In this document: positions 1-64,000 of the stretch, in pieces
How positions within the stretch are numbered: the first letter of the stretch is position 1
Layout: each line of letters starts with the position of its first letter
Assembly: GCF_021202945.1 (NCBI RefSeq)
Contig: NZ_JAJOYR010000001.1
Span: 372,001 to 436,000, forward strand
Direction of reading: 5' to 3'
Length of the DNA stretch: 64,000 nucleotides
From: Stenotrophomonas sp. SY1
Lineage (GTDB): Bacteria > Pseudomonadota > Gammaproteobacteria > Xanthomonadales > Xanthomonadaceae
Program-made: the position numbers and the translations under genes
Notes under the pieces: model-generated
Databases searched by the model: none
Told to the model about the DNA's origin: nothing
Seen by the model: only the letters and a program-made list of their open reading frames with translations

Positions 1-1822
1 CCATCGGCGTGAAGAACGCCGCCGTTTCGATGGCAAGGGCCTTCACGTCGAAGGCAATGGACTCCAGCTGCATCTGCCCGGATTCCACCCGCGAGAAATC
101 CAGGATGTCGTTGATGATGTCCAACAGCGTGGACGAGGATGAAACCACGGTGCGCACCTGCTGCAGCTGGCTACCGTCGAGCGGCGAGCGCTCCAGCAGT
201 TCGAGGTTGCCGAGGATGGCATTGAGCGGCGTGCGGATCTCGTGGCTCATCGTGGCCAGGAACGCCGACTTGGCCTGGTTGGCCGCGTCGGCGGCGCGGC
301 GTGCCTGTTCCAGTTCCTGCTGGACCTTCTTGCGCAGCGTGATGTCCTTGAAGTTGCACAGCAGTGCCTGCCTTCCCTGGTAGCGGGTAGGCACGGCCAC
401 CACCAGCAGGTCGCGACGTGAGCCATCGGCCATGGCCAGGCCGAATTCGGCTTCGCGTGCGGACAGGTCTTTGTCGACGGGGCCGAACCATTGCAGCAAC
501 TGCTGATGCAGCGGCGGATCATCCGGACGTGCCCGCTCGGCATAGGACTGCATCACCGCGTTCTGCAGCAGCACCTGGCCGCTGTCCGGCGAGAGCAGTG
601 ACAGGCCGAACGGTGCCGTTGTCACCATCGTGCGATTGAGGTCTTCGCTTTCGATGATGCGCAACGATCGTGCATGGGCGGGTCGGAATACCTTTCGATC
701 GATCAGCGAGAGCACGTACCAGACGAAAGCGATCACCAGCAGCATCGCGCCGGTATAGGCGGCCAGGCGGGGCCACAGATCGGCCAGCACGGTCCGCCAA
801 GAGAACGTGTGCACGAGCTTCCAGCCTGATGCGGACACAACGTCGGCGGCGACGAAATGACCATCGAGGTAGTGGAAGTCCTCCGCCATCGACGGCAGCG
901 TCAGTGCCGCCTGCAGTACACCTGACGTGCTGGAAGTGCCCTCCGGTTCCAGCAGCAGGCGTCCTTCATGGTCGGTGATCAGAAACTGCTCATGCGGGCG
1001 CTCGGTGCGCAGCCGCGAAGCGGTGACCTCTGCCGGGTAGGCGGCCACGAAAATCGCGAAGAGCTTGCCTTCGTGGGCCGCACCCTGCACCAGTCGAATG
1101 GCCGGCAGACCGCTCAGCGGGTCCCGGGAAAGCGGCAGCCACAGCGGAACGGTGGGGTCCAGCAACCGTGCCACCACGCTGGGATCCTGCAGATTGCCCA
1201 GGTCCGGTGCGACACGGCTGATCAGATCCGCCGCATCGGCATTGCCGAATTGCTCGGCCATGTCATCGGAGCGGAGTGGCCCCAGGCCGATGAAGCTTCG
1301 TTGCGGGTTGTAGAAGTATCCCGATGCCAGCAGTGCATGGGAGTAGGCGCCGGCCTGGTAGCTCACTTCGTCGGCCAGACGAAGATAGGGCGCATGCACC
1401 TCCAGCGGGTGCTGCGCGGTGATGTCGCCGCGCACCAGAATCGGCGGAAAGCTGCTGTTGCGCTGCAGGATCATCCGGCCATGGTGAGCGCTGAAGGCGG
1501 CCAGTAGCGCCGGATCGGGAAGCTGTCGGGTCGACCAGGCGTATTCCTCCTGCCTGACATTGATGCGCATGGCCCCTTCGTGGATCGCGAACTGGGACCG
1601 CAACGCGGTGCGTCGCATGACGAAATCGCCATGGCGCTCGCTGATGTAGTCATTGATCTGCGCGTACAGCATCACTGCGGTGACGGCAGCCAGCACCAGT
1701 GAAGTCACCAGCCCGCCCACATACAGCAGCAGTCGCTGGTGACGGCTCAGCAGGCTCAGCGCGTCGCTGCCTCGCCCCGGGCGTCCCGGCTGCGTCTTGC
1801 CGGACTCTGTCTGCGTTGTCAT
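1..1822 (-). CDS. Membrane-bound sensor histidine kinase, possibly hybrid (3' end outside window)
   Basis: About 607 residues are visible before the window edge. A short N-terminal tail is followed by a membrane segment near residues 36-55, an extracytoplasmic sensor region of about 290 residues, and a second membrane segment near 345-365. A PAS-like domain follows, then a HisKA domain with the phospho-acceptor H527 in a classic MSHEIRTPLNAILGNLE motif. The sequence then runs off at position 1, so the ATPase domain and any receiver or Hpt domain cannot be seen. The ATG at 1822 gives a hydrophilic N-terminus followed at once by the first membrane helix. It is divergent from a REC-EAL gene 180 bp away, and both are near a fimbrial operon, an arrangement like the RocS/RocR and Bvg systems. 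Input signal unknown. Confidence 0.9.
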   Translation of the reverse strand, partial: MTTQTESGKTQPGRPGRGSDALSLLSRHQRLLLYVGGLVTSLVLAAVTAVMLYAQINDYISERHGDFVMRRTALRSQFAIHEGAMRINVRQEEYAWSTRQLPDPALLAAFSAHHGRMILQRNSSFPPILVRGDITAQHPLEVHAPYLRLADEVSYQAGAYSHALLASGYFYNPQRSFIGLGPLRSDDMAEQFGNADAADLISRVAPDLGNLQDPSVVARLLDPTVPLWLPLSRDPLSGLPAIRLVQGAAHEGKLFAIFVAAYPAEVTASRLRTERPHEQFLITDHEGRLLLEPEGTSSTSGVLQAALTLPSMAEDFHYLDGHFVAADVVSASGWKLVHTFSWRTVLADLWPRLAAYTGAMLLVIAFVWYVLSLIDRKVFRPAHARSLRIIESEDLNRTMVTTAPFGLSLLSPDSGQVLLQNAVMQSYAERARPDDPPLHQQLLQWFGPVDKDLSAREAEFGLAMADGSRRDLLVVAVPTRYQGRQALLCNFKDITLRKKVQQELEQARRAADAANQAKSAFLATMSHEIRTPLNAILGNLELLERSPLDGSQLQQVRTVVSSSSTLLDIINDILDFSRVESGQMQLESIAFDVKALAIETAAFFTPM

Positions 1823-1871
1823 CGCTGGGGCCCTGGGCTGAATGGCACCTCATCATAGGGCCAGACCGGGC

Positions 1872-1910
1872 GCGGAAATGTCCTACCTGGCAACCGGAAG
1901 AATAGGACTG
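1872..1910. promoter_or_regulatory. RcsB-box-like sites in the kinase/REC-EAL divergent promoter
   Basis: The 180-bp divergent gap carries two inverted TCCTA half-sites: one 14-mer ending TCCTA at 1885, and TAGGA at 1903-1907 pointing the other way. Each 14-mer matches the enterobacterial RcsAB consensus TAAGAATATTCCTA at about 8 of 14 positions by eye. Similar sites lie upstream of the pilin and of the second response regulator. Binding is inferred, not shown. Confidence 0.4.
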
Positions 1911-2001
1911 AGCCGATTGGGGCACATGCCAGCCGTTGGAACAATGTCTCCTGACAAAAAGCCAACAGCGGCACCAGGTCTGCCGCCCGGAGACGTCCAC
2001 C

Positions 2002-3237
2002 ATGAACGCACAGCTACGCCGCGCCTTTCCCCACGCTGATGTGCACCCGATTTCCTCCGCCTTGGTGGTGGATGCGAATGAGCTGCATCTGGCGTCCCTG
2101 CAGAAGACGTTGGCTCAGCTGGGCGTGGGCACGGTCAAGGGCATGCACGAGGGAGGCGCCGGCATCCAGGCCCTGCGTGAGGGTGACTGGGGTGTGGTGT
2201 TCGTGGACCTGGACCTGCAAGACGTCACCGGCATGCAGCTTATCGACGTGCTGGCCGACCGCGGCAGCAACGCCGGGTTGGTGATCACGAGCAGCCATTC
2301 CAGTCGCATCCTGCACGCGGCCTCGTTGCATGCCACCGCACGCGGGCTGGATGTGGTGGCTACCCTGCGCAAACCGCTGGACACGGTCCTGGTCAAGGAC
2401 GTGTTGGATGACCTGGTGCTCGCGCGTGCAAGGGCGGTACATGCACCACAGGCTGCTGATTCAGCCATACCGGACTTCACGCTGGACGAACTGCGGCAGT
2501 CGTTGTTGTCCCAGCCGATAAAGCCCTATTTCCAGCCACAACACGATGTGGTGACCGGTGCGCTGCGCGGTGCCGAGCTGCTGGCACGCTGGCATCACCC
2601 CGCTGGCAAGGTGCTGGGGCCACATGTGTTCCTGCCTGCCTTCGAGCGCGCCGGAATGATGGAGTGCCTGACCAACTACATGCTCTCCTGCGCCCTGGAT
2701 GCGTTGGCCAAGGACCCCCACGGCGCGGGGTGTTCGCTGGCAGTGAACGTACCGGCGGCGGTGGCCTGTTCCGTGCAGTGGGCGCAAAGCATCGCCGACC
2801 TGGCCAAAGCAGCGGGCGCGGATCCGGCTCATCTGATCATCGAGATCACCGAAGACGGTGGTCCGGCCTGCAACGCGACGCTGTCCGGGGCGGTTACCCA
2901 GCTGCGCCTGCGTGGTTTTCAATGTGCCATTGACGACTTCGGTACCGGCGATTCTTCGCTGGATCGGCTGATGGGTGTTCCTTTCAACGAGATCAAGATC
3001 AACCGCGGGATGATTCTGCAGGCGCGGGAGCACGTCCATGCCCGCAGCGTGCTGGCCAGCATCATTGCGATGGGACGACAGTTGGTGGCCACCGTGGTGG
3101 CTGAAGGCATCGAGGACGAAGAGGACCTGCAGATGGTGCGGAATCTGGGTTGCCAGGTAACGCAGGGTTATCTGCACGCGCGACCGATGTCACGTGCTGC
3201 CTACATGCGTTACGCACTGCGCAGCAACAACGTCTGA
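2002..3237 (+). CDS. Response regulator with REC and EAL (c-di-GMP phosphodiesterase) domains
   Basis: A protein of 411 residues. The N-terminal receiver (about 18-140) carries a candidate phospho-acceptor D69 in VVFVDLDLQD. The EAL domain (about 160-405) retains E192 (AELLARW), N249 (NVPA), E281 (IEITE), D311-D312 (DDFGTGDSSL), K332, E368 (VAEGIE) and Q388 (TQGY). These are the metal-binding and catalytic positions of active phosphodiesterases, so c-di-GMP hydrolysis to pGpG is expected. The usual KIDRSF reads KINRGM, a conservative change. I chose the ATG at 2002, which has GGAG upstream, over an in-frame start 66 bp earlier. Its place between a kinase and a fimbrial operon suggests that it lowers c-di-GMP in response to that kinase, as RocR does in Pseudomonas. 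That role is inferred. Confidence 0.92.
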   Translation: MNAQLRRAFPHADVHPISSALVVDANELHLASLQKTLAQLGVGTVKGMHEGGAGIQALREGDWGVVFVDLDLQDVTGMQLIDVLADRGSNAGLVITSSHSSRILHAASLHATARGLDVVATLRKPLDTVLVKDVLDDLVLARARAVHAPQAADSAIPDFTLDELRQSLLSQPIKPYFQPQHDVVTGALRGAELLARWHHPAGKVLGPHVFLPAFERAGMMECLTNYMLSCALDALAKDPHGAGCSLAVNVPAAVACSVQWAQSIADLAKAAGADPAHLIIEITEDGGPACNATLSGAVTQLRLRGFQCAIDDFGTGDSSLDRLMGVPFNEIKINRGMILQAREHVHARSVLASIIAMGRQLVATVVAEGIEDEEDLQMVRNLGCQVTQGYLHARPMSRAAYMRYALRSNNV

Positions 3238-3270
3238 TCCTTGTTCCAGCGTCGGTGAAGGTCGGTGATG

Positions 3271-3292
3271 GCGCGGGCGCTCATGCCCGCGC
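3271..3292 (+). terminator. Possible hairpin terminator after the REC-EAL gene
   Basis: A perfect 8-bp GC stem (GCGCGGGC/GCCCGCGC) with a 6-nt loop begins 34 bp after the stop codon. No T-run follows, so intrinsic termination is uncertain. The rest of 3293-3570 shows no convincing gene. Confidence 0.35.
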
Positions 3293-3571
3293 ATGCCATT
3301 CATGCCTCTACGATGATTTACGCCGGCGCTGGTGGCGCCTGGTCATGTTCATGAAAGGCGCGGACGCGGCGCCGGTGTGCTGCTCCTCCTGACTGCCTTG
3401 TCCGCGATGGAAAGCAGGTAACGGACGGATGCTTCCGGGAGCTACCGCAATCTGTGCGGCGGGATGGTTCACGAAGATCAGCATCCGGTTGAAGCGGAAG
3501 CCTTCGGCAGAAGTCATTGCAGGCCGCGCGTTTCCACCCAGCAGTGCATGAGCGGATTGGTTTCAGTTGAT

Positions 3572-3594
3572 TGGGATTAATCCTACTCGGAAGA
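3572..3594 (+). promoter_or_regulatory. RcsB-box-like operator upstream of the fimbrial operon
   Basis: The 14-mer TGGGATTAATCCTA (3572-3585) matches the RcsAB consensus at about 10 of 14 positions and contains the perfect palindrome GGATTAATCC (3574-3583). CTCGGAAGA follows directly, and CGGAAGA also follows the TCCTA site at 1881. The site is about 155 bp upstream of the pilin start, where an activator such as the RcsB-like regulators at 8.1 and 9.5 kb could act. Confidence 0.45.
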
Positions 3595-3739
3595 GGCGCT
3601 AATTCAGGCGCGGCCGATTATCCGGCGCCGGACAGAATTCTAGACTTCCCACGCCCTGACGACACAGCGCACGACACGCATGACCGGGCGGAAGTCAGGC
3701 CCTTGTTGCAATCCAATCTCTCAATCCAGGAACACTCAA

Positions 3740-4261
3740 ATGAACAAGCTCTCCCTCGCTTCTGCCCTCGCCCTCGCCCTGCTGGCCGCTCCGGCCGCCT
3801 ACGCCGCCGACGGCACCATCGAGTTCACCGGTAACGTCACCGCCGTCACCTGCACCATCAATGGCGGCAGCGCAGATTTCAACGTGGTCCTGCCGACCGT
3901 CTCCGCTGGTTCGCTGGCCACCGAGGGTGACGTCGCCGGTCGTACCCCGTTCAAGATCGAAGTGAGCGGCTGCACCCCGGATACCGGCTCGATCTCGGCC
4001 TTCTTCGAAGCCGATGCCCAGGTGAACTCGCAAGGCCGTCTGGACATCGACGCAGGCGGTGCCAAGAACGTCGAAGTGGCCCTGCTGAATGACAGCCACA
4101 ATGAAATCATGCTGGGTGCCTCTGGCAACCAGGGTTCGCAGAAGGTCAGCCTGGCCGGCGGTTCCGCTGTCCTGAATTACTACGCGCAGTACTACTCCCT
4201 GGGTGGCGCCGAAGCCGGCGCAGTGGCGACCCGCGTCCGCTACACCATGTCCTACGAGTAA
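3740..4261 (+). CDS. Type 1 fimbrial major pilin (SMF-1/FimA-like)
   Basis: A 173-residue secreted subunit that would polymerise into the pilus rod. It has a clean Sec signal peptide ending AAPAAYA before ADGTIEFTGNV. Two cysteines (VTCTING and VSGCTPD) are spaced as in FimA-type pilins, where they form a disulfide. The C-terminus ends in the alternating pattern YTMSYE used for donor-strand and chaperone contact. The start at 3740 is set by AGGA about 9 bp upstream and by the signal peptide; an in-frame start 60 bp earlier would bury it. Chaperone and usher follow on the same strand. The family call is firm, while equivalence to S. maltophilia SMF-1 is an inference from family and context. 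Confidence 0.92.
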   Translation: MNKLSLASALALALLAAPAAYAADGTIEFTGNVTAVTCTINGGSADFNVVLPTVSAGSLATEGDVAGRTPFKIEVSGCTPDTGSISAFFEADAQVNSQGRLDIDAGGAKNVEVALLNDSHNEIMLGASGNQGSQKVSLAGGSAVLNYYAQYYSLGGAEAGAVATRVRYTMSYE

Positions 4262-4369
4262 GCCGATGCCGCGTGGCGGCACCGCCGCCACGCACGGTTT
4301 TCCGTCGCGCCGTCTCCTGCGGGAAGACGGCGCGACAACCGGGTCCCACGGCCCCCAGGAGAAACGACC

Positions 4370-5122
4370 ATGAACAGCGGTATCCGTACATTGATGATGT
4401 CCACCAGTGTCGCACTGGCCATGTTTGCATCGCAGGCCGACGCGAGCGTGGTGATTGCAGGAACCCGCGTGATCTTTCCGGGCCAGGACAAGGAAGTAAC
4501 GGTTCAGCTGGACAACGCCGGGCAACTGCCAGCGCTGGTCCAGGCCTGGCTGGATGACGGTGATGCCGCTGCATCGCCGGAAACGATCAACGTGCCCTTC
4601 ACCCTGACCCCGGCGATGTTTCGCCTGGATCCGGGCAACGGCCAGGCACTGCGCCTGCTGCATACCGGTGCCGCGCTACCCAAGGACAGGGAAAGCCTGT
4701 ATTGGCTCAATGTCCTGGAAGTGCCGCCGAAGGTGAATGACGATGCCAACCGCCTGCAGCTGGCGATGCGCACCCGGATCAAGGTGATGTACCGCCCGAC
4801 CGGTCTGCCTGGCAAGGCGGCCGACGCACCCGCTGCGGTTCGCTGGGAACTGCAGATGCAGGAAGGGGGCAAGGGCTACGCGCTCAAGGCCAGCAACCCG
4901 ACCCCGTACTACGTGAACTACGGCAGCATCAGCCTGGGTAGCACCGAAGGCACTGTCAGTGCTGGTGCAGGCCATGTTGCTCCGGGCAGCTCCAAGCTGT
5001 TCCCGTTGGAAGCAGTGAAAACTGCCGGATTCACCCGCCCCGAAGTGCAGTACAGCGCGATCAACGATTGGGGTGGTGCAATGCAGGGCACGCAGCAGAT
5101 CACCGCGCCAGCCCCTCGGTGA
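4370..5122 (+). CDS. Periplasmic fimbrial chaperone (PapD/FimC family)
   Basis: A protein of 250 residues with an N-terminal signal peptide ending near SQADA. The first immunoglobulin-like domain shows the family pattern: TRVIFPGQDKEVTVQLDN, then RLDPGNGQALRL, then LYWLNVLEVPPK, the strand that precedes the subunit-binding edge. A second Ig-like domain follows to the end. It would bind unfolded pilin in the periplasm, complete its fold by donor-strand complementation and deliver it to the usher. A CAGGAG ribosome-binding site lies 8 bp before the ATG. The gap to the pilin gene is 108 bp, and the usher start lies about 140 bp downstream. Confidence 0.93.
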   Translation: MNSGIRTLMMSTSVALAMFASQADASVVIAGTRVIFPGQDKEVTVQLDNAGQLPALVQAWLDDGDAAASPETINVPFTLTPAMFRLDPGNGQALRLLHTGAALPKDRESLYWLNVLEVPPKVNDDANRLQLAMRTRIKVMYRPTGLPGKAADAPAAVRWELQMQEGGKGYALKASNPTPYYVNYGSISLGSTEGTVSAGAGHVAPGSSKLFPLEAVKTAGFTRPEVQYSAINDWGGAMQGTQQITAPAPR

Positions 5123-5264
5123 CGCGTGCGCCGCCTGGAGCGGCGTCCCGCTGAGACCTTCAACACTCCCGCACCCGGGGCTTCCGGAAACGGAACAACC
5201 GCGGAACGGATTCCCGAATCGAACAGCAGGTGCCCCGAACCGGGGCCGCCTGGTGCGTACCTGG

Positions 5265-7901
5265 ATGACTGCCGTGAAACTGCACGCCGACTCTTGCTCC
5301 CGCCCTGTGGCACCGCCTACGCGCCGGCAGTTGCCCGCCTTGATCGTCGCCATACTCGCGACTCAGTGCATGGAAGCGGCGGGCCGCGAGACGGCCATCG
5401 CGGCTGCAGCGGTGGTCCAGTTCGATACCGAGTTCCTGGTTGCCGGTGGCGGGCGCAATGTCGATATTTCCCGCTTCGAGAAAGGCGTCGTCGTGCTGCC
5501 CGGTGTCTATCGCGCCGACGTGCAGGTCAATGGTGACTACGTCACGCGCATGGACGTCCAGTTTCGCAGCATCGGGGACGACGTCGATGCGGTGGCCTGT
5601 GTCGATGAATCCATGCTGGCCCGCTTTGGCGTGGATATGGGCCAGCTGGATGAGGCTACTCGCGCCCGGTTCGCCGCCGCGGCCGCCTGTGAGCGCATCG
5701 AGGATGCCATCGCCGATGCGACCGTGCATTTTGATTTCGCCGCCCAGCGCCTGGACGTGAGCATTCCGCAGGCGGCCATGGTGCGCCGCGCCCGTGGCTA
5801 TGTGGATCCGTCGAACTGGGATGCCGGTGTCAATGCGGCATCGCTGGGTTACAGCTTCAATGCCTACCGGCAGAAGATGCGCGGCTACGATGCCGTCACC
5901 CAGGGCTATCTGGGGCTGAACGCTGGCCTGAATGTCGCCGGCTGGCGCCTGCGCCACGATGGCTCCTACAGTTTTGATACGCGCGGGCGCCGCGATTACC
6001 AGGCCATGGCGACCTACGCCAAGCGGGAAGTGGCGGCATTGTCGGCCGAGTTGACCATTGGTGAAGCCTTCACCAGTGGCGACCTGTTCGATTCGGTCGG
6101 CTTCCGCGGCGTGCGCCTGGAAACCGATGACCGCATGCTGCCCGAATCGCGTCGCGGCTATGCACCTACCGTGCGTGGCGTGGCCAACAGCAATGCCAGG
6201 ATCACCATCCGCCAGAGTGGTTCGCTGATCCACGAAACCACGGTGGCCCCGGGTGCGTTCGAGATCGATGATCTTTATGCCACCGGTTACGGCGGTGACC
6301 TTGAGGTCACCATCCAGGAAGCCGATGGCAGCCAGCGCGTGTTCTCGGTGCCGTTTGCCGCAGTGCCGTTGTCGTTGCGCCCAGGGGTGAGCCGCTTCAG
6401 CGCCACGATGGGTGAGCTGCGCCAGACCCAGGCGCAGAAGGAGCCGCTGTTCGCGCAGGGCACCTGGCAGCATGGCCTGTCCAACCGGGTTACCGGTTAT
6501 GCCGGCATCACCGCTGCGCAGAACTATGCCGCCGGCATGGTCGGCGTGGCGCTGAACACCCGCCTGGGTGCGTTGGGTGCCGATGTCACCCAGTCCTCGA
6601 CCGAATTGACCGCAGGCAATGCCGTGCGCGGTGCCAGCTACCGGCTCAGCTACGCACGTGACATCGCTGCCAGCGGTACCAACGTCTCGATTGCCGCATA
6701 CCGCTATTCGACCGGCGGCTTCTATGGGCTGGGTGGGGCGATGCAGGCGCGCGAAGCCGAACGTCACAGCGATGTCTGGGCGCCGCAGCGTCAGCGCAAT
6801 CGCGCTTCGTTGAGCCTGGGGCAACGCCTGGGCGAGCGTCATGGACGCATCCATGCCACCGCGTCGCTGTCCGATTACTGGAACCGCCAGGGTTCGGACG
6901 TGAACTATTCCTTCGGCTACAGCGGCTCGCTGGGACGCATGAATTACGGCGTCTCGGCCAACCGCCTGCATGCGGCCAATGGCCGTGCGGAAACCCAGTA
7001 CTACGCCAGTCTGACGATCCCGCTGGGCGATGCGGGCCGTACACGCACCCTCACCAGCAATCTGTCCCACAACGACAGCGGCCGCTCGCGTGTACAGAGC
7101 ACGTTGTCCGGCACTGCGGGCGAGGGTCATCAACTGGCTTACGGCCTGTCGGTGGCGCATGCACGTGGCGGTGACATGGCCAGCGACTCGGACCTCAATG
7201 CCAACCTGATGTACCGCGCGTCCAAGGCCGACCTGCAGGCCAGCATGGCGCTGGGCAGCAACTATTCCCAGGCATCGGTGGGTGCGCGTGGCGCGCTGGT
7301 GATCCATCCCGAGGGCTGGACATTGTCGCAGCCGCTGTCGGAAACCTTCGGCATTGTCGAGGTGGCCGACGCGCAGGGCGCACGCGTGCTCAATGCCTCC
7401 GGTGTGAAGGTGGATGGACGGGGTTACGCGGTTGTCCCGCACCTGACCCCGTACCGCTCCAACACGATCAGCATCGATCCGAAGGGCCTTTCCACGGACG
7501 TGGAACTGAAGCTCAACAGCCAGCAGGTCACCCCGCGTGCCGGTGCCGTGGCGATGGTGCGCTTTGCCACCGAATCGGGGCGCTCGGCAGTGCTGGAGGT
7601 GCGTCGCCAGGACGGTTCGGTGCTGCCGTTCGGTGCCAATGTGCTTGACGAAGATGACAAGGAAGTCGGTGTGGTGGGGCAGGGCGGTCGCATCTTCGTA
7701 CGCGGTCTGCGCGAGGAGGGCATGCTGAACGTGCGTTGGGCCGATGATGCACGTGCCCTGTGTCGCATCGACTACCGCCTGCCTGCGCGCGCGGGCAGGG
7801 ACGAGGGCATCCAGGTGGTGCCGGGCCAGTGCGTTACCCAGGTGGCCGACACCCGCGAACCGGATGCTTCGCCGGTGTGGAACTACGTCAGCGGCGAATG
7901 A
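5265..7901 (+). CDS. Outer-membrane fimbrial usher (FimD/PapC family)
   Basis: About 878 residues, a normal length for ushers. The mature part begins near VVQFDTEFLVAGG, the usual usher N-terminal motif (F-x-x-x-F). It continues through the periplasmic N-domain, a long beta-barrel rich in alternating aromatic and glycine motifs such as PSNWDAGVNAASLGYSFNAY, the plug region, and two C-terminal domains ending near residue 870. It would form the secretion and assembly pore for the upstream pilin. The reading frame is open from 5073, overlapping the chaperone. I prefer the ATG at 5265 because a signal-like helix (RRQLPALIVAILATQ) follows, but its ribosome-binding site is weak and a GTG a few codons upstream is possible. 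Confidence 0.9.
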   Translation: MTAVKLHADSCSRPVAPPTRRQLPALIVAILATQCMEAAGRETAIAAAAVVQFDTEFLVAGGGRNVDISRFEKGVVVLPGVYRADVQVNGDYVTRMDVQFRSIGDDVDAVACVDESMLARFGVDMGQLDEATRARFAAAAACERIEDAIADATVHFDFAAQRLDVSIPQAAMVRRARGYVDPSNWDAGVNAASLGYSFNAYRQKMRGYDAVTQGYLGLNAGLNVAGWRLRHDGSYSFDTRGRRDYQAMATYAKREVAALSAELTIGEAFTSGDLFDSVGFRGVRLETDDRMLPESRRGYAPTVRGVANSNARITIRQSGSLIHETTVAPGAFEIDDLYATGYGGDLEVTIQEADGSQRVFSVPFAAVPLSLRPGVSRFSATMGELRQTQAQKEPLFAQGTWQHGLSNRVTGYAGITAAQNYAAGMVGVALNTRLGALGADVTQSSTELTAGNAVRGASYRLSYARDIAASGTNVSIAAYRYSTGGFYGLGGAMQAREAERHSDVWAPQRQRNRASLSLGQRLGERHGRIHATASLSDYWNRQGSDVNYSFGYSGSLGRMNYGVSANRLHAANGRAETQYYASLTIPLGDAGRTRTLTSNLSHNDSGRSRVQSTLSGTAGEGHQLAYGLSVAHARGGDMASDSDLNANLMYRASKADLQASMALGSNYSQASVGARGALVIHPEGWTLSQPLSETFGIVEVADAQGARVLNASGVKVDGRGYAVVPHLTPYRSNTISIDPKGLSTDVELKLNSQQVTPRAGAVAMVRFATESGRSAVLEVRRQDGSVLPFGANVLDEDDKEVGVVGQGGRIFVRGLREEGMLNVRWADDARALCRIDYRLPARAGRDEGIQVVPGQCVTQVADTREPDASPVWNYVSGE

Positions 7902-7981
7902 ACCTCGACGTCGAGCGTGACCGCGTGCCGCTCGCCGTCAGCCGACGCTCGCAGGCCCTTGCGCGCATGCCTGAAGGCTGA
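7898..7981 (+). CDS. Tiny ORF overlapping the usher stop; position where a tip adhesin is expected
   Basis: An ATG overlaps the usher stop as ATGA and opens a 27-codon frame ending at 7981. Related chaperone-usher operons usually carry a tip adhesin of several hundred residues here. This peptide (MNLDVERDRVPLAV...) has no signal peptide and no recognisable domain. It may be a remnant of a lost adhesin gene or chance. Function unknown. Confidence 0.2.
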   Translation: MNLDVERDRVPLAVSRRSQALARMPEG

Positions 7982-8076
7982 CATAGAATCGCCCCAACAC
8001 ATGGTCCGCATGTGTGCCGATGGGCGAACCCTCCAAGGGCCGCCCGTCAGCTGGCGACGGCGTCGGAGGGAATCGG

Positions 8077-8754
8077 GTGGACAGTTTCAGGATCCGGGTA
8101 GTGTTGGCCGATGATCATCCGGGCATGATCGCCGGTGTACGTCATGAACTGTCCAATGTATCCACCGTTGAGCTGGTGGGCACGGCCACTGATTCGGCCG
8201 CACTGATGGCGTTGCTGGCGGACGTGCCGTGCGATGTCGTGGTGTCCGACTACGCCATGCCCGGAGGCGAGGTGGGCGATGGCGTGGCCTTGTTCGGCCT
8301 GATGCGGCGCCGCTTCCCGGATGTGAAGCTGGTCGTGCTGACCATGCTGGACAACCCGGCGGTACTGCACACCCTGGTGACGCAGGGCGTGCAGTGCATC
8401 GTCAGCAAGTCCGATGCGATCAGCCACCTGGTGCCGGCCATCCATGCCGCACGAACGCAGGGCAAGTACTTCTCGCCAAGCATCGAGCGCGTGGTGGGCA
8501 GCGTGGACTGGAACCGCCGCAGCCGCAATCCGGATGGTGTGCTGAGCCAGCGCGAGGCGGAAGTGGTGCGGCTGTTCGCGTCGGGGTTGACGGTCAACGA
8601 GATAGCCGAGCGGCTGCATCGCAGCAAGAAGACCATCAGCACGCAGAAGGCCAAGGCGATGGAGAAGCTGGGCGTGACTCGTGATGTGGACCTGTTCCGC
8701 TACGCGATGGAGAACGGTCTCGTCGCCGCTTCGAGCAAGAGCTCCGACGGCTGA
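8077..8754 (+). CDS. RcsB/NarL-family response regulator (copy 1)
   Basis: A transcription factor of 225 residues from a GTG start. The receiver has an acidic pair in ADDH, phospho-acceptor D58 in VVVSDYAMPGG followed by the RcsB-like GDG, a T in VVLTM and the conserved K111. The C-terminal LuxR-type helix-turn-helix reads LTVNEIAERLHRSKKTIST, closest in pattern to RcsB (RSIKTISSQKKSAMMKLGV). I chose the GTG because GGAGGG lies 7-8 bp upstream and because it gives exactly the length and numbering of the paralogue at 9500. An in-frame start 63 bp upstream would add an unstructured leader. It lies 175 bp after the usher and may be co-transcribed with the fimbrial genes. Likely partner: the kinase at the left edge. 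Confidence 0.9.
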   Translation: MDSFRIRVVLADDHPGMIAGVRHELSNVSTVELVGTATDSAALMALLADVPCDVVVSDYAMPGGEVGDGVALFGLMRRRFPDVKLVVLTMLDNPAVLHTLVTQGVQCIVSKSDAISHLVPAIHAARTQGKYFSPSIERVVGSVDWNRRSRNPDGVLSQREAEVVRLFASGLTVNEIAERLHRSKKTISTQKAKAMEKLGVTRDVDLFRYAMENGLVAASSKSSDG

Positions 8755-9499
8755 AGGTCAGGTCCGCAGAGTTCATTTCCCGTTTCCATGACGGGTGCTC
8801 CTTTTGCCCGGCCCGCGCACATGTCCGGTTGGCGTAGCGTCAGTTGAATGAAGAAGCATCGCAGCGGCCGTCGATGGTTTGATGCGACAGTTTTCCTGCC
8901 GCGAACGATCTGCTGCCGTCATCGCGGCCGGGCACATACTTCGGTGCTGTGCGTTCTGCTGGGGTGAAAGCGGCAGGAACGCGATGAGCAGGTTCTCCAC
9001 GTTTACAACCTTCGCGTTGATCAATGCGTGCTTCCGCGACGCCGGTCCAGTTCAATGCCAATGCCCGGTACGGGCCGTATCACCGGATGTGGCATCAAAC
9101 GCGAATGGGCGCGCAGTACCGAGTCCGACGCTGATCGCCGACATGGATTGTGTCCATCCAACAGGTGATCGGATTTCCTGAGGCTTTCGGGTGAGCGTTG
9201 GTGCAGACCAAAGCACCCATGGGCAGCGTATATGCGTGAGGCTGCATGCATTCTTCCGGATTTCCGGTAATTGCCGGATGGGATCAATCTCGAACGTGGG
9301 TTTAGGGTTTGTCCTATGTTCCCGGAGAATGCATTGGGGCTTGGCCCCATTACTTTGTCGGCAGGCGAGCAATATAGTCACATTCCGCACAGTTCGACCC
9401 CGAAGGCACCCGTACCGTGGACGCTTCTTGCGACGAACTGAATGCCTGCGTCCCTCTCGACGTGGGCAGTGACCTTCCCTCTGCCGAAATCAACCTGCC
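8755..9499. other. 745-bp intergenic region between the two response regulators
   Basis: I see no convincing gene: the open frames here lack domain features and plausible starts. The left half is featureless. The right part (about 9240-9380) is more AT-rich, contains several CCGGA-type repeats near 9256-9283, and holds an RcsB-box-like site and a TGGGGC-TTG-GCCCCA inverted repeat. It most likely serves as the promoter of the second regulator. Confidence 0.5.
9303..9349 (+). promoter_or_regulatory. RcsB-box-like site and inverted repeat upstream of the second regulator
   Basis: TAGGGTTTGTCCTA at 9303-9316 has inverted TAGG/CCTA arms and matches the RcsAB consensus at about 9 of 14 positions. 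CGGAGAAT (9323-9330) and ATTGGGGC (9333-9340) follow, both resembling the sequence after the TAGGA site near 1895-1922. The inverted repeat TGGGGC-TTG-GCCCCA (9335-9349) could be a second operator. Autoregulation is inferred. Confidence 0.4.
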
Positions 9500-9503
9500 A
9501 TGA
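9417..9503 (+). CDS. Possible 28-codon leader ORF overlapping the start of regulator copy 2
   Basis: A GTG-started frame of 28 codons (VDASCDELNACVPLDV...) ends with a TGA that overlaps the ATG of the next gene as ATGA. The downstream gene has a poor ribosome-binding site of its own, so translational coupling is plausible. AAGG lies upstream of the GTG. No homology is recognised, and it may be chance. Confidence 0.2.
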   Translation: MDASCDELNACVPLDVGSDLPSAEINLP

Positions 9504-10177
9504 AACCACTCAGCCTTCGCGTCGTCATTGCGGATGATCACTCCGCAGTCCGGGCCGGGCTTCAAGCCGTGCTCAGCACCGGCGGCACGGTATCGGTCGT
9601 GGGTTCGGTACGGGATTCCGGTGAGCTGCTGGAACTGCTCGCCCGCGGCGCCAGTGATGTTCTGGTATGCGATTACTCCATGCCGGGTGGGCGCTATGGT
9701 GACGGCCTGCCCTTGTTCAAGCTGATCAAGCAGCGCTACCCCGCCGTCCGCATCGTGGTGTTGACCATGCTGGAAAACCCCGGTGTCGTGCACTCGCTGT
9801 TGAAGTTGGGCATCAGCTGCATCCTGAGCAAGTCCGACTCGATGAGTCACCTGCTTCCGGCGGTGCACGTGGCCTTTGCCGATGGCCGCTACCTGTCGCC
9901 GACCATCGCCGGCATAGTCAGCACGTTGAGCGCTGGCGGCCCGGAGCTCATCGCGTTGACCGCGCGGGAGCTGGAGGTCGTCCGCCTGTATGTGTCCGGC
10001 CTGACCGTCAACGAGATCGCCGAGCGCCTGAGTCGCAGCAAGAAAACCATCAGTACCCAGAAAGGTGCGGCCATGCTCAAGCTGGGTATCCGTCGCGACG
10101 TGGACCTGCTGCGCTATGGCATCGAATCGGGCCTGGTGGCCGCCGATCCCGGCGTGACGCCGCATCGCTACCAGTGA
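9500..10177 (+). CDS. RcsB/NarL-family response regulator (copy 2)
   Basis: A protein of 225 residues and a clear paralogue of the gene at 8077, with identical positions for D58 (VLVCDYSMPGG, then GDG) and K111 (CILSKSD). Its output domain is nearly the same: LTVNEIAERLSRSKKTIST, followed by a KLGIRRDVDLLRYG stretch. Two full-length, apparently phosphorylatable copies could form homo- or heterodimers on the same TCCTA-type sites, giving graded or antagonistic control of the fimbriae. Binding and partner choice are inferred. A 10-bp hairpin follows the stop. Confidence 0.9.
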   Translation: MKPLSLRVVIADDHSAVRAGLQAVLSTGGTVSVVGSVRDSGELLELLARGASDVLVCDYSMPGGRYGDGLPLFKLIKQRYPAVRIVVLTMLENPGVVHSLLKLGISCILSKSDSMSHLLPAVHVAFADGRYLSPTIAGIVSTLSAGGPELIALTARELEVVRLYVSGLTVNEIAERLSRSKKTISTQKGAAMLKLGIRRDVDLLRYGIESGLVAADPGVTPHRYQ

Positions 10178-10220
10178 TGCCGGAACAGGCGCGTGGGCAA
10201 CCGTCCGGGTTGTAACGGAA

Positions 10221-10251
10221 GCATGCAGCCGATCGGTGATGGGCTGCATGC
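10221..10251 (+). terminator. Hairpin after the second response regulator
   Basis: A perfect 10-bp stem (GCATGCAGCC/GGCTGCATGC) with an 11-nt loop lies 44 bp after the stop. There is no clear T-tract, so it could be an RNA-stabilising hairpin instead of an intrinsic terminator. Confidence 0.4.
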
Positions 10252-10344
10252 TGATCTGGTCGCCGGTGCGGCCTTGTGTCGGACCACCGCCACTGCACGG
10301 ACATGTGCCGGAAGCGGAAACAGAGGAAATGGCGTCCGAAGCGG

Positions 10345-10405
10345 TGTAAAGCTCGCTTGACATCCTTCAGGGTGGCGCGGCAGAGTAGGTCAAGCGTCCT
10401 TTACA
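10345..10405 (+). promoter_or_regulatory. Paired TGTAAAG...CTTTACA operators and promoter of the membrane protein/XRE pair
   Basis: TGTAAAGCTCGCTTGAC (10345-10361) and GTCAAGCGTCCTTTACA (10389-10405) are near-perfect inverted copies of each other, 27 bp apart. Each is also internally a degenerate TGTAAAGC/GCTTTACA palindrome. A TTGACA -35-like hexamer (10357-10362) overlaps the left operator. A dimeric repressor such as the XRE protein at 11180 is the obvious candidate ligand. Inferred. Confidence 0.5.
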
Positions 10406-10585
10406 GGGGTTGGTCATGCGTTCGTGGCGTTGTCCCTCTGCTTCCCCGCTGCGTTCATCCCTGCATTTGCACGGATTGGGCGCAGCAATCGTGTTGCACG
10501 GCGTGCAATCAGTCTCCCTTTGCGGGCGAGCTGCCCATCGTTGTTCCGATGTTTCCCCGCTAGCGCAGATGCTTCCGGTGCAGGC

Positions 10586-11170
10586 ATGACCCGCGCCGGG
10601 CAGACGCGGTGGCTGCTGTCGGGTGCGGGCACGCTGGTGGTATCGGCCGCCTTGCTGCTGATGTTTGCGCAGTTCTCTGGCAGCTCGCGTGTTGCTGGTG
10701 GCCTGTTCGGAATGGCGTTGGGGTTGACCTTGGCAGCGTTGCTGCAGCGGCTGCTGCCCGATGACTGCGATGCCGCGCCGCCGGCACTGCGCAGGCGTTA
10801 CACCCGCGAGCTGATGTCGGCGATGGGGCTGTATGTGGTGCTGCTGGTGCTGTCGCTGTTACTGCTCAGGGCAGTGGAGCTTCCGCTGCTGCGCGCGCTT
10901 GTCGCGCTGTTGCCAGTGCCGGCGATCGTGCTGATGCTGCGTGCAATGATCCGCTACATCCGTGATGTCGATGAATTGCAACAGCGCATCGAACTGGAAG
11001 CGGTGAGCTTTGCCACCGCGTTCGTATCGTTGGTCTATCTGACCGGGGGCTTCCTGCAGTCGGCCAAGGTGATCGACGTACCATCCAATGTGGCGATGAT
11101 CTGGGTGTTCCCGCTGGTGTGCCTGTCCTACGGCCTGGCCAAGGCCGTGGTCATGCGGCGGTATCGCTGA
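10586..11170 (+). CDS. Integral membrane protein paired with a small XRE regulator
   Basis: From the ATG at 10586 the product has 194 residues with about six hydrophobic segments: residues about 10-27, 33-50, 78-98, 100-118, 140-160 and 165-185. A charged cytoplasmic loop reads IRYIRDVDELQQRIELEA. I recognise the general type, small multi-pass proteins encoded next to a YozG-like XRE gene, but not a function. The longer upstream extension is Arg- and Cys-rich and would run into the promoter, so it is rejected. Stop and next start are 9 bp apart, so the two genes form an operon. Confidence 0.75.
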   Translation: MTRAGQTRWLLSGAGTLVVSAALLLMFAQFSGSSRVAGGLFGMALGLTLAALLQRLLPDDCDAAPPALRRRYTRELMSAMGLYVVLLVLSLLLLRAVELPLLRALVALLPVPAIVLMLRAMIRYIRDVDELQQRIELEAVSFATAFVSLVYLTGGFLQSAKVIDVPSNVAMIWVFPLVCLSYGLAKAVVMRRYR

Positions 11171-11179
11171 GGCCGCTGG

Positions 11180-11377
11180 ATGGACAACCAATTGCGTGAG
11201 CTGCGCCAGGCCCGGGGCTGGTCGCAGGGGGAGTTGGCCGAACGCCTGGAAGTATCGCGGCAGACGGTCAACGCGCTGGAAACCGGCAAGTACGATCCCA
11301 GCCTGCCGCTGGCGTTCCGCATCGCCCGGTTGTTCGGGGTGGGGATCGAGCAGATTTTCTTTCCGGATGTCACATAG
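11180..11377 (+). CDS. Small XRE-family transcriptional regulator (YozG-like)
   Basis: A protein of 65 residues consisting of a single Cro/C1-type helix-turn-helix: LRQARGWSQGELAERL, then VSRQTVNALETGKYDPSLPL, ending LFGVGIEQIFF. This is the typical layout of the stand-alone YozG/YdaS-like regulators. It follows the membrane-protein gene by 9 bp and probably represses the pair through the TGTAAAG operators at 10345-10405. The family is clear; the target is inferred. Confidence 0.9.
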   Translation: MDNQLRELRQARGWSQGELAERLEVSRQTVNALETGKYDPSLPLAFRIARLFGVGIEQIFFPDVT

Positions 11378-11442
11378 CTGGCTGCATCGCGTCTGGATGC
11401 AGGTAGAACCGTTTTTTCCTTCAAACCGTGGGGGCTGTTCCG

Positions 11443-12978
11443 ATGATGTCCCGCAAGACCCAAACCCTTCTGGCCGTGGCGGTGATCGCCGGCATCGTCG
11501 GCTACCGGCTCACCCGGCCGGCCGCTGATGCTGCGCCGACCACCGTCGCAGCTGCGTCCGCCGCCGAAACCGTGGCGGCCAAGCCGCAGCTGCTTGGCAG
11601 TCTGAAGTTCCAGCCCTGCAGCCTCAGCTCGGCCTCCAGCCGTACCAGCCTGGAGGCGCACTGCACGACCTTCGAGGTGCCTGAGGACCGGGCCAACCCG
11701 CAGGGCCGCAAGATCGCCTTGAACATCGCCTGGCTGGCACCTGAGAAGGAAGGCGATGTGCAGGCCGACCCGCTGTTCTTCCTGGCCGGTGGCCCCGGGC
11801 AGTCGGCGGTGGACAGCTTCCAGCAGATGGGCCCGGCCTTTGCCGAAGTACGCAAGCACCGCAACGTGATCCTGGTGGACCAGCGCGGCACCGGCAAATC
11901 CAATCTGCTGGCGTGCACGGCGGGACAGGGCGATGACATGTCGGTGGCGGCGATCCGTGCCGAAACCACCCGCTGCGCGCAGACGCTGGCGGCCAAGGCC
12001 GACCTGCGCCACTACACCACCACCGATGCGGTCGCCGACCTGGATGCGGTGCGTCAGGCCATCGGTGCGCAGCAGCTCAATCTGTACGGCGTGAGCTACG
12101 GCACCCGAGTGGCCCAGCAGTACGCCATGCGCCATCCACAGCACACGCGCAGCATCGTGCTCGATTCAGTGGTGCCCAATGACCTGCAGCTGGGCAACAT
12201 CGTGGCCCGCAATCTGGACGAGGCGCTGGCGCTGCAGTTCGCGCAATGCACCCGCACCGCGTCGTGCAAGGACAAGCTGGGCGACCCGCGTGCGGAGCTG
12301 GATGCGCTGCTGGTCAAGCTGCGTGCGCAGCCGGTGACGGTGCGCTACCGCGACGCGACCAGCGGCGAACAGCGCGAGGACGTGCTGCGTGCGGAAACCG
12401 TGGCCGGGCTGGTGCGCATGTACGCGTACATGCCGGCGGCCGCATCGCTGCTGCCCAAGCTGATCCACGAAGCCGGGCAGGGGCGCTATGAGAATCTGAT
12501 GGCGCTGGCGCAGATGCTGCAGGGCGACATGCAGGACAGCATGGCGATGGGCATGCAGTTGTCGGTCATCTGCAGCGAAGACCGCAAGCAGATCACCAGC
12601 CAACAGGGCGATGAGAACACCGTACTGGGCAACCAGATGGCACAGAGCCTGGCGGCGATGTGCGAGGTGTGGCCGAAGGGAACCGCGCCGGCCGACTTCC
12701 ATCAGCCGCTGGCCACGCCGGTGCCGGCGCTGGTGCTGGCCGGTGAGTTCGATCCGGTGACACCGCCGCGCTATGGCGAGGAGGTGGTCAAGCACCTGCC
12801 CAACGGCCGCCTGTTCGTGCTGCGCGGCCAGGGCCATGCGGTGCTCGGTGCCGGCTGCATGCCCAAGCTGTTCGCCCAGTTTGTAGAAAAGGCCGATGCC
12901 AAGCCGCTCGATGGCGCCTGCCTGGACAAACTCAACTACGTGCCGCCGTTCACCAGCTTCAATGGCTGGGAACCGTGA
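11443..12978 (+). CDS. Exported alpha/beta hydrolase, S33 peptidase (tripeptidyl/prolyl aminopeptidase-like)
   Basis: A protein of 511 residues. An N-terminal hydrophobic helix (LLAVAVIAGIVGYRL) acts as signal or anchor. The hydrolase core carries the oxyanion motif AGGPGQSAVDSF, the nucleophile elbow LYGVSYGTR with S218, the acid D437 in GEFDPVTPP and H465 in GQGHAVLG, so the catalytic triad is complete. A TAP-like C-terminal segment rich in cysteines follows. The expected role is release of N-terminal residues or short peptides in the periplasm. I chose ATG 11443 (preceded by GGGGG) over the GTG at 11428. Confidence 0.87.
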   Translation: MMSRKTQTLLAVAVIAGIVGYRLTRPAADAAPTTVAAASAAETVAAKPQLLGSLKFQPCSLSSASSRTSLEAHCTTFEVPEDRANPQGRKIALNIAWLAPEKEGDVQADPLFFLAGGPGQSAVDSFQQMGPAFAEVRKHRNVILVDQRGTGKSNLLACTAGQGDDMSVAAIRAETTRCAQTLAAKADLRHYTTTDAVADLDAVRQAIGAQQLNLYGVSYGTRVAQQYAMRHPQHTRSIVLDSVVPNDLQLGNIVARNLDEALALQFAQCTRTASCKDKLGDPRAELDALLVKLRAQPVTVRYRDATSGEQREDVLRAETVAGLVRMYAYMPAAASLLPKLIHEAGQGRYENLMALAQMLQGDMQDSMAMGMQLSVICSEDRKQITSQQGDENTVLGNQMAQSLAAMCEVWPKGTAPADFHQPLATPVPALVLAGEFDPVTPPRYGEEVVKHLPNGRLFVLRGQGHAVLGAGCMPKLFAQFVEKADAKPLDGACLDKLNYVPPFTSFNGWEP

Positions 12979-13008
12979 CGTCATCGCATTGCCAAGGAAT
13001 CCGCTGAA

Positions 13009-13760
<752 letters not shown>

Positions 13761-13764
<4 letters not shown>

Positions 13765-14954
13765 ACCGGATTGGATACTTCAGCGTCATGCTGACGGTGA
13801 TGCGCAAGGAGCTGCGTGACTTCGTACGCGACCGCCGCACCTTCCTGCTCACTCTGCTGACCGCACCGCTGCTTTACCCGCTGCTGTTCCTGGGCATGAA
13901 CAAGCTCACCAACCTGCGTGCCGAAACGCAGCTGGACAAGGACATGACGATGCCGGTGGTGGGCATGCAGCACGCGCCCAACCTGGTGGCGTTCCTGGCC
14001 AGCCGTGGCATCAACGCCACCGAAGCGCCGAAGGACATCGAGGCGTTGATCCGCAGCCAGCGTGAGGACGTGGCTTTGGTGATCGCCCCGGAGTTCGCCA
14101 GCGACTGGCATGCGGGCAAGCCGGCCAAGGTGGAGATCGTGGCCGACACCACGCGCCGCACCAGCGACGTGCAGGTGGCGCGCGTGCGCAGCACCCTGAA
14201 CGAGTACGGGCAGTCGGTGGGCGCGTTGCGGTTGCTGGCACGCGGCGTCAATCCGGCGGTGGCCGCACCGGTCAACGTGGGCATCCGCGAACTGGCTACC
14301 GCCGAGGCCAAACGCGGCATCTTCCTGTCGATCGTGCTGCCGCTGGTGCTGATGCTGTTTGCCTTCGTCGGTGGTTCGCACATCGCGATGGACACGACGG
14401 CCGGCGAGCGCGAACGGCAGTCGCTGGAGCCGTTGCTGGCAACGCCTGCCGCCCGTGGCGCGCTGGTCAGCGGCAAGATGCTGGCCGCCGTAGCGATGGG
14501 CCTGGCGTCGATGCTGCTGATCCTGCTGTCGTTCAAGCTCAGTGCCAGCATCGGCAGTGGCGCGGCACGCTCGCTGGACGTGAGTTTCGCGGCGATGGGC
14601 AAGCTGCTGGTGATCCTGCTGCCGCTGGTGGTGATCGGTACGGCACTGCTGACCTGCCTGGCGGCCAGTGCCAAAAGCATGAAGGAAGCGCAGAGCCACA
14701 TGGTGTGGCTGATGCTGCTGCCGATGCTGCCCGGTTACGCACTGATGGCCTATCCGTTGAAGGACACGCAACTGTGGCAGTACGCGGTGCCGTTCCTGTC
14801 GCAGAACCAGATGCTGGTGAAAGTGACCCGTGGCGAGATGCCATCGATGTCGCAATGGGGCGTGTATCTGGCCGCGTCGGCCGCACTGGCGATGGTGCTG
14901 TGGGCGATCGCGGTGTGGCGTTATCGGCAGGAGCGGTTGGCCATTTCGGGCTGA
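13761..14954 (+). CDS. ABC-2 type transporter permease (NatB-like)
   Basis: A protein of 397 residues. One N-terminal membrane helix (about 22-44) is followed by a large extracytoplasmic domain (about 45-180). Five to six membrane helices follow (about 185-390), including the block MDTTAGERERQSLEPLLATP that is typical of NatB and ABC-2 permeases. It partners the upstream ATPase. A strong intrinsic terminator starts 41 bp after the stop, so the operon ends here. Confidence 0.92.
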
Positions 14955-14994
14955 TGCGGTTCGGTCGGTTCGATTGAGTTGAATGTTGTGGAGC

Positions 14995-15028
14995 AAAGGC
15001 CTGGAGAGATCCGGGCCTTTGTTTTTTT
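14995..15028 (+). terminator. Intrinsic terminator of the ABC exporter operon
   Basis: The stem AAAGGCC-T-GG/CC-G-GGCCTTT with a short AGAGAT loop is followed by GTTTTTTT. A textbook Rho-independent terminator. Confidence 0.9.
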
Positions 15029-15052
15029 CCGGGGCGGTGAGTTCAGAAGCGC

Positions 15053-15264
15053 AGAGCACCCCTCCCCAACCCTCCCCTTGGCCTGCGGCCAAAGGGAGGG
15101 GGCAGAAAGCGGCTTAACTGCAATCGCAAAGAGCACAGGAGCCACCCCCTCCCCTTGGCCTGCGGCCAAAGGGAGGGGGGCAGAAAGCGGCTTGACTGCA
15201 ATCGCAACGATCACAGGAACCACCCCCTCCCTTTGGCCGCAGGCCAAGGGGAGGGCTGGGGAGG
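15053..15264. repeat. Three 77-78-bp tandem units with CCTCCC...GGGAGG hairpins
   Basis: Hairpin units begin at 15071, 15148 and 15226. Each has a TTGGCC/GGCCAA stem flanked by CCTCCCC and GGGAGG. Between them is a conserved linker (GCAGAAAGCGGCTT, then ACTGCAATCGCAA). The third unit has its stem-loop in the opposite orientation. The same hairpin family recurs at 20.3, 25.8, 32.1, 36.3 and 52.1 kb. Confidence 0.8.
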
Positions 15265-15317
15265 GGTTGTCTTTGCTTTTGCTTTCGCCTGCTGCTTCAG
15301 TCACCAACATCAGACAC

Positions 15318-15343
15318 AAAAAAAGCCCGGATCGCTCCGGGCT
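15318..15343 (-). terminator. Intrinsic terminator of the TonB-domain lipoprotein gene
   Basis: Read leftward, the stem AGCCCGG/CCGGGCT with a 6-nt loop is followed by seven T residues, 24 bp after the stop codon of the leftward gene. Confidence 0.88.
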
Positions 15344-15367
15344 CTTCATGCCTCACTGCCAGCGCGC

Positions 15368-16375
15368 TTACTTGTTCGGCGCGAAGGCCAGGGTGCGACG
15401 CGTGGTCGTCGGGTTGCCGATCGGCTCGAACTTCCAGCGCTTGACTGCTGTCAGTGCCTCGCGGTCGAACACGCGTGCCGGGTTGGCGCGCAGGATGCGT
15501 GCGTCGGTGACCGAGCCATCGGTACCCACGGTGATTTCCACCAGCACTTCACCGGAGGTGCCCGAACGCAGTGCGTCGGCCGGGTAACGCGGTGCCGGCG
15601 TGCTCACTGCGCGCAGCGACGGTGCGGCCGCGGCCGGCCTGGGGGCTGCGGCCTGCTGGGCGGCGGCCTGGGCGGCACTGCGCTGCTCGGCCTCACGGCG
15701 GGCAGCGGCGGTGCGCTCGGCTTCGACGCGCTCGCTTTCCTTGCGTGCGGCTTCCTGCTTGGCGGCCAGCTGCTGTGCTGCGGAGGCTTCAGCGGCCTGC
15801 TGCTGGGCCAGGCGCTGCTGCTCGACCTGCAGCTTGGCGCGGTTTTCGGTTTCCTTCTTGGCCTTGTCGGCCTCTTCCACGGTGCGGCGCTCGGCCACCT
15901 GCATGCTGCTGGCCACGCCCTGCTTCAGGCGCGGCAGCGCCGGTGCGCTCGGGTCGACCTTCTCCACCAGCGTGATCAGGCGCTGGGCTTCGGCAAAGTC
16001 TTCGCGGCCCAGGGCCTGTTCGGCGGCGATCAGCGTGTAGGGCTGCAGGTCGGTCAGTGCGCTCTTGATCGTGCCGTCGTCGGGCAGCTTGTCGCGCAGG
16101 GCCAGGTAGTACTCCATCGCGTTGTCGCCAGCCGGGGCGTACATGCGGTTTTCGCGCAATGCGGTGCTGGCCGAGTCACGCAGCTGGCTGGTGTCCATGC
16201 CCTGCACTTTGTCGGCGGCCACCGGTGCCGGTGCTGCCGGGGCGGCAGGCGCGGCAGCAGCAGGTGCGGCGGCCGGCGCTGCGGTTTCATCCTTGCCCGA
16301 ACAGGCGGCAAGCGTGGCCAGCAGAAGAACGGGCGCAAGCAGGCGTGCCTTGCCCTGGATCATGACGTACGACAT
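15368..16375 (-). CDS. Lipoprotein with coiled coil and C-terminal TonB domain
   Basis: A protein of 335 residues. The signal peptide ends in a lipobox (LLATLAAC), so the mature N-terminal cysteine is probably lipidated. An Ala/Pro-rich linker leads to a helical region, then a long Ala/Glu/Gln/Arg-rich coiled coil (about residues 160-250) like the periplasmic spans of TolA and TonB. The last 80 residues form a TonB C-terminal domain (PRYPADALRSGTSGEVLVEI, then AVKRWKFEPI). Unlike TonB it lacks an N-terminal membrane helix for ExbBD. It may act as an envelope scaffold or accessory energy transducer. The ATG at 16375 has GGGG upstream; a later ATG at 16363 is possible. Confidence 0.85.
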   Translation of the reverse strand: MSYVMIQGKARLLAPVLLLATLAACSGKDETAAPAAAPAAAAPAAPAAPAPVAADKVQGMDTSQLRDSASTALRENRMYAPAGDNAMEYYLALRDKLPDDGTIKSALTDLQPYTLIAAEQALGREDFAEAQRLITLVEKVDPSAPALPRLKQGVASSMQVAERRTVEEADKAKKETENRAKLQVEQQRLAQQQAAEASAAQQLAAKQEAARKESERVEAERTAAARREAEQRSAAQAAAQQAAAPRPAAAAPSLRAVSTPAPRYPADALRSGTSGEVLVEITVGTDGSVTDARILRANPARVFDREALTAVKRWKFEPIGNPTTTRRTLAFAPNK

Positions 16376-16520
16376 CAAACATCCCCTTGAACGACGAACG
16401 TGGACCGCCAGTGCCCGATGGGCATTGGCGCGGCACTCCCGATGCCGCGCCAGCTGACAGCGAAGCGCGAATCTAGCATCGCCGGCCCGGGCTGCGGGAG
16501 CGTGCCATGATTGCAGGGTG

Positions 16521-16558
16521 AAAAAGTGATGGGCGTCACACTTGAGGGGCGCCCATCA
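16521..16558 (-). terminator. Intrinsic terminator of the UPF0114 gene
   Basis: Read leftward, the 9-bp stem TGATGGGCG/CGCCCATCA is followed by CTTTTT. It starts 10 bp after the stop of the leftward gene. Confidence 0.85.
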
Positions 16559-16567
16559 GGTCGGCGA

Positions 16568-17155
16568 TCAATGCGCGGCCTGGGCCTTGCTGTGGCTGTT
16601 GGACATCAGCTTGTCGGTCCAGGCGATGCCGATGGCCGAGAGGATGAACACGCAGTGGATGATGGTCTGCCACATCACGCCGCCGGAGGTGAACTTGGTG
16701 CAGGCGGCCTTGGCGGCCAGCAGTTCCGGGGTGCACAGCGGCATGCCCAGCTGGCCGGCTTCGATGAAGGTCTTGAGCAGGTGGATGGAGGAGATGCCGA
16801 TGATCGCCATCGCCAGCTTCACCTTCAGCACCGAGGCATTGACGTGGCTCAGCCACTCCGGCTGGTCCGGGTGGCCCTGCAGGCCCAGGCGCGAGACGAA
16901 GGTTTCATAACCGCCTACGATCACCATCACCAGCAGGTTGGAGATCATCACCACGTCGATCAGGCCCAGCACGATCAGCATGATCTGCTGCTCACCCAGA
17001 TCGTTGGCGCCGTGGATCAGGTGCCACAGTTCCTTGCCGAACAGGTAGACGTAGACGCCCTGCGCCGCGATCAGGCCCAGGTACAGCGGTAGCTGCAGCC
17101 AGCGCGAGGCGAAGATCAAGGTGGAAAGCGGGCTCAACGGTTTCGGTGCGGACAT
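16568..17155 (-). CDS. UPF0114/YqhA-family membrane protein
   Basis: A protein of 195 residues with four membrane segments (about 15-40, 58-82, 110-130 and 155-178). Family landmarks include [14 protein letters not shown] near the start, [21 protein letters not shown] in the middle and [20 protein letters not shown]. It sits in the inner membrane; the biochemical function of the family is unknown. Single gene with its own terminator, convergent to nothing nearby and divergent from the GST-like gene. Confidence 0.9.
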
Positions 17156-17261
17156 GTGAAGGATGCTGCGTTGCGAGGAGGCGGCAGGTTACCGGGCGTC
17201 CCAAACGCTGCCAAGCGGCTACCTTAGACATTCTTCCTGAGCGGGTAACCGGAGTGCACTC

Positions 17262-17954
17262 ATGATCGACCTCTACTACTGGCCGACTCCCAATGGCCAC
17301 AAGATCACCCTGTTCCTGGAGGAAGCCGGGCTGGAATACCGCATCCATCCGGTCAACATCGGCAAGGGCGACCAGTTCCAGCCGGAGTTCCTGGCCGTAT
17401 CGCCGAACAACAAGATGCCGGCCATCGTCGACCATGCACCGGCCGACGGCGGCGCGCCGTTGAGCGTGTTCGAATCCGGCGCCATCCTGGTGTATCTGGC
17501 CGAGAAGACCGGCCGTTTCCTGCCCGGCGACCTGCGCGGCCGGGCTGCCGCGCTGGAATGGCTGTTCTGGCAGATGGGCGGGCTGGGCCCGATGAGTGGG
17601 CAGATGGGGCACTTCAATGTCTACGCGCCGGAGCGCATTCCGTATGCGATCGAGCGCTACGACAGCGAGGTGCGGCGCCTGCACCGGGTGATGGACAAGC
17701 GCCTGTCCGAATCGGAGTACCTGGCCGGCGCCGAGTACGGCATCGCCGACATGGCCAGCTACCCGTGGATCGGGGCTTACAGCAAGTTGCCGGCCGATTT
17801 CGAGGCCTTCCCGTACCTGCACCGCTGGCACCAGGCCATTGCCGCCCGCCCGGCCACGCAGCGCGCCTATGCGATCGGGCCGACGGTGAACCCGCAGGCG
17901 GGGCAGCCGCTAAGTGACGAGGAGCGCCGGCTGCTGTTTGGCAAGCGGGACTAA
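17262..17954 (+). CDS. Glutathione S-transferase family disulfide-bond oxidoreductase (YfcG/YghU-like)
   Basis: A protein of 230 residues. The thioredoxin-fold N-domain begins MIDLYYWPTPNGHKITLFLE and contains the cis-proline motif KMPAIVD and the glutathione-binding pair ES in VFESGAILVYLAEKTG. The helical C-domain has the family signature EWLFWQMGGLGPMSGQ. In YfcG-type enzymes a Thr/Asn pair near the N-terminus (here T9 and N11) replaces the catalytic Cys or Ser, and two glutathione molecules carry out disulfide reduction. Cytoplasmic. GGAG lies upstream of the ATG. Confidence 0.92.
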   Translation: MIDLYYWPTPNGHKITLFLEEAGLEYRIHPVNIGKGDQFQPEFLAVSPNNKMPAIVDHAPADGGAPLSVFESGAILVYLAEKTGRFLPGDLRGRAAALEWLFWQMGGLGPMSGQMGHFNVYAPERIPYAIERYDSEVRRLHRVMDKRLSESEYLAGAEYGIADMASYPWIGAYSKLPADFEAFPYLHRWHQAIAARPATQRAYAIGPTVNPQAGQPLSDEERRLLFGKRD

Positions 17955-17986
17955 CGTCAGGGGCGAGCGCCGACCAGCTCGGCTAG

Positions 17987-20248
<2,262 letters not shown>

Positions 20249-20274
20249 TTCCTGTTTGAAGGGCAGGGGCGTTT

Positions 20275-20410
20275 TACCCCTCCCCAACCCTCCCCTTGCC
20301 GATGGCAAAGGGAGGGGGCGGTTCTGCAATGACCTTGAAGGTCGTGGGAAACCCGCTTCCGCTCCCTCCCTTGCGCCGAAGGCGGAGAGGAGGGTTGGGG
20401 GAGGGGTAGC
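20275..20410. repeat. Pair of CCTCCCC/GGGAGG intergenic hairpin repeats
   Basis: Two members of the hairpin family flank a spacer. The first has the stem CCCTCCCCTTGCC/GGCAAAGGGAGGG at about 20289-20318; the second runs from about 20368 to 20406. They lie between the S9 and DUF885 peptidase genes and may terminate transcription or stabilise the mRNA end. The remainder of the gap (20411-20510) holds only the upstream region of the DUF885 gene. Confidence 0.7.
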
Positions 20411-20510
20411 TTCCCGCCCCACGCACACGCAATCGCACAACACTCCAGCTGGCACTTGTCGCTCCGCAATCGACTGCGTAGGGTCGCCGTTCGACCTTCA
20501 GGAGCCGCCC

Positions 20511-22301
20511 ATGAAACCGCTAGTCCTCGCCGTTGCACTTGCCCTGGCCGCTCCGTTGCCGCTGAACGTGGCTGCCGCACCGGCAACAAAAACCGCGCCG
20601 TCGGCACCGGCCTGGGTCGCGCACAGCAACGAACTGGCGCAGATCCTGTTGCAGGCGCAGGCGCCGTTCCAGCCGGAAATGACCAGCTTCTTCGGCGTGC
20701 CGGGCTACGACGACAAGGTGGTTGACCTCGGTCCGAACAACACCGCCCGTTATCGCGAGGCGCTGGGCAAGGCGCGCGAGCAGCTGCGCGAAAAACTCCA
20801 GCTCGAACGCAACCCGAACGTGCGCCAGGATCTGGAGATCATGATCGCCGCGGCCGAGCGCAACATCGAGAACAGCACGCTCAACGAACAGCACCTGATG
20901 CCGTGGGTGGACGTGCCGCAGGTCGTGTTCGGCGGCATCAACGGGTTGCTGTCCGACCAAGTGCCGGAACAGCGCCGGGGCAAGGCGCTGGATCGGCTGA
21001 AGGCCTACCTGGGCCAGGCGCCAGGCACGCAGCCGCTGGCCACGCTGGCGCGGCAGCGTTACGAAGAAAAGAGCGGCACGCCGAACCTGCTGCAACCCAC
21101 CAAGATCGAAGTGGACCAGGCACTGGCCAACGTCGACACCTACATCGCCGGTATCGGCAAGCTGTTTGCCAAGTACAAGATTGAAGGCGCCGACGCCTCG
21201 CTGGCCGAGTTGTCCACGCAGATGAAGGACTACATCGCCTGGACGCAGAAGGACGTGCTGCCGCAGGCACGCACCGACACGCGCCTGCCGGCCGAGCTGT
21301 ACGCCTTCCAGCTCAAGGAAGTGGGCGTGGACATCAACCCGTCGCTGCTGATGCAGCGGGCGCAGCTCGAATACATGGAAACCCGCGCGGCCATGCGCCA
21401 GCTGGCGCCGCTGGTGGTCAAGGAGAAGGGCCTGAAGGTGGCCGACCCGAACGACTACGTTGCCGTGATCCGCGCGCTGAAGCAGGACAAGATCGGCAAC
21501 GACAAGCTCGAATCGCACTACCGCAGCGTGATCGATGCCATCGACCCGATCATCCACAAGCAGGGCATCGTGGACGTGCCGCAGCGCCCGTTGCAGATGC
21601 GCCTGGGCAGTGAAGCTGAAAGCGCCGCATCGCCCGCACCGCATTACCTGCCGGCGCCGCTGGTGGGCAACACCGGGCAACAGGGCACCTTCGTGCTGCC
21701 GATGGGCAATCCTGCCTCCGGTGAAAAGGCGCAGTACGACGATTTCAACTTCGGCTCGGCGGCATGGACGCTGAGCGCGCATGAAGGCCGCCCCGGCCAT
21801 GACCTTCAGTTCGCGGCGATGGTCGAGCGTGGCATCTCGCTGGCGCGCACGCTGTTTGCGTTCAACTCGGTCAACGTCGAAGGCTGGGCGCTGTATGCCG
21901 AAGCGGAGATGGTGCCGTTCGAGCCGCTGGACGGGCAGATGATCGCGTTGCAGTTCCGCCTGCTGCGTGCCGCACGCGCCATGCTCGATCCGATGCTCAA
22001 CCTCGGCCAGACCGACCGCGAGCAGGCACGGCGCGTGCTGATCGACGGCGTGGGCCTGTCCGAAGCGATGGCCACCCAGGAGCTGGACCGCTACACCGTG
22101 CGGGCGCCGGGCCAGGCGTGCAGCTACTTCTACGGCTACACGCGGATCATGGAACTGCGCATGCAGACCGAGCTGGCACTGGGTGACAAGTTCGACCGTC
22201 TGGCATTCAACAACTTCCTGCTCGACCAGGGCCTGCTGCCGCCGGACCAGCTGGCTGCAGCAGTCAACGAAGTATTCGTTCCCGCGCAGCGGAAGAAGTA
22301 A
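20511..22301 (+). CDS. Exported DUF885 family protein (putative zinc peptidase)
   Basis: A protein of 596 residues with a signal peptide (LAAPLPLNVAAAPA). The family hallmark is present near residues 420-460: SAHEGRPGHDLQFA, followed by NVEGWALYAE, which resemble the HExxH and downstream Glu of gluzincins. The C-terminus contains TRIMELRMQTELALGDKF. DUF885 members are predicted carboxypeptidases of unproven substrate. The start at 20511 is fixed by CAGGAG 6-7 bp upstream and by the signal peptide; the open frame extends 327 bp further but through repeats. Confidence 0.88.
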   Translation: MKPLVLAVALALAAPLPLNVAAAPATKTAPSAPAWVAHSNELAQILLQAQAPFQPEMTSFFGVPGYDDKVVDLGPNNTARYREALGKAREQLREKLQLERNPNVRQDLEIMIAAAERNIENSTLNEQHLMPWVDVPQVVFGGINGLLSDQVPEQRRGKALDRLKAYLGQAPGTQPLATLARQRYEEKSGTPNLLQPTKIEVDQALANVDTYIAGIGKLFAKYKIEGADASLAELSTQMKDYIAWTQKDVLPQARTDTRLPAELYAFQLKEVGVDINPSLLMQRAQLEYMETRAAMRQLAPLVVKEKGLKVADPNDYVAVIRALKQDKIGNDKLESHYRSVIDAIDPIIHKQGIVDVPQRPLQMRLGSEAESAASPAPHYLPAPLVGNTGQQGTFVLPMGNPASGEKAQYDDFNFGSAAWTLSAHEGRPGHDLQFAAMVERGISLARTLFAFNSVNVEGWALYAEAEMVPFEPLDGQMIALQFRLLRAARAMLDPMLNLGQTDREQARRVLIDGVGLSEAMATQELDRYTVRAPGQACSYFYGYTRIMELRMQTELALGDKFDRLAFNNFLLDQGLLPPDQLAAAVNEVFVPAQRKK

Positions 22302-22374
22302 ACAGGAAGGGCGCCGCAAGGCGCACTTCTTGCTTGCGTTGTCGAAGTGGCTTCAGCCGCGCAGCTGGCGCCGT

Positions 22375-22630
22375 TGTAGGAGCGGGCTTAGCAGCGAAGC
22401 TGGCAATGCCCGAAGCCTCCGGAGCATTCGCCACCACAGCTGCCTGCTTGTGTAGGAGCGGCGTAAGCCGCGAAGCTGGCAATGCCCGAAGTCTTCGGAG
22501 CATTCGCTATCACAGCTGCCTGCTTGTGTAGGAGCGGCGTGAGCCGCGAAGCCAGTGGAGCCTGAAGTTCTCAAGTCGCTCGCCATTGCAGCTGCGCGGC
22601 GTTGTAAGAGCGGCTCACGCCGCTCCTACA
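22375..22630. repeat. Tandem array of 76-bp units, each starting TGTAGGAGCGG
   Basis: Units start at 22375, 22451, 22527 and 22603, exactly 76 bp apart. Each opens with a REP-like hairpin (TGTAGGAGCGGC, then GCCGCGAAGC) followed by an AGCTGGCAATGCCCGAAG-type linker that is conserved in the first two and decayed in the third. The last unit is cut to a palindrome ending CGCTCCTACA. No ORF. Confidence 0.85.
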
Positions 22631-22638
22631 AGGAGGCT

Positions 22639-23061
22639 TCAGCGGCCCGCGCCCGGCGGCACCCAGATCGCCACACCGGCCGCACGCTTCTGCTGGGTGG
22701 GAATACCCACGCTCAGGCCGCCGCCGACATGGCTGCCAAAGGTGCCGGCGCCGACCGACATGCCCACCGGCGAACCGGCACCGCCCACGCCCATCAGGAT
22801 CACGCCGTTGGCACCGAGCGCGGCGGCCTCGCGTTTGAGCCGGGCGATGGCGGCATCGGTCTGGCCCTGGGTGCCGAAGCCGACCGCGCTGGACGATTCC
22901 AGCTGCGCGATCTCGACCGAACCCGGCGGCGGCGTGGAGTAGATCTGCACACTGGCCGGGTCCACCGGCGCACGCGCCTGGCCGAGCATCACGCGGGACG
23001 TGCTGGCGCAACCGGTGGCGGCCAGGACGACACCCAAGGCAATGGCAAGCGGCAGTTTCAT
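22639..23061 (-). CDS. Small lipoprotein, possibly RcsF/YbjQ-like fold
   Basis: A protein of 140 residues. A signal peptide with lipobox (VVLAATGC) gives a mature lipidated N-terminus. The central part (VQIYSTPPPGSVEIAQLES, then AIARLKREAAALGANGVILM) resembles the pattern seen in RcsF and YbjQ heavy-metal-binding domains. A Gly-rich tail follows. The ATG at 23061 is preferred because the extension upstream lacks a signal sequence. The lipoprotein nature is directly visible, but the fold is a tentative guess. Confidence 0.7.
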   Translation of the reverse strand: MKLPLAIALGVVLAATGCASTSRVMLGQARAPVDPASVQIYSTPPPGSVEIAQLESSSAVGFGTQGQTDAAIARLKREAAALGANGVILMGVGGAGSPVGMSVGAGTFGSHVGGGLSVGIPTQQKRAAGVAIWVPPGAGR

Positions 23062-23203
23062 GGTTTCACTCCCCGATGATGGGTACTTGCGGATGATCCT
23101 CGGCCAAGGGTGAATTGGCCGCGAACGCCAGCTTGCGACAACCGGCACTTGAATACCAATGTTTCCCGGCTATCTTGCTGGCAGTGTCATATGGAGAAGA
23201 ACA

Positions 23204-23452
23204 ATGGGGTTGATCAGTCTGGTGTGGGGCATCGTGGCACTGCTGTGGATGGTGCTGGCCTTCATCCCGCTGCTGGGCTGGGGGAACTGGTTCCTGATTC
23301 CGTTTGCCGCAGTGGGCGCGATCATTGCCGCCATCGGCATTCTGTTCACCCACGCCAGCAAGCGTGGTCGGGCCAGGACCGGGCTGCTGCTCAACGGCAT
23401 CGTCATCGTGGTCGGCGTGATCCGGCTGAGTATCGGCGGCGGCTTCATCTGA
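23204..23452 (+). CDS. Small two- or three-helix membrane protein
   Basis: A protein of 82 residues, mostly hydrophobic: a helix near 2-25, another near 28-47, a basic loop (HASKRGRART) and a last helix near 57-77. GGAG lies about 8 bp upstream of the ATG. No function recognised. Confidence 0.7.
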   Translation: MGLISLVWGIVALLWMVLAFIPLLGWGNWFLIPFAAVGAIIAAIGILFTHASKRGRARTGLLLNGIVIVVGVIRLSIGGGFI

Positions 23453-23541
23453 GGCGTCGCTGCGGTTGTCCGGCCTTGTACAGGCCAGGGGCGTAAAATA
23501 CGGCGATTGGCCGGGCCGGCGCCCGGCGTGACTGCATTGCC

Positions 23542-25477
<1,936 letters not shown>

Positions 25478-25478
25478 A

Positions 25479-25754
25479 ATGAACGCTCCTGGCCTTGAGG
25501 GCTACAACTGGGCGGTGTGGCTGATTGGCGTGTTGTTGTTTGCCGTGCTGATTGGTGTGTTCATCGCCGCCATCGTGCGCGCCTCGCGGCGTCCGCCGGA
25601 ACTGCATTCAGCGGCCGAACGCCTGAAACGTGAGGCGCCGCAGAAGCCGGACGTGGAGGTGAAGCTGCGCGAGCTGAGTCTGTTAAAGGAGCACGGGCAG
25701 ATCAGCGATGCCGAGTATGAGAAGCGCCGTGCCGAGGTGTTGGCCGGGCGTTGA
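25479..25754 (+). CDS. Small membrane protein with SHOCT-like C-terminus
   Basis: A protein of 91 residues: one membrane helix (about 10-33), a basic linker (RASRRPPEL) and a C-terminal SHOCT-like motif (LRELSLLKEHGQISDAEYEKRRAEVL). It is in an operon with hemB. SHOCT segments are oligomerisation motifs; function unknown. Confidence 0.8.
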   Translation: MNAPGLEGYNWAVWLIGVLLFAVLIGVFIAAIVRASRRPPELHSAAERLKREAPQKPDVEVKLRELSLLKEHGQISDAEYEKRRAEVLAGR

Positions 25755-25784
25755 GTTCTGGCTGCCGGGGGCACCCCTTCCCCA

Positions 25785-25922
25785 AGAGGCACCCCTCCCC
25801 AACCCTCCCCTTGCCTTTGGCAAAGGGAGGGGGCGGTCATGCGCGGTCGGTCAGGTTGCGGCAAAGCTCCGCTCTTGCCCCCTCCCTTTGCGTCGGCAAG
25901 GGGAGGGTTGGGGAGGGGTAAG
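25785..25922. repeat. Pair of CCTCCCC/GGGAGG intergenic hairpin repeats
   Basis: Two copies of the hairpin repeat face each other: one around 25795-25835 (CCCTCCCC, stem TTGCC/GGCAA), the other around 25877-25917. They fill most of the gap between two convergent genes and may form a bidirectional terminator. Confidence 0.7.
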
Positions 25923-25936
25923 CAACTGCCGGCATC

Positions 25937-26815
25937 TCAACGGCAATCGCCGCTGCCATCCACGCCCGGTGCCTTCATCCGGTAAAGGTCCAGGCCACCG
26001 GCACGTGGTGCACGGGCCCGTCCACTGACCACCAGTTCGCCGGGCTTGTTGGCATCGATCAGTACCCCTCGCGTGTCGCCGTCGGCGCTGTTGAACGACA
26101 GCGGCAACAACGCCGCCTCGCCCCATTGCCCTTGGCGGCACTGCGACACCCACAACTGCGCACCGCCCTGGCCGTTGCCACGGGCGAACACCAGCCCGCG
26201 ACCGCCGCCGAGCCAGCTGCCGTCGATCTCATCGCCGGGCGTGTTGGGCCCGGCCAATGCCGCCGGCGCCCCGAAGCCATCGGCCTGGAACGGCGCCGAC
26301 CACAGGTCCCAGCCGCCGGCCCCGCCGTCGCGGTTGCTGGAGAACAGCAGGCGGCCATCGTCAGCCAGGGCCGGCGACCGTTCGTCGCGGCGGCTGTTGA
26401 TGGACGGGCCAAGCACCTGCGGGGCACCGATGCTGCCGTCGGCGGCAAGCGGTGCCCGGTAAAGATCGAACCCGCCACGCCCGCCCTTGCGGTTGGAGGC
26501 GAAGTACAGCCAGCGCCCGTCCGCGCTCAGGTACGGATCAACCTCGTCGGCGCTGCTGTTGAGCGCCAGCGGCTGCGGCTGGGTCCAGCGCTTGTCCTGG
26601 AGGGTGGCCTGCCACAGATCCCAGCCGCCGGCACCGCCCTCGCGGTTGCTGGCCCAGACGATGCGCTGGCCGTCGCCGCTGAGCGTGGCACGCAGCTCAT
26701 CGGCGCGCGTGGAGACCACACCCATGCCTTCGATGCCGTACTCCGAAAGCGCCGAGGCCACGGGGGTAAAGAGTAGACTCGCTATCAGCGCGAGCAGTTG
26801 TGGTCCGGTCCGCAT
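25937..26815 (-). CDS. Exported PD40/TolB-like beta-propeller protein
   Basis: A protein of 292 residues with a signal peptide (LLALIASLLFTPVASA). It contains repeated WD40-like PD40 blades: SNREGGAGGWDLW, SNRKGGRGGFDLYR and SNRDGGAGGWDLW, each preceded by a (G)DGR-type turn. Such domains bind peptides or peptidoglycan-associated partners in the periplasm. No OmpA or enzyme domain follows, so a binding role is likely but the partner is unknown. Divergent from aroE with 59 bp between starts. Confidence 0.85.
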   Translation of the reverse strand: MRTGPQLLALIASLLFTPVASALSEYGIEGMGVVSTRADELRATLSGDGQRIVWASNREGGAGGWDLWQATLQDKRWTQPQPLALNSSADEVDPYLSADGRWLYFASNRKGGRGGFDLYRAPLAADGSIGAPQVLGPSINSRRDERSPALADDGRLLFSSNRDGGAGGWDLWSAPFQADGFGAPAALAGPNTPGDEIDGSWLGGGRGLVFARGNGQGGAQLWVSQCRQGQWGEAALLPLSFNSADGDTRGVLIDANKPGELVVSGRARAPRAGGLDLYRMKAPGVDGSGDCR

Positions 26816-26874
26816 GAAGGTCCCGCAGGTGACAGTCGCGTCCAGTCTAGGTCATGCAGAGGATGAGGTTTCCC

Positions 26875-27723
26875 ATGAGCGCTCCCCGCTACGCCGTATT
26901 CGGCCAGCCCATTGCCCACTCGCAATCGCCGCGCATCCAGTCGGCGTTCGGCAAGGCACATGGCATTGCGGTTGATTACCGTGCCATCGAGGCATCGCCG
27001 GAGCAGTTCCCGACCATGCTGGAGGCGTTTGCCGCCGACGGTGGCGTAGGTGCCAACGTGACCCTGCCGCACAAGGAAGCCGCGTTCGCGCTGTGTACCA
27101 CCACCACTTCGCGTGCGCAGCGGGCCGGTGCGGTCAACACGCTGCTGCGCAAGGGTGATCGCTGGCATGGCGACAACACCGACGGCATCGGCCTGGTGCG
27201 CGACCTCACCGGCCGCCACGGTCTGGACCTGCGTGGCCGTCGTGTGCTGCTGCTTGGTGCCGGTGGCGCCGCGCGCGGTGTAGCACCGGCACTGCTGGAT
27301 GCCGGCATCCTTGAACTGATCGTGGTCAACCGTTCGCCCGAGCGCGCCGATGCGCTGGTCGATGCGATGAGCGAGCCCGGTCGTGCCATTTCCGCGTATT
27401 GGGATGCACTGCGCGAGCAGGGCGACTTCGAGCTGATCATCAACGCCACCTCGGCCGCGCGCGGTGGCGAAGGCGGCTTCAACCTGCCGCTGTCGCTGGT
27501 CAACAGCATGACCACCGCGGTGGACCTGAATTACGGCGAGGCGGCCATTCCGTTCCTGGCCTGGGCGCGCGCGGCCAGCTGTCGCAACAGCTTCGATGGG
27601 CTGGGCATGCTGGTCGAGCAGGCCGCCGAGAGCTTCCAGCAATGGCACGGCATGCGCCCGGAGACCGACGCGGTCTACGCCGAACTGCGCGGCCGTGACG
27701 CGCTGCTGGTCACGGCGGACTGA
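26875..27723 (+). CDS. aroE: Shikimate dehydrogenase
   Basis: A protein of 282 residues. It reduces 3-dehydroshikimate to shikimate with NADPH in aromatic amino acid synthesis. Visible signatures are PIAHSQSP near the N-terminus (substrate serines), [10 protein letters not shown] with the catalytic lysine, the [11 protein letters not shown] aspartate motif, [12 protein letters not shown] (Rossmann loop), VVNRSPERA (NADP phosphate-binding arginine) and [13 protein letters not shown] prefer ATG 26875, seven codons inside the open frame, because GGATGAGG lies upstream. Confidence 0.96.
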
Positions 27724-27730
27724 GGCGGGC

Positions 27731-28087
27731 ATGGACAGCAGCACCTTGTTGCAGACCTTGTTGGTTTCCGTTGGTTACCGGCTGCCGATCCTGATCGCAC
27801 TGGGCGTGGCCTGGGTGATGCTGCTGGACACACCGCGCGGCAAGGTGCGCGCGGTGGCCTTGTGGGCCGTGGCCATCCTGCTGCTGGCCGGCATTGGCGC
27901 CGGCGTCCTCAACGTGCTGCCGCTGTTGTTCATCGCAGCCGGCAAGTTCGACGCGCTGGGCGGGCTGAACACGTTGCTCAGCGTGCTGAACTTCATCCTG
28001 TCGCTGGTTCAGGCGACGGGCTTCGTGCTGCTGGCTTGGGCGCTGGTGCAGGCCCTGCGGCGTCCGCTGGCACCGGCAAACACCTGA
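27731..28087 (+). CDS. Small multi-pass membrane protein downstream of aroE
   Basis: A protein of 118 residues with three to four hydrophobic segments (about 8-30, 40-60, 63-78 and 90-110), ending in a short basic tail. It starts 7 bp after the aroE stop and overlaps its GAGG ribosome-binding site, so it is probably co-transcribed. No function recognised. Confidence 0.7.
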   Translation: MDSSTLLQTLLVSVGYRLPILIALGVAWVMLLDTPRGKVRAVALWAVAILLLAGIGAGVLNVLPLLFIAAGKFDALGGLNTLLSVLNFILSLVQATGFVLLAWALVQALRRPLAPANT

Positions 28088-28162
28088 ACCACCGCGGCAT
28101 TCGGTGAATGCGGGCGGGTATGGGAAAATGCCCGCCTTGATTGCAGCAGGTGGCAGGTTGGC

Positions 28163-30262
28163 GTGACGGAAAAAGTGGAAGCACCGCGAGCGCTGACCGA
28201 GGATCTGAAGGCCGGCATCCGCGACGCCTACGCCAAGCTGCAGGCCAATACGCCGGGTTTCAGCACGCGCCGTTCGCAGAGCCAGATGATCGGCGTGGTG
28301 TCGCGCGCGCTGGCCACCGGCGGTGTCGGCGTGGTCGAGGCGCCCACCGGCGTCGGCAAGAGCCTGGGCTATCTCACTGCCGGCGTGCCGATTGCGCTGG
28401 CCAGCAAGAAGAAGCTGGTCATCAGCACCGGCACCGTGGCGTTGCAGTCGCAGCTGGTCGAGCGCGACATCCCCAATTTCCTCAAGTCCACCGGCCTGCA
28501 GGCCACGGTGGCGTTGGCCAAGGGCCGCACCCGCTACCTGTGCACGCGCAATGCCGCCGAAGCGCAGGGCGAGGGCGCCCAGGAAGGGATGTTCGGCGAC
28601 GAGGTGCAGTTGTACGACCGGCCGCTGGCGCCGATTGAAATGGACGTGGCCGAGAAGTTGACCAAGGCCTTCATCGAAGGCCGCTGGAATGGCGACCTCG
28701 ACAACGCGCCGGAAACGATCTCCACCACCTTGCGCATGCGTATCACCACGCCGGCCTCGGCCTGCGCGGGCCGCCGTTGTGCGTACTCGGCGCAATGCCC
28801 GGTGCTGCGTGCGCGCACCGAAGTACGCGATGCGCAGATCGTGGTGACCAACCACGCGCTGCTGCTGTCGGCGCTGTCCATTGGCGAAAGCGACAGCGGT
28901 CAGCCTTTGATCGCACCACCGGGCGACATGCTGCTGGTGCTGGACGAAGGCCACCACATCGGCAATGTCGCCATCGACCAGGGCGCGGCCAACCTGCCGC
29001 TGGATGACATGGCCAAGCGCACCGGCCGCCTGCAGATCCTGATCGCCGGTGCGTACCGCGCGGTGGACAAGGACAAGATCGGCAACCTGCTGCCCAATGA
29101 AGCCATCGAAGTAGCCTCGCGTGTGAGCAAGCTGCTGAAGAGCTTTCGCGACGACATCGCCAACGTGTGGATTCCGCAGCCGGATGATCGCGAACCGATG
29201 TGGCGCGCGGCCAACGGGCGCCTGCCCGAAGCATGGAGGCAGCCCATCGAAGTGCTGGCCGATGAAACCCGCAGCCTGCTCAACTGGGCCACGGCGGCAA
29301 CCGCGCTGGTGGCCAAGGGCAAGCCTGAGGATGCCGGCCACGAGCGCCTGCAACGCAACCTGGGCATGGCGCTGGAGATGATCGAGCAGCAGTACAACCT
29401 GTGGGCTGGCTGGCGCCGCGAGGACAAGGAAGGCCAACCGCCGATCGCGCGCTGGGTGACCTTGTCGCGCGAGGGCGACTACATCCTGCATTGCTCGCCG
29501 GTGTCGGCGGCGATGGTGCTGCGCAAGCTGCTGTGGGACGAAGTGGATTCGGTGGTGATGACCTCGGCCACGCTGACCGGCGGCGGTGATTTCCAGTCGC
29601 TGGCCATCGACAACGGTATTCCCGAGGAAGCGGAGATGGTGTCGCTGGCCTCGCCGTTCGACCTGCCGAACCAGGCTGAGTTGATCGTGCCGCAGTTCCC
29701 GGTGACGCCGGACGACCGCGAGCGCCATCCCAAGGAAGTGGCCAAGTACCTGGCCGCGGAGTTGGACTGGGAGAAGGGCAGCATCGTGCTGTTCACTTCG
29801 CGCTGGAAGATGGAAAAAGTGGCCGAGCTGATGCCGGCGACGCTGCGCAAGAAAGTGCTGGTGCAGGGTGAAAGCGCCAAGCAGAAGATGATCGACGAGC
29901 ATCTCAAGCGCACCGCGGCGGGCGAGGGTTCGGTGCTGTTTGGTTTGAATTCGTTCGGCGAGGGTCTGGATCTGCCGGGCGAGGCCTGCACCACGGTGGT
30001 CATCACCCAGGTACCGTTCGCGGTGCCAACCGACCCGCAGACCTCGACGTTGAGCGAGTGGTTTGAGAGCCGCGGTTTGAACTCGTTCAACCTGATCGCC
30101 ATTCCGCATGCATTGCGCACGCTGACGCAGTTTTCCGGGCGCTTGATTCGCACCTCGACCGACACCGGGCGGGTGATCATCCTGGATTCGCGCCTGCTGA
30201 CGCGGCGTTATGGCAAGCGGATCATTGATTCGCTGCCGCCGTTCAAGCGGGTGATCGGGTAA
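28163..30262 (+). CDS. dinG: ATP-dependent DNA helicase DinG (iron-sulfur, XPD-like)
   Basis: A protein of 699 residues from a GTG start. Motif I is APTGVGKSLGYL. Four cysteines lie in the iron-sulfur insertion (YLCTRN, then ACAGRRCAYSAQC). Motif II is VLDEGHHI, the DEGH variant of DinG. Motif III reads MTSATLTGGG and motif VI reads QFSGRLIR. This is a 5'-3' superfamily 2 helicase that resolves R-loops and unusual DNA structures. Not visibly regulated by a LexA box in the short upstream gap. Confidence 0.95.
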   Translation: MTEKVEAPRALTEDLKAGIRDAYAKLQANTPGFSTRRSQSQMIGVVSRALATGGVGVVEAPTGVGKSLGYLTAGVPIALASKKKLVISTGTVALQSQLVERDIPNFLKSTGLQATVALAKGRTRYLCTRNAAEAQGEGAQEGMFGDEVQLYDRPLAPIEMDVAEKLTKAFIEGRWNGDLDNAPETISTTLRMRITTPASACAGRRCAYSAQCPVLRARTEVRDAQIVVTNHALLLSALSIGESDSGQPLIAPPGDMLLVLDEGHHIGNVAIDQGAANLPLDDMAKRTGRLQILIAGAYRAVDKDKIGNLLPNEAIEVASRVSKLLKSFRDDIANVWIPQPDDREPMWRAANGRLPEAWRQPIEVLADETRSLLNWATAATALVAKGKPEDAGHERLQRNLGMALEMIEQQYNLWAGWRREDKEGQPPIARWVTLSREGDYILHCSPVSAAMVLRKLLWDEVDSVVMTSATLTGGGDFQSLAIDNGIPEEAEMVSLASPFDLPNQAELIVPQFPVTPDDRERHPKEVAKYLAAELDWEKGSIVLFTSRWKMEKVAELMPATLRKKVLVQGESAKQKMIDEHLKRTAAGEGSVLFGLNSFGEGLDLPGEACTTVVITQVPFAVPTDPQTSTLSEWFESRGLNSFNLIAIPHALRTLTQFSGRLIRTSTDTGRVIILDSRLLTRRYGKRIIDSLPPFKRVIG

Positions 30263-30274
30263 GGCAACGGCTGC

Positions 30275-30403
30275 CCCCTCTCCCCAACCCCTCTCCCGCA
30301 AGGGGAGAGAGGCTTTGAAGGCTGGGTTGCAGGCAATGCTTCAGCTTGAAGCGTACTGAGCCCCTCTCCCCTTGCGGGAGAGGGGTTGGGGAGAGGGGGA
30401 TGA
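30275..30403. repeat. Inverted pair of CCCTCTCC/GGAGAGGG hairpin repeats
   Basis: One arm (CCCCTCTCCCCAACCCCTCTC, about 30274-30310, with CCCGCAAGGGG) faces a mirror copy at about 30361-30400. They lie just after the dinG stop and could terminate transcription. Same family as at 36.3 and 57 kb. Confidence 0.7.
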
Positions 30404-30471
30404 AAAGCACTCCGCTGGCGCAGTAACAGCCCAACCCGTAAAGTCCGCCGCCTTCCTCCAGGTATCTCCTC

Positions 30472-30885
30472 ATGCCCGATTTCACCGCCAACTTCCTTTG
30501 GGACGCCCAGTTGCAGCGACTCCAGCAGCGCGATGCGATCCTGGCGTCGCTGATGCTGTTTGCGGATACCGAGCTGACGGAGGCAGGCCATGCCTTGGAG
30601 CAGTTGCTGCAGGCCGGGCAGGCATTGGTGAAGAGTGAGGTGGACGTTGGGCTTGTGGCCGACGAGTTGCGTCGTTACCAGAAGTTCTCGCCGCCGGGCC
30701 GGCCGTCGTTGCAGATTGTGCAGTTGCGTCGGCAGCAATCGACGGTGCAGCAGGCGCAGCGGATGGCCAAGCAGGCATTCATCCGCCAGGCGGATGTGTT
30801 TGCGCGGGTCATGCAGTTGGATGTTCCTGCCAAGCTCGGAACGGTGGCTACGGTTGAGCGGTGGTTGCGAGCCAGGTTGGGCTGA
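30472..30885 (+). CDS. Hypothetical helical protein
   Basis: A protein of 137 residues, predicted mostly alpha-helical, with no signal peptide or membrane segment. It is rich in Gln, Leu and Ala (LWDAQLQRLQQRDAILASL), with a distinctive YQKFSPPGRPSLQIVQLRRQ loop in the middle. Codon use matches its neighbours and the ATG follows a CCAGG. I do not recognise a family. Confidence 0.65.
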   Translation: MPDFTANFLWDAQLQRLQQRDAILASLMLFADTELTEAGHALEQLLQAGQALVKSEVDVGLVADELRRYQKFSPPGRPSLQIVQLRRQQSTVQQAQRMAKQAFIRQADVFARVMQLDVPAKLGTVATVERWLRARLG

Positions 30886-30965
30886 CGGTTGGCTGTTTGC
30901 TGAGCGTGTGATCGCAGCCGCGTGCCCGCAGCGCCTTGCCCTTGCCCTTGTCTTTGACTTGCCGG

Positions 30966-31583
30966 GTTCCCTTCCGCAGCGACGGAGCCGGCAGATAAGA
31001 CCCCGAACGGGGCGCCGCACAAGGATGTGCGGCGTTTTTCGACGAGACAGGGATGTCTCGTCGAAAAATCCTGCTGGCGGAGTGGACCCGCGATGTGCAG
31101 CATCGTGGGCGCGTAGGCAGGGCGTGCTTGACCAGCCATTCGGCTGTTGAAGATCGTTTCTTTTGGTTAGCTTTTCTTTGCATAAGCAAAGAAGTGCCTT
31201 TCAACAGCCGAATGGCTGGTCAAAGTAACTCGCTCCCCGAACGGGAGTGAAAGCTCTGGCTTTGGGTTTGGTTGCGGCTTCGAGTGTGCAGAAGCACGGC
31301 AACATCAAAGGCAAAGACTTTCGTGCCCCTAAAGGGGCGCGAGCCACCTTTCTTTGCTTGTGCAAAGAAACCTGGCGCAAAGAAGAGCTTTTCAACAGCC
31401 GAAGGCTGGTCAAGCACACCCTGCCTGCGCGCCTTCCGCGCTGCGCGCTCCAGGTCCACTCCGCTACCGGGATTTTTCGACGAGACATCCCTGTCTCGTC
31501 GAAAAACGACGTGCATCCATGCACGTCGCCCCTGTGGGGTCTTGTCCGTCAGCTCCGTCGCTGCGGAAGGGAACCCGGTAGGT
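30966..31583. repeat. Composite inverted repeat: two copies of a ~250-bp multi-hairpin element
   Basis: Copy A (about 30966-31230) and copy B (about 31330-31583, reverse orientation) align along most of their length. Both share the GGTTCCCTTCCGCAGCGACGG end, a GACCCC...GGGG stem, a GC stem (GCCGCACA in A), a long TTTTTCGACGAGACA/TGTCTCGTCGAAAAA hairpin (A 31035-31068; B 31471-31506), a GGCTGTTGAA box and a TTTCTTTGC/GCAAAGAAA hairpin. About 100 bp of unique sequence lies between them. There is no conserved ORF. It may be a paired mobile repeat or structured RNA genes. Confidence 0.75.
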
Positions 31584-31597
31584 CAAAGGCAACATCC

Positions 31598-31641
31598 AAG
31601 GCAACGGCAAAAGCAGCAGCAAAAGCAGCAGCAAAAGCAGC
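31598..31641. repeat. Short CAGCAGCAAAAG tandem repeat
   Basis: Three to four copies of a 12-bp AAAGCAGCAGCA-type unit lie between the composite inverted repeat and the end of the leftward DUF1761 gene. Simple low-complexity repeat. Confidence 0.6.
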
Positions 31642-31653
31642 AGCGATGCTCGC

Positions 31654-32034
31654 TTAGTGCCACAGCCCCAGGATCAACCCGAACAACACGAACTGCACCG
31701 TGTGGTAACCGCCATCAATCGCCCACAGCTTTCCACTGCGCTGGGCGAACTGATAGTTGATGCCAAAGCTGGCGGCGACCATGCCAAAGCCCACAACCAC
31801 GCCGCACAACAGGGCCTTGCGCAGCTCCGGTTCCGGTCCGACGAACCAGGCAAACGCGAAGGCCGCCAGCAGCGAGAAGATGAAACTCACGCCGAAGACC
31901 TTGGCCGGATGCCCTTGCGGCACTTCGCCTCCGTTCTCGCGGTTCCAGGCGCGGCCGAACAACACCGGTGAATACCAAAGGCCGCCCAGCAGGAAGCTGG
32001 ACACGGCGGCAACCACCACGGCAAAGACGTTCAT
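31654..32034 (-). CDS. DUF1761-family membrane protein
   Basis: A protein of 126 residues with four membrane helices. The family pattern is MNVFAVVVAAVSSFLLGGLW, then YSPVLFGRAWNRENG at the start, FGMVAASFGINYQF in the middle and DGGYHTVQFVLFGLILG at the end. ATG 32034 has GGGGG upstream. The longer frame to 32220 runs through a repeat and is rejected. Function unknown; inner membrane. Confidence 0.85.
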   Translation of the reverse strand: MNVFAVVVAAVSSFLLGGLWYSPVLFGRAWNRENGGEVPQGHPAKVFGVSFIFSLLAAFAFAWFVGPEPELRKALLCGVVVGFGMVAASFGINYQFAQRSGKLWAIDGGYHTVQFVLFGLILGLWH

Positions 32035-32109
32035 GCGAATTCCCCCAATTCCCGATGATGCGCGCATCGTAACGCCCGGCGCGGGATTTGCGCTGCATGG
32101 TGCCGCCCG

Positions 32110-32147
32110 CACCTCCCTCCCTTTGCCGCAGGCCAAGGGGAAGGGGT
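32110..32147. repeat. Single CCTCCC/GGGG hairpin repeat
   Basis: One solitary member of the intergenic hairpin family (stem CCCTTTGCC-GCA-GGCCAAGGGG, imperfect). It lies between the convergently spaced ends of hmp transcription and the DUF1761 promoter. The rest of 32035-32242 holds nothing I can identify. Confidence 0.6.
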
Positions 32148-32242
32148 GATGCTTCTGCACCTGTTCCCTGGCCAAAGGGCAGGCATGGTCAAGCGCATGG
32201 GGAGAGGGCACCCGCAGCACTCGTCCCGCCCGGGCAAAGAGA

Positions 32243-32268
32243 AAGGCCGGTGGATGTCCACCGGCCTT
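32243..32268 (-). terminator. Intrinsic terminator of hmp
   Basis: A perfect 12-bp stem AAGGCCGGTGGA/TCCACCGGCCTT with a 2-nt centre. Read leftward it is followed by TCTCTTTG. It starts 35 bp after the hmp stop. Confidence 0.85.
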
Positions 32269-32303
32269 CTCTACCTCAACGCACGTCTACAACACTGTTC
32301 CGG

Positions 32304-33485
32304 TCAGGCTTCCAATGCCGCTGCCGGGCCGAAGAACTCGTAACGGCTCTGTGCTTCGGGCACGCCCACGTCGCGCAGCAGCTTCTTCACCTGCGCCATG
32401 AACGGCTTGGGGCCGAGGAAATAGGCGTCCACGTTGCCCGCTTCCGGCAACCACTGCTGCAGCAGCTCGTGGCTGAGGAAACCCTCGGCGTCGGCCTTGT
32501 CACCCGGTTGCGCGTCGCTGTAGCAGGTGTACGCGCGCAGGCGCGGATGCTGCTGCTGCTTGTGCGCGATGAACTCACGGAACGCATGTACCTGCCCGTT
32601 GCGTGCGCAGTGGATGAAGTGCACCTCACGGCCGCTGGCAAGGGCCTGCTCCAGCATCGGCAGGGTCGGGGTGATGCCGACGCCACCGGTGATGAACGCC
32701 ACCGGGCGCTCGCTGGCAGCCAGGGTGAAATCGCCGGCCGGGGCAAACAGCTCCAGCGTGTCGCCGACCTGCACGTGGTCATGCAGGTGATTGGAGACCT
32801 TGCCGCCGTCCTCGCGCTTGACGCTGATGCGGTAGCTGCGGCCGTTCGGGGCGTCGGACAGGGAGTAGTTGCGGCGCACTTCCTGGCCATCGAGCAGCAG
32901 CCTCATGCCGATGTACTGGCCAGGCTGGAAGTCCACCACCGCGCCACCGTCGGCCGGAACCAGATGGAAGGAGGTGATTTCCTCGCTTTCACGCACCTTG
33001 TCGGCCACGCGGAAGCTGCGGCCGCCGCGCCAGCCGCCCGGGGCCTGCTCGTTGGCCGCATACACCGTTTCCTCGGCGCCGATCAGCAGGTCGGCCAGCA
33101 TCTGGTAGGCCGCACCCCAGGCGTCGATGATCTCGTCGGTGGCCACGTCCGGGCCCAGCACTTCGCGGATCGCACGCAGCAGGTAATGGCCGACGATCGG
33201 GTAGTGCTCCGGCAGCACCTGCAATGCCACATGCTTGGCCACGATCTGCCCGACCAGCGGGCCCAAGGCCTCCAGCCGATCGATGTGCTTGGCGTACATC
33301 AGCACCGAGTTGGCCAGGGCGCGCGGTTGGTCGCCGGTGGCTTGGTGGACCTGGTTGAACAGCGGCCGGGCCGCATCGCTCTCGGCCAGCATCAGGCCGT
33401 AGAAGTGCTTGGTCAGCGCTTCGCCGCCGGTTTCCAGCAGCGGAACGGTGGCCTTGATCAGTTCGCGCTGTGCAGCAGTAAGCAT
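32304..33485 (-). CDS. hmp: Flavohemoprotein, nitric oxide dioxygenase
   Basis: About 393 residues. The globin domain (1-140) has the proximal histidine in IVAKHVALQVLPEHYPIVG and ends at the GAEETVYA hinge. The FAD-binding domain has RNYSLSDAPNG. The NAD domain has AFITGGVGITPTLPML and ends near YEFFGPA. It converts nitric oxide to nitrate with oxygen and NAD(P)H. I prefer the ATG at 33485 (MLTAAQRELIKATVPLL), which aligns with the E. coli Hmp N-terminus and has AAGGAT upstream. The ATG at 33497 has its AGG directly adjoining. Confidence 0.95.
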   Translation of the reverse strand: MLTAAQRELIKATVPLLETGGEALTKHFYGLMLAESDAARPLFNQVHQATGDQPRALANSVLMYAKHIDRLEALGPLVGQIVAKHVALQVLPEHYPIVGHYLLRAIREVLGPDVATDEIIDAWGAAYQMLADLLIGAEETVYAANEQAPGGWRGGRSFRVADKVRESEEITSFHLVPADGGAVVDFQPGQYIGMRLLLDGQEVRRNYSLSDAPNGRSYRISVKREDGGKVSNHLHDHVQVGDTLELFAPAGDFTLAASERPVAFITGGVGITPTLPMLEQALASGREVHFIHCARNGQVHAFREFIAHKQQQHPRLRAYTCYSDAQPGDKADAEGFLSHELLQQWLPEAGNVDAYFLGPKPFMAQVKKLLRDVGVPEAQSRYEFFGPAAALEA

Positions 33486-33580
33486 GGTTTTTGGCATCCT
33501 TTTGGGGGTGCCTTATCAATCCATGCCGGCGCCGGCGCTGCCCTGACGAAAATCAAGGCATCGGGAAATGGACCCGGTTT

Positions 33581-33844
33581 TCAGCTCTCGGGCTTGTTCA
33601 GGGCTGCGGTCATCGCCGCGGCGTCTTCGCGCGACAGGAACAGGTATTCCAGCTCGGCACCGCCGAATTTGTCTTCCAGCTCGTGCAGGCGCACCGGGTG
33701 GCTGCCGAAGCGGTAGTGCATGTTGCCGTTGTCGGCATTCTCGATGGCATACACGCCAAAGGAGGGGGGATTGGTCAGGGTGCCTTCCAGCTTGACGGAT
33801 GAAGGGTCGATGGCGCGCTGGATGAGGTCTTCTAGGTCGATCAT
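33581..33844 (-). CDS. Hypothetical small acidic protein
   Basis: A protein of 87 residues, soluble, with no signal peptide: MIDLEDLIQRAIDP, then FGVYAIENAD and HELEDKFGGAELEYLFLSRED. Its clean codon use and separation from neighbours (95 bp before hmp) support a real gene. No family recognised. Confidence 0.7.
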   Translation of the reverse strand: MIDLEDLIQRAIDPSSVKLEGTLTNPPSFGVYAIENADNGNMHYRFGSHPVRLHELEDKFGGAELEYLFLSREDAAAMTAALNKPES

Positions 33845-33940
33845 GGCGTGGGGGTAAGGCAGGGGAGTGGGGGCGGCTACCGCGGGATCCTTGGGCGCGT
33901 CCTACGCCGGATGCGCGCAGCCTGCCGTCACTCGCGCACT

Positions 33941-33968
33941 AAAACAAGCCCGCCGTTGCGGCGGGCCT
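33941..33968 (-). terminator. Intrinsic terminator of the amino-acid permease gene
   Basis: Read leftward, GCCCGCC-GCAA-GGCGGGC is followed by TTGTTTT, 48 bp after the permease stop codon. Confidence 0.85.
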
Positions 33969-34015
33969 GCGAACAGCCTGTTCCGGCACGATTGTCCGTA
34001 CCGGGGATGGGCGGC

Positions 34016-35392
34016 TCAGCCGCCGCGTGCGCGCCGCGCCAGCCCGCTGCACAGGGCGATGAAGGCGGTGAAGGCGGCCATCGACAGGAACTGCAGCCGG
34101 GTTTCCGGGGTGGCCATCAGCAGCACGAAGATCAGCGCCAGGATGGCCAGGGCCAGCAGGGTCAGGTACGGGAAGCCGGCCATGCGGAACGGCAGCACGG
34201 TGCCGTCGCGCTCGGCGCGGCGGCGCAGGATCAGCTGCGATACCAGGGTGATGGTCCAGACCAGCAGGCAGGTGGAGCCGACCACGTTCAGCAACACCGG
34301 CAGCACCTTGTTCGGGTACAGCAGCTCCAGCGCGGTGGCGGCGAAGCCGAACAGCACGCTGGCCAGTACCGCCAGCACCGGCACCTGGCGGGTGTTGGTA
34401 TTGGCCAGCCAGCGCGGTGCTTCCCGGCGCGAAGCCAGTGAATAGATCATCCGCGAGGCGCCGTACAGGTTGGCGTTGAGCGCGGACAGCAGCGCGATCA
34501 CGGCGATCAGGGTGATCGCGGTGGCGGCGCCGGGGATGTTGGCTACTTCCAGCACGGCGGCAAACGGCGAGTTGAGCGCCTTGCTGGTCCATGGCACCAC
34601 CGCGATGATCACGCCGATGGAGCCGATGTAGAAGACCAGGATGCGCCAGGCCACGGTGCGGATGGCGCGGGCCAGGCTGCGCTCCGGGTCCTGGGTTTCG
34701 GCCGCGGCCACGGCCACGATCTCGGTGCCGCCGAAGGCGAAGATCACCACCAGCAATGCCGCGCCGATGCCGGTCAGGCCCTTGGGCATGAAGCCGCCGT
34801 GGCCGGTGATGTTGGACAACCCCGGCGAGGCCACGCCCGGCAGCAGGCCGCACAGCAGGGCAATGCCGATCAAAATGAAGGCGATGATGGCGCCGACCTT
34901 GAGGATGGCGAACCAGAACTCGAACTCGCCGTAGTTGCGCACGCCCATCAGGTTGATGACGGTGAATACCAGCATGAACGCCAGCGAGGTCAGCGGCACC
35001 GAAAGCTGTGGCCAAATGGTGGCCAGCAGCCCGGCCGCGCCCACTGATTCGGCGGCGATCACCACCACCAGCTGCGCCCACCACAGCCAGCCCACGGTGG
35101 CGCCGGCGGTCGGGCCCAGGGCGTCGGCGGCGTAGACCGAGAACGCGCCGCTGGTGGGCCGTGCGGCGGCCATCTCGCCCATGGCGTGCATCATGATGAT
35201 GACCAGGGTGCCGGCCACCAGGTAGGAGATCAGCACGGCCGGGCCGGCGGCCTGGATGCCCACGCCCGAGCCAAGGAACAGGCCGGCGCCGATGGCGCTG
35301 CCCAGTCCCATCATGATCAGCTGGCGCGGCTTGAGCGCACGTTCCAGATTCTGCGACGGCGCGGTGGCCGGGGCCGAAAGGTTGGCGGGCAT
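34016..35392 (-). CDS. Amino acid permease (APC superfamily, GABA/proline permease-like)
   Basis: About 458 residues with twelve predicted membrane helices. The family signature LKPRQLIMMGLGSAIGAGLFLGSG is cut here to its core MMGLGSAIGAGLFLGSG near residues 30-46, with GPAVLISYLVAGTLVIIMMHA and EMAAARPTSGAFSVYA following in helices 2-3. A proton- or sodium-coupled amino-acid importer; the exact substrate is not determinable. The start is uncertain: ATG 35392 gives a sensible soluble N-terminus, but the frame stays open upstream. Confidence 0.9.
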   Translation of the reverse strand: MPANLSAPATAPSQNLERALKPRQLIMMGLGSAIGAGLFLGSGVGIQAAGPAVLISYLVAGTLVIIMMHAMGEMAAARPTSGAFSVYAADALGPTAGATVGWLWWAQLVVVIAAESVGAAGLLATIWPQLSVPLTSLAFMLVFTVINLMGVRNYGEFEFWFAILKVGAIIAFILIGIALLCGLLPGVASPGLSNITGHGGFMPKGLTGIGAALLVVIFAFGGTEIVAVAAAETQDPERSLARAIRTVAWRILVFYIGSIGVIIAVVPWTSKALNSPFAAVLEVANIPGAATAITLIAVIALLSALNANLYGASRMIYSLASRREAPRWLANTNTRQVPVLAVLASVLFGFAATALELLYPNKVLPVLLNVVGSTCLLVWTITLVSQLILRRRAERDGTVLPFRMAGFPYLTLLALAILALIFVLLMATPETRLQFLSMAAFTAFIALCSGLARRARGG

Positions 35393-35524
35393 CGATGGGG
35401 TTCTGGTCACGAAAGAGGGCGACACCTTACCGCGTCCGCCCGCCATCGTGTCTGTCCCGTTGGTTGGGGCCGGGTAGGATGAGCGCTCCGGCGCGGATGT
35501 GCGCCTGCAGCAAGGAATGGACGC

Positions 35525-36268
35525 ATGCGCGGCTTGGATTTCAGTTCGTGGCAGGGCCTGCTCTCGACCTTGCTGGGCCTGGCGATCATCACCCTGATCG
35601 GCGTGGGCATCCGCCTGCTGGTGATGCAGGCGGTGCAGCAGAAGCGGGAGGCGGCCAACCGTCAGATCAACGAGCGGCTGAAGACGCTGATTGCGGCCTA
35701 CAAGACCCTGGGTGGCTCGTTCACCGGCGACCTGAGCGTGGACCCCAGCCATCTGCGTGACCTGCGCCGCCGCGCTGCCGAACTGGCGCAGGAGCAGCCG
35801 CTGACCACCGACGAAGGCGCGCTGATTCTGCCGGTGCCGGCCCCGGGCGATACCGGTGACCGCGCCCGGCGCATCCGTGATGCGGTGGAGGGCGCGTTGT
35901 CGGATGTGATCCTGCTGGGCACTGAAGACCAGGTGCGGCTGGCCGCGCGCGCTGCCACCGACATGGTCGAGGGCCGGCCGATCCATACCGCCGAGCTGGT
36001 GGTTTCGTTGCGTGACTTCATCCGTCAGGTGCTGGACCTGGATACGATTCCGGCCAGCGTGGCCATCCCACGCCAGGGTCCGGCGCGGCCGGCTGGCGGT
36101 GGCGGCGGCGGCGGCAACAAGGGTGCGGCCAAGGACGGGGAGCGTGGTGCCGCCGCCAAGGGCGGTGGTGGCGCGGGTGGTGCCGGTGGCATGGGCGCCG
36201 GCATGGGCATGGGGGCCGGACTGGGCTATGGCGCTGGCCGTGGCGCGGATGATGACGGGCGTGGCTGA
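35525..36268 (+). CDS. Membrane-anchored hypothetical protein with glycine-rich tail
   Basis: A protein of 247 residues: one N-terminal membrane helix (about 12-36), a helical cytoplasmic domain (about 37-180) with RRRAAELAQEQPLTTDEGAL and EGRPIHTAELVVSLRDFIRQ, then a tail of about 65 residues that is mostly Gly, Ala and Met (GGGGGGG, then GMGAGMGMGAG). AAGGAATGG precedes the ATG. Function unknown; the tail may be disordered or adhesive. Confidence 0.75.
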   Translation: MRGLDFSSWQGLLSTLLGLAIITLIGVGIRLLVMQAVQQKREAANRQINERLKTLIAAYKTLGGSFTGDLSVDPSHLRDLRRRAAELAQEQPLTTDEGALILPVPAPGDTGDRARRIRDAVEGALSDVILLGTEDQVRLAARAATDMVEGRPIHTAELVVSLRDFIRQVLDLDTIPASVAIPRQGPARPAGGGGGGGNKGAAKDGERGAAAKGGGGAGGAGGMGAGMGMGAGLGYGAGRGADDDGRG

Positions 36269-36319
36269 GGGGGCTTTGGTTTTGGTTTTGGTTTGCGCTT
36301 GCGCTTGGCTCTGATCTTG

Positions 36320-36435
36320 CCCCCTCTCCCGTTTACGGGAGAGGGTTGGGGTGAGGGTAAGTGGTCAAGCAGCAGCCAAGGCAACAGCAAGTGCATGCCC
36401 TCACCCCTACCCCTCTCCCGTAAACGGGAGAGGGG
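36320..36435. repeat. Inverted pair of CCCTCTCCCGTTTACGGGAGAGGG repeats
   Basis: A perfect hairpin (CCCTCTCCCG-TTTA-CGGGAGAGGG) near 36322-36345 and a mirrored copy near 36411-36434 flank a 65-bp spacer. They lie between convergent genes. Confidence 0.75.
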
Positions 36436-36438
36436 ATG

Positions 36439-36514
36439 AGCAACAGCTCAAGAGCAACAGCTCAAGAGCAACAGCTCAAGAGCAACAGCTCAAGAGCAAC
36501 AGCTCAAGAGCAAC
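36439..36514. repeat. Perfect 14-bp tandem repeat, five and a half copies
   Basis: AGCAACAGCTCAAG is repeated without change at 36439, 36453, 36467, 36481 and 36495, and begins a sixth copy at 36509. It is a perfect minisatellite and a likely site of copy-number variation between strains. It ends 31 bp before the stop codon of the leftward amidase gene. Confidence 0.9.
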
Positions 36515-36544
36515 GGTCCAGGCACCACAATCTGAAACTGCCGC

Positions 36545-37687
36545 TTACTTCCAGCGCGACTTGCCGCGGATGTAACGCGCCGCATCCTCCAGCGAAGTCG
36601 GCAGGTATTCCGACCACAGGTTCGGTGGGTAGGCGTTCTGGTAGGTGTCATAGATGTCGCGAAACAGGTCCATGTGTACGACCGGCTGGCGCTTGCGGGC
36701 GCGCAGGTCGGCGATCGGTACGCGGCCCAGCACCAGCGTTTCTTCCTTGCTCTGCGCCTCGGCGATGGCCTTGCCGGCCGGGTCGTACAGGGCGGTGCCG
36801 CCTGAACCCGGATCATCGAAGTACGGGCCGTTGTCCGGCGAGATCGAGTTGTTGACGATCGAGGAGTAGACGCCGTTGTACATGGCACAAGCGGCGATAT
36901 CCATTTCCGAGAAGCCGCCCGAAGCGGTGCGCAGGAACACCTCCGCACCCTTGAACGCCATCGCGCGGAACAGCTCCGGCTCGCGCTGGGTCGAGCTGGT
37001 GCAGATGTTGCCCAGCGGGGTGCGGGTGACCGGCACCACCGCGTCGCGGCCGTACATTTCCACGTAGCGGTCGAGCACGTCGTAAGTAGTCGTGGTGAAC
37101 AGCTCGAAGTCCGGGAACGCACCCTTCAGGTTGCGGGCCTTCCAGTGCTTGTCCACGATCTCGCCCTTGTCGTTCATGATCGTGGTGATCGACAGCACGT
37201 GGCCCGGCCAGTCCGGGTCGGTGGCGTAGGCACCGAACACGATCCAGGTGCCGTACTGGCGCGCCTTCTGCGCGATGGCCTCGGTTTCGGCGCCGGGAAT
37301 GGTGATGGCGAACTTGAGGATTTCCTCGCGCGTCCACTTGCGCCAACCCGTCAGCGGGAATTCGTGGAACTGCAGCAGGTCGGGCTTGGCGTGGTAGTGC
37401 GCCTTGTCGATCAGTTCCAGCATGTGCGCCAGGTTGCGCCGGGTGCCGGCCTTCCATTCGCTGGCGTCGAAGCTGTGCACGCGTGACTGCACCAGCCCCA
37501 GTGTCCACGCCGGCTTGGCCAGTTCAACGGTGGCGTAGGTGCCATCGGTGCGTTCGTTCAATGCGTCAGGGCCTTTGCCCATGGCCGCCTGTGCGGGCGC
37601 CGGGGTGCCAAGCAGGGCGGGACCGACCGCGCCGAGTGCGGCCAGGCCGGCGGCGCTGCCGAGGAAATGTCTGCGGGTGTTGCTCAT
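36545..37687 (-). CDS. Tat-exported carbon-nitrogen hydrolase (aliphatic-amidase/nitrilase superfamily)
   Basis: A protein of 380 residues. A twin-arginine signal (NTRRHFLGSAAGLAALG) ends near QAA. The nitrilase-fold triad is visible: E109 in LLQFHEFPL, K183 in KHWKARN and C229 in GNICTSST. The stretch after the cysteine (FRAMAFKGAEVFLRTASGG) most resembles aliphatic amidases. It should hydrolyse an amide, carbamoyl or nitrile group in the periplasm, unusual for this mostly cytoplasmic family. It is the last gene of the leftward arm of the cluster that starts at 40 kb. GAGG precedes the ATG. Confidence 0.85.
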   Translation of the reverse strand: MSNTRRHFLGSAAGLAALGAVGPALLGTPAPAQAAMGKGPDALNERTDGTYATVELAKPAWTLGLVQSRVHSFDASEWKAGTRRNLAHMLELIDKAHYHAKPDLLQFHEFPLTGWRKWTREEILKFAITIPGAETEAIAQKARQYGTWIVFGAYATDPDWPGHVLSITTIMNDKGEIVDKHWKARNLKGAFPDFELFTTTTYDVLDRYVEMYGRDAVVPVTRTPLGNICTSSTQREPELFRAMAFKGAEVFLRTASGGFSEMDIAACAMYNGVYSSIVNNSISPDNGPYFDDPGSGGTALYDPAGKAIAEAQSKEETLVLGRVPIADLRARKRQPVVHMDLFRDIYDTYQNAYPPNLWSEYLPTSLEDAARYIRGKSRWK

Positions 37688-37883
37688 TGCGTACCTCGGT
37701 GGTTGATTGCCTGGATCAGGTTGGTTGCGGTTGCTGCTTGTCCCTTCTCCAGCGCAACGGTGCTCAGTTGGCTGCGAACCAAGGGTTCGCGAGCAAACCG
37801 CATCGCCCCGCAGGCGGAAGAGGGGCTTCACAGCTGCAACCGCTGGCTGCAAGGAGTGCTTCACTGCTGCACTACCGCAACAA

Positions 37884-37909
37884 ACTCGGGGCGCCATGGC
37901 GCCCCGAGT
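37884..37909 (-). terminator. Strong hairpin between the DUF3598-like and amidase genes
   Basis: A perfect 13-bp palindromic stem, ACTCGGGGCGCCA/TGGCGCCCCGAGT. Read leftward it is followed by TTGTTG. It probably terminates or attenuates the upstream part of the leftward arm, so the amidase may have its own promoter in 37688-37883. Confidence 0.7.
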
Positions 37910-37928
37910 CGTCGTTCTGCTGCTGCAA

Positions 37929-38435
37929 TCAGATCGCGTCGCCGTTGAAGCTCTCGCCCTTGATCTTCTGCCAGTCGCGGCTGACGAACTTCTCGTCGAT
38001 CAGGGTGCGCTGCACCAGCACGCCATGCTTGTACCAATGCCAGATGCGGTTGCGCATCTGCCCGTCGTCGGAGAGCTGGATCATCTCGTACAGCTCCAGG
38101 CCTTCCTCGCCCTTGCGCTTCCAGTACAGCATCACGGTGCGGTGGTAATCATCCAGCGGTACTTCGGCAGCCCAGCCGTAGATCAGCTCGTTGTCGAAGA
38201 TGACACGGCCAAATTCGTAGCGGGTCGGGAAGTCGCGTACTTCCACCTTGCCGTCGGCCCAGCTGTAGTGGTTGGTCTGGTGGTACGGCACGTTCTCATC
38301 GCTGGGGAAGCGGCAGATCAGGCGCGACTTGTGCTCGTCGATCTTGTTGCCTTCGGCGTCGTAGTAGCGGTATACGCCGTCCCAGACGCCTTCGTGGCGG
38401 GCCAGCAGCGGCAGGTGCAGTTGCATGTTCGGCAT
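37929..38435 (-). CDS. DUF3598-like lipocalin-fold protein
   Basis: A protein of 168 residues, soluble, with no signal peptide. The pattern ARHEGVWDGVYRYYDAEGN at the start, then HQTNHYSWADGKVE and MLYWKRKGEEGLELYEMIQL, fits the DUF3598/calycin-type beta-barrels that often hold hydrophobic ligands. AAGGGA lies upstream of the ATG. It is part of the leftward arm with the methyltransferase; a ligand-binding or isomerising role is inferred. Confidence 0.7.
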   Translation of the reverse strand: MPNMQLHLPLLARHEGVWDGVYRYYDAEGNKIDEHKSRLICRFPSDENVPYHQTNHYSWADGKVEVRDFPTRYEFGRVIFDNELIYGWAAEVPLDDYHRTVMLYWKRKGEEGLELYEMIQLSDDGQMRNRIWHWYKHGVLVQRTLIDEKFVSRDWQKIKGESFNGDAI

Positions 38436-38485
38436 TGCGGTTTCCCTTGTGGTCGTGTTGATGTCATCAGTTGAGGCGGCATGCC

Positions 38486-38848
38486 TCATTCCTTGCGAAG
38501 TGCGTCCATCACTTCTTCCATCGGCACGTCCATAGCACCGCTTTCCAACGCTTCGGTTTCCTGCTGCACGATGCGCAGCACCCGCGCGATGTATTCCTTC
38601 ATCCACAGCGTGCGCTGTGCTTCGGCCTCTCGGTCCGGCCGGAACTGGTCCAGTTCCTCGCGGCTGAGCAGGCCCTTGCTTTCGATCAGGCGTTCCAGCG
38701 CGTCCAGGCGTTGATGGGTCACCGCGTTTTCCATCGCGATGGCCATGGCGATGGAGAGCACGCGCTCCACGTCCGGGTCCTTGAAGAAGTACGGACGCTT
38801 GCCACGGGCGCGGCTTCCGGCCAGGGCAATGGGGTCGATGCTGCTCAT
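38486..38848 (-). CDS. 120-residue hypothetical protein coupled to the methyltransferase
   Basis: A helical, charged protein (KRPYFFKDPDVERVLSIAMA, then LIESKGLLSREELDQFRPD) of 120 residues. Its ATG overlaps the methyltransferase stop as ATGA, so the two are translationally coupled and probably act together. The RLIESKGLLSREELD segment looks like the N-terminal part of nitrile hydratase-type or subunit-assembly proteins only in a very general way. I assign no function. Confidence 0.7.
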   Translation of the reverse strand: MSSIDPIALAGSRARGKRPYFFKDPDVERVLSIAMAIAMENAVTHQRLDALERLIESKGLLSREELDQFRPDREAEAQRTLWMKEYIARVLRIVQQETEALESGAMDVPMEEVMDALRKE

Positions 38849-40032
38849 GCTTTCCACGCTCCAAACATGGTCCACAGCGCCGCACGGCCGTGGTCTTCTC
38901 CGCTCTCGCTGGCCACCGGGAAGATGTCCCGGTCCACCACGCCGCGTACCTTGGTTTCGAAATAGCGGTCGGCATCAAAGCCGGCCGCAGCCATCATCTG
39001 GCGCAGGTCGTATTCGTGCATCACGCTCCAGAACGGCTCGTTGTTGTTGTACGCATCCCAGTCACGGATGAACTGTTCGTACGGGTCCATGCCGTGGTAC
39101 TGCGGCTGCTCCAGGTGCGCGGTGAGGCCACCCGGCGCGAGCAGGCGGTTGATCTCGCGCAGCTTGCGCGGCATCGCCGTGGACGAGCTCTCGTGCCAGA
39201 ACATGGCCGTGGTGATCAGGTCGAAGTGGCCATCCGGGTACTCCAGCGCTTCGCCGTTGGCCTGCTGGAAGGCGATGTTGTTCACGCCAAGTGCGCGGGC
39301 ACGGGCGTGCGCATAGCGCAGCATCGGTGCGGCCACGTCGATGGCGATCACTTCCGCATCGGGGAATGCCTGCGCCAGCGGCACGATGTTGTGGCCGACG
39401 GTGCAGCCGATATCCAGGATGCGGCGGGGTTTGAACTGGGGGTGTTGTTCCTTCAGCCATTGCGCCAGCGCCTGGCCGCCACCGTCGTTGTAACGGCCGA
39501 GCATGCCGCCGGTGGTGGCGAAGATGCCGCAGTCGTAGTTGGTCGCCGCCGACACGTCATCGGCCAGCAGTTCGGTGTGATAGCCGCCGGGCATGCAGTG
39601 GATGTCCACCGCGCTGGAGTAGCGCGGCACCTTGACCGAGGCATCCAGGCGCAGGCCATCGTCGCCTGCATTGAGTGCGCGGGTCTTTTCGATCAGCGCA
39701 TCGACCTGCTTTAGCACCAGCCCGCGACCGGCCTGCTGACGCATCTCCATGCTGCTGCGGCGCAGGGCGCTCCAGGTCTGGTAGATGCCGTCGGCCGCCA
39801 TGGCCTTGCGCACTTCATGCCGGGTTTCCGGGGCGCGGCCCTTTTCCTTCTCGAACGCCGGCTTCACCCGGCGCTCGTAGGCCACCTTGACCTTGGGGCT
39901 GAGCTGGGTGGCCAGGTAGCCGTTGAGGTTGGCCAGGAAGTCGAAGCGTGCGGTGTCGTCGTGCGTGCTTTCGGGAAAGACCGCGTGGCGGCCGACGTGC
40001 TGCCAACTAGGCGGCAGAGGGTGCTGGCTCAT
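38845..40032 (-). CDS. SAM-dependent methyltransferase (class I)
   Basis: A protein of 395 residues. An N-terminal helical region of about 190 residues has no family I recognise. It is followed by a Rossmann-type methyltransferase domain with motif I ILDIGCTVGHNIVPLAQ, the acidic motif II EVIAIDVAAPMLRYA, and FDLITTAMFWHE with LREINRLLAPGG. The N-terminal region may be a substrate-specific cap. It is the first gene of the leftward arm, divergent from the DUF1838-like gene; GGAG precedes the ATG. Acceptor unknown. Confidence 0.87.
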   Translation of the reverse strand: MSQHPLPPSWQHVGRHAVFPESTHDDTARFDFLANLNGYLATQLSPKVKVAYERRVKPAFEKEKGRAPETRHEVRKAMAADGIYQTWSALRRSSMEMRQQAGRGLVLKQVDALIEKTRALNAGDDGLRLDASVKVPRYSSAVDIHCMPGGYHTELLADDVSAATNYDCGIFATTGGMLGRYNDGGGQALAQWLKEQHPQFKPRRILDIGCTVGHNIVPLAQAFPDAEVIAIDVAAPMLRYAHARARALGVNNIAFQQANGEALEYPDGHFDLITTAMFWHESSSTAMPRKLREINRLLAPGGLTAHLEQPQYHGMDPYEQFIRDWDAYNNNEPFWSVMHEYDLRQMMAAAGFDADRYFETKVRGVVDRDIFPVASESGEDHGRAALWTMFGAWKA

Positions 40033-40455
40033 GGCGACTCCGGGCTCGGGGGTTAGGTTCTAAAGTTATATCTATATGTCATGTTGATCCGGACATGGTC
40101 AAGTGCCCCGATCAGACCTGTCTGTTGCTGCGACCGAAGCGGCCTGCGGTGTCATGGCGCCGACCCGAGCCTCTCAAATGTCCGGACAGCATGCTAGTGC
40201 TGCTTTCACATCCTGCGCAGCGAAATTTTTGTTGCGAAGCAGCATGTTGCGCATTGCGAGCGACGCATCCCGGGCACTGGATTTCACGCGGCCAGTGCGG
40301 CTGCGGGGTGCCGGATCCAGGTTCTATGAATGATTGGACATTCATGTACTAATGATATAGCTATATGTCATCTTCGCCGGGCCGGCAGCCATGTCGGTGG
40401 CGCATCGGGAAGGGGAAGCAGCAGCTTTCCAGGCCCATACAAACAGGGGGTTGTC
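40033..40455. promoter_or_regulatory. Divergent control region of the 36.5-50.8 kb cluster
   Basis: This 423-bp non-coding region is AT-richer than its surroundings at both ends. A 16-bp direct repeat, TATA(T/G)CTATATGTCAT, occurs at 40067-40082 and 40356-40371, one near each divergent start. GGACAT boxes sit next to each repeat (40091-40096 and 40336-40341), and a perfect TGTCCGGACA palindrome lies at 40179-40188. This layout suits one regulator controlling both arms. No regulator gene is encoded in the cluster. Confidence 0.55.
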
Positions 40456-41316
40456 GTGATCCGAATGTCATCGCTTTTACTGATTGCCGCAATTGCACTT
40501 TCGCCACAGGCAAACGCGCTGGATTTGCAGTCCGAACAGGGCAGCGTCGAAGCGATGGTCAAGCTGCGCTGCTCGCTGGACCCCAAGCAGGAAGAACTGC
40601 TGTGGTGGGCCGGCACGTTGTTCGCGCAGGAGCCGGGCAAGAAAGCCGCCCCGGTATTGGGCTTTGAGGGCTACAACATCTGCCGCGCCGAGAAGCAGGC
40701 CGACGGCGTGTGGCGCCTGTACACGCGTGAGCTGACGTTCTACCGCGACCTGAAGACCGGCAAGATCATCGACAGCTGGGACAACCCGCTCTCCGGCGAG
40801 CGCAACGAAGTCGTGCAGGTGGCCAACGATCCGGTCAACACCGTGATCAATGCACCGGGCCGTCCGCTGCACCTGCCGTGGGTGGAAGCCGGCGATCAGG
40901 TGATGCTGACCCTCAACATCCCGCTGGCCTATCCCAATCCGCTGCAGCCGGCCGAATTCCCGGCCGAATCCACCGGCCCGACCTACATGGGCTCGGAACA
41001 TTTCATGTTCTTCGCACCGCGCGCAGATCTGGAAAACCCGGCGCTCAAAAGCGTGCCGGTCACCTACGGCTGGACCCGCATCGGGCCGTGGCTGCCCTGG
41101 ATGAAGCTGGGCACCCGCCCGGGCAACCTGCTGTACGTGGCGCAAGGCAACAAGCGCGCCTCGGTCAGCGAACTGCCGGCCGACATCCAGGAACTGGTGC
41201 GTACCCGTTACCCGGAGTACGCCCGCGCACCTGAAACCTGGGTGCAACCCAACGTCACCAGCTGGAGCTACTACAAGCAGCTCAAGCAGGGCGCTGCGGA
41301 AAAACAGCAGGACTGA
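40456..41316 (+). CDS. Exported DUF1838-like protein
   Basis: A protein of 286 residues. It starts with a GTG (GGGGG upstream); an ATG at 40465 is the alternative. A signal peptide (MSSLLLIAAIALSPQANA) precedes a mature domain with YNICRAEKQADGVWRLYTRE, DSWDNPLSGE and SEHFMFFAPRADL, matching what I recall of DUF1838 proteins. Expected in the periplasm. First gene of the rightward arm, 90 bp before the TonB receptor. Function of the family unknown. Confidence 0.75.
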   Translation: MIRMSSLLLIAAIALSPQANALDLQSEQGSVEAMVKLRCSLDPKQEELLWWAGTLFAQEPGKKAAPVLGFEGYNICRAEKQADGVWRLYTRELTFYRDLKTGKIIDSWDNPLSGERNEVVQVANDPVNTVINAPGRPLHLPWVEAGDQVMLTLNIPLAYPNPLQPAEFPAESTGPTYMGSEHFMFFAPRADLENPALKSVPVTYGWTRIGPWLPWMKLGTRPGNLLYVAQGNKRASVSELPADIQELVRTRYPEYARAPETWVQPNVTSWSYYKQLKQGAAEKQQD

Positions 41317-41406
41317 AGTACGGAAACACAGGACGGACCCCTCCCCCAAACGACGGCGCATCCATCCTCACATCTGTTCCGATCACACTTTCAAGTCGGG
41401 AATTTC

Positions 41407-43842
41407 ATGAAGAACATCAAGCCAGACCTGCTGTGCTCCGCCATCGCCATGGCGCTGCTGTTGTGCACGGGCAACGCCGCCGCACAGGACGCGGCCGCAG
41501 CGAGCGCAACGCCGGCAGCCAGCGACGAAACCGTATACAGCCTGGACCAGATCACCGTCACCGCGCGTGGCGTGGCCGAGCCGCTGCAGCAGATGCCGCT
41601 GCCGATCACCGCCATGTCCGAGCAGACCATCGAGAAGAAGGGCCTGGTCGATATCCGTGACATCGCCAACCTGACCCCGAGCTTCTCGTTCAAGTCCGGC
41701 TATGGCCGTGGCTTCGACCGCCCGGTGATCCGTGGCATGTCCAACATCCAGGGCGAGGCCAACGCCTCATTCTTCATCGACGGCATCTATGTCGAAGGTG
41801 ACGTCTCCAGCTACGGCCTGGAGAACATCCAGCGCGTGGAAGTGATCCGTGGCCCCCAGTCGGCAGCGTTCGGCCGCCGCACCTTCTCCGGCGCGATCAA
41901 CTTCATCACCAAGCGTCCGGGCAGCGACCGCGGTGGCAAGATCCGATTGGGCGCGGGCAATTACGGCCAGGAGGAGATGGGCCTGTTCTACTCCGGTGGC
42001 AACGAAGACGGCTCGTTCGGCTACGACTTCAGCCTCAACAAGCGCGGCAATGACGGCGTGTTCTTCAACCAGGCTTCCGGTGACAAGGACCTGGGCGGCA
42101 ATGAAACCACCAGCGTGATGGCTGCCGTGGCCTGGTCGCCCATCGATCAGCTCAACATCACCGCGCGGGTGATGCAGCAGAAGAGCCGCGATGAACATTT
42201 CCCGATTGCCCGCCTGGGCAGCGAGAACCTGAACTGCTACCTGCCCGAGTACACCGGTGCCAAGTATTTCGGCCTGTATCCGGTGCTGGATTCGCGCCGT
42301 CGCGGCTACTACTGCGGTGACCTGAAGGCACCGTCCGAGTACGCCATCAATACCAAGGAATTCGTGGCCGCCGGTTACTTCCCGGGCCGCAAGACCGACC
42401 TGCTGCGTACCAGCCTGGTGCTGGATTACCTGTTCGACAACGGTTGGAACTTCACTTCCACCTCGGCCTACAACGACAGCGAAACCTATTCGGCCAGCGA
42501 CCAGGACTACAGCGCCATCCGCGGTTACGGCGGTGCGTTCGAAAGCTTCGCCAACAGCGGAATCAAGAACTGGTCGCAGGACTTCCGCCTGAGCAGCGAC
42601 CAGAGCCTGCCGGTGTCGGGCATGGTCGGTGCGTACTACTACCAGCAGCAGGCGCAGCCGGGCTGGGGCGGCGACCTCACCGGCTTCACCATCGGCGGCA
42701 ACAAGGTGGTCACCACCATCCCCACCGACCCGGATGACAAGACCACCAACAAGGCCATCTACGGCCTGATCAACTGGCACATCACCGACAAGTGGACCAC
42801 CTCGCTGGAAGGCCGCTATGCGTGGGATGAGATCAGCAAGGGCGGCGTGGACACCCGCGTGCTGGGCACCACCACCTACACCCAGGCCTATGCGCTGAGC
42901 GAGACGTTCAAGAGCTTCACCCCGCGCTGGACGCTGAGCTACCAGGCCGCCGAGAACGTGAACCTGTACGGCCTGGTGTCCAAGGGCAACAAGCCCGGTG
43001 GCTTCAACACCGACGTGTACCGCGCCGACTTCCTGGAAGCCGAGCGTGACCTGCTGATCGCCCGTGGCCTTGAAACCTACGAGGAAGAAGAGGCCTGGAA
43101 CTACGAGCTGGGCATCAAGAGCGACTGGCTGGACGGCACCCTGCGCCTGAACGCCAACATCTACCAGATCGACTGGACCAACCAGCAGCTGACCGAAACC
43201 GGCCCGGTGATGCGCAAGAACGGGACCCTGTTCGCGACCAGCTACACCACCAACGTGGGCGAGTCGCGCATCCGCGGTTTCGAACTGGAAGGCCAGTGGG
43301 CATTCGCCCACGGTTGGGTGGCGTCGCTGGCGTACTCGTACACCGATGCGGAAATCCTGCACTTCCTCAGCCAGGACCAGGCCGATCTGTTCTCCGATGC
43401 CAAGGCGCCGACCCTGGCCGACCCGGCAGCCGATGCCGCCGGCTACACGCTGCCGCGCGTGCCCAAGAACAAGGCCACGCTGGGCCTGATGTACGACGGC
43501 GCGCTGGGCAATGGTTGGGAGTACACGCTCAACATGGACACCACCTACGAAGGCCGTCGCTACGTGCAGGTGGACAACCTGGCGAGCCTGGCACCGTCCA
43601 CCCGCACCAACTTCCGTTTCAGCCTGCGTCCGACCGAGCAGTGGCAGGTGTCGGCGTACGTGAACAACGCCTTCAACGACCGCACCCCTGAAGACGCACA
43701 GCGCACCATCAATCCGGACGCCTACATCGCGATTCCGGCGGTGCCGCCGTTGACCGGCCTGGCGGTGAGCAACCTGCGTGACTTTGGCGTCACGCCGTCG
43801 CTGCCGCGCATGTATGGCGTGGAAGTCAGCTACAAGTTCTAA
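41407..43842 (+). CDS. TonB-dependent outer-membrane receptor
   Basis: A protein of 811 residues. Signal peptide (LLCTGNAAAQDA), TonB-box-like TVYSLDQITVTARG, then a plug domain with RPVIRGMSNIQGEANASFFI and VEVIRGPQSAAFGRRTF, then a long beta-barrel ending in the outer-membrane signature (VEVSYKF). No Fur box is seen upstream, so the ligand is probably not a siderophore. With the downstream catabolic genes it more likely imports the pathway substrate. Followed by two hairpins at 43856-43882 and 43920-43946, which may reduce downstream expression. Confidence 0.92.
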   Translation: MKNIKPDLLCSAIAMALLLCTGNAAAQDAAAASATPAASDETVYSLDQITVTARGVAEPLQQMPLPITAMSEQTIEKKGLVDIRDIANLTPSFSFKSGYGRGFDRPVIRGMSNIQGEANASFFIDGIYVEGDVSSYGLENIQRVEVIRGPQSAAFGRRTFSGAINFITKRPGSDRGGKIRLGAGNYGQEEMGLFYSGGNEDGSFGYDFSLNKRGNDGVFFNQASGDKDLGGNETTSVMAAVAWSPIDQLNITARVMQQKSRDEHFPIARLGSENLNCYLPEYTGAKYFGLYPVLDSRRRGYYCGDLKAPSEYAINTKEFVAAGYFPGRKTDLLRTSLVLDYLFDNGWNFTSTSAYNDSETYSASDQDYSAIRGYGGAFESFANSGIKNWSQDFRLSSDQSLPVSGMVGAYYYQQQAQPGWGGDLTGFTIGGNKVVTTIPTDPDDKTTNKAIYGLINWHITDKWTTSLEGRYAWDEISKGGVDTRVLGTTTYTQAYALSETFKSFTPRWTLSYQAAENVNLYGLVSKGNKPGGFNTDVYRADFLEAERDLLIARGLETYEEEEAWNYELGIKSDWLDGTLRLNANIYQIDWTNQQLTETGPVMRKNGTLFATSYTTNVGESRIRGFELEGQWAFAHGWVASLAYSYTDAEILHFLSQDQADLFSDAKAPTLADPAADAAGYTLPRVPKNKATLGLMYDGALGNGWEYTLNMDTTYEGRRYVQVDNLASLAPSTRTNFRFSLRPTEQWQVSAYVNNAFNDRTPEDAQRTINPDAYIAIPAVPPLTGLAVSNLRDFGVTPSLPRMYGVEVSYKF

Positions 43843-43855
43843 GGAAAAACGTGGA

Positions 43856-43946
43856 CCGGAACGGCGCGCTGCGGCGTTCCGGTTCGCGGCGGACGAGGCT
43901 GACGCAGGTGGTTTCGGAGCGTCATTCCCCCAGTGAGGGAATGACG
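43856..43946 (+). terminator. Two hairpins after the TonB receptor (possible attenuators)
   Basis: The stem CCGGAACG/CGTTCCGG (43856-43882) is followed by the 10-bp stem CGTCATTCCC/GGGAATGACG with a 7-nt loop (43920-43946). Neither has a clear T-tract. They may stabilise the receptor mRNA or partly terminate before the amine oxidase. Confidence 0.5.
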
Positions 43947-44003
43947 ACATTCAGAACAACGGCAACAGAAATGCCCTTTGCAGGGCAGTGAACGGACACA
44001 AGC

Positions 44004-45404
44004 ATGCAACGACGCCATTTCATCCAAGGACTTTCCGGCATGGCCGCGCTGTCGCTGGTTCCCGGCGTGGTGCGTGCGGGCGTGCCCGCCAGTGACGTGA
44101 TCGTGGTTGGCGCCGGCCTGGCCGGTCTGGCCGCTGCACACGCGCTGGAAGCGGCGGGCGCCAAGGTCACCGTGCTGGAAGCCAACCCGCGCGTGGGTGG
44201 CCGCCTGCAGACCGTGGAGCGCAACGGCCTGCGCTTTGAAATCGGCGGCGTGGAAGTAGGCACCGGCTACGCGCGCGTGCATGCCCACGCCCAGCGCGTG
44301 GGTGTCGGCATCGTGCCGCCGTCGGCCGCCCTGCCCACCGCTGCCGGCCTGGGGCTGGTGCTGGGCGATGCGCTGGTACCGGCACCGCAATGGGGGCAAA
44401 GCCCGCTCAATACGCTGCAGGGCCGCGAACATGGCCTGCTGCCGCCGATGCTGCTGTCCACCGCGATCGGTGAACTGGGCCTGCCGGCGGTGGACAGCTG
44501 GCGCGACCCGGCCAATCTCAATCTCGATATCCCGCTGTCCGAACTGATCGCCGGCAAGGGCTGGTCAGCGCAGGCGTTGCAGTGGATGGATATCGGCAAC
44601 AGTTTTTCCTCGCTGCAGACCATCAGCGCGCTGGACGCATTGCGCCGCGATGCGCTGCGGCGGTTCGGCTCACGCGGCACCGGTTGGGTGCAGGGCGGCA
44701 GCCAGGCATTGCCGGAAGGCATGGCCGCCTCGCTGGCGCAGCCGCCGCTGCTGGGCGCGCAGGTGGTGCGGGTGGAATCCAGCGGCCGTGGCGTGCAGGT
44801 CCGCTGCGCCGATGGTCGCCGCTTCCGCGCCGCGCACCTGGTGCTGGCCCTGCCCAGCGGCCCGCTCAGTCGCATCGCCATCGATCCGGCACCGCCGGCC
44901 GAACAGCGCGCCGTCTGGTCGGCGCGTCGTTCCAACGCGGTCACCACCGTTCACCTGCATCCCACTCGCAAGTTCTGGGAAGAGGATGGCCAGCCGCTGT
45001 CGTTGTGGGGGGATGGCGCGTTGCAGCGCGTGTTCGCGGTGCCAGGCGGGGACGGGGAGATCAACCGCTTGATTGTCTGGCTCAACGGCGCCAGGGCGCA
45101 GCAGGCCGACCAGCTCGACCGCAACGCCCGCTTTGCCTGGGTCATCGATGCCATGGAGCGCCTGCGCCCGGCATCCAAGGGCGCGCTGCAGCCGCTGGAA
45201 ACCCGCAGCTGGGGCAATGATCCGCTGGCCGACGGTGCCTTTTCGGAAATTGCGCCGGGCCGGTTCGCGCAGACCCTGCGCTGGAACAACACCCCGTTCG
45301 GGCGGATTCACTTCGCCGGTGAGCAGACCGAACTGCATGTGCCGGGCATGGAAGCGGCCGTCAGCTCGGGCGAGCGTGCGGCTGCAGCAATTCTTTCGGC
45401 CTGA
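44004..45404 (+). CDS. Tat-exported flavin amine oxidase
   Basis: A protein of 466 residues. A twin-arginine signal (QRRHFIQGLSGMAALSLVPG) is followed at once by the FAD dinucleotide fold DVIVVGAGLAGLAAAHALE and the EANPRVGGR motif of the monoamine-oxidase family. The C-terminal FAD contact reads IHFAGEQTELHVPGMEAAVSSG. It should oxidise an amine (or a related C-H bond) outside the cytoplasm after export in folded, FAD-loaded form. No DUF or enzyme fusion. The acyl-CoA dehydrogenase follows after 56 bp. Confidence 0.88.
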   Translation: MQRRHFIQGLSGMAALSLVPGVVRAGVPASDVIVVGAGLAGLAAAHALEAAGAKVTVLEANPRVGGRLQTVERNGLRFEIGGVEVGTGYARVHAHAQRVGVGIVPPSAALPTAAGLGLVLGDALVPAPQWGQSPLNTLQGREHGLLPPMLLSTAIGELGLPAVDSWRDPANLNLDIPLSELIAGKGWSAQALQWMDIGNSFSSLQTISALDALRRDALRRFGSRGTGWVQGGSQALPEGMAASLAQPPLLGAQVVRVESSGRGVQVRCADGRRFRAAHLVLALPSGPLSRIAIDPAPPAEQRAVWSARRSNAVTTVHLHPTRKFWEEDGQPLSLWGDGALQRVFAVPGGDGEINRLIVWLNGARAQQADQLDRNARFAWVIDAMERLRPASKGALQPLETRSWGNDPLADGAFSEIAPGRFAQTLRWNNTPFGRIHFAGEQTELHVPGMEAAVSSGERAAAAILSA

Positions 45405-45460
45405 TTGAACTACCTTATCCCCTACCTTCCCGGGCGCGGACGCGCCTTCCAGAGACAGTA

Positions 45461-46633
45461 ATGAGCCTGAAGACACTGAACCCCTACGATTTGTTCGACG
45501 TGCGTTCGCTGCTGAGCGAGGAAGAACGCGCTGTACAGGATTCCGTCGCCCGTTTCACCGATGAACGCGTGCTGCCGATCATCGGCGATTGCTTCGACCA
45601 GGGCCGCTTCCCGACCGAGCTGATCCCCGAGATCGCCGACATGGGCCTGCTGGGCTGCTCGCTGCCGGAACAGTACGGCGGCGCCGGCCTGAACGGTGTC
45701 AGCTACGGCCTGATCTGCCAGGAGCTGGAGCGCGGCGATTCGGGTATCCGCAGCTTCGTCTCGGTGCAGAGCTCGCTGTGCATGTACCCCATCTATGCCT
45801 ACGGTTCGGAAGAGCAGCGCATGCGCTGGCTGCCGGACATGGCACGCGGCAAGGTCATAGGTTGTTTTGGCCTGACCGAAGCACACGGTGGTTCCGATCC
45901 GGCCGCGATGAAGACCCGCGCGGTGAAGGACGGTGGTGACTGGGTCATCAACGGTTCCAAGATGTGGATCACCAACGGCTCGGTGGCCGACATCGCCATC
46001 GTCTGGGCCAACACCGATGAAGGCGTACAGGGCTTCGTCATCGAGAAGGGCACCCCGGGTTTCACCACCCAGGAAATCAAGCACAAGATGAGCCTGCGTG
46101 CCTCGGTCACCGGCGCACTGTTCTTCGACAACGTGCGCGTGCCCGATGCCAACCGCCTGCCCAACGTGAAGGGCCTGAAGGGTCCGTTGGGCTGCCTGAC
46201 CCAGGCCCGCTACGGCATCACCTGGGGCCCCATCGGCGCGGCCATCGCCTGCCTGGACGAAGTGCTGGCTTACACCAAGGAACGCATCCTGTTCGGCCGC
46301 CCGGTCGCGGCCACGCAGAGCGCGCAGATCAAGATGGCCGACATGGCCCGCCGCATCACCGCCGGCCAGTTGCTGGTGTTGCAGCTCGGTCGCCTGAAGG
46401 ATGCCGGCGTGATGCAGCCGCAGCAGGTGTCGCTGGCCAAGTGGAACAACTGCCGCCTGGCCATCGATATCGCGCGCGAATGCCGTGACCTGCTCGGCGG
46501 TGCCGGCATCACCACCGAGCATGGCGCGATCCGTCACGCGCTGAACCTGGAATCGGTCATCACCTATGAAGGCACCGAGACCGTGCACCAGTTGGTGATC
46601 GGCCGCGAGCTGACCGGCATCAACGCGTTCTGA
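45461..46633 (+). CDS. Acyl-CoA dehydrogenase (glutaryl-CoA dehydrogenase-like)
   Basis: A protein of 390 residues. Landmarks are CFGLTEAHGGSDPAAMKT (flavin and substrate binding), SKMWITNGSVADIAIVWA, and the catalytic base E370 in YEGTETVHQLVIGRELTG, the glutaryl-CoA dehydrogenase subgroup pattern. It oxidises an acyl-CoA to the enoyl-CoA, in this subgroup sometimes with decarboxylation. Cytoplasmic FAD enzyme. No CoA ligase or thiolase lies in the cluster, so its CoA substrate must be made elsewhere. Linked to the next gene by a 3-bp gap. Confidence 0.9.
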   Translation: MSLKTLNPYDLFDVRSLLSEEERAVQDSVARFTDERVLPIIGDCFDQGRFPTELIPEIADMGLLGCSLPEQYGGAGLNGVSYGLICQELERGDSGIRSFVSVQSSLCMYPIYAYGSEEQRMRWLPDMARGKVIGCFGLTEAHGGSDPAAMKTRAVKDGGDWVINGSKMWITNGSVADIAIVWANTDEGVQGFVIEKGTPGFTTQEIKHKMSLRASVTGALFFDNVRVPDANRLPNVKGLKGPLGCLTQARYGITWGPIGAAIACLDEVLAYTKERILFGRPVAATQSAQIKMADMARRITAGQLLVLQLGRLKDAGVMQPQQVSLAKWNNCRLAIDIARECRDLLGGAGITTEHGAIRHALNLESVITYEGTETVHQLVIGRELTGINAF

Positions 46634-46636
46634 TCG

Positions 46637-47653
46637 ATGGACGGCTTGCACACCACCATGCAGGCCGTCTGCCTGCGGCAGGTTCCGCAAGGGATGCCGC
46701 AGGAGCAGGATTTCGAACTGCTGCAACGGCCTACACCGGTAACCGGTGATGGCCAGTTGAAGGTGCGGGTGCAGTGGTTGTCGCTGGACCCGTTCCTGCG
46801 CGCGCAGCTGGGTGGCCGTTATGCGGTGCCGTGCCCGCCGCTGGGCAGCATCGTGCCGGGCTACGGCATCGGCACCGTGCTGGAAGACCGCAGTGGCCGC
46901 TTCGCCGTGGGCGAGGTGGTCAGCGGCATGACTGGCTGGGCCGAACACGCCGTGCTCGATGCGGGCAGCGTGTCGCGCGTGGATACCACGCAGGCGCCGC
47001 CCAGCACCGCGGTTGGTGTACTGGGCATTCCCGGGCTGACCGCATGGGCCGGCGTACGCCACATTCTTGAACCCCAGGCCGGTCAAACCATTCTTGTTTC
47101 GACCGCTGCCGGTGCCGTGGGCAGCGTGGTCGGGCAGCTGTGCAAGGCTGCCGGTTGCCGCGTGGTCGGCATTGCCGGCAGCGCCGAAAAATGCGCCATC
47201 GTCACCGATGAGTTCGGCTTCGATGCCTGCGTGAATTACCGCGCTGCCGACTTCCCGCAGGCGCTGCATGCAGCCTGCCCGGAGGGTATCGATGGTTACT
47301 TCGACAACGTCGGCGGCGCTGTGCTGGAAGCGGCGCTGTCACTGCTGCGCCTGCACGCCCGCGTGGTGCTGTGCGGCCTGAGTGATCAATACAACCGCGC
47401 CGAGCGTCCCGCCGGCCCCAACCTCGGACCGGTGATTGGCGCGCGTGCGCGCCTGCAGGGGCTGGTGGTGTACGACCACCTGCATGAATTCGAACGTTGC
47501 CGCAGCGAACTGGCCGCGATGATCGCCGCCGGCACCCTGCGTTATCGCGAACACATCCATGACGGCCTGGCCAGCGCGCCGGCCGGCTTCATCGGTCTGC
47601 TCAACGGCGACAACCTGGGCAAGGCGCTGGTACGGCTTCAAGGAAACGCATGA
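46637..47653 (+). CDS. NADP-dependent medium-chain reductase (CurA-like)
   Basis: A protein of 338 residues. Zinc-free MDR fold: LSLDPFLRAQLGG, VSGMTGWAEHAV, a nucleotide-binding loop STAAGAVGSVVGQLCKAAG, then GYFDNVGGAVLEAAL and GLVVYDHLHEFE. These motifs are typical of the CurA, leukotriene B4 dehydrogenase and 2-alkenal reductase group that reduces enone double bonds with NADPH. ATG 46637 is used; ATG 46658 is a possible later start. Its last 4 bp overlap the next gene. Confidence 0.88.
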   Translation: MDGLHTTMQAVCLRQVPQGMPQEQDFELLQRPTPVTGDGQLKVRVQWLSLDPFLRAQLGGRYAVPCPPLGSIVPGYGIGTVLEDRSGRFAVGEVVSGMTGWAEHAVLDAGSVSRVDTTQAPPSTAVGVLGIPGLTAWAGVRHILEPQAGQTILVSTAAGAVGSVVGQLCKAAGCRVVGIAGSAEKCAIVTDEFGFDACVNYRAADFPQALHAACPEGIDGYFDNVGGAVLEAALSLLRLHARVVLCGLSDQYNRAERPAGPNLGPVIGARARLQGLVVYDHLHEFERCRSELAAMIAAGTLRYREHIHDGLASAPAGFIGLLNGDNLGKALVRLQGNA

Positions 47654-49227
47654 CTTCGATCCAACGGCGCTTCGTGTCCGTCAACGGACGCCAGGTGCAT
47701 TACCGCATCGCCGGCACCGGCCCGGCCCTGCTGCTGATACACCAGTCGCCGCAGAACTCGCGCATGTGGCACACGATGATGCAGCGCTTCGCCGACCGCT
47801 ACACGGTGATCGCGCCGGATACGCCGGGTTTTGGCTATTCCGATCCGCTGCCCGGCAACCCGATGACGATTGCCGATTTCGGCACGGCCACGCTGGCGTT
47901 CTGCCAGGCCATCGGCCTGCAACGCTTCGCCGTGTTCGGCATGCACACCGGCGGGCTGATCGCCACCTGGCTGGCCTGGGCGAATCCGCAACGTGTTGCT
48001 GCGCTGGTGGTGGATGGCTATGCCGCTTTCACCCCGGAAGAAAGCGCGCTGTATGGCGACGCCTACCTGCCGCCGTTCGTGCCGCAATGGGACGGTTCGC
48101 ACCTGCGTTGGCTGTGGTCGCGCATGCGCGAGCAGAAGTATTACTTCCCGTGGTACGACGGTCGCGCTGAAGCGGCAATGCGGATCGCGCCGCAGACCAC
48201 CGAAAGCACGCGCGAGACGGTGATGGACGTGCTCGACGTGGGGGACACCTACCGCGCCGGCTATGCCGCCGCGTTCCGTCACAACGATCATCATTGGGTC
48301 AGCGAACTGAAGATGCCGTCGTGGCTGGTGTTCCGCCACGGCGACCCGCTGCTGGCGCATATGCCGCGCCTGCTTGATCTGCCGGGCAACGTGCAGTTGA
48401 TCGAAGAGCCCGATGGCATCGCGGCGATGCACGCGAAGATGGATGCGTGGCTGGCGCAGGTGCTCTCCGTCGAGCCTGTGTTTGAAGCAAGGGTGACTGA
48501 AGCATCCAGCGCAGGCTGGCAACGCCGCATCATCGCCACCGCTGCCGGTGACATGGCGGTATGGGAGTGTGCCGGCGAAGGTCCGCTGCATCTGGTGCTG
48601 CACGCGCCGGGCACGCGCCCGCTGTCGCCGGCGCAGCTGCCGGTCAGCGAAGGCGCCTGGCTGCTGCCGGATCTGCCCGGCCATGGCGCCTCCTGCGAAA
48701 CCGACAGCGAACTCGGTGCCGATGTCGTCGTGCAGGCGCTGCTCGACGCCCTGCGCGGCAACGACACGCAACCACTGCTGATCGAAGCACACGGCGGCGC
48801 AGCCGGTTACGTGCCGGCGCTGGTTGATGCATTGGGCGCACGCGTGCAGAACGTACTGCTGCATTCGCCATGGCTGCTCGACGCCGCCGAACAAGCGGTG
48901 CTGCTGGACAACCTGCCGACCACCGTCATCGATCGCGCCGGTGGCTATCTGTGCGATGTGTGGCAGTGGGAGCGTGAGCGCCACCTGTTGTGGCCGTGGA
49001 TGGCGCCCAGCGCCGACGCACGCCGTCGCGTCGATGCACCGTCGCCGGCATGCGTGCATGCCAACGTGGTCGAACTGCTGCGGCTTGGCCCGCGCCTGCA
49101 CACGCTGCTGCGTGATGCCACCGCACCGGATCTGGCTGCGCGGCTGCGTGCCTTGCCGATGCCATTGCAGGTCAACGCCGATTCCGAATCCGACTTCCAG
49201 GGCCGCGCCGCCGCGCTGTCCGCCTGA
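47650..49227 (+). CDS. Fused double alpha/beta-hydrolase protein with His at both nucleophile positions
   Basis: A protein of 525 residues. The N-half (about 1-280) has the strand motifs ALLLIHQSPQNSRMW and VIAPDTPGFGYSDP and an elbow reading FGMHTGG with H99 where the family has Ser, Asp or Cys. The C-half (about 290-525) repeats the plan: LVLHAPGTRP, LLPDLPGHGAS and an elbow LIEAHGGAAG with H381. Neither half has the GxSxG serine, so classical esterase chemistry is doubtful. A lyase, cofactor-free or purely binding role is possible. It overlaps the CurA-like gene (ATGA) and has AAGGA upstream. Confidence 0.8.
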   Translation: MTSIQRRFVSVNGRQVHYRIAGTGPALLLIHQSPQNSRMWHTMMQRFADRYTVIAPDTPGFGYSDPLPGNPMTIADFGTATLAFCQAIGLQRFAVFGMHTGGLIATWLAWANPQRVAALVVDGYAAFTPEESALYGDAYLPPFVPQWDGSHLRWLWSRMREQKYYFPWYDGRAEAAMRIAPQTTESTRETVMDVLDVGDTYRAGYAAAFRHNDHHWVSELKMPSWLVFRHGDPLLAHMPRLLDLPGNVQLIEEPDGIAAMHAKMDAWLAQVLSVEPVFEARVTEASSAGWQRRIIATAAGDMAVWECAGEGPLHLVLHAPGTRPLSPAQLPVSEGAWLLPDLPGHGASCETDSELGADVVVQALLDALRGNDTQPLLIEAHGGAAGYVPALVDALGARVQNVLLHSPWLLDAAEQAVLLDNLPTTVIDRAGGYLCDVWQWERERHLLWPWMAPSADARRRVDAPSPACVHANVVELLRLGPRLHTLLRDATAPDLAARLRALPMPLQVNADSESDFQGRAAALSA

Positions 49228-49242
49228 TCCCGAAGGACCCCC

Positions 49243-50805
49243 ATGAGCAACGCCACCGCAACCGCGCAAGATGTCATCGCCCAGCTGAAGCTCAGTTGGG
49301 GCAAGGACATCGTTACCGATGCCAACGAGCTGGAATACTTCGGCACCGACGTCTATTCGCAGGGCCAGCCGCTGCTGGCGGTACTGCGCCCCGGCAACGC
49401 CCAACAGCTCGCCGACGCGGTCAAGCAGCTCACCGATGCCGGCATCGCGGTGGTGCCGCGCGGTGGTGGCATGAGCTACACCGGGGGTTACACCGCCGCG
49501 CGCAGCCCGAGCGTGCTGGTCGATACTGGTTCGCTCGACAAGATCGTCGAGATCAATCTGGAAGACGCCTATGTCGTTGTCGAAGCCGGCGTCACCTGGC
49601 GTGCGCTGAAGGAAGCACTGGATGCCAAGGGCGTGCGCACGCCGTACTTCGGGCCGATGTCCGGCTCGCATGCGACTGTCGGCGGTGGCATGTCTCAGAG
49701 CGCCATCTTCCACGGCTCGGCGCGCTACGGCTGCTCGGCCGACGTGGTGCTGGGGTTGCAGGTGGTCACCGCCAATGGCGACATCCTCACCACGGGTTCC
49801 GCGGCTGCGGCGAACACGTCGCCGTTTTTCCGTTGGTACGGACCTGACCTGACCGGCCTGTTCCTCGGCGATTGCGGCCTGCTCGGCATCAAGACCCGCA
49901 TCGTGCTCAAGCTGATCCCCAAGCATGCGCACATCGATTACCTGTCCTGGCAGTTCGGCACCCCCGAGGGCCTGTTCGGCGCATTGAGCGCGCTGGCCCG
50001 CGCCGGCCTGGCCAGCGAGACGGCCGCGTTCGATCCGGCGCTGACCAGCATCCGCATGCGTCGTGCCAGCCTGTCCAGCGACGTCAAGGCGCTGACCAAT
50101 GTCATCAGAAAGGGCGGGCTGATCTCCGGCCTGAAGCTGGCGGTGAAGGGCCGCGACATCGTCGACCAGCAGCAGTTCTCGCTGCACATCACGCTGGAAG
50201 GCGACAGCGCCGCCGAAGTAGCCGACCGTGTGTCGCGGGCGCGCAAGCTGGTGGAGGGTTTTGGCCAGAGTGTGGAACCGTCGATACCGAAGATGATGGC
50301 GGCCAATCCGTTCGCCGCCTGGAACTCGATGCTCGGCCCGCAGGGCGAGCGTTGGGCGCCGGTGCATGCCATCGTTCCGCATTCGAAGTCGGTGGCCGTG
50401 TTCAATGCGCTGCAGGAGCTGTTCGCCCGCGAGCAGGAAACCATGGACCGGCACGGGATCTTCATCGGCACGCTGATGTCCAGCGTCGGCGCACAGGCGG
50501 CGGTGATCGAGCCGTGCATCTACTGGCCGGACAGCCACAACGCCTTCCATGTACGCACCGTGGACGCCGACCACCGCGAGCGCATCGGCTGCCCGGGCGA
50601 GCACCTTGAGGCCCGCGCCGCAGCTGACACGCTCAAGCGCCAGATCGCCGATGTCATGCGCGCACATGGCGCAGCCAATCTGCAGCTGGGCAAGTTCTAC
50701 GACTACCGCGCCGGCCGCGACCCGGCCGCGCTGGCGCTGCTGGATGCCATCAAGGCCCAGCTCGACCCCAAGGGCTTGATGAACCCGGGCGTCCTGTCGC
50801 GCTGA
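49243..50805 (+). CDS. FAD-linked oxidase (VAO/PCMH family, glycolate/D-lactate oxidase-like)
   Basis: A protein of 520 residues. The PCMH-type FAD domain (about 40-220) contains VVPRGGGMSYTGGYT, VEAGVTWRALKEAL and SGSHATVGGGMSQSAIFHGS. The C-terminal substrate domain ends in the conserved KAQLDPKGLMNPGVLS. It would oxidise an alcohol, hydroxy acid or phenol with FAD. No signal peptide, so cytoplasmic. AAGGA lies before the ATG, 15 bp after the previous stop. Last gene of the rightward arm; a hairpin repeat follows. Confidence 0.9.
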   Translation: MSNATATAQDVIAQLKLSWGKDIVTDANELEYFGTDVYSQGQPLLAVLRPGNAQQLADAVKQLTDAGIAVVPRGGGMSYTGGYTAARSPSVLVDTGSLDKIVEINLEDAYVVVEAGVTWRALKEALDAKGVRTPYFGPMSGSHATVGGGMSQSAIFHGSARYGCSADVVLGLQVVTANGDILTTGSAAAANTSPFFRWYGPDLTGLFLGDCGLLGIKTRIVLKLIPKHAHIDYLSWQFGTPEGLFGALSALARAGLASETAAFDPALTSIRMRRASLSSDVKALTNVIRKGGLISGLKLAVKGRDIVDQQQFSLHITLEGDSAAEVADRVSRARKLVEGFGQSVEPSIPKMMAANPFAAWNSMLGPQGERWAPVHAIVPHSKSVAVFNALQELFAREQETMDRHGIFIGTLMSSVGAQAAVIEPCIYWPDSHNAFHVRTVDADHRERIGCPGEHLEARAAADTLKRQIADVMRAHGAANLQLGKFYDYRAGRDPAALALLDAIKAQLDPKGLMNPGVLSR

Positions 50806-50813
50806 GCGATCAA

Positions 50814-50844
50814 GGCCCCTCTCCCGCCTACGGGGTGAGGGGCT
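50814..50844. repeat. Single CCCCTCTCCCG...GGGGTGAGGGG hairpin
   Basis: A member of the intergenic hairpin family lies 9 bp after the oxidase stop and could serve as its terminator. In the remaining 50845-51222 I see GC-rich, GGCC-rich sequence but no gene, and no clear promoter except the immediate upstream region of the kinase. Confidence 0.6.
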
Positions 50845-51222
50845 GTTTGTGAATCAGCGCTTCGCGGCCCATCGAACGCCCTGGCACAAAGGCCGGAGCG
50901 CGGTGCAGGGGTGGGATGAGGGCGGGCTTGGCTGGGTTCAGGGCCCGGCCGGAGCGTCCTGGGCCTTGCGCGCCGCCGCCGCCCTTCACATGACGTACCC
51001 AACGGCCAAGCCCAACCCCGGGCCGTTCTGCCGTGCGCCGTTTCCGGCTCCCAGTGGCCAAATAGCCAGCGCAACGCACCGCTGAATGCTTCTGCCTGTT
51101 TTCATTTCGCGCCATCGGCAACAATATGCGCCCTTGATCCCCTCCTATCGGGCCACGTTCGACGCTGTTCGTTCGAGCGCCCTTCCTGTGCCGAGGCATC
51201 GGCCACCACGCACCGAGGAACT

Positions 51223-52086
51223 GTGAAGACACCCCAGCAACTACAGGCATTGATCGACGACGGCGTCATCGAAGAAGTGCTGCGCCCGCTCAAGAGCGGC
51301 AAGGAAGCAGCGGTCTACGTTGTCCGCAGCGGCGGTGAAGTGCGCTGCGCCAAGGTCTACAAGGACATGGCCCAGCGCAGCTTCCAGCAACGCGTGCAGT
51401 ACCAGGAAGGCCGCAAGGTCCGTGGCAGCCGTGAGGCCCGCGCCATCGGCAAGGCCAGCAAGTACGGCCGCAAGCAGCAGGAAGTGGCCTGGAAGAACAC
51501 CGAGGTGGACGCGCTGTACCAGCTGCGCGAAGCCGGCGTGCGCGTGCCCGAGCCGTTCGGTTACTTCCACGGCGTGCTGGTGATGGAGCTGGTCACCGAC
51601 GCCGAGGGTTTCAGCGCCGCGCGCCTGGGCGAGGTGGAGCTCAGCGCCGAGCAGGCACGCCAGTTCCATGCGGTGCTGGTGGAGCAGGTCAAGCTGATGC
51701 TGTGCTGCGGCCTGATCCATGGCGATCTGTCGGCCTACAACGTGCTGGTGGGTCCGGATGGCCCGGTGGTCATCGATTTCCCACAGGTGGTCAGTGCCGG
51801 CGGCAACAACGCCGCGCGCACGATGCTGCTGCGTGACGTCAACAACCTCACCGCCAACCTCGGCCGCTGGGCACCGGAACTGCTGGAGACCTGGTACGGC
51901 GAGGAAATGTGGGAGTTGTTCCAGGCCGGCGATCTGTCGCCGGACACCGTGCTGACCGGCGAATTCACCCCGGACGAAAGCGCCGTGGATCTGGACAGCG
52001 TCCGCCACGCCATCAACGACGCGCGCGAGGAAGCACTCATCCGCCAGCAGGGCCGCGAGGCGGCAGCTGAGGAAGAGGGTTACTGA
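51223..52086 (+). CDS. RIO1-family serine protein kinase
   Basis: A protein of 287 residues from a GTG start with CGAGGAA upstream. The glycine-poor ATP loop reads LKSGKEAAVYVV and the lysine is in CAKVYK. The hinge region is VLVMELV. The catalytic aspartate D168 lies in LIHGDLSAYNVLV, and the metal aspartate D185 in VVIDFPQ, the RIO-type DFP-like motif. The core matches bacterial RIO kinases known from Pseudomonas. Cytoplasmic; substrates unknown. The 3' flank is a repeat-rich region. Confidence 0.93.
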   Translation: MKTPQQLQALIDDGVIEEVLRPLKSGKEAAVYVVRSGGEVRCAKVYKDMAQRSFQQRVQYQEGRKVRGSREARAIGKASKYGRKQQEVAWKNTEVDALYQLREAGVRVPEPFGYFHGVLVMELVTDAEGFSAARLGEVELSAEQARQFHAVLVEQVKLMLCCGLIHGDLSAYNVLVGPDGPVVIDFPQVVSAGGNNAARTMLLRDVNNLTANLGRWAPELLETWYGEEMWELFQAGDLSPDTVLTGEFTPDESAVDLDSVRHAINDAREEALIRQQGREAAAEEEGY

Positions 52087-52097
52087 CGCGTCGCCCC

Positions 52098-52388
52098 TTC
52101 CCTATGCCGCAGGCAAGGGGAGGGGTGAACTTCGCGGGATACACGGCTGTAGCGCCGAACCATGCTCGGCGTTGGCCTGGTCGGTGCAGCCCCCGCCGAG
52201 CATGGCTCGGCACTACCGATCGCCTGTCAGGCGCGGGGCATCTGCTCTGCTCCCTCCCTTTGCCGCAGGCAAGGGGAGGGCTGGTGAGGGGTGAACTTCG
52301 CGGGATACACGGCTGTAGCGTCGAGCCATGCTCGGCGTTGGCCTTGCCGATGCAGCCCCTGCCGAGCATGGCTCGGCACTACCGATGG
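52098..52388. repeat. Duplicated ~120-bp block: hairpin repeat plus SMAG dimer, two copies
   Basis: Blocks at about 52098-52223 and 52255-52388 are near-identical direct repeats. Each contains GCCGCAGGCAAGGGGAGG, the shared phrase GTGAACTTCGCGGGATACAC, and an inverted pair of 23-bp GTAG-hairpin elements: 52149-52171 with 52194-52216, and 52315-52337 with 52360-52382. The GTAG-stem-CTAC layout is that of SMAG elements of Stenotrophomonas. Confidence 0.85.
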
Positions 52389-52491
52389 CCGAATCCGACT
52401 CTGACCCCGGTTTCTCCTCAGCCAACGTACGGGCCAGGTCCACATTGGCGATATGGCCGTGCAGGAACAGCAGGTCGGTGAAGATGCGCAT
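52213..52491 (-). CDS. Possible small protein whose 3' half is repeat-derived
   Basis: An ATG at 52491 with GGAG upstream opens a frame of 92 codons, divergent from the LysR gene. The first 26 residues (MRIFTDLLFLHGHIANVDLA) look protein-like. From residue 27 on, the frame runs through a CCGACTCTGACCCCGG repeat arm and the SMAG dimer, so the tail is unlikely to be functional. It may be a truncated gene of which only the 5' end remains. No family recognised. Confidence 0.35.
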   Translation of the reverse strand: MRIFTDLLFLHGHIANVDLARTLAEEKPGSESDSAIGSAEPCSAGAASARPTPSMARRYSRVSREVHPSPALPLPAAKGGSRADAPRLTGDR

Positions 52492-52590
52492 GTCCGTACT
52501 CCCACTTGAGTGATGCTCACGGTACGTCCAGGCAGAAGTCCAAACCAGCGAGTATTCTTCAACCAATTCTTGAGAAGAGCTAAAGGCTCC

Positions 52591-53490
52591 ATGTCCAAGC
52601 CACCGCTCCATTTCCTGCAGGGCTTTGTCGCTGCCGCACGCCTGGGCAACCTGTCGCGTGCGGCCGAGGCGATGAACGTCACCGTCAGTGCGCTGAGCCA
52701 CCAGATGCGGCAGCTGGAGGAGCGGCTGGGCTATCCGCTGCTGGTGCGGCAGGCGCGTGGGGTGGCGCTGACCGTGGAAGGGCGGCGCTTGTTCGAGCAG
52801 GTGGCGCCGCATCTGGATGCAATCAACGAAGCATTCCGGCCATTCGCCGCGCGGCACGAACGGGTGCTGACGGTGAGTGCGGTGCCGAGCATGGCCTCGG
52901 CGTGGCTGGTGCCGCGGTTGGGTCGATTCGTGGCGCTGCACCCGCAGATCGAGATCAACCTGCAGTCCAGCCAGCACCTGGTCGATTTCGAGCGGCAGTT
53001 GCAGTTCGATGCGGCGCTGCGCGTGGGCGACGGGCGCTGGCCGGGGCTGATCGCCGAGCCGCTGATTGATGAGTGGCTGGTGCCGATGGCCAGCCCGGCC
53101 CTGATCGAACGCATGGGCGGCATGGACGCGCTTCCGTTGTCGCAGTGGCCGCTGCTGGGCGATACGGGTGACGAATGGGATCGTTGGTTCGCGTTGATCG
53201 GCGAACAGGCCCCCAAGCGTTACGTGGCCATTCTTGATGACTCCGAATCGCACCACCGCGCAGCGTTGGACGGCGTGGGTGTCGCGCTGGGCCGGGTGAC
53301 GCGCGCACGCCTGCTGTTGGAGTCCGGGCAGCTGGTGGCGTTGTCAAAGCAACGCCTGAAAACGCCGTGGTCGCACTGGCTGGTGTATCCGGAGCGCTCG
53401 GCCACGCATGGTGGCTTCCTGGCCTTCCGCGAGTGGCTGCATGCCGAGGCCGCCGAACATCGTCGACATATGGATGAAGCAGACACATAG
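52591..53490 (+). CDS. LysR-family transcriptional regulator (GcvA-like)
   Basis: A protein of 299 residues. Its N-terminal winged helix-turn-helix (FVAAARLGNLSRAAEAMNVT, then SHQMRQLEERLGYPLLVR) and a substrate-binding domain follow the GcvA/AmpR subgroup. It would act as a tetramer responding to a small-molecule coinducer. The start at 52591 fits homologous N-termini (FLQGFVAAAR); the open frame extends 81 bp upstream without a better ribosome-binding site. It is not adjacent to an obvious target; the 40-51 kb cluster, which lacks its own regulator, is a possible but unproven target. Confidence 0.92.
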   Translation: MSKPPLHFLQGFVAAARLGNLSRAAEAMNVTVSALSHQMRQLEERLGYPLLVRQARGVALTVEGRRLFEQVAPHLDAINEAFRPFAARHERVLTVSAVPSMASAWLVPRLGRFVALHPQIEINLQSSQHLVDFERQLQFDAALRVGDGRWPGLIAEPLIDEWLVPMASPALIERMGGMDALPLSQWPLLGDTGDEWDRWFALIGEQAPKRYVAILDDSESHHRAALDGVGVALGRVTRARLLLESGQLVALSKQRLKTPWSHWLVYPERSATHGGFLAFREWLHAEAAEHRRHMDEADT

Positions 53491-53606
53491 TCGAGCGCGT
53501 GATTCCGTGCAGCATTCGCCGGCGCTGCAGTGAAAATCACATCGAAAATCCGATCCTCTGTTGTCGCTATAGTCGGCCCATTCCGACAACGGATCCCTGA
53601 GCAGAC

Positions 53607-54482
53607 ATGGAACGTCCCTTTCATACGCGTGCGGGTTTCTGGGTTGGCGCGCTGGGCCCGGCGCTGCTGACGCTGCTGGTGCTGGTCGAGTTCAACAAAC
53701 CCCATCCCGCCGCGCCGAATGTTGCGGGTCTTGGTGCGGTGGTCATGGGTTTTCTGGGTACCGTGGTGCTGGGCATCGTCTGGCTATGGGTGATGCTGCA
53801 CAGTCGCGCGTGGCGGGCCAGTCTCACTGGCGCAGCGCTGGGTGTGGGGCTCGCGCTGGGAGTCGCCCTGGTGCATGGCCATATCAGGGCTGAGGCCCAA
53901 CACCGTGCATGGGTCCAGGCCTCCGCCGAGGAGACGATTGAGCGGCAGCGGTTGTTGCTGGCCCTGGACGCTGCCCGCCGCGACGACAAAGCGGGAATCC
54001 GCTCTGCACTGGCGATGACGTCTTCGTTTCAGCCAACCGAGAGTATGTGCGCGCTGGTCGCTACGCCCGGTCGATCGCTGTACTCGGTACTGGAGGGCGC
54101 GCCCCAGATCAGCCGCATGAACGGTGACGCCGATGAGGGTGTGGAAAGCGAATCGCTGCTGCGCATCGCCGCGGAGATGGCGAGCAACGGCGACACCGTG
54201 CAGGGCAAACAATCCATGCTGTTCGTACTGCTGGAGGCGCTTGCAGTGCGCAGTGATGGCGCAGCGGCGTTGCCTGCATGGCGCAGCCTGTGGGAGCGCG
54301 TAGAGCATCGGGCGGGGATCACGGCGGCATGGCCGCCGGTTTTCGCAAGCCCCGGGCCACGTACCTACAGGAAATACTGCGGAGGCGGATACGATGCCGA
54401 GTTGAGCCGGATCATCGAGTACATGACGCCGGAGCCGGCGAATGTAGATGCGGATGAAGCAGTGGCTCCACCCGCCCGATAG
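53607..54482 (+). CDS. Hypothetical membrane protein
   Basis: A protein of 291 residues with three hydrophobic helices in the N-terminal third (about 12-32, 42-65 and 70-92), followed by a soluble, probably extracytoplasmic domain with ASAEETIERQRLLLALDAARR, three cysteines and a GPRTYRKYCGGGYDAEL stretch. No domain recognised. Ends just before a 25-bp perfect hairpin. Confidence 0.7.
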   Translation: MERPFHTRAGFWVGALGPALLTLLVLVEFNKPHPAAPNVAGLGAVVMGFLGTVVLGIVWLWVMLHSRAWRASLTGAALGVGLALGVALVHGHIRAEAQHRAWVQASAEETIERQRLLLALDAARRDDKAGIRSALAMTSSFQPTESMCALVATPGRSLYSVLEGAPQISRMNGDADEGVESESLLRIAAEMASNGDTVQGKQSMLFVLLEALAVRSDGAAALPAWRSLWERVEHRAGITAAWPPVFASPGPRTYRKYCGGGYDAELSRIIEYMTPEPANVDADEAVAPPAR

Positions 54483-54497
54483 TCCTTGGCCAGAAAG

Positions 54498-54552
54498 AAA
54501 ACCGGGGTCAGAGTCGGGTTTTCCGAGAAAACCCGACTCTGACCCCGGTTTT
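54498..54552. terminator. Perfect 25-bp hairpin, bidirectional terminator
   Basis: Two 25-nt arms (54498-54522 and 54528-54552) are exact reverse complements with a 5-nt loop. One arm ends with TTTT on each strand. It sits between a rightward and a leftward gene end, 6 bp from the leftward stop. The 19-nt core CCGACTCTGACCCCGGTTT recurs exactly at 52395-52413, so this is also a dispersed repeat. Confidence 0.85.
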
Positions 54553-54557
54553 TTCTC

Positions 54558-54881
54558 TTACTTCACCCAGGGCGCCAGCAGCCGCAACCGCTGTGGTTTC
54601 GAGGAAAGGGTGAAGGCCACCAGCAACGCCCCCCCGGTCAACGCCATCACCCATACCAGCACCGCCATCGAGGCGTGGTCCACCGCCAGGCACAGGCACA
54701 GCGCGATGCCGATACCGACGATACCGAGCCAGCGCAACACGCGCTTCATCGCGGCCGATGGTCTGGTGCCCCACACCAGCTGCGCATGCACGTCCATCGA
54801 CAACGCCAGCCAGCCCATGCCGGCAAGGCTGACCAGCAGCGCGGCAGCGAGCAGCAGATTGGTCATCAGGTGCTCAGACAT
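54558..54881 (-). CDS. DUF3325-like small membrane protein (iron-uptake operon)
   Basis: A protein of 107 residues with three membrane helices (about 8-28, 45-63 and 70-90), of the type encoded after PepSY genes in siderophore-receptor operons. It overlaps the end of the PepSY gene by 8 bp. A GAGGAAG ribosome-binding site lies in the preceding gene. Function unknown. Confidence 0.8.
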   Translation of the reverse strand: MSEHLMTNLLLAAALLVSLAGMGWLALSMDVHAQLVWGTRPSAAMKRVLRWLGIVGIGIALCLCLAVDHASMAVLVWVMALTGGALLVAFTLSSKPQRLRLLAPWVK

Positions 54882-56541
54882 GCGCTGCTTCCTCGTTGCT
54901 CATCCGTGACTGCCTGGCAGTGCCGCGCAGGCCCAGCCGGCGTGCGACGAATGCTGCCAGCGCCGCGCTGCACAGCAACGACAGATCAATGCCAGCCACC
55001 GGCCAGTAGCCTTCGGACAAGGTGCGCAGCAGGTGGTCACCGGTGGTGATCCAGTTCAGCAGCACCGCAGCGATGGCGAGCACGGCGATGGCCCAGCACT
55101 GTTCGCGCCAGGCCGGGTTGGTCAGGCCGCGTGCGACCGGCGCACTGCGCAGGCCCGCATGCAGCAGCGCCAGTGCCCAGGTGCCCCAGAACGCATAACG
55201 TTCCCAGTCGCCGCGTGCCGGCAGGGTTTCGGGCAGCAGGCGGTTGGCGATCAGGATGCCCAGCGTGGCCAGCACCATGCCGGTGACCGTGGTGACCGCC
55301 AGTGCATCGACAATGCGCGCGCCCTGGCTGCCTTGCTGGGCATGTTGGCGCTTGCGCTTTTCAACGAAGAAGATGAAGCCGGTGGCGATGCACACCGCGC
55401 CGGCCAGGCCGCCCAGCACGTACAGCCAGCGCAGCAACCAGTGACGGAAGTGCTGCAGGTGCAGGCCGGTAAGGAACTCGGCAACACGCGCGCCGGCCGT
55501 TGCCGGCGGATCTTCGCCGATCAGTTCGCCGGTGGCGGCCTTGAAGTGGATGCCATCGCCGACCAGCGCGATGCGGTCGGTGCCGGCGCGATACACGCTG
55601 ACGTAGCCATTGGCATCGCCCACGTGCTGCAGCACCAGGAAGCCGACATCACCGGCCTTGTCATTGGCCTGCCAGCGGCGCTGTGCTTCGGCCACCATTG
55701 CATCCACCGATGCCAGCCCGGCCGGCACGCCGGCGCGTTCGTGCGGCAGGCCGGTGTGCTGGGCTTCCAGCTGCGCATGCAGATCGTGCAGGTCATGCAA
55801 CTGGGTATGCCCGACCGGGAAATAGTAGGTGGCGGCGAAGATCAGCAGGCCGGTGAAGGCGAAGAAGAAGTGGAACGGCAAGGCCACCACACCGGTGAGG
55901 TTGTGCAGGTCCAGCACGCTGCGCAGGCGCGCCTTGTCCGGGCGGAAGGTGAAGAACTCGCGGAACAGCTTGCGGTGCATCACCACGCCGCTGATCAGCG
56001 CGGCCAGCATCACCAGTGCGGAGAAACCCACGATCCAGATGCCGAGGTTCTTCCAGTCCAGGGTGAGCCCGTAATGCAGCGGGAAGAAGAAGCCGCTGCC
56101 GATCTTGAGGCGGTCATCCGGCAGCGCGGTGCCGTCGCGTGGATCGATGGTGCCCAGCGCCCAGATGGCTTCTTCCGGGTCCTTGGCGTTGGGCACTTCG
56201 TAGCCGGCAAACAGCGCCAGCACCGGATCGCGGTGGGTGGTGTAGGCGCTCCAGCTCACCACCGTGTCGTAGTGCTCGGGCATCGGCCCGTTCACGCGCG
56301 GGCGCATCGCATCGATGGCGGCGGCGTTGGGTTGCATGCGCTCGAATGCTGGCCGCAGCACTTTTTCGAACGACGGCATTGGCTGCGGTTCGATGCGTGT
56401 GGCCGGAATGCTCCAACGGTCGAATTCGCGGTCGAACACCGACAGCGCGCCGAAGAAGAATGCGGCCATCAGCACGAAGCCGAGCACCAGTCCGAACCAG
56501 GTATGCAGCCAGGCCATCGCCTGGCGGAAGCTCTTGAACAT
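54874..56541 (-). CDS. PepSY-associated membrane protein (probable siderophore-iron reductase/uptake helper)
   Basis: A protein of 555 residues. Family landmarks are RQAMAWLHTWFGLVLGFVL at the start, then LHYGLTLDWKNLGIWIVGF, LDLHNLTGVVALPFHFFFAF with paired histidines that may bind haem, and HLQHFRHWLLRWLYVLGG. There are about seven membrane helices. Such proteins lie in operons with TonB receptors and are thought to help reduce or release iron from siderophores at the inner membrane. It lies 14 bp after the DUF3649 gene. Confidence 0.9.
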   Translation of the reverse strand: MFKSFRQAMAWLHTWFGLVLGFVLMAAFFFGALSVFDREFDRWSIPATRIEPQPMPSFEKVLRPAFERMQPNAAAIDAMRPRVNGPMPEHYDTVVSWSAYTTHRDPVLALFAGYEVPNAKDPEEAIWALGTIDPRDGTALPDDRLKIGSGFFFPLHYGLTLDWKNLGIWIVGFSALVMLAALISGVVMHRKLFREFFTFRPDKARLRSVLDLHNLTGVVALPFHFFFAFTGLLIFAATYYFPVGHTQLHDLHDLHAQLEAQHTGLPHERAGVPAGLASVDAMVAEAQRRWQANDKAGDVGFLVLQHVGDANGYVSVYRAGTDRIALVGDGIHFKAATGELIGEDPPATAGARVAEFLTGLHLQHFRHWLLRWLYVLGGLAGAVCIATGFIFFVEKRKRQHAQQGSQGARIVDALAVTTVTGMVLATLGILIANRLLPETLPARGDWERYAFWGTWALALLHAGLRSAPVARGLTNPAWREQCWAIAVLAIAAVLLNWITTGDHLLRTLSEGYWPVAGIDLSLLCSAALAAFVARRLGLRGTARQSRMSNEEAAHV

Positions 56542-56555
56542 GATGGGCCTCCGCC

Positions 56556-56873
56556 TCAGAGCAACAGGGATTGAACGATCGAGCCGACACCGGCCAGCAG
56601 CGCACCGCCGACCAGCAGCACGGCCCAGACCACGCCCAGCCGCCGCGCGGCGATGGCCCACAGGAACACCGCCACGTAGGTGAGCACGCCGATCATCGCG
56701 CCGAGGAATTCAGCGTCATGGAACTTGAGGCCGGCAGCGGTGAGCAGGCTGGTGGATGCCGCAACCGCGGCCCAGGCAAAGCCGTAGCCGGCGAAAACGG
56801 CCGCAAGCACGCGTGCGATGACATGCAGGCGCGAGGCGCCGGATGAAGCAATGGTGGTGGATGGCTGGGACAT
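56556..56873 (-). CDS. DUF3649-like small membrane protein
   Basis: A protein of 105 residues with three membrane helices (about 20-40, 55-75 and 82-102). It precedes the PepSY gene by 14 bp in the standard TonB receptor-DUF3649-PepSY-DUF3325 order. The ATG at 56873 is preferred over a longer frame that enters the repeats. Function unknown; iron uptake by context. Confidence 0.82.
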   Translation of the reverse strand: MSQPSTTIASSGASRLHVIARVLAAVFAGYGFAWAAVAASTSLLTAAGLKFHDAEFLGAMIGVLTYVAVFLWAIAARRLGVVWAVLLVGGALLAGVGSIVQSLLL

Positions 56874-56943
56874 GGCGTTGGCTGGTGTCTTGTGTGATGC
56901 GGCGAAGTGGAATCGGTGGTAACGCTGATGCTTTGCTCGGCTT

Positions 56944-57234
56944 TGCTTTGCCTTAGCCCCTCTCCCGCTCGCGGGAGAGGGGTTGGGGTGAGGGGAGCTT
57001 CTAGCTGAGAGCACCCTCACCCGCCTTCCGGGCACCCTCTCCCGCAAGCGGGAGAGGGGATGAAAAAGCTGTTGCGTTACCTGGGCCACTCCTGCGAGCG
57101 GGAATGAAAAGCTGTTGCTTTGCCTTAGCCCCTCTCCCGCTCGCGGGAGAGGGGTTGGGGTGAGGGGAGCTTCTAGCTGAAAGCACCCTCACCCGCCCTC
57201 CGGGCACCCTCTCCCGCAAGCGGGAGAGGGAATG
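56944..57234. repeat. Two ~115-bp direct repeats with mirrored CCCTCTCCCGC hairpins
   Basis: Blocks starting at about 56944 and 57116 are 172 bp apart and nearly identical (ccttagcccc, two CTCTCCCG/CGGGAGAG hairpins, gagcttctagctga). They lie inside the iron-uptake operon between the receptor and the DUF3649 gene, so each may act as processing or attenuation site. No ORF. Confidence 0.8.
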
Positions 57235-57273
57235 AAGCCGTGCACCAATGACGCACACGGCCTCGGCAACGCA

Positions 57274-59466
57274 TCAGAACCGATAGTCAAAACTCAACGA
57301 ATAATTGCTCGGCGCTCCGTAGTAACCAATCTGGTACAGGCTGTTGATGTACTTCTCGTCGGTAAGGTTGTTGACGTTGGCGCGCAGCGTGGCGTTGGGC
57401 AGCACGTCCCACGCAACGAAGGCATTGAGCACCGCATAGCTGCCCTGGCGCACGGTGAAGCCGGTGTAGTTTTCCTTGGTGGAGATTTCGCTCTGCCAGC
57501 GGCCCCCGATGCCGAAGGACAGCGCCTCGTAGTGGGGCAGGCGCGAGCTGAGCATCAGGTTGGCGGTGCGGCGCGGCACCCAGGTGTAAGTAGCGCCACC
57601 GTCCTGGTTGGTCATCTTCAGGTTGGTGTAGCCAAGCACCAGCTGGGTGTTGTCGGTGAGCTTGCCGGTGGCCTCGAACTCGATGCCTTCCGATTCCACG
57701 TCCACGCCGTAGTACCAGTAATTGTTGGTGGCGAAGTCGTAGCCGCCGTAGGTGGCCAGGCCTTCCTGCTTTGCGTTGAACCAGGCCAGCGTGGTGAGCA
57801 GGCGGCGGTCCAGCCATTCGGCCTTGATGCCCACTTCGTAATTCACACCCTTGGTCGGGTCCAGGTAGACGTGGTTGATGTCGAACTGGTCCTGCGGCTG
57901 GTAGATATCCGAATAGCTCACGTAACCCAGCACCTTGTCGGTGAAGTCCCAGGTCAGGCCCGCATACGGACTGATGTTGTCCTCGGTCTGGTCGAAGGGC
58001 ACGCCGTTGTCGCCGTCGCGGTGGTACTCGGCCCAGTTGAAGCCGACCACGGCCTTGAGCCGGTCCGTGAACGCCAGGCGGGTTGCGCCGTAGCCACGCT
58101 TCAGGCGCTGGTTGATGGTGCTGGATACGGTCCGTGCGCCCCACTGCGGTTCGGGCACGACGTTGCCGGCGTAGGGGAAGGCCGGCAGTGCGCCGAACGA
58201 GGGATCGCTGCTGTCCAGCGGGTGGTCCCAGAGTGTCTGTTCGCTCTTGGCCACGCTGAAACCCAGCATTGCCTCCTGCTCGCGGCCGAACAACTGGAAG
58301 CGGCCATTGACGGTGATGTCGCCCAGGTGCGAGCTGATTTCATCAATGCCCTTGTAGGCCCAGCCGACCAGGCCTTCTCCGGTCACCGGGTCCAGCCCGG
58401 TGGTGGTGTAGGCGAAGAACAGCTGATCGTCGCTGGCGATGTCGCGGTAGTTGTACGACGCCTTGACCTGCCAGTCGGAACCGAGCTGGTGGGTGTACTC
58501 GACGAAGGCGGTCTGGGTCTTGGTGTTCCAGTACGCCCAGTCCTGCGTGGTGGATGCGCTGCGGCTCCATTCGGCCTGGCTGCCATCGTTGTTGACGAAG
58601 GTCAGTGCGCCCCACATGTTCTGGTCGCTGTCGGCCTGCTGCCACGAATAGCCCAGCGTCAGCGTGCCGTTTTCGCCGATCTGGCCATCGACCACGCCGT
58701 ACAGGAAGTTGCGGTCGTTCTGGTAACCGCGCAGGTAGGAGTCGCCATCTTCATGCGCGGCCACCACGCGGCCGGCCCAGCGGCCGTCCTCGGTGAACGG
58801 CGTGGAGTAGTCCACCTGCACGCGGCGGTTGCCCCATGAGCCGAAGCTCACCCCGACCTGGCCCTTGGGCTCGTTGGTGGGGCGCTTGCGCACTTAGTTG
58901 ATCGTGCCCGAGGCATTGCCCACGCCGGTCAGCAGTCCGTTGGCGCCGCGGATCACTTCCAGCTTCTCGTAGCCGAAGGCGTCCATCGCACCGGTGACGA
59001 TGCCCCAGTCGTTGGGCAGGCCGACGCCGTCGATCTGCGTGTTCTTGATCTCGAAGCCGCGCGCCAGATAGTTGGTGCGGTTGGTTTCCCATTCCTCCAC
59101 CTGGATGCCGGTGGCAAGGCGCAGTGCATCGTTGAGGTTGTCCACGCCGAACTGTTCCATCTGCTCGCGCGAGACCATGCTGATCGACTGCGGAGTTTCC
59201 TTGACGTCCAGGTCCAGATTGGTGGCGCCGTTGCTGACGCGGTTGGCGCGCTGCGACACGACCCGTACCGTATCCAGCTGGGTAGCGGTGTCATTCTGCT
59301 TGGTGGCTGCATCGCCCCCAGCGGCCTGCGGCGCGGCCATCGCCAGTCCCGGGATGGCGGCAAGGGCAAGGCTCATCGCGACGTTCAACACGCTGACAGC
59401 CGGTCGGGAAGGGGGTGTCATGCCAGCACGAAGGAACCGGCGGCAGATCGAACGCTTGGGGTGCAT
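57274..59466 (-). pseudogene. TonB-dependent siderophore receptor interrupted by one in-frame stop
   Basis: From ATG 59466 the frame reads a signal sequence (ALAAIPGLAMAAP), a TonB-box and plug domain (DTVRVVSQRANRV, VKETPQSISMVSREQMEQFG) and reaches GVGNASGTIN. There the TAA at 58894-58896 sits where siderophore receptors have Tyr in TINYVRKRPT. Without shifting frame it continues with VRKRPTNEPKGQVGV and a full beta-barrel to the terminal F (SLSFDYRF). The read-through product would be 730 residues, normal for the family. A single-base change of TAC or TAT explains it. Otherwise intact, with a Fur box upstream, so decay is recent, or it is a sequencing error. Confidence 0.88.
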
Positions 59467-59584
59467 GGGGAGCCTGGAGGAAGGTGGAAGCGGAATTCGC
59501 AGCCTCAAGCGCGGGCGTGTCCCACTTCCGTTGTGGGCAAGGGACGATGTAAAGATGGCCAGGCGCGACTGTAGTTGCGAAATT

Positions 59585-59605
59585 AAATGCGAATGATTTG
59601 CATTT
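59585..59605 (-). promoter_or_regulatory. Fur box upstream of the siderophore receptor
   Basis: AAATGCGAATGATTTGCATTT, a 21-bp imperfect palindrome with the 7-1-7 pattern of Fur sites (ATGCGAAT/ATTTGCAT), lies about 120 bp upstream of the receptor start. It implies derepression under iron limitation. The rest of the gap (59467-59818) shows no further gene. Confidence 0.7.
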
Positions 59606-59818
59606 TGCAACAGCGGGCCAGTCAGCTTTGTGCCCATCTCCGGGCCTGAATGGGTTGAACTGTGCGGGATTCGGCACGCGCGATCATCGCCGATGCCTTG
59701 GCTGGTCCCGTTTGCGGGCCGACATGAGGCCCTGCGCCAATGGTTGGCCAAACGCTGGACCGATGGAGAAGAGAAGCGGGCATTGGCCCGGCTTCCACAT
59801 CATTGCGCCACTGCCGGC

Positions 59819-60481
59819 TTACCCTGCAGGTGAGTCGCGCCGCCGACCACCAAGCACCGCAATGGCACGGACCAGGGCACCAACCGCAAGGAAAGCACCG
59901 AACATCCCTGCTGCATTGAGCATCACCTTGGGATATCCAAGGTTCGCCGCGTCGATGAAGTAGTACGGATACAACCCGGTCAATGCGCCACGCACCAGCA
60001 CGTACGCCAGGTAGCCGAGTGGATAGAGGCACCAGACAAGCGGGGCCAGCATGCCGAGCCGGACGCGCGGTGCGAACACAAGCCAGTACACGAGCGTCGC
60101 TACCGGAACGACGTAATGCAGCAGGTTGTCGGCCACCCGTTGCAGGCCCTGCGGGTCCCATACATCGCGCAGCAACAGGTGGTAGCCGGCACCCACCATG
60201 ACGATTGCCGTTGTCGCGCAGCCAAGCACCGTGGGTCTTGCGAAGAAGCGCCCAAGGCCGGTGTTGCCCGCAATGAGCGGCAACGCGGCCGCGAGCGCGA
60301 CGAACAGGTTGGTCAGCACGGTGAAGTAGCTGAAGAATGCCTCGACACCATCCAAGGCGGTCTGCCCGCTGGCCAGTGCCGCCCTGATGGACAGCATGAA
60401 TTGCAGCAGCGCGGCGGTCCATGCAGTCACCGCGAGGGCAGCGCGTACCCGCTGGCTGCTCGCGTCATTCGCCGTTGTCAT
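59819..60481 (-). CDS. Pr6Pr-family multi-pass membrane protein
   Basis: A protein of 220 residues with six membrane helices. The family pattern FFSYFTVLTNLFVALAAAL, LLHYVVPVATLVYWLVFAPR and GLYPYYFIDAANLGYP with paired histidines and tyrosines is typical of the Pr6Pr/FAR-17a-like group. Function unknown in bacteria. Standing 83 bp downstream of the START-like gene's stop on the same strand. Confidence 0.85.
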   Translation of the reverse strand: MTTANDASSQRVRAALAVTAWTAALLQFMLSIRAALASGQTALDGVEAFFSYFTVLTNLFVALAAALPLIAGNTGLGRFFARPTVLGCATTAIVMVGAGYHLLLRDVWDPQGLQRVADNLLHYVVPVATLVYWLVFAPRVRLGMLAPLVWCLYPLGYLAYVLVRGALTGLYPYYFIDAANLGYPKVMLNAAGMFGAFLAVGALVRAIAVLGGRRRDSPAG

Positions 60482-60564
60482 GCGCTGGACTTCTCCGGGT
60501 GAATTGCTGCTTCGGGTTGAGTCTGATGATCCGGCCGGGCGCAGGAAAGCCGAGCATGACGGAA

Positions 60565-61578
60565 TCAGCTTCCACCTGCCCGGATGGCCGCGGTCTTCTC
60601 CATCGACTCACTGCGCCGCTTGTAGAGCGACAGGATCGTGTCCAGGAAATCATTGCCCAGCACCCGCGAGACGGGCACGGCGTAAGCGTTGATCGTGGTG
60701 GAAAGCCGGTAGTGCGCCACGATCTGCAGATGGGTCTGGCCAACGCCGATGGGCGTCAGCTTGAACGTGGTGTCGCGCAGGTCGAAGTAACGCCCACCAA
60801 TGGCGACATGCTCGTCCATCGAGCCAGTGGGGAACGAGTCCGGATCAAACATGTAGCGCCAGCTGACCGATCGGTTCGCCTCGCTGTGGGTAACGTGGGC
60901 ACGGAAATGCACGCCGCGTTCCCAGCGCGAGAACCGCACCTCACCGTCTTCGGTCTGCACGTTGATGCCTTCCAATGGCTTGGGCACACCGATCAGGTGG
61001 GTCAGGCTGAGCGGCAGCTCCTGCGGCTGGATCGCGCGTGCGCTATGGATCTGCTGCCAGATGGTTTCCGGCGTGGCATCCACCACCAGCTCGCGGCGAA
61101 GCTCCATGTCCCGGTCCACCAGTGGCATGTGCATCTCGGCCAGCAGCATCAGCAGCGGCAGGGCCGCAATCGCCGACACGTGCGCGGCGCCGGCTTCGCG
61201 AAAGTGCAGGATCGCGCCCATGATCAGGCCGCCGACGCTGGCGCAGGCGAAGAACAGCGGCGCCATCAGCGCCAGGCAGATCGAACCTTCCAGCATTGCC
61301 AGTGCACAGCCCAGCAGCATGAGCAACATCGCCAGCCACGGGGCAAAGATCAGGTACGACCAGGTGCGCTGCTGCCTGGGGGTACCGACGATGGTGATGG
61401 CGCCAACGGCAAGCGGCGTACCGACCAGGAAGGCCAGCGACATCGGCCCCTGCATGTCGCGTGGAAGCATGCCGAACAGCAGTCGAAGCGCGACGCCCAG
61501 CGCCGCACCGATGATGAACCATGCCCAGAACGGCAGCTTGCCGGTGATGCTGCTGGCAGTTTCTGACGGTACCTGCAT
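60565..61578 (-). CDS. Membrane protein with C-terminal SRPBCC (START-like) domain
   Basis: A protein of 337 residues. Five or six N-terminal helices (about 15-135) are followed by a soluble lipid-binding-type domain (about 150-330), with LRRELVVDATPETIWQQIHS at its start, a classical SRPBCC opening, then SVSWRYMFDPDSFPTGSMDE. AGGGGAACG precedes ATG 61578. An ATG 30 bp upstream is the alternative. Such proteins are described as activators of haem- or polyketide-related steps only in general; function unassigned. Confidence 0.75.
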   Translation of the reverse strand: MQVPSETASSITGKLPFWAWFIIGAALGVALRLLFGMLPRDMQGPMSLAFLVGTPLAVGAITIVGTPRQQRTWSYLIFAPWLAMLLMLLGCALAMLEGSICLALMAPLFFACASVGGLIMGAILHFREAGAAHVSAIAALPLLMLLAEMHMPLVDRDMELRRELVVDATPETIWQQIHSARAIQPQELPLSLTHLIGVPKPLEGINVQTEDGEVRFSRWERGVHFRAHVTHSEANRSVSWRYMFDPDSFPTGSMDEHVAIGGRYFDLRDTTFKLTPIGVGQTHLQIVAHYRLSTTINAYAVPVSRVLGNDFLDTILSLYKRRSESMEKTAAIRAGGS

Positions 61579-61644
61579 CCGATCGTTCCCCTGTATCCCC
61601 ATGTACACCCGGCGCGAGCGATTCCAGTCACACGGGATGAGTTG

Positions 61645-62055
61645 CTACTCCACGACGCTGGTTCCCCAGCCATCGTAGTTGCCGCCGTATCTGGCCGCGA
61701 TTGCCTCGAGCGAACGGGTGGTGGCCGTCATCGTCTTGAGAAGCGGCGCCATGCGCCGCACCGCATGGATTTCCCAGTCCGTCGGATCGCGCCTCTCATC
61801 GATGGACATGACCGTGTAGCCAAGGCTCTGCAGGTCCTTGGCGGCGGACTCCGCGCGCGCCTTGTCGGGCAGCTGCATGAAGAAGTCGATGTCGTGCTCC
61901 TTGGTGATATCAGAGCCGGCGGCAACCAGGTTCTCGATGGCGCGCGCATCCTGCTGCTCGGCGATGGACTGCGCGTGGCAAAGGCCGGTGGCAAGCAGCA
62001 AGCAGCCGCACAGCCAGGACAGTCGTCTTGAGTTTGTCGTCATTGCTGGTTGCAT
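61645..62055 (-). CDS. RraB-domain protein with a signal peptide
   Basis: A protein of 136 residues. An N-terminal hydrophobic stretch (RLSWLCGCLLLATGLCHAQ) reads as a signal peptide. The mature part matches RNase E inhibitor RraB (EHDIDFFMQLPDKARAESAA, then KDLQSLGYTVMSIDE). RraB proper is cytoplasmic, so an exported copy is unlikely to control RNase E. Start at ATG 62055 or 62043. It ends 66 bp before the START-like gene and starts 14 bp after the YbjQ-like gene, so all three may be co-transcribed. Confidence 0.75.
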   Translation of the reverse strand: MQPAMTTNSRRLSWLCGCLLLATGLCHAQSIAEQQDARAIENLVAAGSDITKEHDIDFFMQLPDKARAESAAKDLQSLGYTVMSIDERRDPTDWEIHAVRRMAPLLKTMTATTRSLEAIAARYGGNYDGWGTSVVE

Positions 62056-62069
62056 GATTTGGCACTCTG

Positions 62070-62450
62070 CTATTGGTTGGATTCCACCACCACCGCCGTG
62101 CCATAGCACAGCACTTCGGTCAGGCCGGTCATCAGCTCGGTTGCGTCGTAGCGCACGGCGATGATCGCGCTGGCGCCGAGCAGCCTGGCGTGGTTGACCA
62201 TGTCGCGATAGGTCTCCTCGCGCGCCTGTTCGCACAGTTCCGTGTAGATGGTGATGTTGCCGCCGAAAAGAGTCTGCAAGCCGCCCAGGAAATTGCCAAC
62301 GATGGAGCGGGAGCGAACGGTGATCCCACGCACCAGGCCGAGACTGCGAACAACCCGGTAGCCGGCAAGATCGGGTGCGGTGGTCACCATCGCATCGGTC
62401 AAAAGAGCTGCGGTGGAACGCGATGAAGAGGAGTTGTACGGGTCTGCCAT
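62070..62450 (-). CDS. YbjQ/UPF0145-family protein
   Basis: A protein of 126 residues. The family motif [20 protein letters not shown] is followed by [16 protein letters not shown] and [17 protein letters not shown]. YbjQ proteins form decameric rings and were proposed to bind heavy metals. The N-terminal 25 residues are low-complexity (SSSSRS). No signal peptide. Function unproven. Confidence 0.87.
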
Positions 62451-62733
62451 GAGGTCGCCTTGCTGAGCGTAGGTTCAATATTGGATAGCGGAGCATGCAG
62501 CGCGGATAGGTGTAAACCAGCCCGCCCAACAATGGATTGTGCGGGCAGACGCAGATGGATCAATGGCCTCGGGATGACGCCGGCGAGGCTGCGCATTGAG
62601 GCGGCAATGTGATGCGTCGTCTGTCAGTTCGGTCATCGCAATCCCGTTCATGCCTGTCCGCGCGTTGTTACGACCTGAAGTTCCAGCATTTGAATCCGCC
62701 AGGGGCCAAAGTGATCAGGTGCCGGGCCGGTGG

Positions 62734-63282
62734 CTATCGCTTCGGAACAAAGCGCAACGCCACCGCGCCGGAAGCGAATTCCCTGCGGCTGACCAGCTGC
62801 AGGTCAACGTGCCTGGACAAACCTGCGAACAAGGTCGGCCCATGGCCCACGAGCCGGGGATGCACCACGAACTCGTACTCATCAATCAGCCCCAGCTCCG
62901 ACAGTGCCAAGGGCAGCTTCAAGCCGCCGACGAACAGCCCCTTGCCCGGCTCCTGCTTGAGCTTGCGGACGGCCTTGCCCAGATCACCATCAACGAGTGT
63001 TGCATTCCAGCTGACCTGCGCCAGCGTGCCCGATACGACGTACTTCTTCGCTGCGTTGATCGTTCGCGCGAACGGCTCCATCCAGTCAAGCAGCGCCTCG
63101 GTCTGCTGCGACGGCCGGAACGCCGCCTCCATCATTTCGTAGGTCACCCGGCCAAACAGCAGGGCGTCGGCCCGCTCAAGGTTCTCAACCGCATGGCGAT
63201 GCAGTTCTTCATCGGCCGGCATGGCGCGGTGATCGCAACAGCCATCCAGGGAGACGTTGATGGAATAGCGGAGAGGTCGCAT
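62734..63282 (-). CDS. Dihydrofolate reductase/RibD-C family protein
   Basis: A protein of 182 residues. It has the RibD C-terminal/DHFR-like fold: LRYSINVSLDGCCDHRAMPADEELH near the start is cut here to SINVSLDGCCD, then ADALLFGRVTYEMMEAA, KKYVVSGTL and GLFVGGLKLPLALSELGLIDEY. Many such proteins act on antibiotics, pterins or riboflavin intermediates, but no substrate is implied. AGGAG precedes ATG 63282. Flanked by gaps of 283 and 133 bp without other genes. Confidence 0.87.
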   Translation of the reverse strand: MRPLRYSINVSLDGCCDHRAMPADEELHRHAVENLERADALLFGRVTYEMMEAAFRPSQQTEALLDWMEPFARTINAAKKYVVSGTLAQVSWNATLVDGDLGKAVRKLKQEPGKGLFVGGLKLPLALSELGLIDEYEFVVHPRLVGHGPTLFAGLSRHVDLQLVSRREFASGAVALRFVPKR

Positions 63283-63415
63283 CACGTTCTCCTGAAGGGA
63301 AAAGTGCTGGAGCTGGCATGCGCCAAGCATGAACCTTGATCGGCATTCGTGCCCTGAAGCACGGCTGCCGTGTACCGGCTGGTGTCGGCCCGGCCGCCCG
63401 AGCCGTGCCGGGAGG

Positions 63416-63616
63416 TCAGTCGCCTGCCTGGGATTGCCAGCGAAAGCTCAGCCACAGCCCAAGCAGACCCAGCGGTACGCACAGCAGCCAGGCGAGCCCC
63501 GCCGTAGGGACGGCCAGCACAATCAAGCCACACAGCAGCGCGGTCATGCCGATGCCGACGAAAAAACGCCAATGGACAAACATATCGGCAATATCAAGCA
63601 GGTCCAGCAGTGACAT
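63416..63616 (-). CDS. Small two-helix membrane protein
   Basis: A protein of 66 residues, hydrophobic throughout (VGIGMTALLCGLIVLAV, then GLAWLLCVPLGLLGLWLSF), ending RWQSQAGD. GGGGG lies upstream of ATG 63616. No function recognised. Confidence 0.65.
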   Translation of the reverse strand: MSLLDLLDIADMFVHWRFFVGIGMTALLCGLIVLAVPTAGLAWLLCVPLGLLGLWLSFRWQSQAGD

Positions 63617-63802
63617 GCATCCCCCGGCAGTTCTACTGAAAGGACCACCCATCGGCGGTGTGGGGCCGAGTATGGGCGTTTCCAGGGCCGGTGTGAATCG
63701 TGGCTTGGCGCGGCCAGACGGCGAGCTGGATGGACAGGCCGGGGCCGGGATCAGAGGCCTATGAGCACATCCGGATCACCCGCCTGGATCACGCCTGCCG
63801 AC

Positions 63803-64000
63803 TCACTGCGCCTTTGGCGGAACGATGATCTTCAGGGTCACGTCCCGGTAGGGGGAGACTTCGCAATCGGCGCAGTCGCTGAGGCGGTAGCTTGTCTGGA
63901 TGACGTAGCGACCGCTGTGCGGGATTCGGATGGTGCTGTCCGGAGTGGACATGCAGTACTCGGCGCCGTTGCATCCGTACTTCTGTCCATCGCGGTCCAG
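63803..64000 (-). CDS. C-terminal part of an unknown, probably exported protein (start outside window)
   Basis: The last 65 residues run from the right edge to a TGA at 63803. Visible is YGCNGAEYCMSTPDSTIRIP, then SGRYVIQTSYRLSDCADCEV and VTLKIIVPP. The beta-rich pattern with paired cysteines resembles the end of an Ig-like or lectin-like secreted domain. Codon use is typical of the region. The overlapping Arg/His-rich frame is the shadow. Identity unknown. Confidence 0.6.
   Translation of the reverse strand: MDRDGQKYGCNGAEYCMSTPDSTIRIPHSGRYVIQTSYRLSDCADCEVSPYRDVTLKIIVPPKAQ

Follow-up and report, generated by a model that had tools for sequence, protein, structure and literature searches.

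A probably acquired catabolic gene cluster in Stenotrophomonas as a candidate front end of a two-locus pathway through substituted maleimides

We describe an eleven-gene divergent cluster (36545-50805) within a 64-kb stretch of Stenotrophomonas DNA (the window), together with a second locus that lies elsewhere in the genome, unlinked, on contig C18. With confidence and doubt about equal, we propose that the window cluster provides uptake and the front end of a two-locus catabolic pathway, probably acquired horizontally, in which breakdown runs through substituted maleimides. It is highly probable that the two loci serve one pathway. A cyclic imide or amide is a fairly probable intermediate, and a diacid of alkylmaleate type has an even chance of being one. 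The evidence favours opening of a nitrogen ring by way of a cyclic imide or amide over breakdown of a simple hydrophobic amide or amine.

Results

Content, control and origin of the window cluster

ORF calling and Pfam searches recovered the eleven genes with the families and divergent order given in the original prediction (Table 1). The left arm matches CN_hydrolase (nit), DUF3598_N (weakly, at 23.7 bits against a cut-off of 22) and Methyltransf_25; the right arm matches DUF1838, Plug and TonB barrel, Amino_oxidase, acyl-CoA dehydrogenase domains, ADH_N_2/ADH_zinc_N, Abhydrolase_1 and FAD_binding_4. The small partner protein p129, at most 129 aa long, has no Pfam match at E 0.01. The best NCBIfam model for the reductase is NADPH-dependent curcumin reductase, at 337.6 bits under its cut-off of 440. 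Twin-arginine motifs, which we take to be export signals, were seen in nit and the amine oxidase. Judged from sequence, nit more probably begins at 37687, the DUF3598 protein at 38435 and the DUF1838 protein at 40465. A DNA search of the genome with positions 44000-46000 gave only three further matches, all short, and an adapter or assembly artefact near 32.3 kb was rejected, as an adapter string had no match.

Table 1. Features of the cluster and its surroundings, in window coordinates
Feature	Coordinates	Strand	Basis and remarks
Left insertion relative to G550 and G558; also holds uncharacterised ORF 35525-36268	35442..45374	.	Empty-site comparison
nit, nitrilase-fold, predicted Tat-exported	36545..37687	-	Pfam, twin-arginine signal; E109, K180/K183, C229 present
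DUF3598_N protein, recurrent in MT loci	37929..38435	-	Pfam; homologue in 42/80 named MT loci
p129, small partner protein	38486..38875	-	Gene overlaps MT gene
MT, predicted class I SAM methyltransferase, helical N-terminal part	38845..40032	-	Pfam, alignment, model; marker gene of locus family
Operator-like repeat before MT operon	40057..40085	+	Repeat search
Operator-like repeat, palindromic core, before DUF1838 operon	40346..40374	+	Repeat search
DUF1838 protein, signal-peptide-like start, predicted beta-barrel	40465..41316	+	Pfam; model pLDDT 91.7
TonB-dependent receptor	41407..43842	+	Pfam, NCBIfam
Flavin amine-oxidase-family enzyme, predicted Tat-exported	44004..45404	+	Pfam, twin-arginine signal
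gcdH, resident glutaryl-CoA dehydrogenase by comparison	45461..46633	+	PDB matches, genus comparison; on simplest reading not of island origin
Right insertion relative to G550 and G567	46634..51223	.	Empty-site comparison
CurA-type medium-chain reductase	46637..47653	+	Pfam, NCBIfam
Double alpha/beta-hydrolase-fold protein, His (H99) at nucleophile position	47650..49227	+	Pfam, alignment
FAD_binding_4 oxidase	49243..50805	+	Pfam

The same 29-nt operator-like repeat fronts both arms and has no third site in the genome, and thus the two arms are probably co-regulated. An operator linking C18 to the window was discounted, as the repeat was not found in the C18 stretch. No Fur-box-like site lies in the 64-kb window within 3 mismatches of a 19-bp consensus, in keeping with the original claim of a receptor without a Fur box. 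On this search the window does not bear the mark of an iron-regulated siderophore receptor locus, and Fur control of the cluster was dropped.

Sequence comparison identifies the acyl-CoA dehydrogenase as a resident glutaryl-CoA dehydrogenase (gcdH) with extra genes on both sides. It is present in 30 of 31 genus genomes, its best PDB matches are named glutaryl-CoA dehydrogenases, and it has the Arg (R97) and Glu (E370) positions expected of such an enzyme. In the close relative G550, gcdH stands alone; by comparison, the window carries 9.9 kb extra to the left of the gene and 4.6 kb extra to the right. The empty arrangement is seen on one side in each of the relatives G558 (left) and G567 (right). 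On the genus survey and empty-site comparison we rejected the pathway-specific role originally given to this enzyme, with one reservation: linkage of gcdH with the cluster recurs in L026 and L102, so that a functional link to the cluster, or recombination through gcdH, is possible.

The ten remaining genes are probably a horizontally acquired catabolic island, with loss of both arms in relatives as a possible alternative origin. GC content shows no contrast between cluster and flanks and was set aside as an argument for transfer; the empty-site comparison served instead. The conserved synteny suggested as a check on the cluster is present: the island is intact, with the same eleven-gene order, in other Stenotrophomonas and partial in other genera. 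Stenotrophomonas terrae DSM 18941 is one strain with this cluster.

Altered catalytic residues and a putative barrel

Window nit keeps E109, a Lys (K180/K183) and C229, and alignment places Ser, Ala or Tyr at the Cys position in some relatives. In the commoner nitrilase-like family of loci that carry the methyltransferase (MT), F4, Ser replaces Cys and Arg replaces Lys. These substitutions weaken the claim that an amidase performs C-N chemistry in the envelope. Serine alpha/beta hydrolases have a G-x-Nuc-x-G elbow with Ser, Asp or Cys as nucleophile. None of these fills the position in the double hydrolase-fold protein, where His occurs in 22 of 22 sequences (the window and 21 relatives) and in all four of a related family, in counts that ignore three rows of a mis-clustered MFS family. 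Because catalytic residues are altered or not conserved, the labels 'amidase' and 'hydrolase' are doubtful for both proteins. For MT, the invariance of L206, D207, G209, G213 and D232 in 48 aligned sequences, with Methyltransf_25 and structural-model matches, gives the fold and motif of SAM binding, and we predict a class I SAM-dependent methyltransferase.

The DUF1838 model aligns to calycin-fold barrels (nitrobindin, CpcS/CpeS bilin lyases and DUF3598) at Z 7.5 to 8.3, values near background that outer-membrane proteases equal (8.1, 8.2). The highest Z, 8.8, is, by the guidance of the tool, about what a best match usually reaches, and Foldseek gave low TM-scores only. The likeness lies in model alignment, and a shared fold shows no function. 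No title among the literature matches listed for DUF1838/DUF3598 concerned bacterial catabolism.

A second locus with ring-opening and diacid genes

The original prediction, noting that the cluster has no CoA ligase, left the acyl-CoA step to genes elsewhere, and CoA-transferases were indeed found on contig C18. This locus holds a half-amidase-like gene (ISOCH), three PuuE-like (PSDA) proteins resembling imide hydrolases, a LeuCD/DmdAB-like pair, another double hydrolase-fold protein and a TonB receptor, together with nitrilase-like, ALDH, FAD oxidase, RipB-like, RipC-like, acyl-CoA dehydrogenase and two CoA-transferase genes. In other genera, the CoA-transferase/dehydrogenase/RipB/RipC/PSDA set adjoins a window-type cluster (L026, L102/L103), and a partial case is L024.

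The RipB-, RipC- and PuuE-like proteins all fall under curated NCBIfam cut-offs. The hydratase and lyase match RipB/Ich and RipC of the itaconate degradation (Rip) module best and lie beside CoA-transferases, but they score 249.7 of 340 and 218.3 of 375, and C18 has additional acyl-CoA dehydrogenase, PuuE-like and ISOCH genes. In the LeuCD/DmdAB-like pair (dimethylmaleate hydratase/isopropylmalate isomerase), the small subunit exceeds the LeuD/DmdB family cut-off (163.9 vs 108.95) and the large subunit exceeds three aconitase/IPMI subfamily cut-offs, which places it at subfamily level only; unlike the known systems, the pair sits in a ring-opening gene set. In both NCBIfam and the PDB, the PSDA proteins examined match the PuuE allantoinase/cyclic imide hydrolase family best, although the score of 232.4 is far under the cut-off of 424.6 and two adjacent copies are common. 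Cyclic imidases are among the relatives of PuuE-type proteins (PMC9304392). A PEP-mutase/ICL-type gene on C18 exceeds the methylisocitrate lyase cut-off and may be an ordinary prpB.

Co-occurrence and the wider locus family

Close matches to MT (at least 79%) and to the C18 PuuE-like protein (at least 81%) each occur in exactly G000 and G133 among 149 family genomes (p 9e-5, a statistic that ignores relatedness), a strict count that drops a 30% MT match in G063. At looser thresholds, MT is found in 3 and the PuuE-like protein in 22 of the 149, with an overlap of 2 (p 0.02 counting two MT genomes, again ignoring relatedness). ISOCH occurs in 8 of 398 phylum genomes, including all 3 with MT (p 5e-6, likewise ignoring relatedness). 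The genome samples of paired searches were assumed identical on the basis of agreeing genome labels. Five of the eight ISOCH genomes have no MT match, and thus the ring-opening module also serves without MT. The MT-less G197 and G536 carry ISOCH-PSDA-PSDA with LeuC, LeuD, a PEP-mutase/isocitrate-lyase-family gene and GntR, as well as ORFs that, on inspection by eye, look like a TRAP transporter.

Of 93 MT genes, 79 have a p129-type ORF immediately behind them, and MT with p129 marks a locus family in Proteobacteria, Bacteroidota and Nostoc. Among the recurrent genes of these loci are cyclic-amide hydrolases of three unrelated kinds (PuuE-like, HyuA/HyuB and AllB/dihydropyrimidinase-like), which makes the opening of a cyclic imide or amide a likely pathway step. 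The kinds are not clean substitutes, as PSDA and Hyu genes occur together in G431 (L105, L106) and L089. PSDA or ISOCH is present in 30 of the 80 named MT loci and neither in 50, and diacid genes (LeuC, LeuD, CitE or HMGL) are present in 31, with 24 of the 80 loci shorter than 20 kb. L019 and L104, being near-duplicates, were omitted from family clustering. From 18 control regions, out of 20 sought, 26 of 29 locus families are absent (ALDH, CitE and SDR occur in one each); these controls do not match the lineages of the loci, most of which are from sphingomonads, and the MT loci themselves served to define the families. A steroidal saponin link through strain TomTYG65 was rejected, as the main text of the paper does not contain the words methyltransferase, TonB or hydantoinase, and a search for literature on 'Sphingomonas sp. 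JE1' found none.

Discussion

In the two-locus pathway that we propose, a bulky hydrophobic nitrogen heterocycle would enter through the TonB receptor, and the exported flavin oxidase would oxidise it. It would also be processed by the FAD oxidase, the reductase and the MT/p129 pair, and be cut to alkylated five-membered cyclic imides, the substituted maleimides. Ring opening by the PuuE-like proteins and the ISOCH amidase would turn these into alkylmaleates, which could reach central metabolites either by LeuCD/DmdAB-like hydration and C-C cleavage or by CoA transfer, dehydrogenation, hydration and RipC-like cleavage. Several ring-opening families of these loci also act on hydantoins, ureides or pyrimidines, which counts against the imide model, and no title among the literature matches listed describes an alkylmaleimide pathway in bacteria.

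Alkylated maleates could also arise from substituted pyridines or pyridine alkaloids, through a hydrolase-fold deformylase, an isochorismatase-type maleamate amidase and a maleate isomerase. Hydrolase-fold, isochorismatase-type and AMDase/EutA-type (maleate-isomerase-like) families do recur in MT loci, and they may resemble NicD, NicF and NicE of the nicotinate Nic pathway. However, a pyridine opened by a dioxygenase gives an open-chain amide, for which two or three PuuE-like proteins would be superfluous, and the hydrolase-fold family has His in place of the nucleophile. We consider this origin quite unlikely. Little weight likewise falls on a ring of hydantoin, imidazole or ureide type (allantoin-, creatinine- or ergothioneine-like): although PuuE-like, AllB/hydantoin-5-propionate-amidohydrolase-like, HyuA/HyuB and isochorismatase-type proteins are related to enzymes of such rings, the LeuCD/DmdAB-like, RipB/RipC-like and CoA-transferase genes for branched diacids would be unexplained, as would the need of such a small ligand for a TonB receptor.

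The original prediction of TonB-fed uptake and breakdown of a hydrophobic amide or amine survives in part. A TonB-fed, conserved catabolic cluster is supported, but a simple amide or amine as substrate is less so than a cyclic imide or amide. That a plant amide or simple amine is broken down, with the decisive steps in the envelope performed by the amidase and amine oxidase, would suit the predicted export of both proteins and the E, K and C retained by window nit; it is highly unlikely given the Ser, Ala or Tyr of some nit relatives, the resident dehydrogenase and the linked C18 module, which indicates a cyclic imide or amide and branched diacids. A loose set of mobile catabolic genes with no single common substrate would fit the wide variation in gene content around MT between lineages and the occurrence of the ISOCH module without MT, but it is very improbable against the eleven-gene order kept in other Stenotrophomonas, the operator-like repeat common to both arms, the co-occurrence of window and C18 genes, and control regions nearly empty of locus families.

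As for the substrate of the maleimide pathway, we tentatively raise a reading that is on balance unlikely, namely that MT/p129 loci are a widespread mobile pathway using tetrapyrroles (chlorophyll derivatives, bilins, haem products) as a carbon and nitrogen source. After TonB uptake, with the calycin-type DUF1838 and DUF3598 as binding proteins, flavin-based breakage of the ring system would give substituted maleimides such as hematinic acid and methylvinylmaleimide, followed by imide opening and alkylmaleate catabolism. Support comes from a C18 back end that fits maleimides, from calycin-like neighbours of DUF1838 that include bilin lyases and nitrobindin (near background), and from HapK/RedY-type proteins, a type linked to tripyrrole pigments, in 9 of the 80 MT loci. 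Published work lends further support: maleimides are considered to be products of tetrapyrrole pigment breakdown, and studies of bacterial cultures with porphyrins have found single-pyrrole compounds (PMC8669743); hematinic acid can be released from haem by the bacterial protein ChuS (PMC6018153). Enzymes with which bacteria open haem are known (PMC6018153), and leaves contain mono- and dipyrrolic fragments of chlorophyll (PMC7318184). No tetrapyrrole ring-opening gene of known type was recognised. Among the matches listed, no title describes a bacterial gene set using small pyrrole fragments, and the tetrapyrrole and phyllobilin titles are plant, clinical and chemical or concern bacterial haem use, sedimentary porphyrin change and cobalamin.

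These findings place scattered families (DUF1838, DUF3598, MT/p129, and proteins of nitrilase or hydrolase fold whose catalytic residues are altered) in a single recurrent context, and that context names a testable class of intermediate, the substituted maleimides. If the substrate were indeed a tetrapyrrole, these loci would provide genes for how bacteria deal with the small pyrrole pieces that come from chlorophyll, haem and bile pigments.

Results

All eleven genes are present in the window as the original prediction had them (ORFs, Pfam, NCBIfam), and they are conserved together elsewhere: the same order occurs in L022, L023 and L024, where the locus edge cuts the last gene, and in L164 and L179 (L164 and L022 are probably one genome). 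The prediction had staked itself on joint conservation or co-expression, and conservation is what we find. Identity of the class I methyltransferase (MT) is 95% in Stenotrophomonas sp. Iso1 and 94% in S. terrae, by which the window's genome resembles Stenotrophomonas. MT is rare, with matches in 3 of 149 genomes of the family sample, one at 30%, and in 3/398 of the phylum sample. Each arm is preceded by a 29-nt repeat whose core is palindromic, and the repeat stands at the same place in six relatives inspected (one or two copies each); a search of the 4.38 Mb genome with one of the two window sites as pattern and ≤3 mismatches found no third site. Its position before each arm, retention in relatives and confinement to two sites support co-regulation of both arms by one regulator.

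One predicted step, the acyl-CoA dehydrogenase, probably drops out of the cluster: its gene is a genus-wide glutaryl-CoA dehydrogenase gene (gcdH), present in 30/31 genus genomes, the window's own counted. Its product has glutaryl-CoA dehydrogenases as best PDB matches, and no second close copy was found in the window's genome (next match, 35%). We compared gcdH regions from 18 of the 29 other gcdH-bearing genomes, four of the regions ending early at contig edges; the cluster surrounds gcdH in two (L164, L179) and was not found there in the other 16. In genome G550 (L165), gcdH has the window's neighbours, a permease gene and a RIO-kinase gene, and the gaps between homologous segments are 90 and 66 bases, versus 9.93 kb and 4.59 kb in the window. 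The permease side is also seen without cluster genes in G558 (L177), and the RIO-kinase side in G567 (L166, a short contig). The simplest reading is that the extra genes were inserted to the left and right of a gcdH already in place. Loss from relatives, or recombination through gcdH, is possible, since Lysobacter sp. A03 (L026) and genome G133 (L102) also have gcdH linked to the cluster. A separate window segment with a flavohaemoglobin-like gene (table) has no aligned counterpart in the compared regions of G550 and G558, and may be a further insertion or loss.

Coordinates of features in the window and in compared loci
Feature	Coordinates	Remark
Divergent cluster	36545-50805	eleven genes
gcdH	45461..46633	+ strand
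Operator-like repeats	40057..40085; 40346..40374	29 nt
Insertions versus relatives	35442..45374; 46634..51223	left; right
Tandem array	36438-36514	perfect, 5.5 copies of a 14-nt unit, directly downstream of nit
Unaligned segment	30259-33586	
Flavohaemoglobin-like gene	32304-33497	globin and FAD/NAD domains
Second locus	about 136-174 kb of C18	same genome as window
ISOCH gene	C18:164674-165318	just upstream of PSDA pair
ISOCH copy of G431 (L182)	G431:C16:233790-234452	one TAA inside matched stretch
Amine-oxidase/TonB-receptor pair, G133	L102:4722-12805	tandem duplicate
Families F8 and F17	e.g. L067:720-1403; L100:5220-5981	membrane-protein-like

A scan with an MT alignment returned at least 597 stretches, at least 571 of them relatives, and the best 80 were used, a choice that under-samples rarer and more distant arrangements. 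Among these, an ORF of the p129 type (the small partner protein) directly follows 79 of 93 MT genes and overlaps in 45, by longest-ORF starts; this close succession suggests that the two proteins act together. Homologues in the best 80 loci were p129 (74), DUF3598 (42), nitrilase-like (41), MFS (40), PuuE-like (PSDA, 29), FAD oxidase (28), DUF1838 (27), two TonB receptor families (26 and 15), hydrolase-fold (25), isochorismatase-type half-amidase-like (ISOCH, 24), CoA-transferase (24), acyl-CoA dehydrogenase (20), LeuC-like and MaoC-like (19 each), CitE-like (18), LeuD-like (17), HMGL (12), amine oxidase and CurA (10 each) and HapK (9). Eighteen 20-kb control regions yielded no match to 26 of 29 families, all defined on the MT loci themselves, and one match to each of the other three; controls came from the window's genome and from genomes related to it by family, order, class or phylum rather than from lineage-matched sphingomonads. 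Families F8 and F17 recur in MT loci, and Pfam searches with three of their members found nothing at cut-offs as loose as E 10. A second, divergent MT lies on the opposite strand in L051, L063, L065-L067, L069, L070 and L079, in most with its own p129-like gene. Plasmids pJE1 (L017) and pTomTYG65b (L019) have a 17.5 kb catabolic segment in common at 96.4% identity; TomTYG65 is one of an isolate set tied to tomatine-treated soil.

The second locus, on contig C18, was found by searching the window's genome with two proteins adjoining the cluster in Lysobacter A03. It encodes LeuD/LeuC-like proteins, a TonB receptor, a second double hydrolase-fold protein, GntR-like and nitrilase-like proteins, ALDH, FAD oxidase, ISOCH, a PSDA-PSDA pair, MFS, SDR, a further PSDA, CitE/RipC-like and MaoC/RipB-like proteins, an acyl-CoA dehydrogenase and two CoA-transferases. 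LeuD and LeuC score above NCBIfam family-level cut-offs; RipB, RipC and PuuE are best matches, yet below cut-off. The CoA-transferase/acyl-CoA dehydrogenase/MaoC/CitE/PSDA set adjoins the MT cluster itself in L026 and L102/L103. Uncorrected for kinship throughout, strict counts place MT and the C18 PuuE-like proteins in 2/149 genomes each (overlap 2, p 9e-5), loose counts in 3/149 and 22/149 (overlap 2; p 0.02, computed with two MT genomes), and ISOCH in 8/398, comprising all three MT genomes and five without an MT match.

Hydrolase-fold proteins carry His at the expected nucleophile position (22/22 and 4/4 sequences), and in the nitrilase-like family F4 Ser replaces Cys and Arg replaces Lys (37-sequence consensus, aligned to solved NIT2). 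The window's nit, the Tat-exported nitrilase-fold protein, retains E, K and C, the Cys position being A, S or Y in some relatives. Because of these replacements, the labels 'amidase' and 'hydrolase' are doubtful and should not be read as functions of these proteins. The DUF1838 model is confident (pLDDT 91.7) and gave low Foldseek TM-scores; VIA-align matches were near background, at Z 7.5-8.8 for BFA1, Rv2717c, CpeS, DUF3598, nitrobindin, Ycf58 and THAP4, with the outer-membrane proteases Pla (8.2) and pOmpT (8.1) interspersed. MT is modelled as a class I fold with a helical N-terminal part.

Discussion

In MT-locus context we find cyclic-amide hydrolases of three unrelated kinds. The PuuE-like kind, of a family akin to cyclic imidases (PMC9304392), is found in many Proteobacteria; L017, L058 and L106 contain both HyuA and HyuB, and L021, L089 and L101 contain one or the other; Nostoc (L052) has an AllB/dihydropyrimidinase-like amidohydrolase that scores below model cut-offs, and G063 (L108) has a relative of it. 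The kinds are partly alternatives and partly side by side, PSDA and Hyu genes both being present in genome G431 (L105, L106) and in L089.

We propose that a cyclic imide would be opened to a half-amide, which would yield an alkylmaleate and, through an alkylmalate, smaller acids. Gene neighbourhoods in three MT-less genomes fit this route: ISOCH-PSDA-PSDA lies with LeuC, LeuD, a PEP-mutase/isocitrate-lyase-family gene and GntR in G197 and G536, where adjacent ORFs look by eye like a TRAP transporter, and with HMGL, GntR and a TonB receptor in G387. Nicotinate fermentation includes dimethylmaleate hydratase and dimethylmalate lyase steps, which the proposed later steps resemble. We infer that the ring is a maleimide, rather than a hydantoin or succinimide.

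Maleimides have been described as products of tetrapyrrole pigment breakdown, and work on bacterial cultures with porphyrins reports single-pyrrole compounds (PMC8669743); hematinic acid can be freed from haem by ChuS (PMC6018153), and leaves contain mono- and dipyrrolic chlorophyll products (PMC7318184). The parts of these three papers that were consulted name no comparable gene set, and no matching described pathway was found among the open-access papers searched, judged mostly by titles. The window cluster probably forms the front end, acquired and under regulation, of a catabolic pathway that spans two loci.
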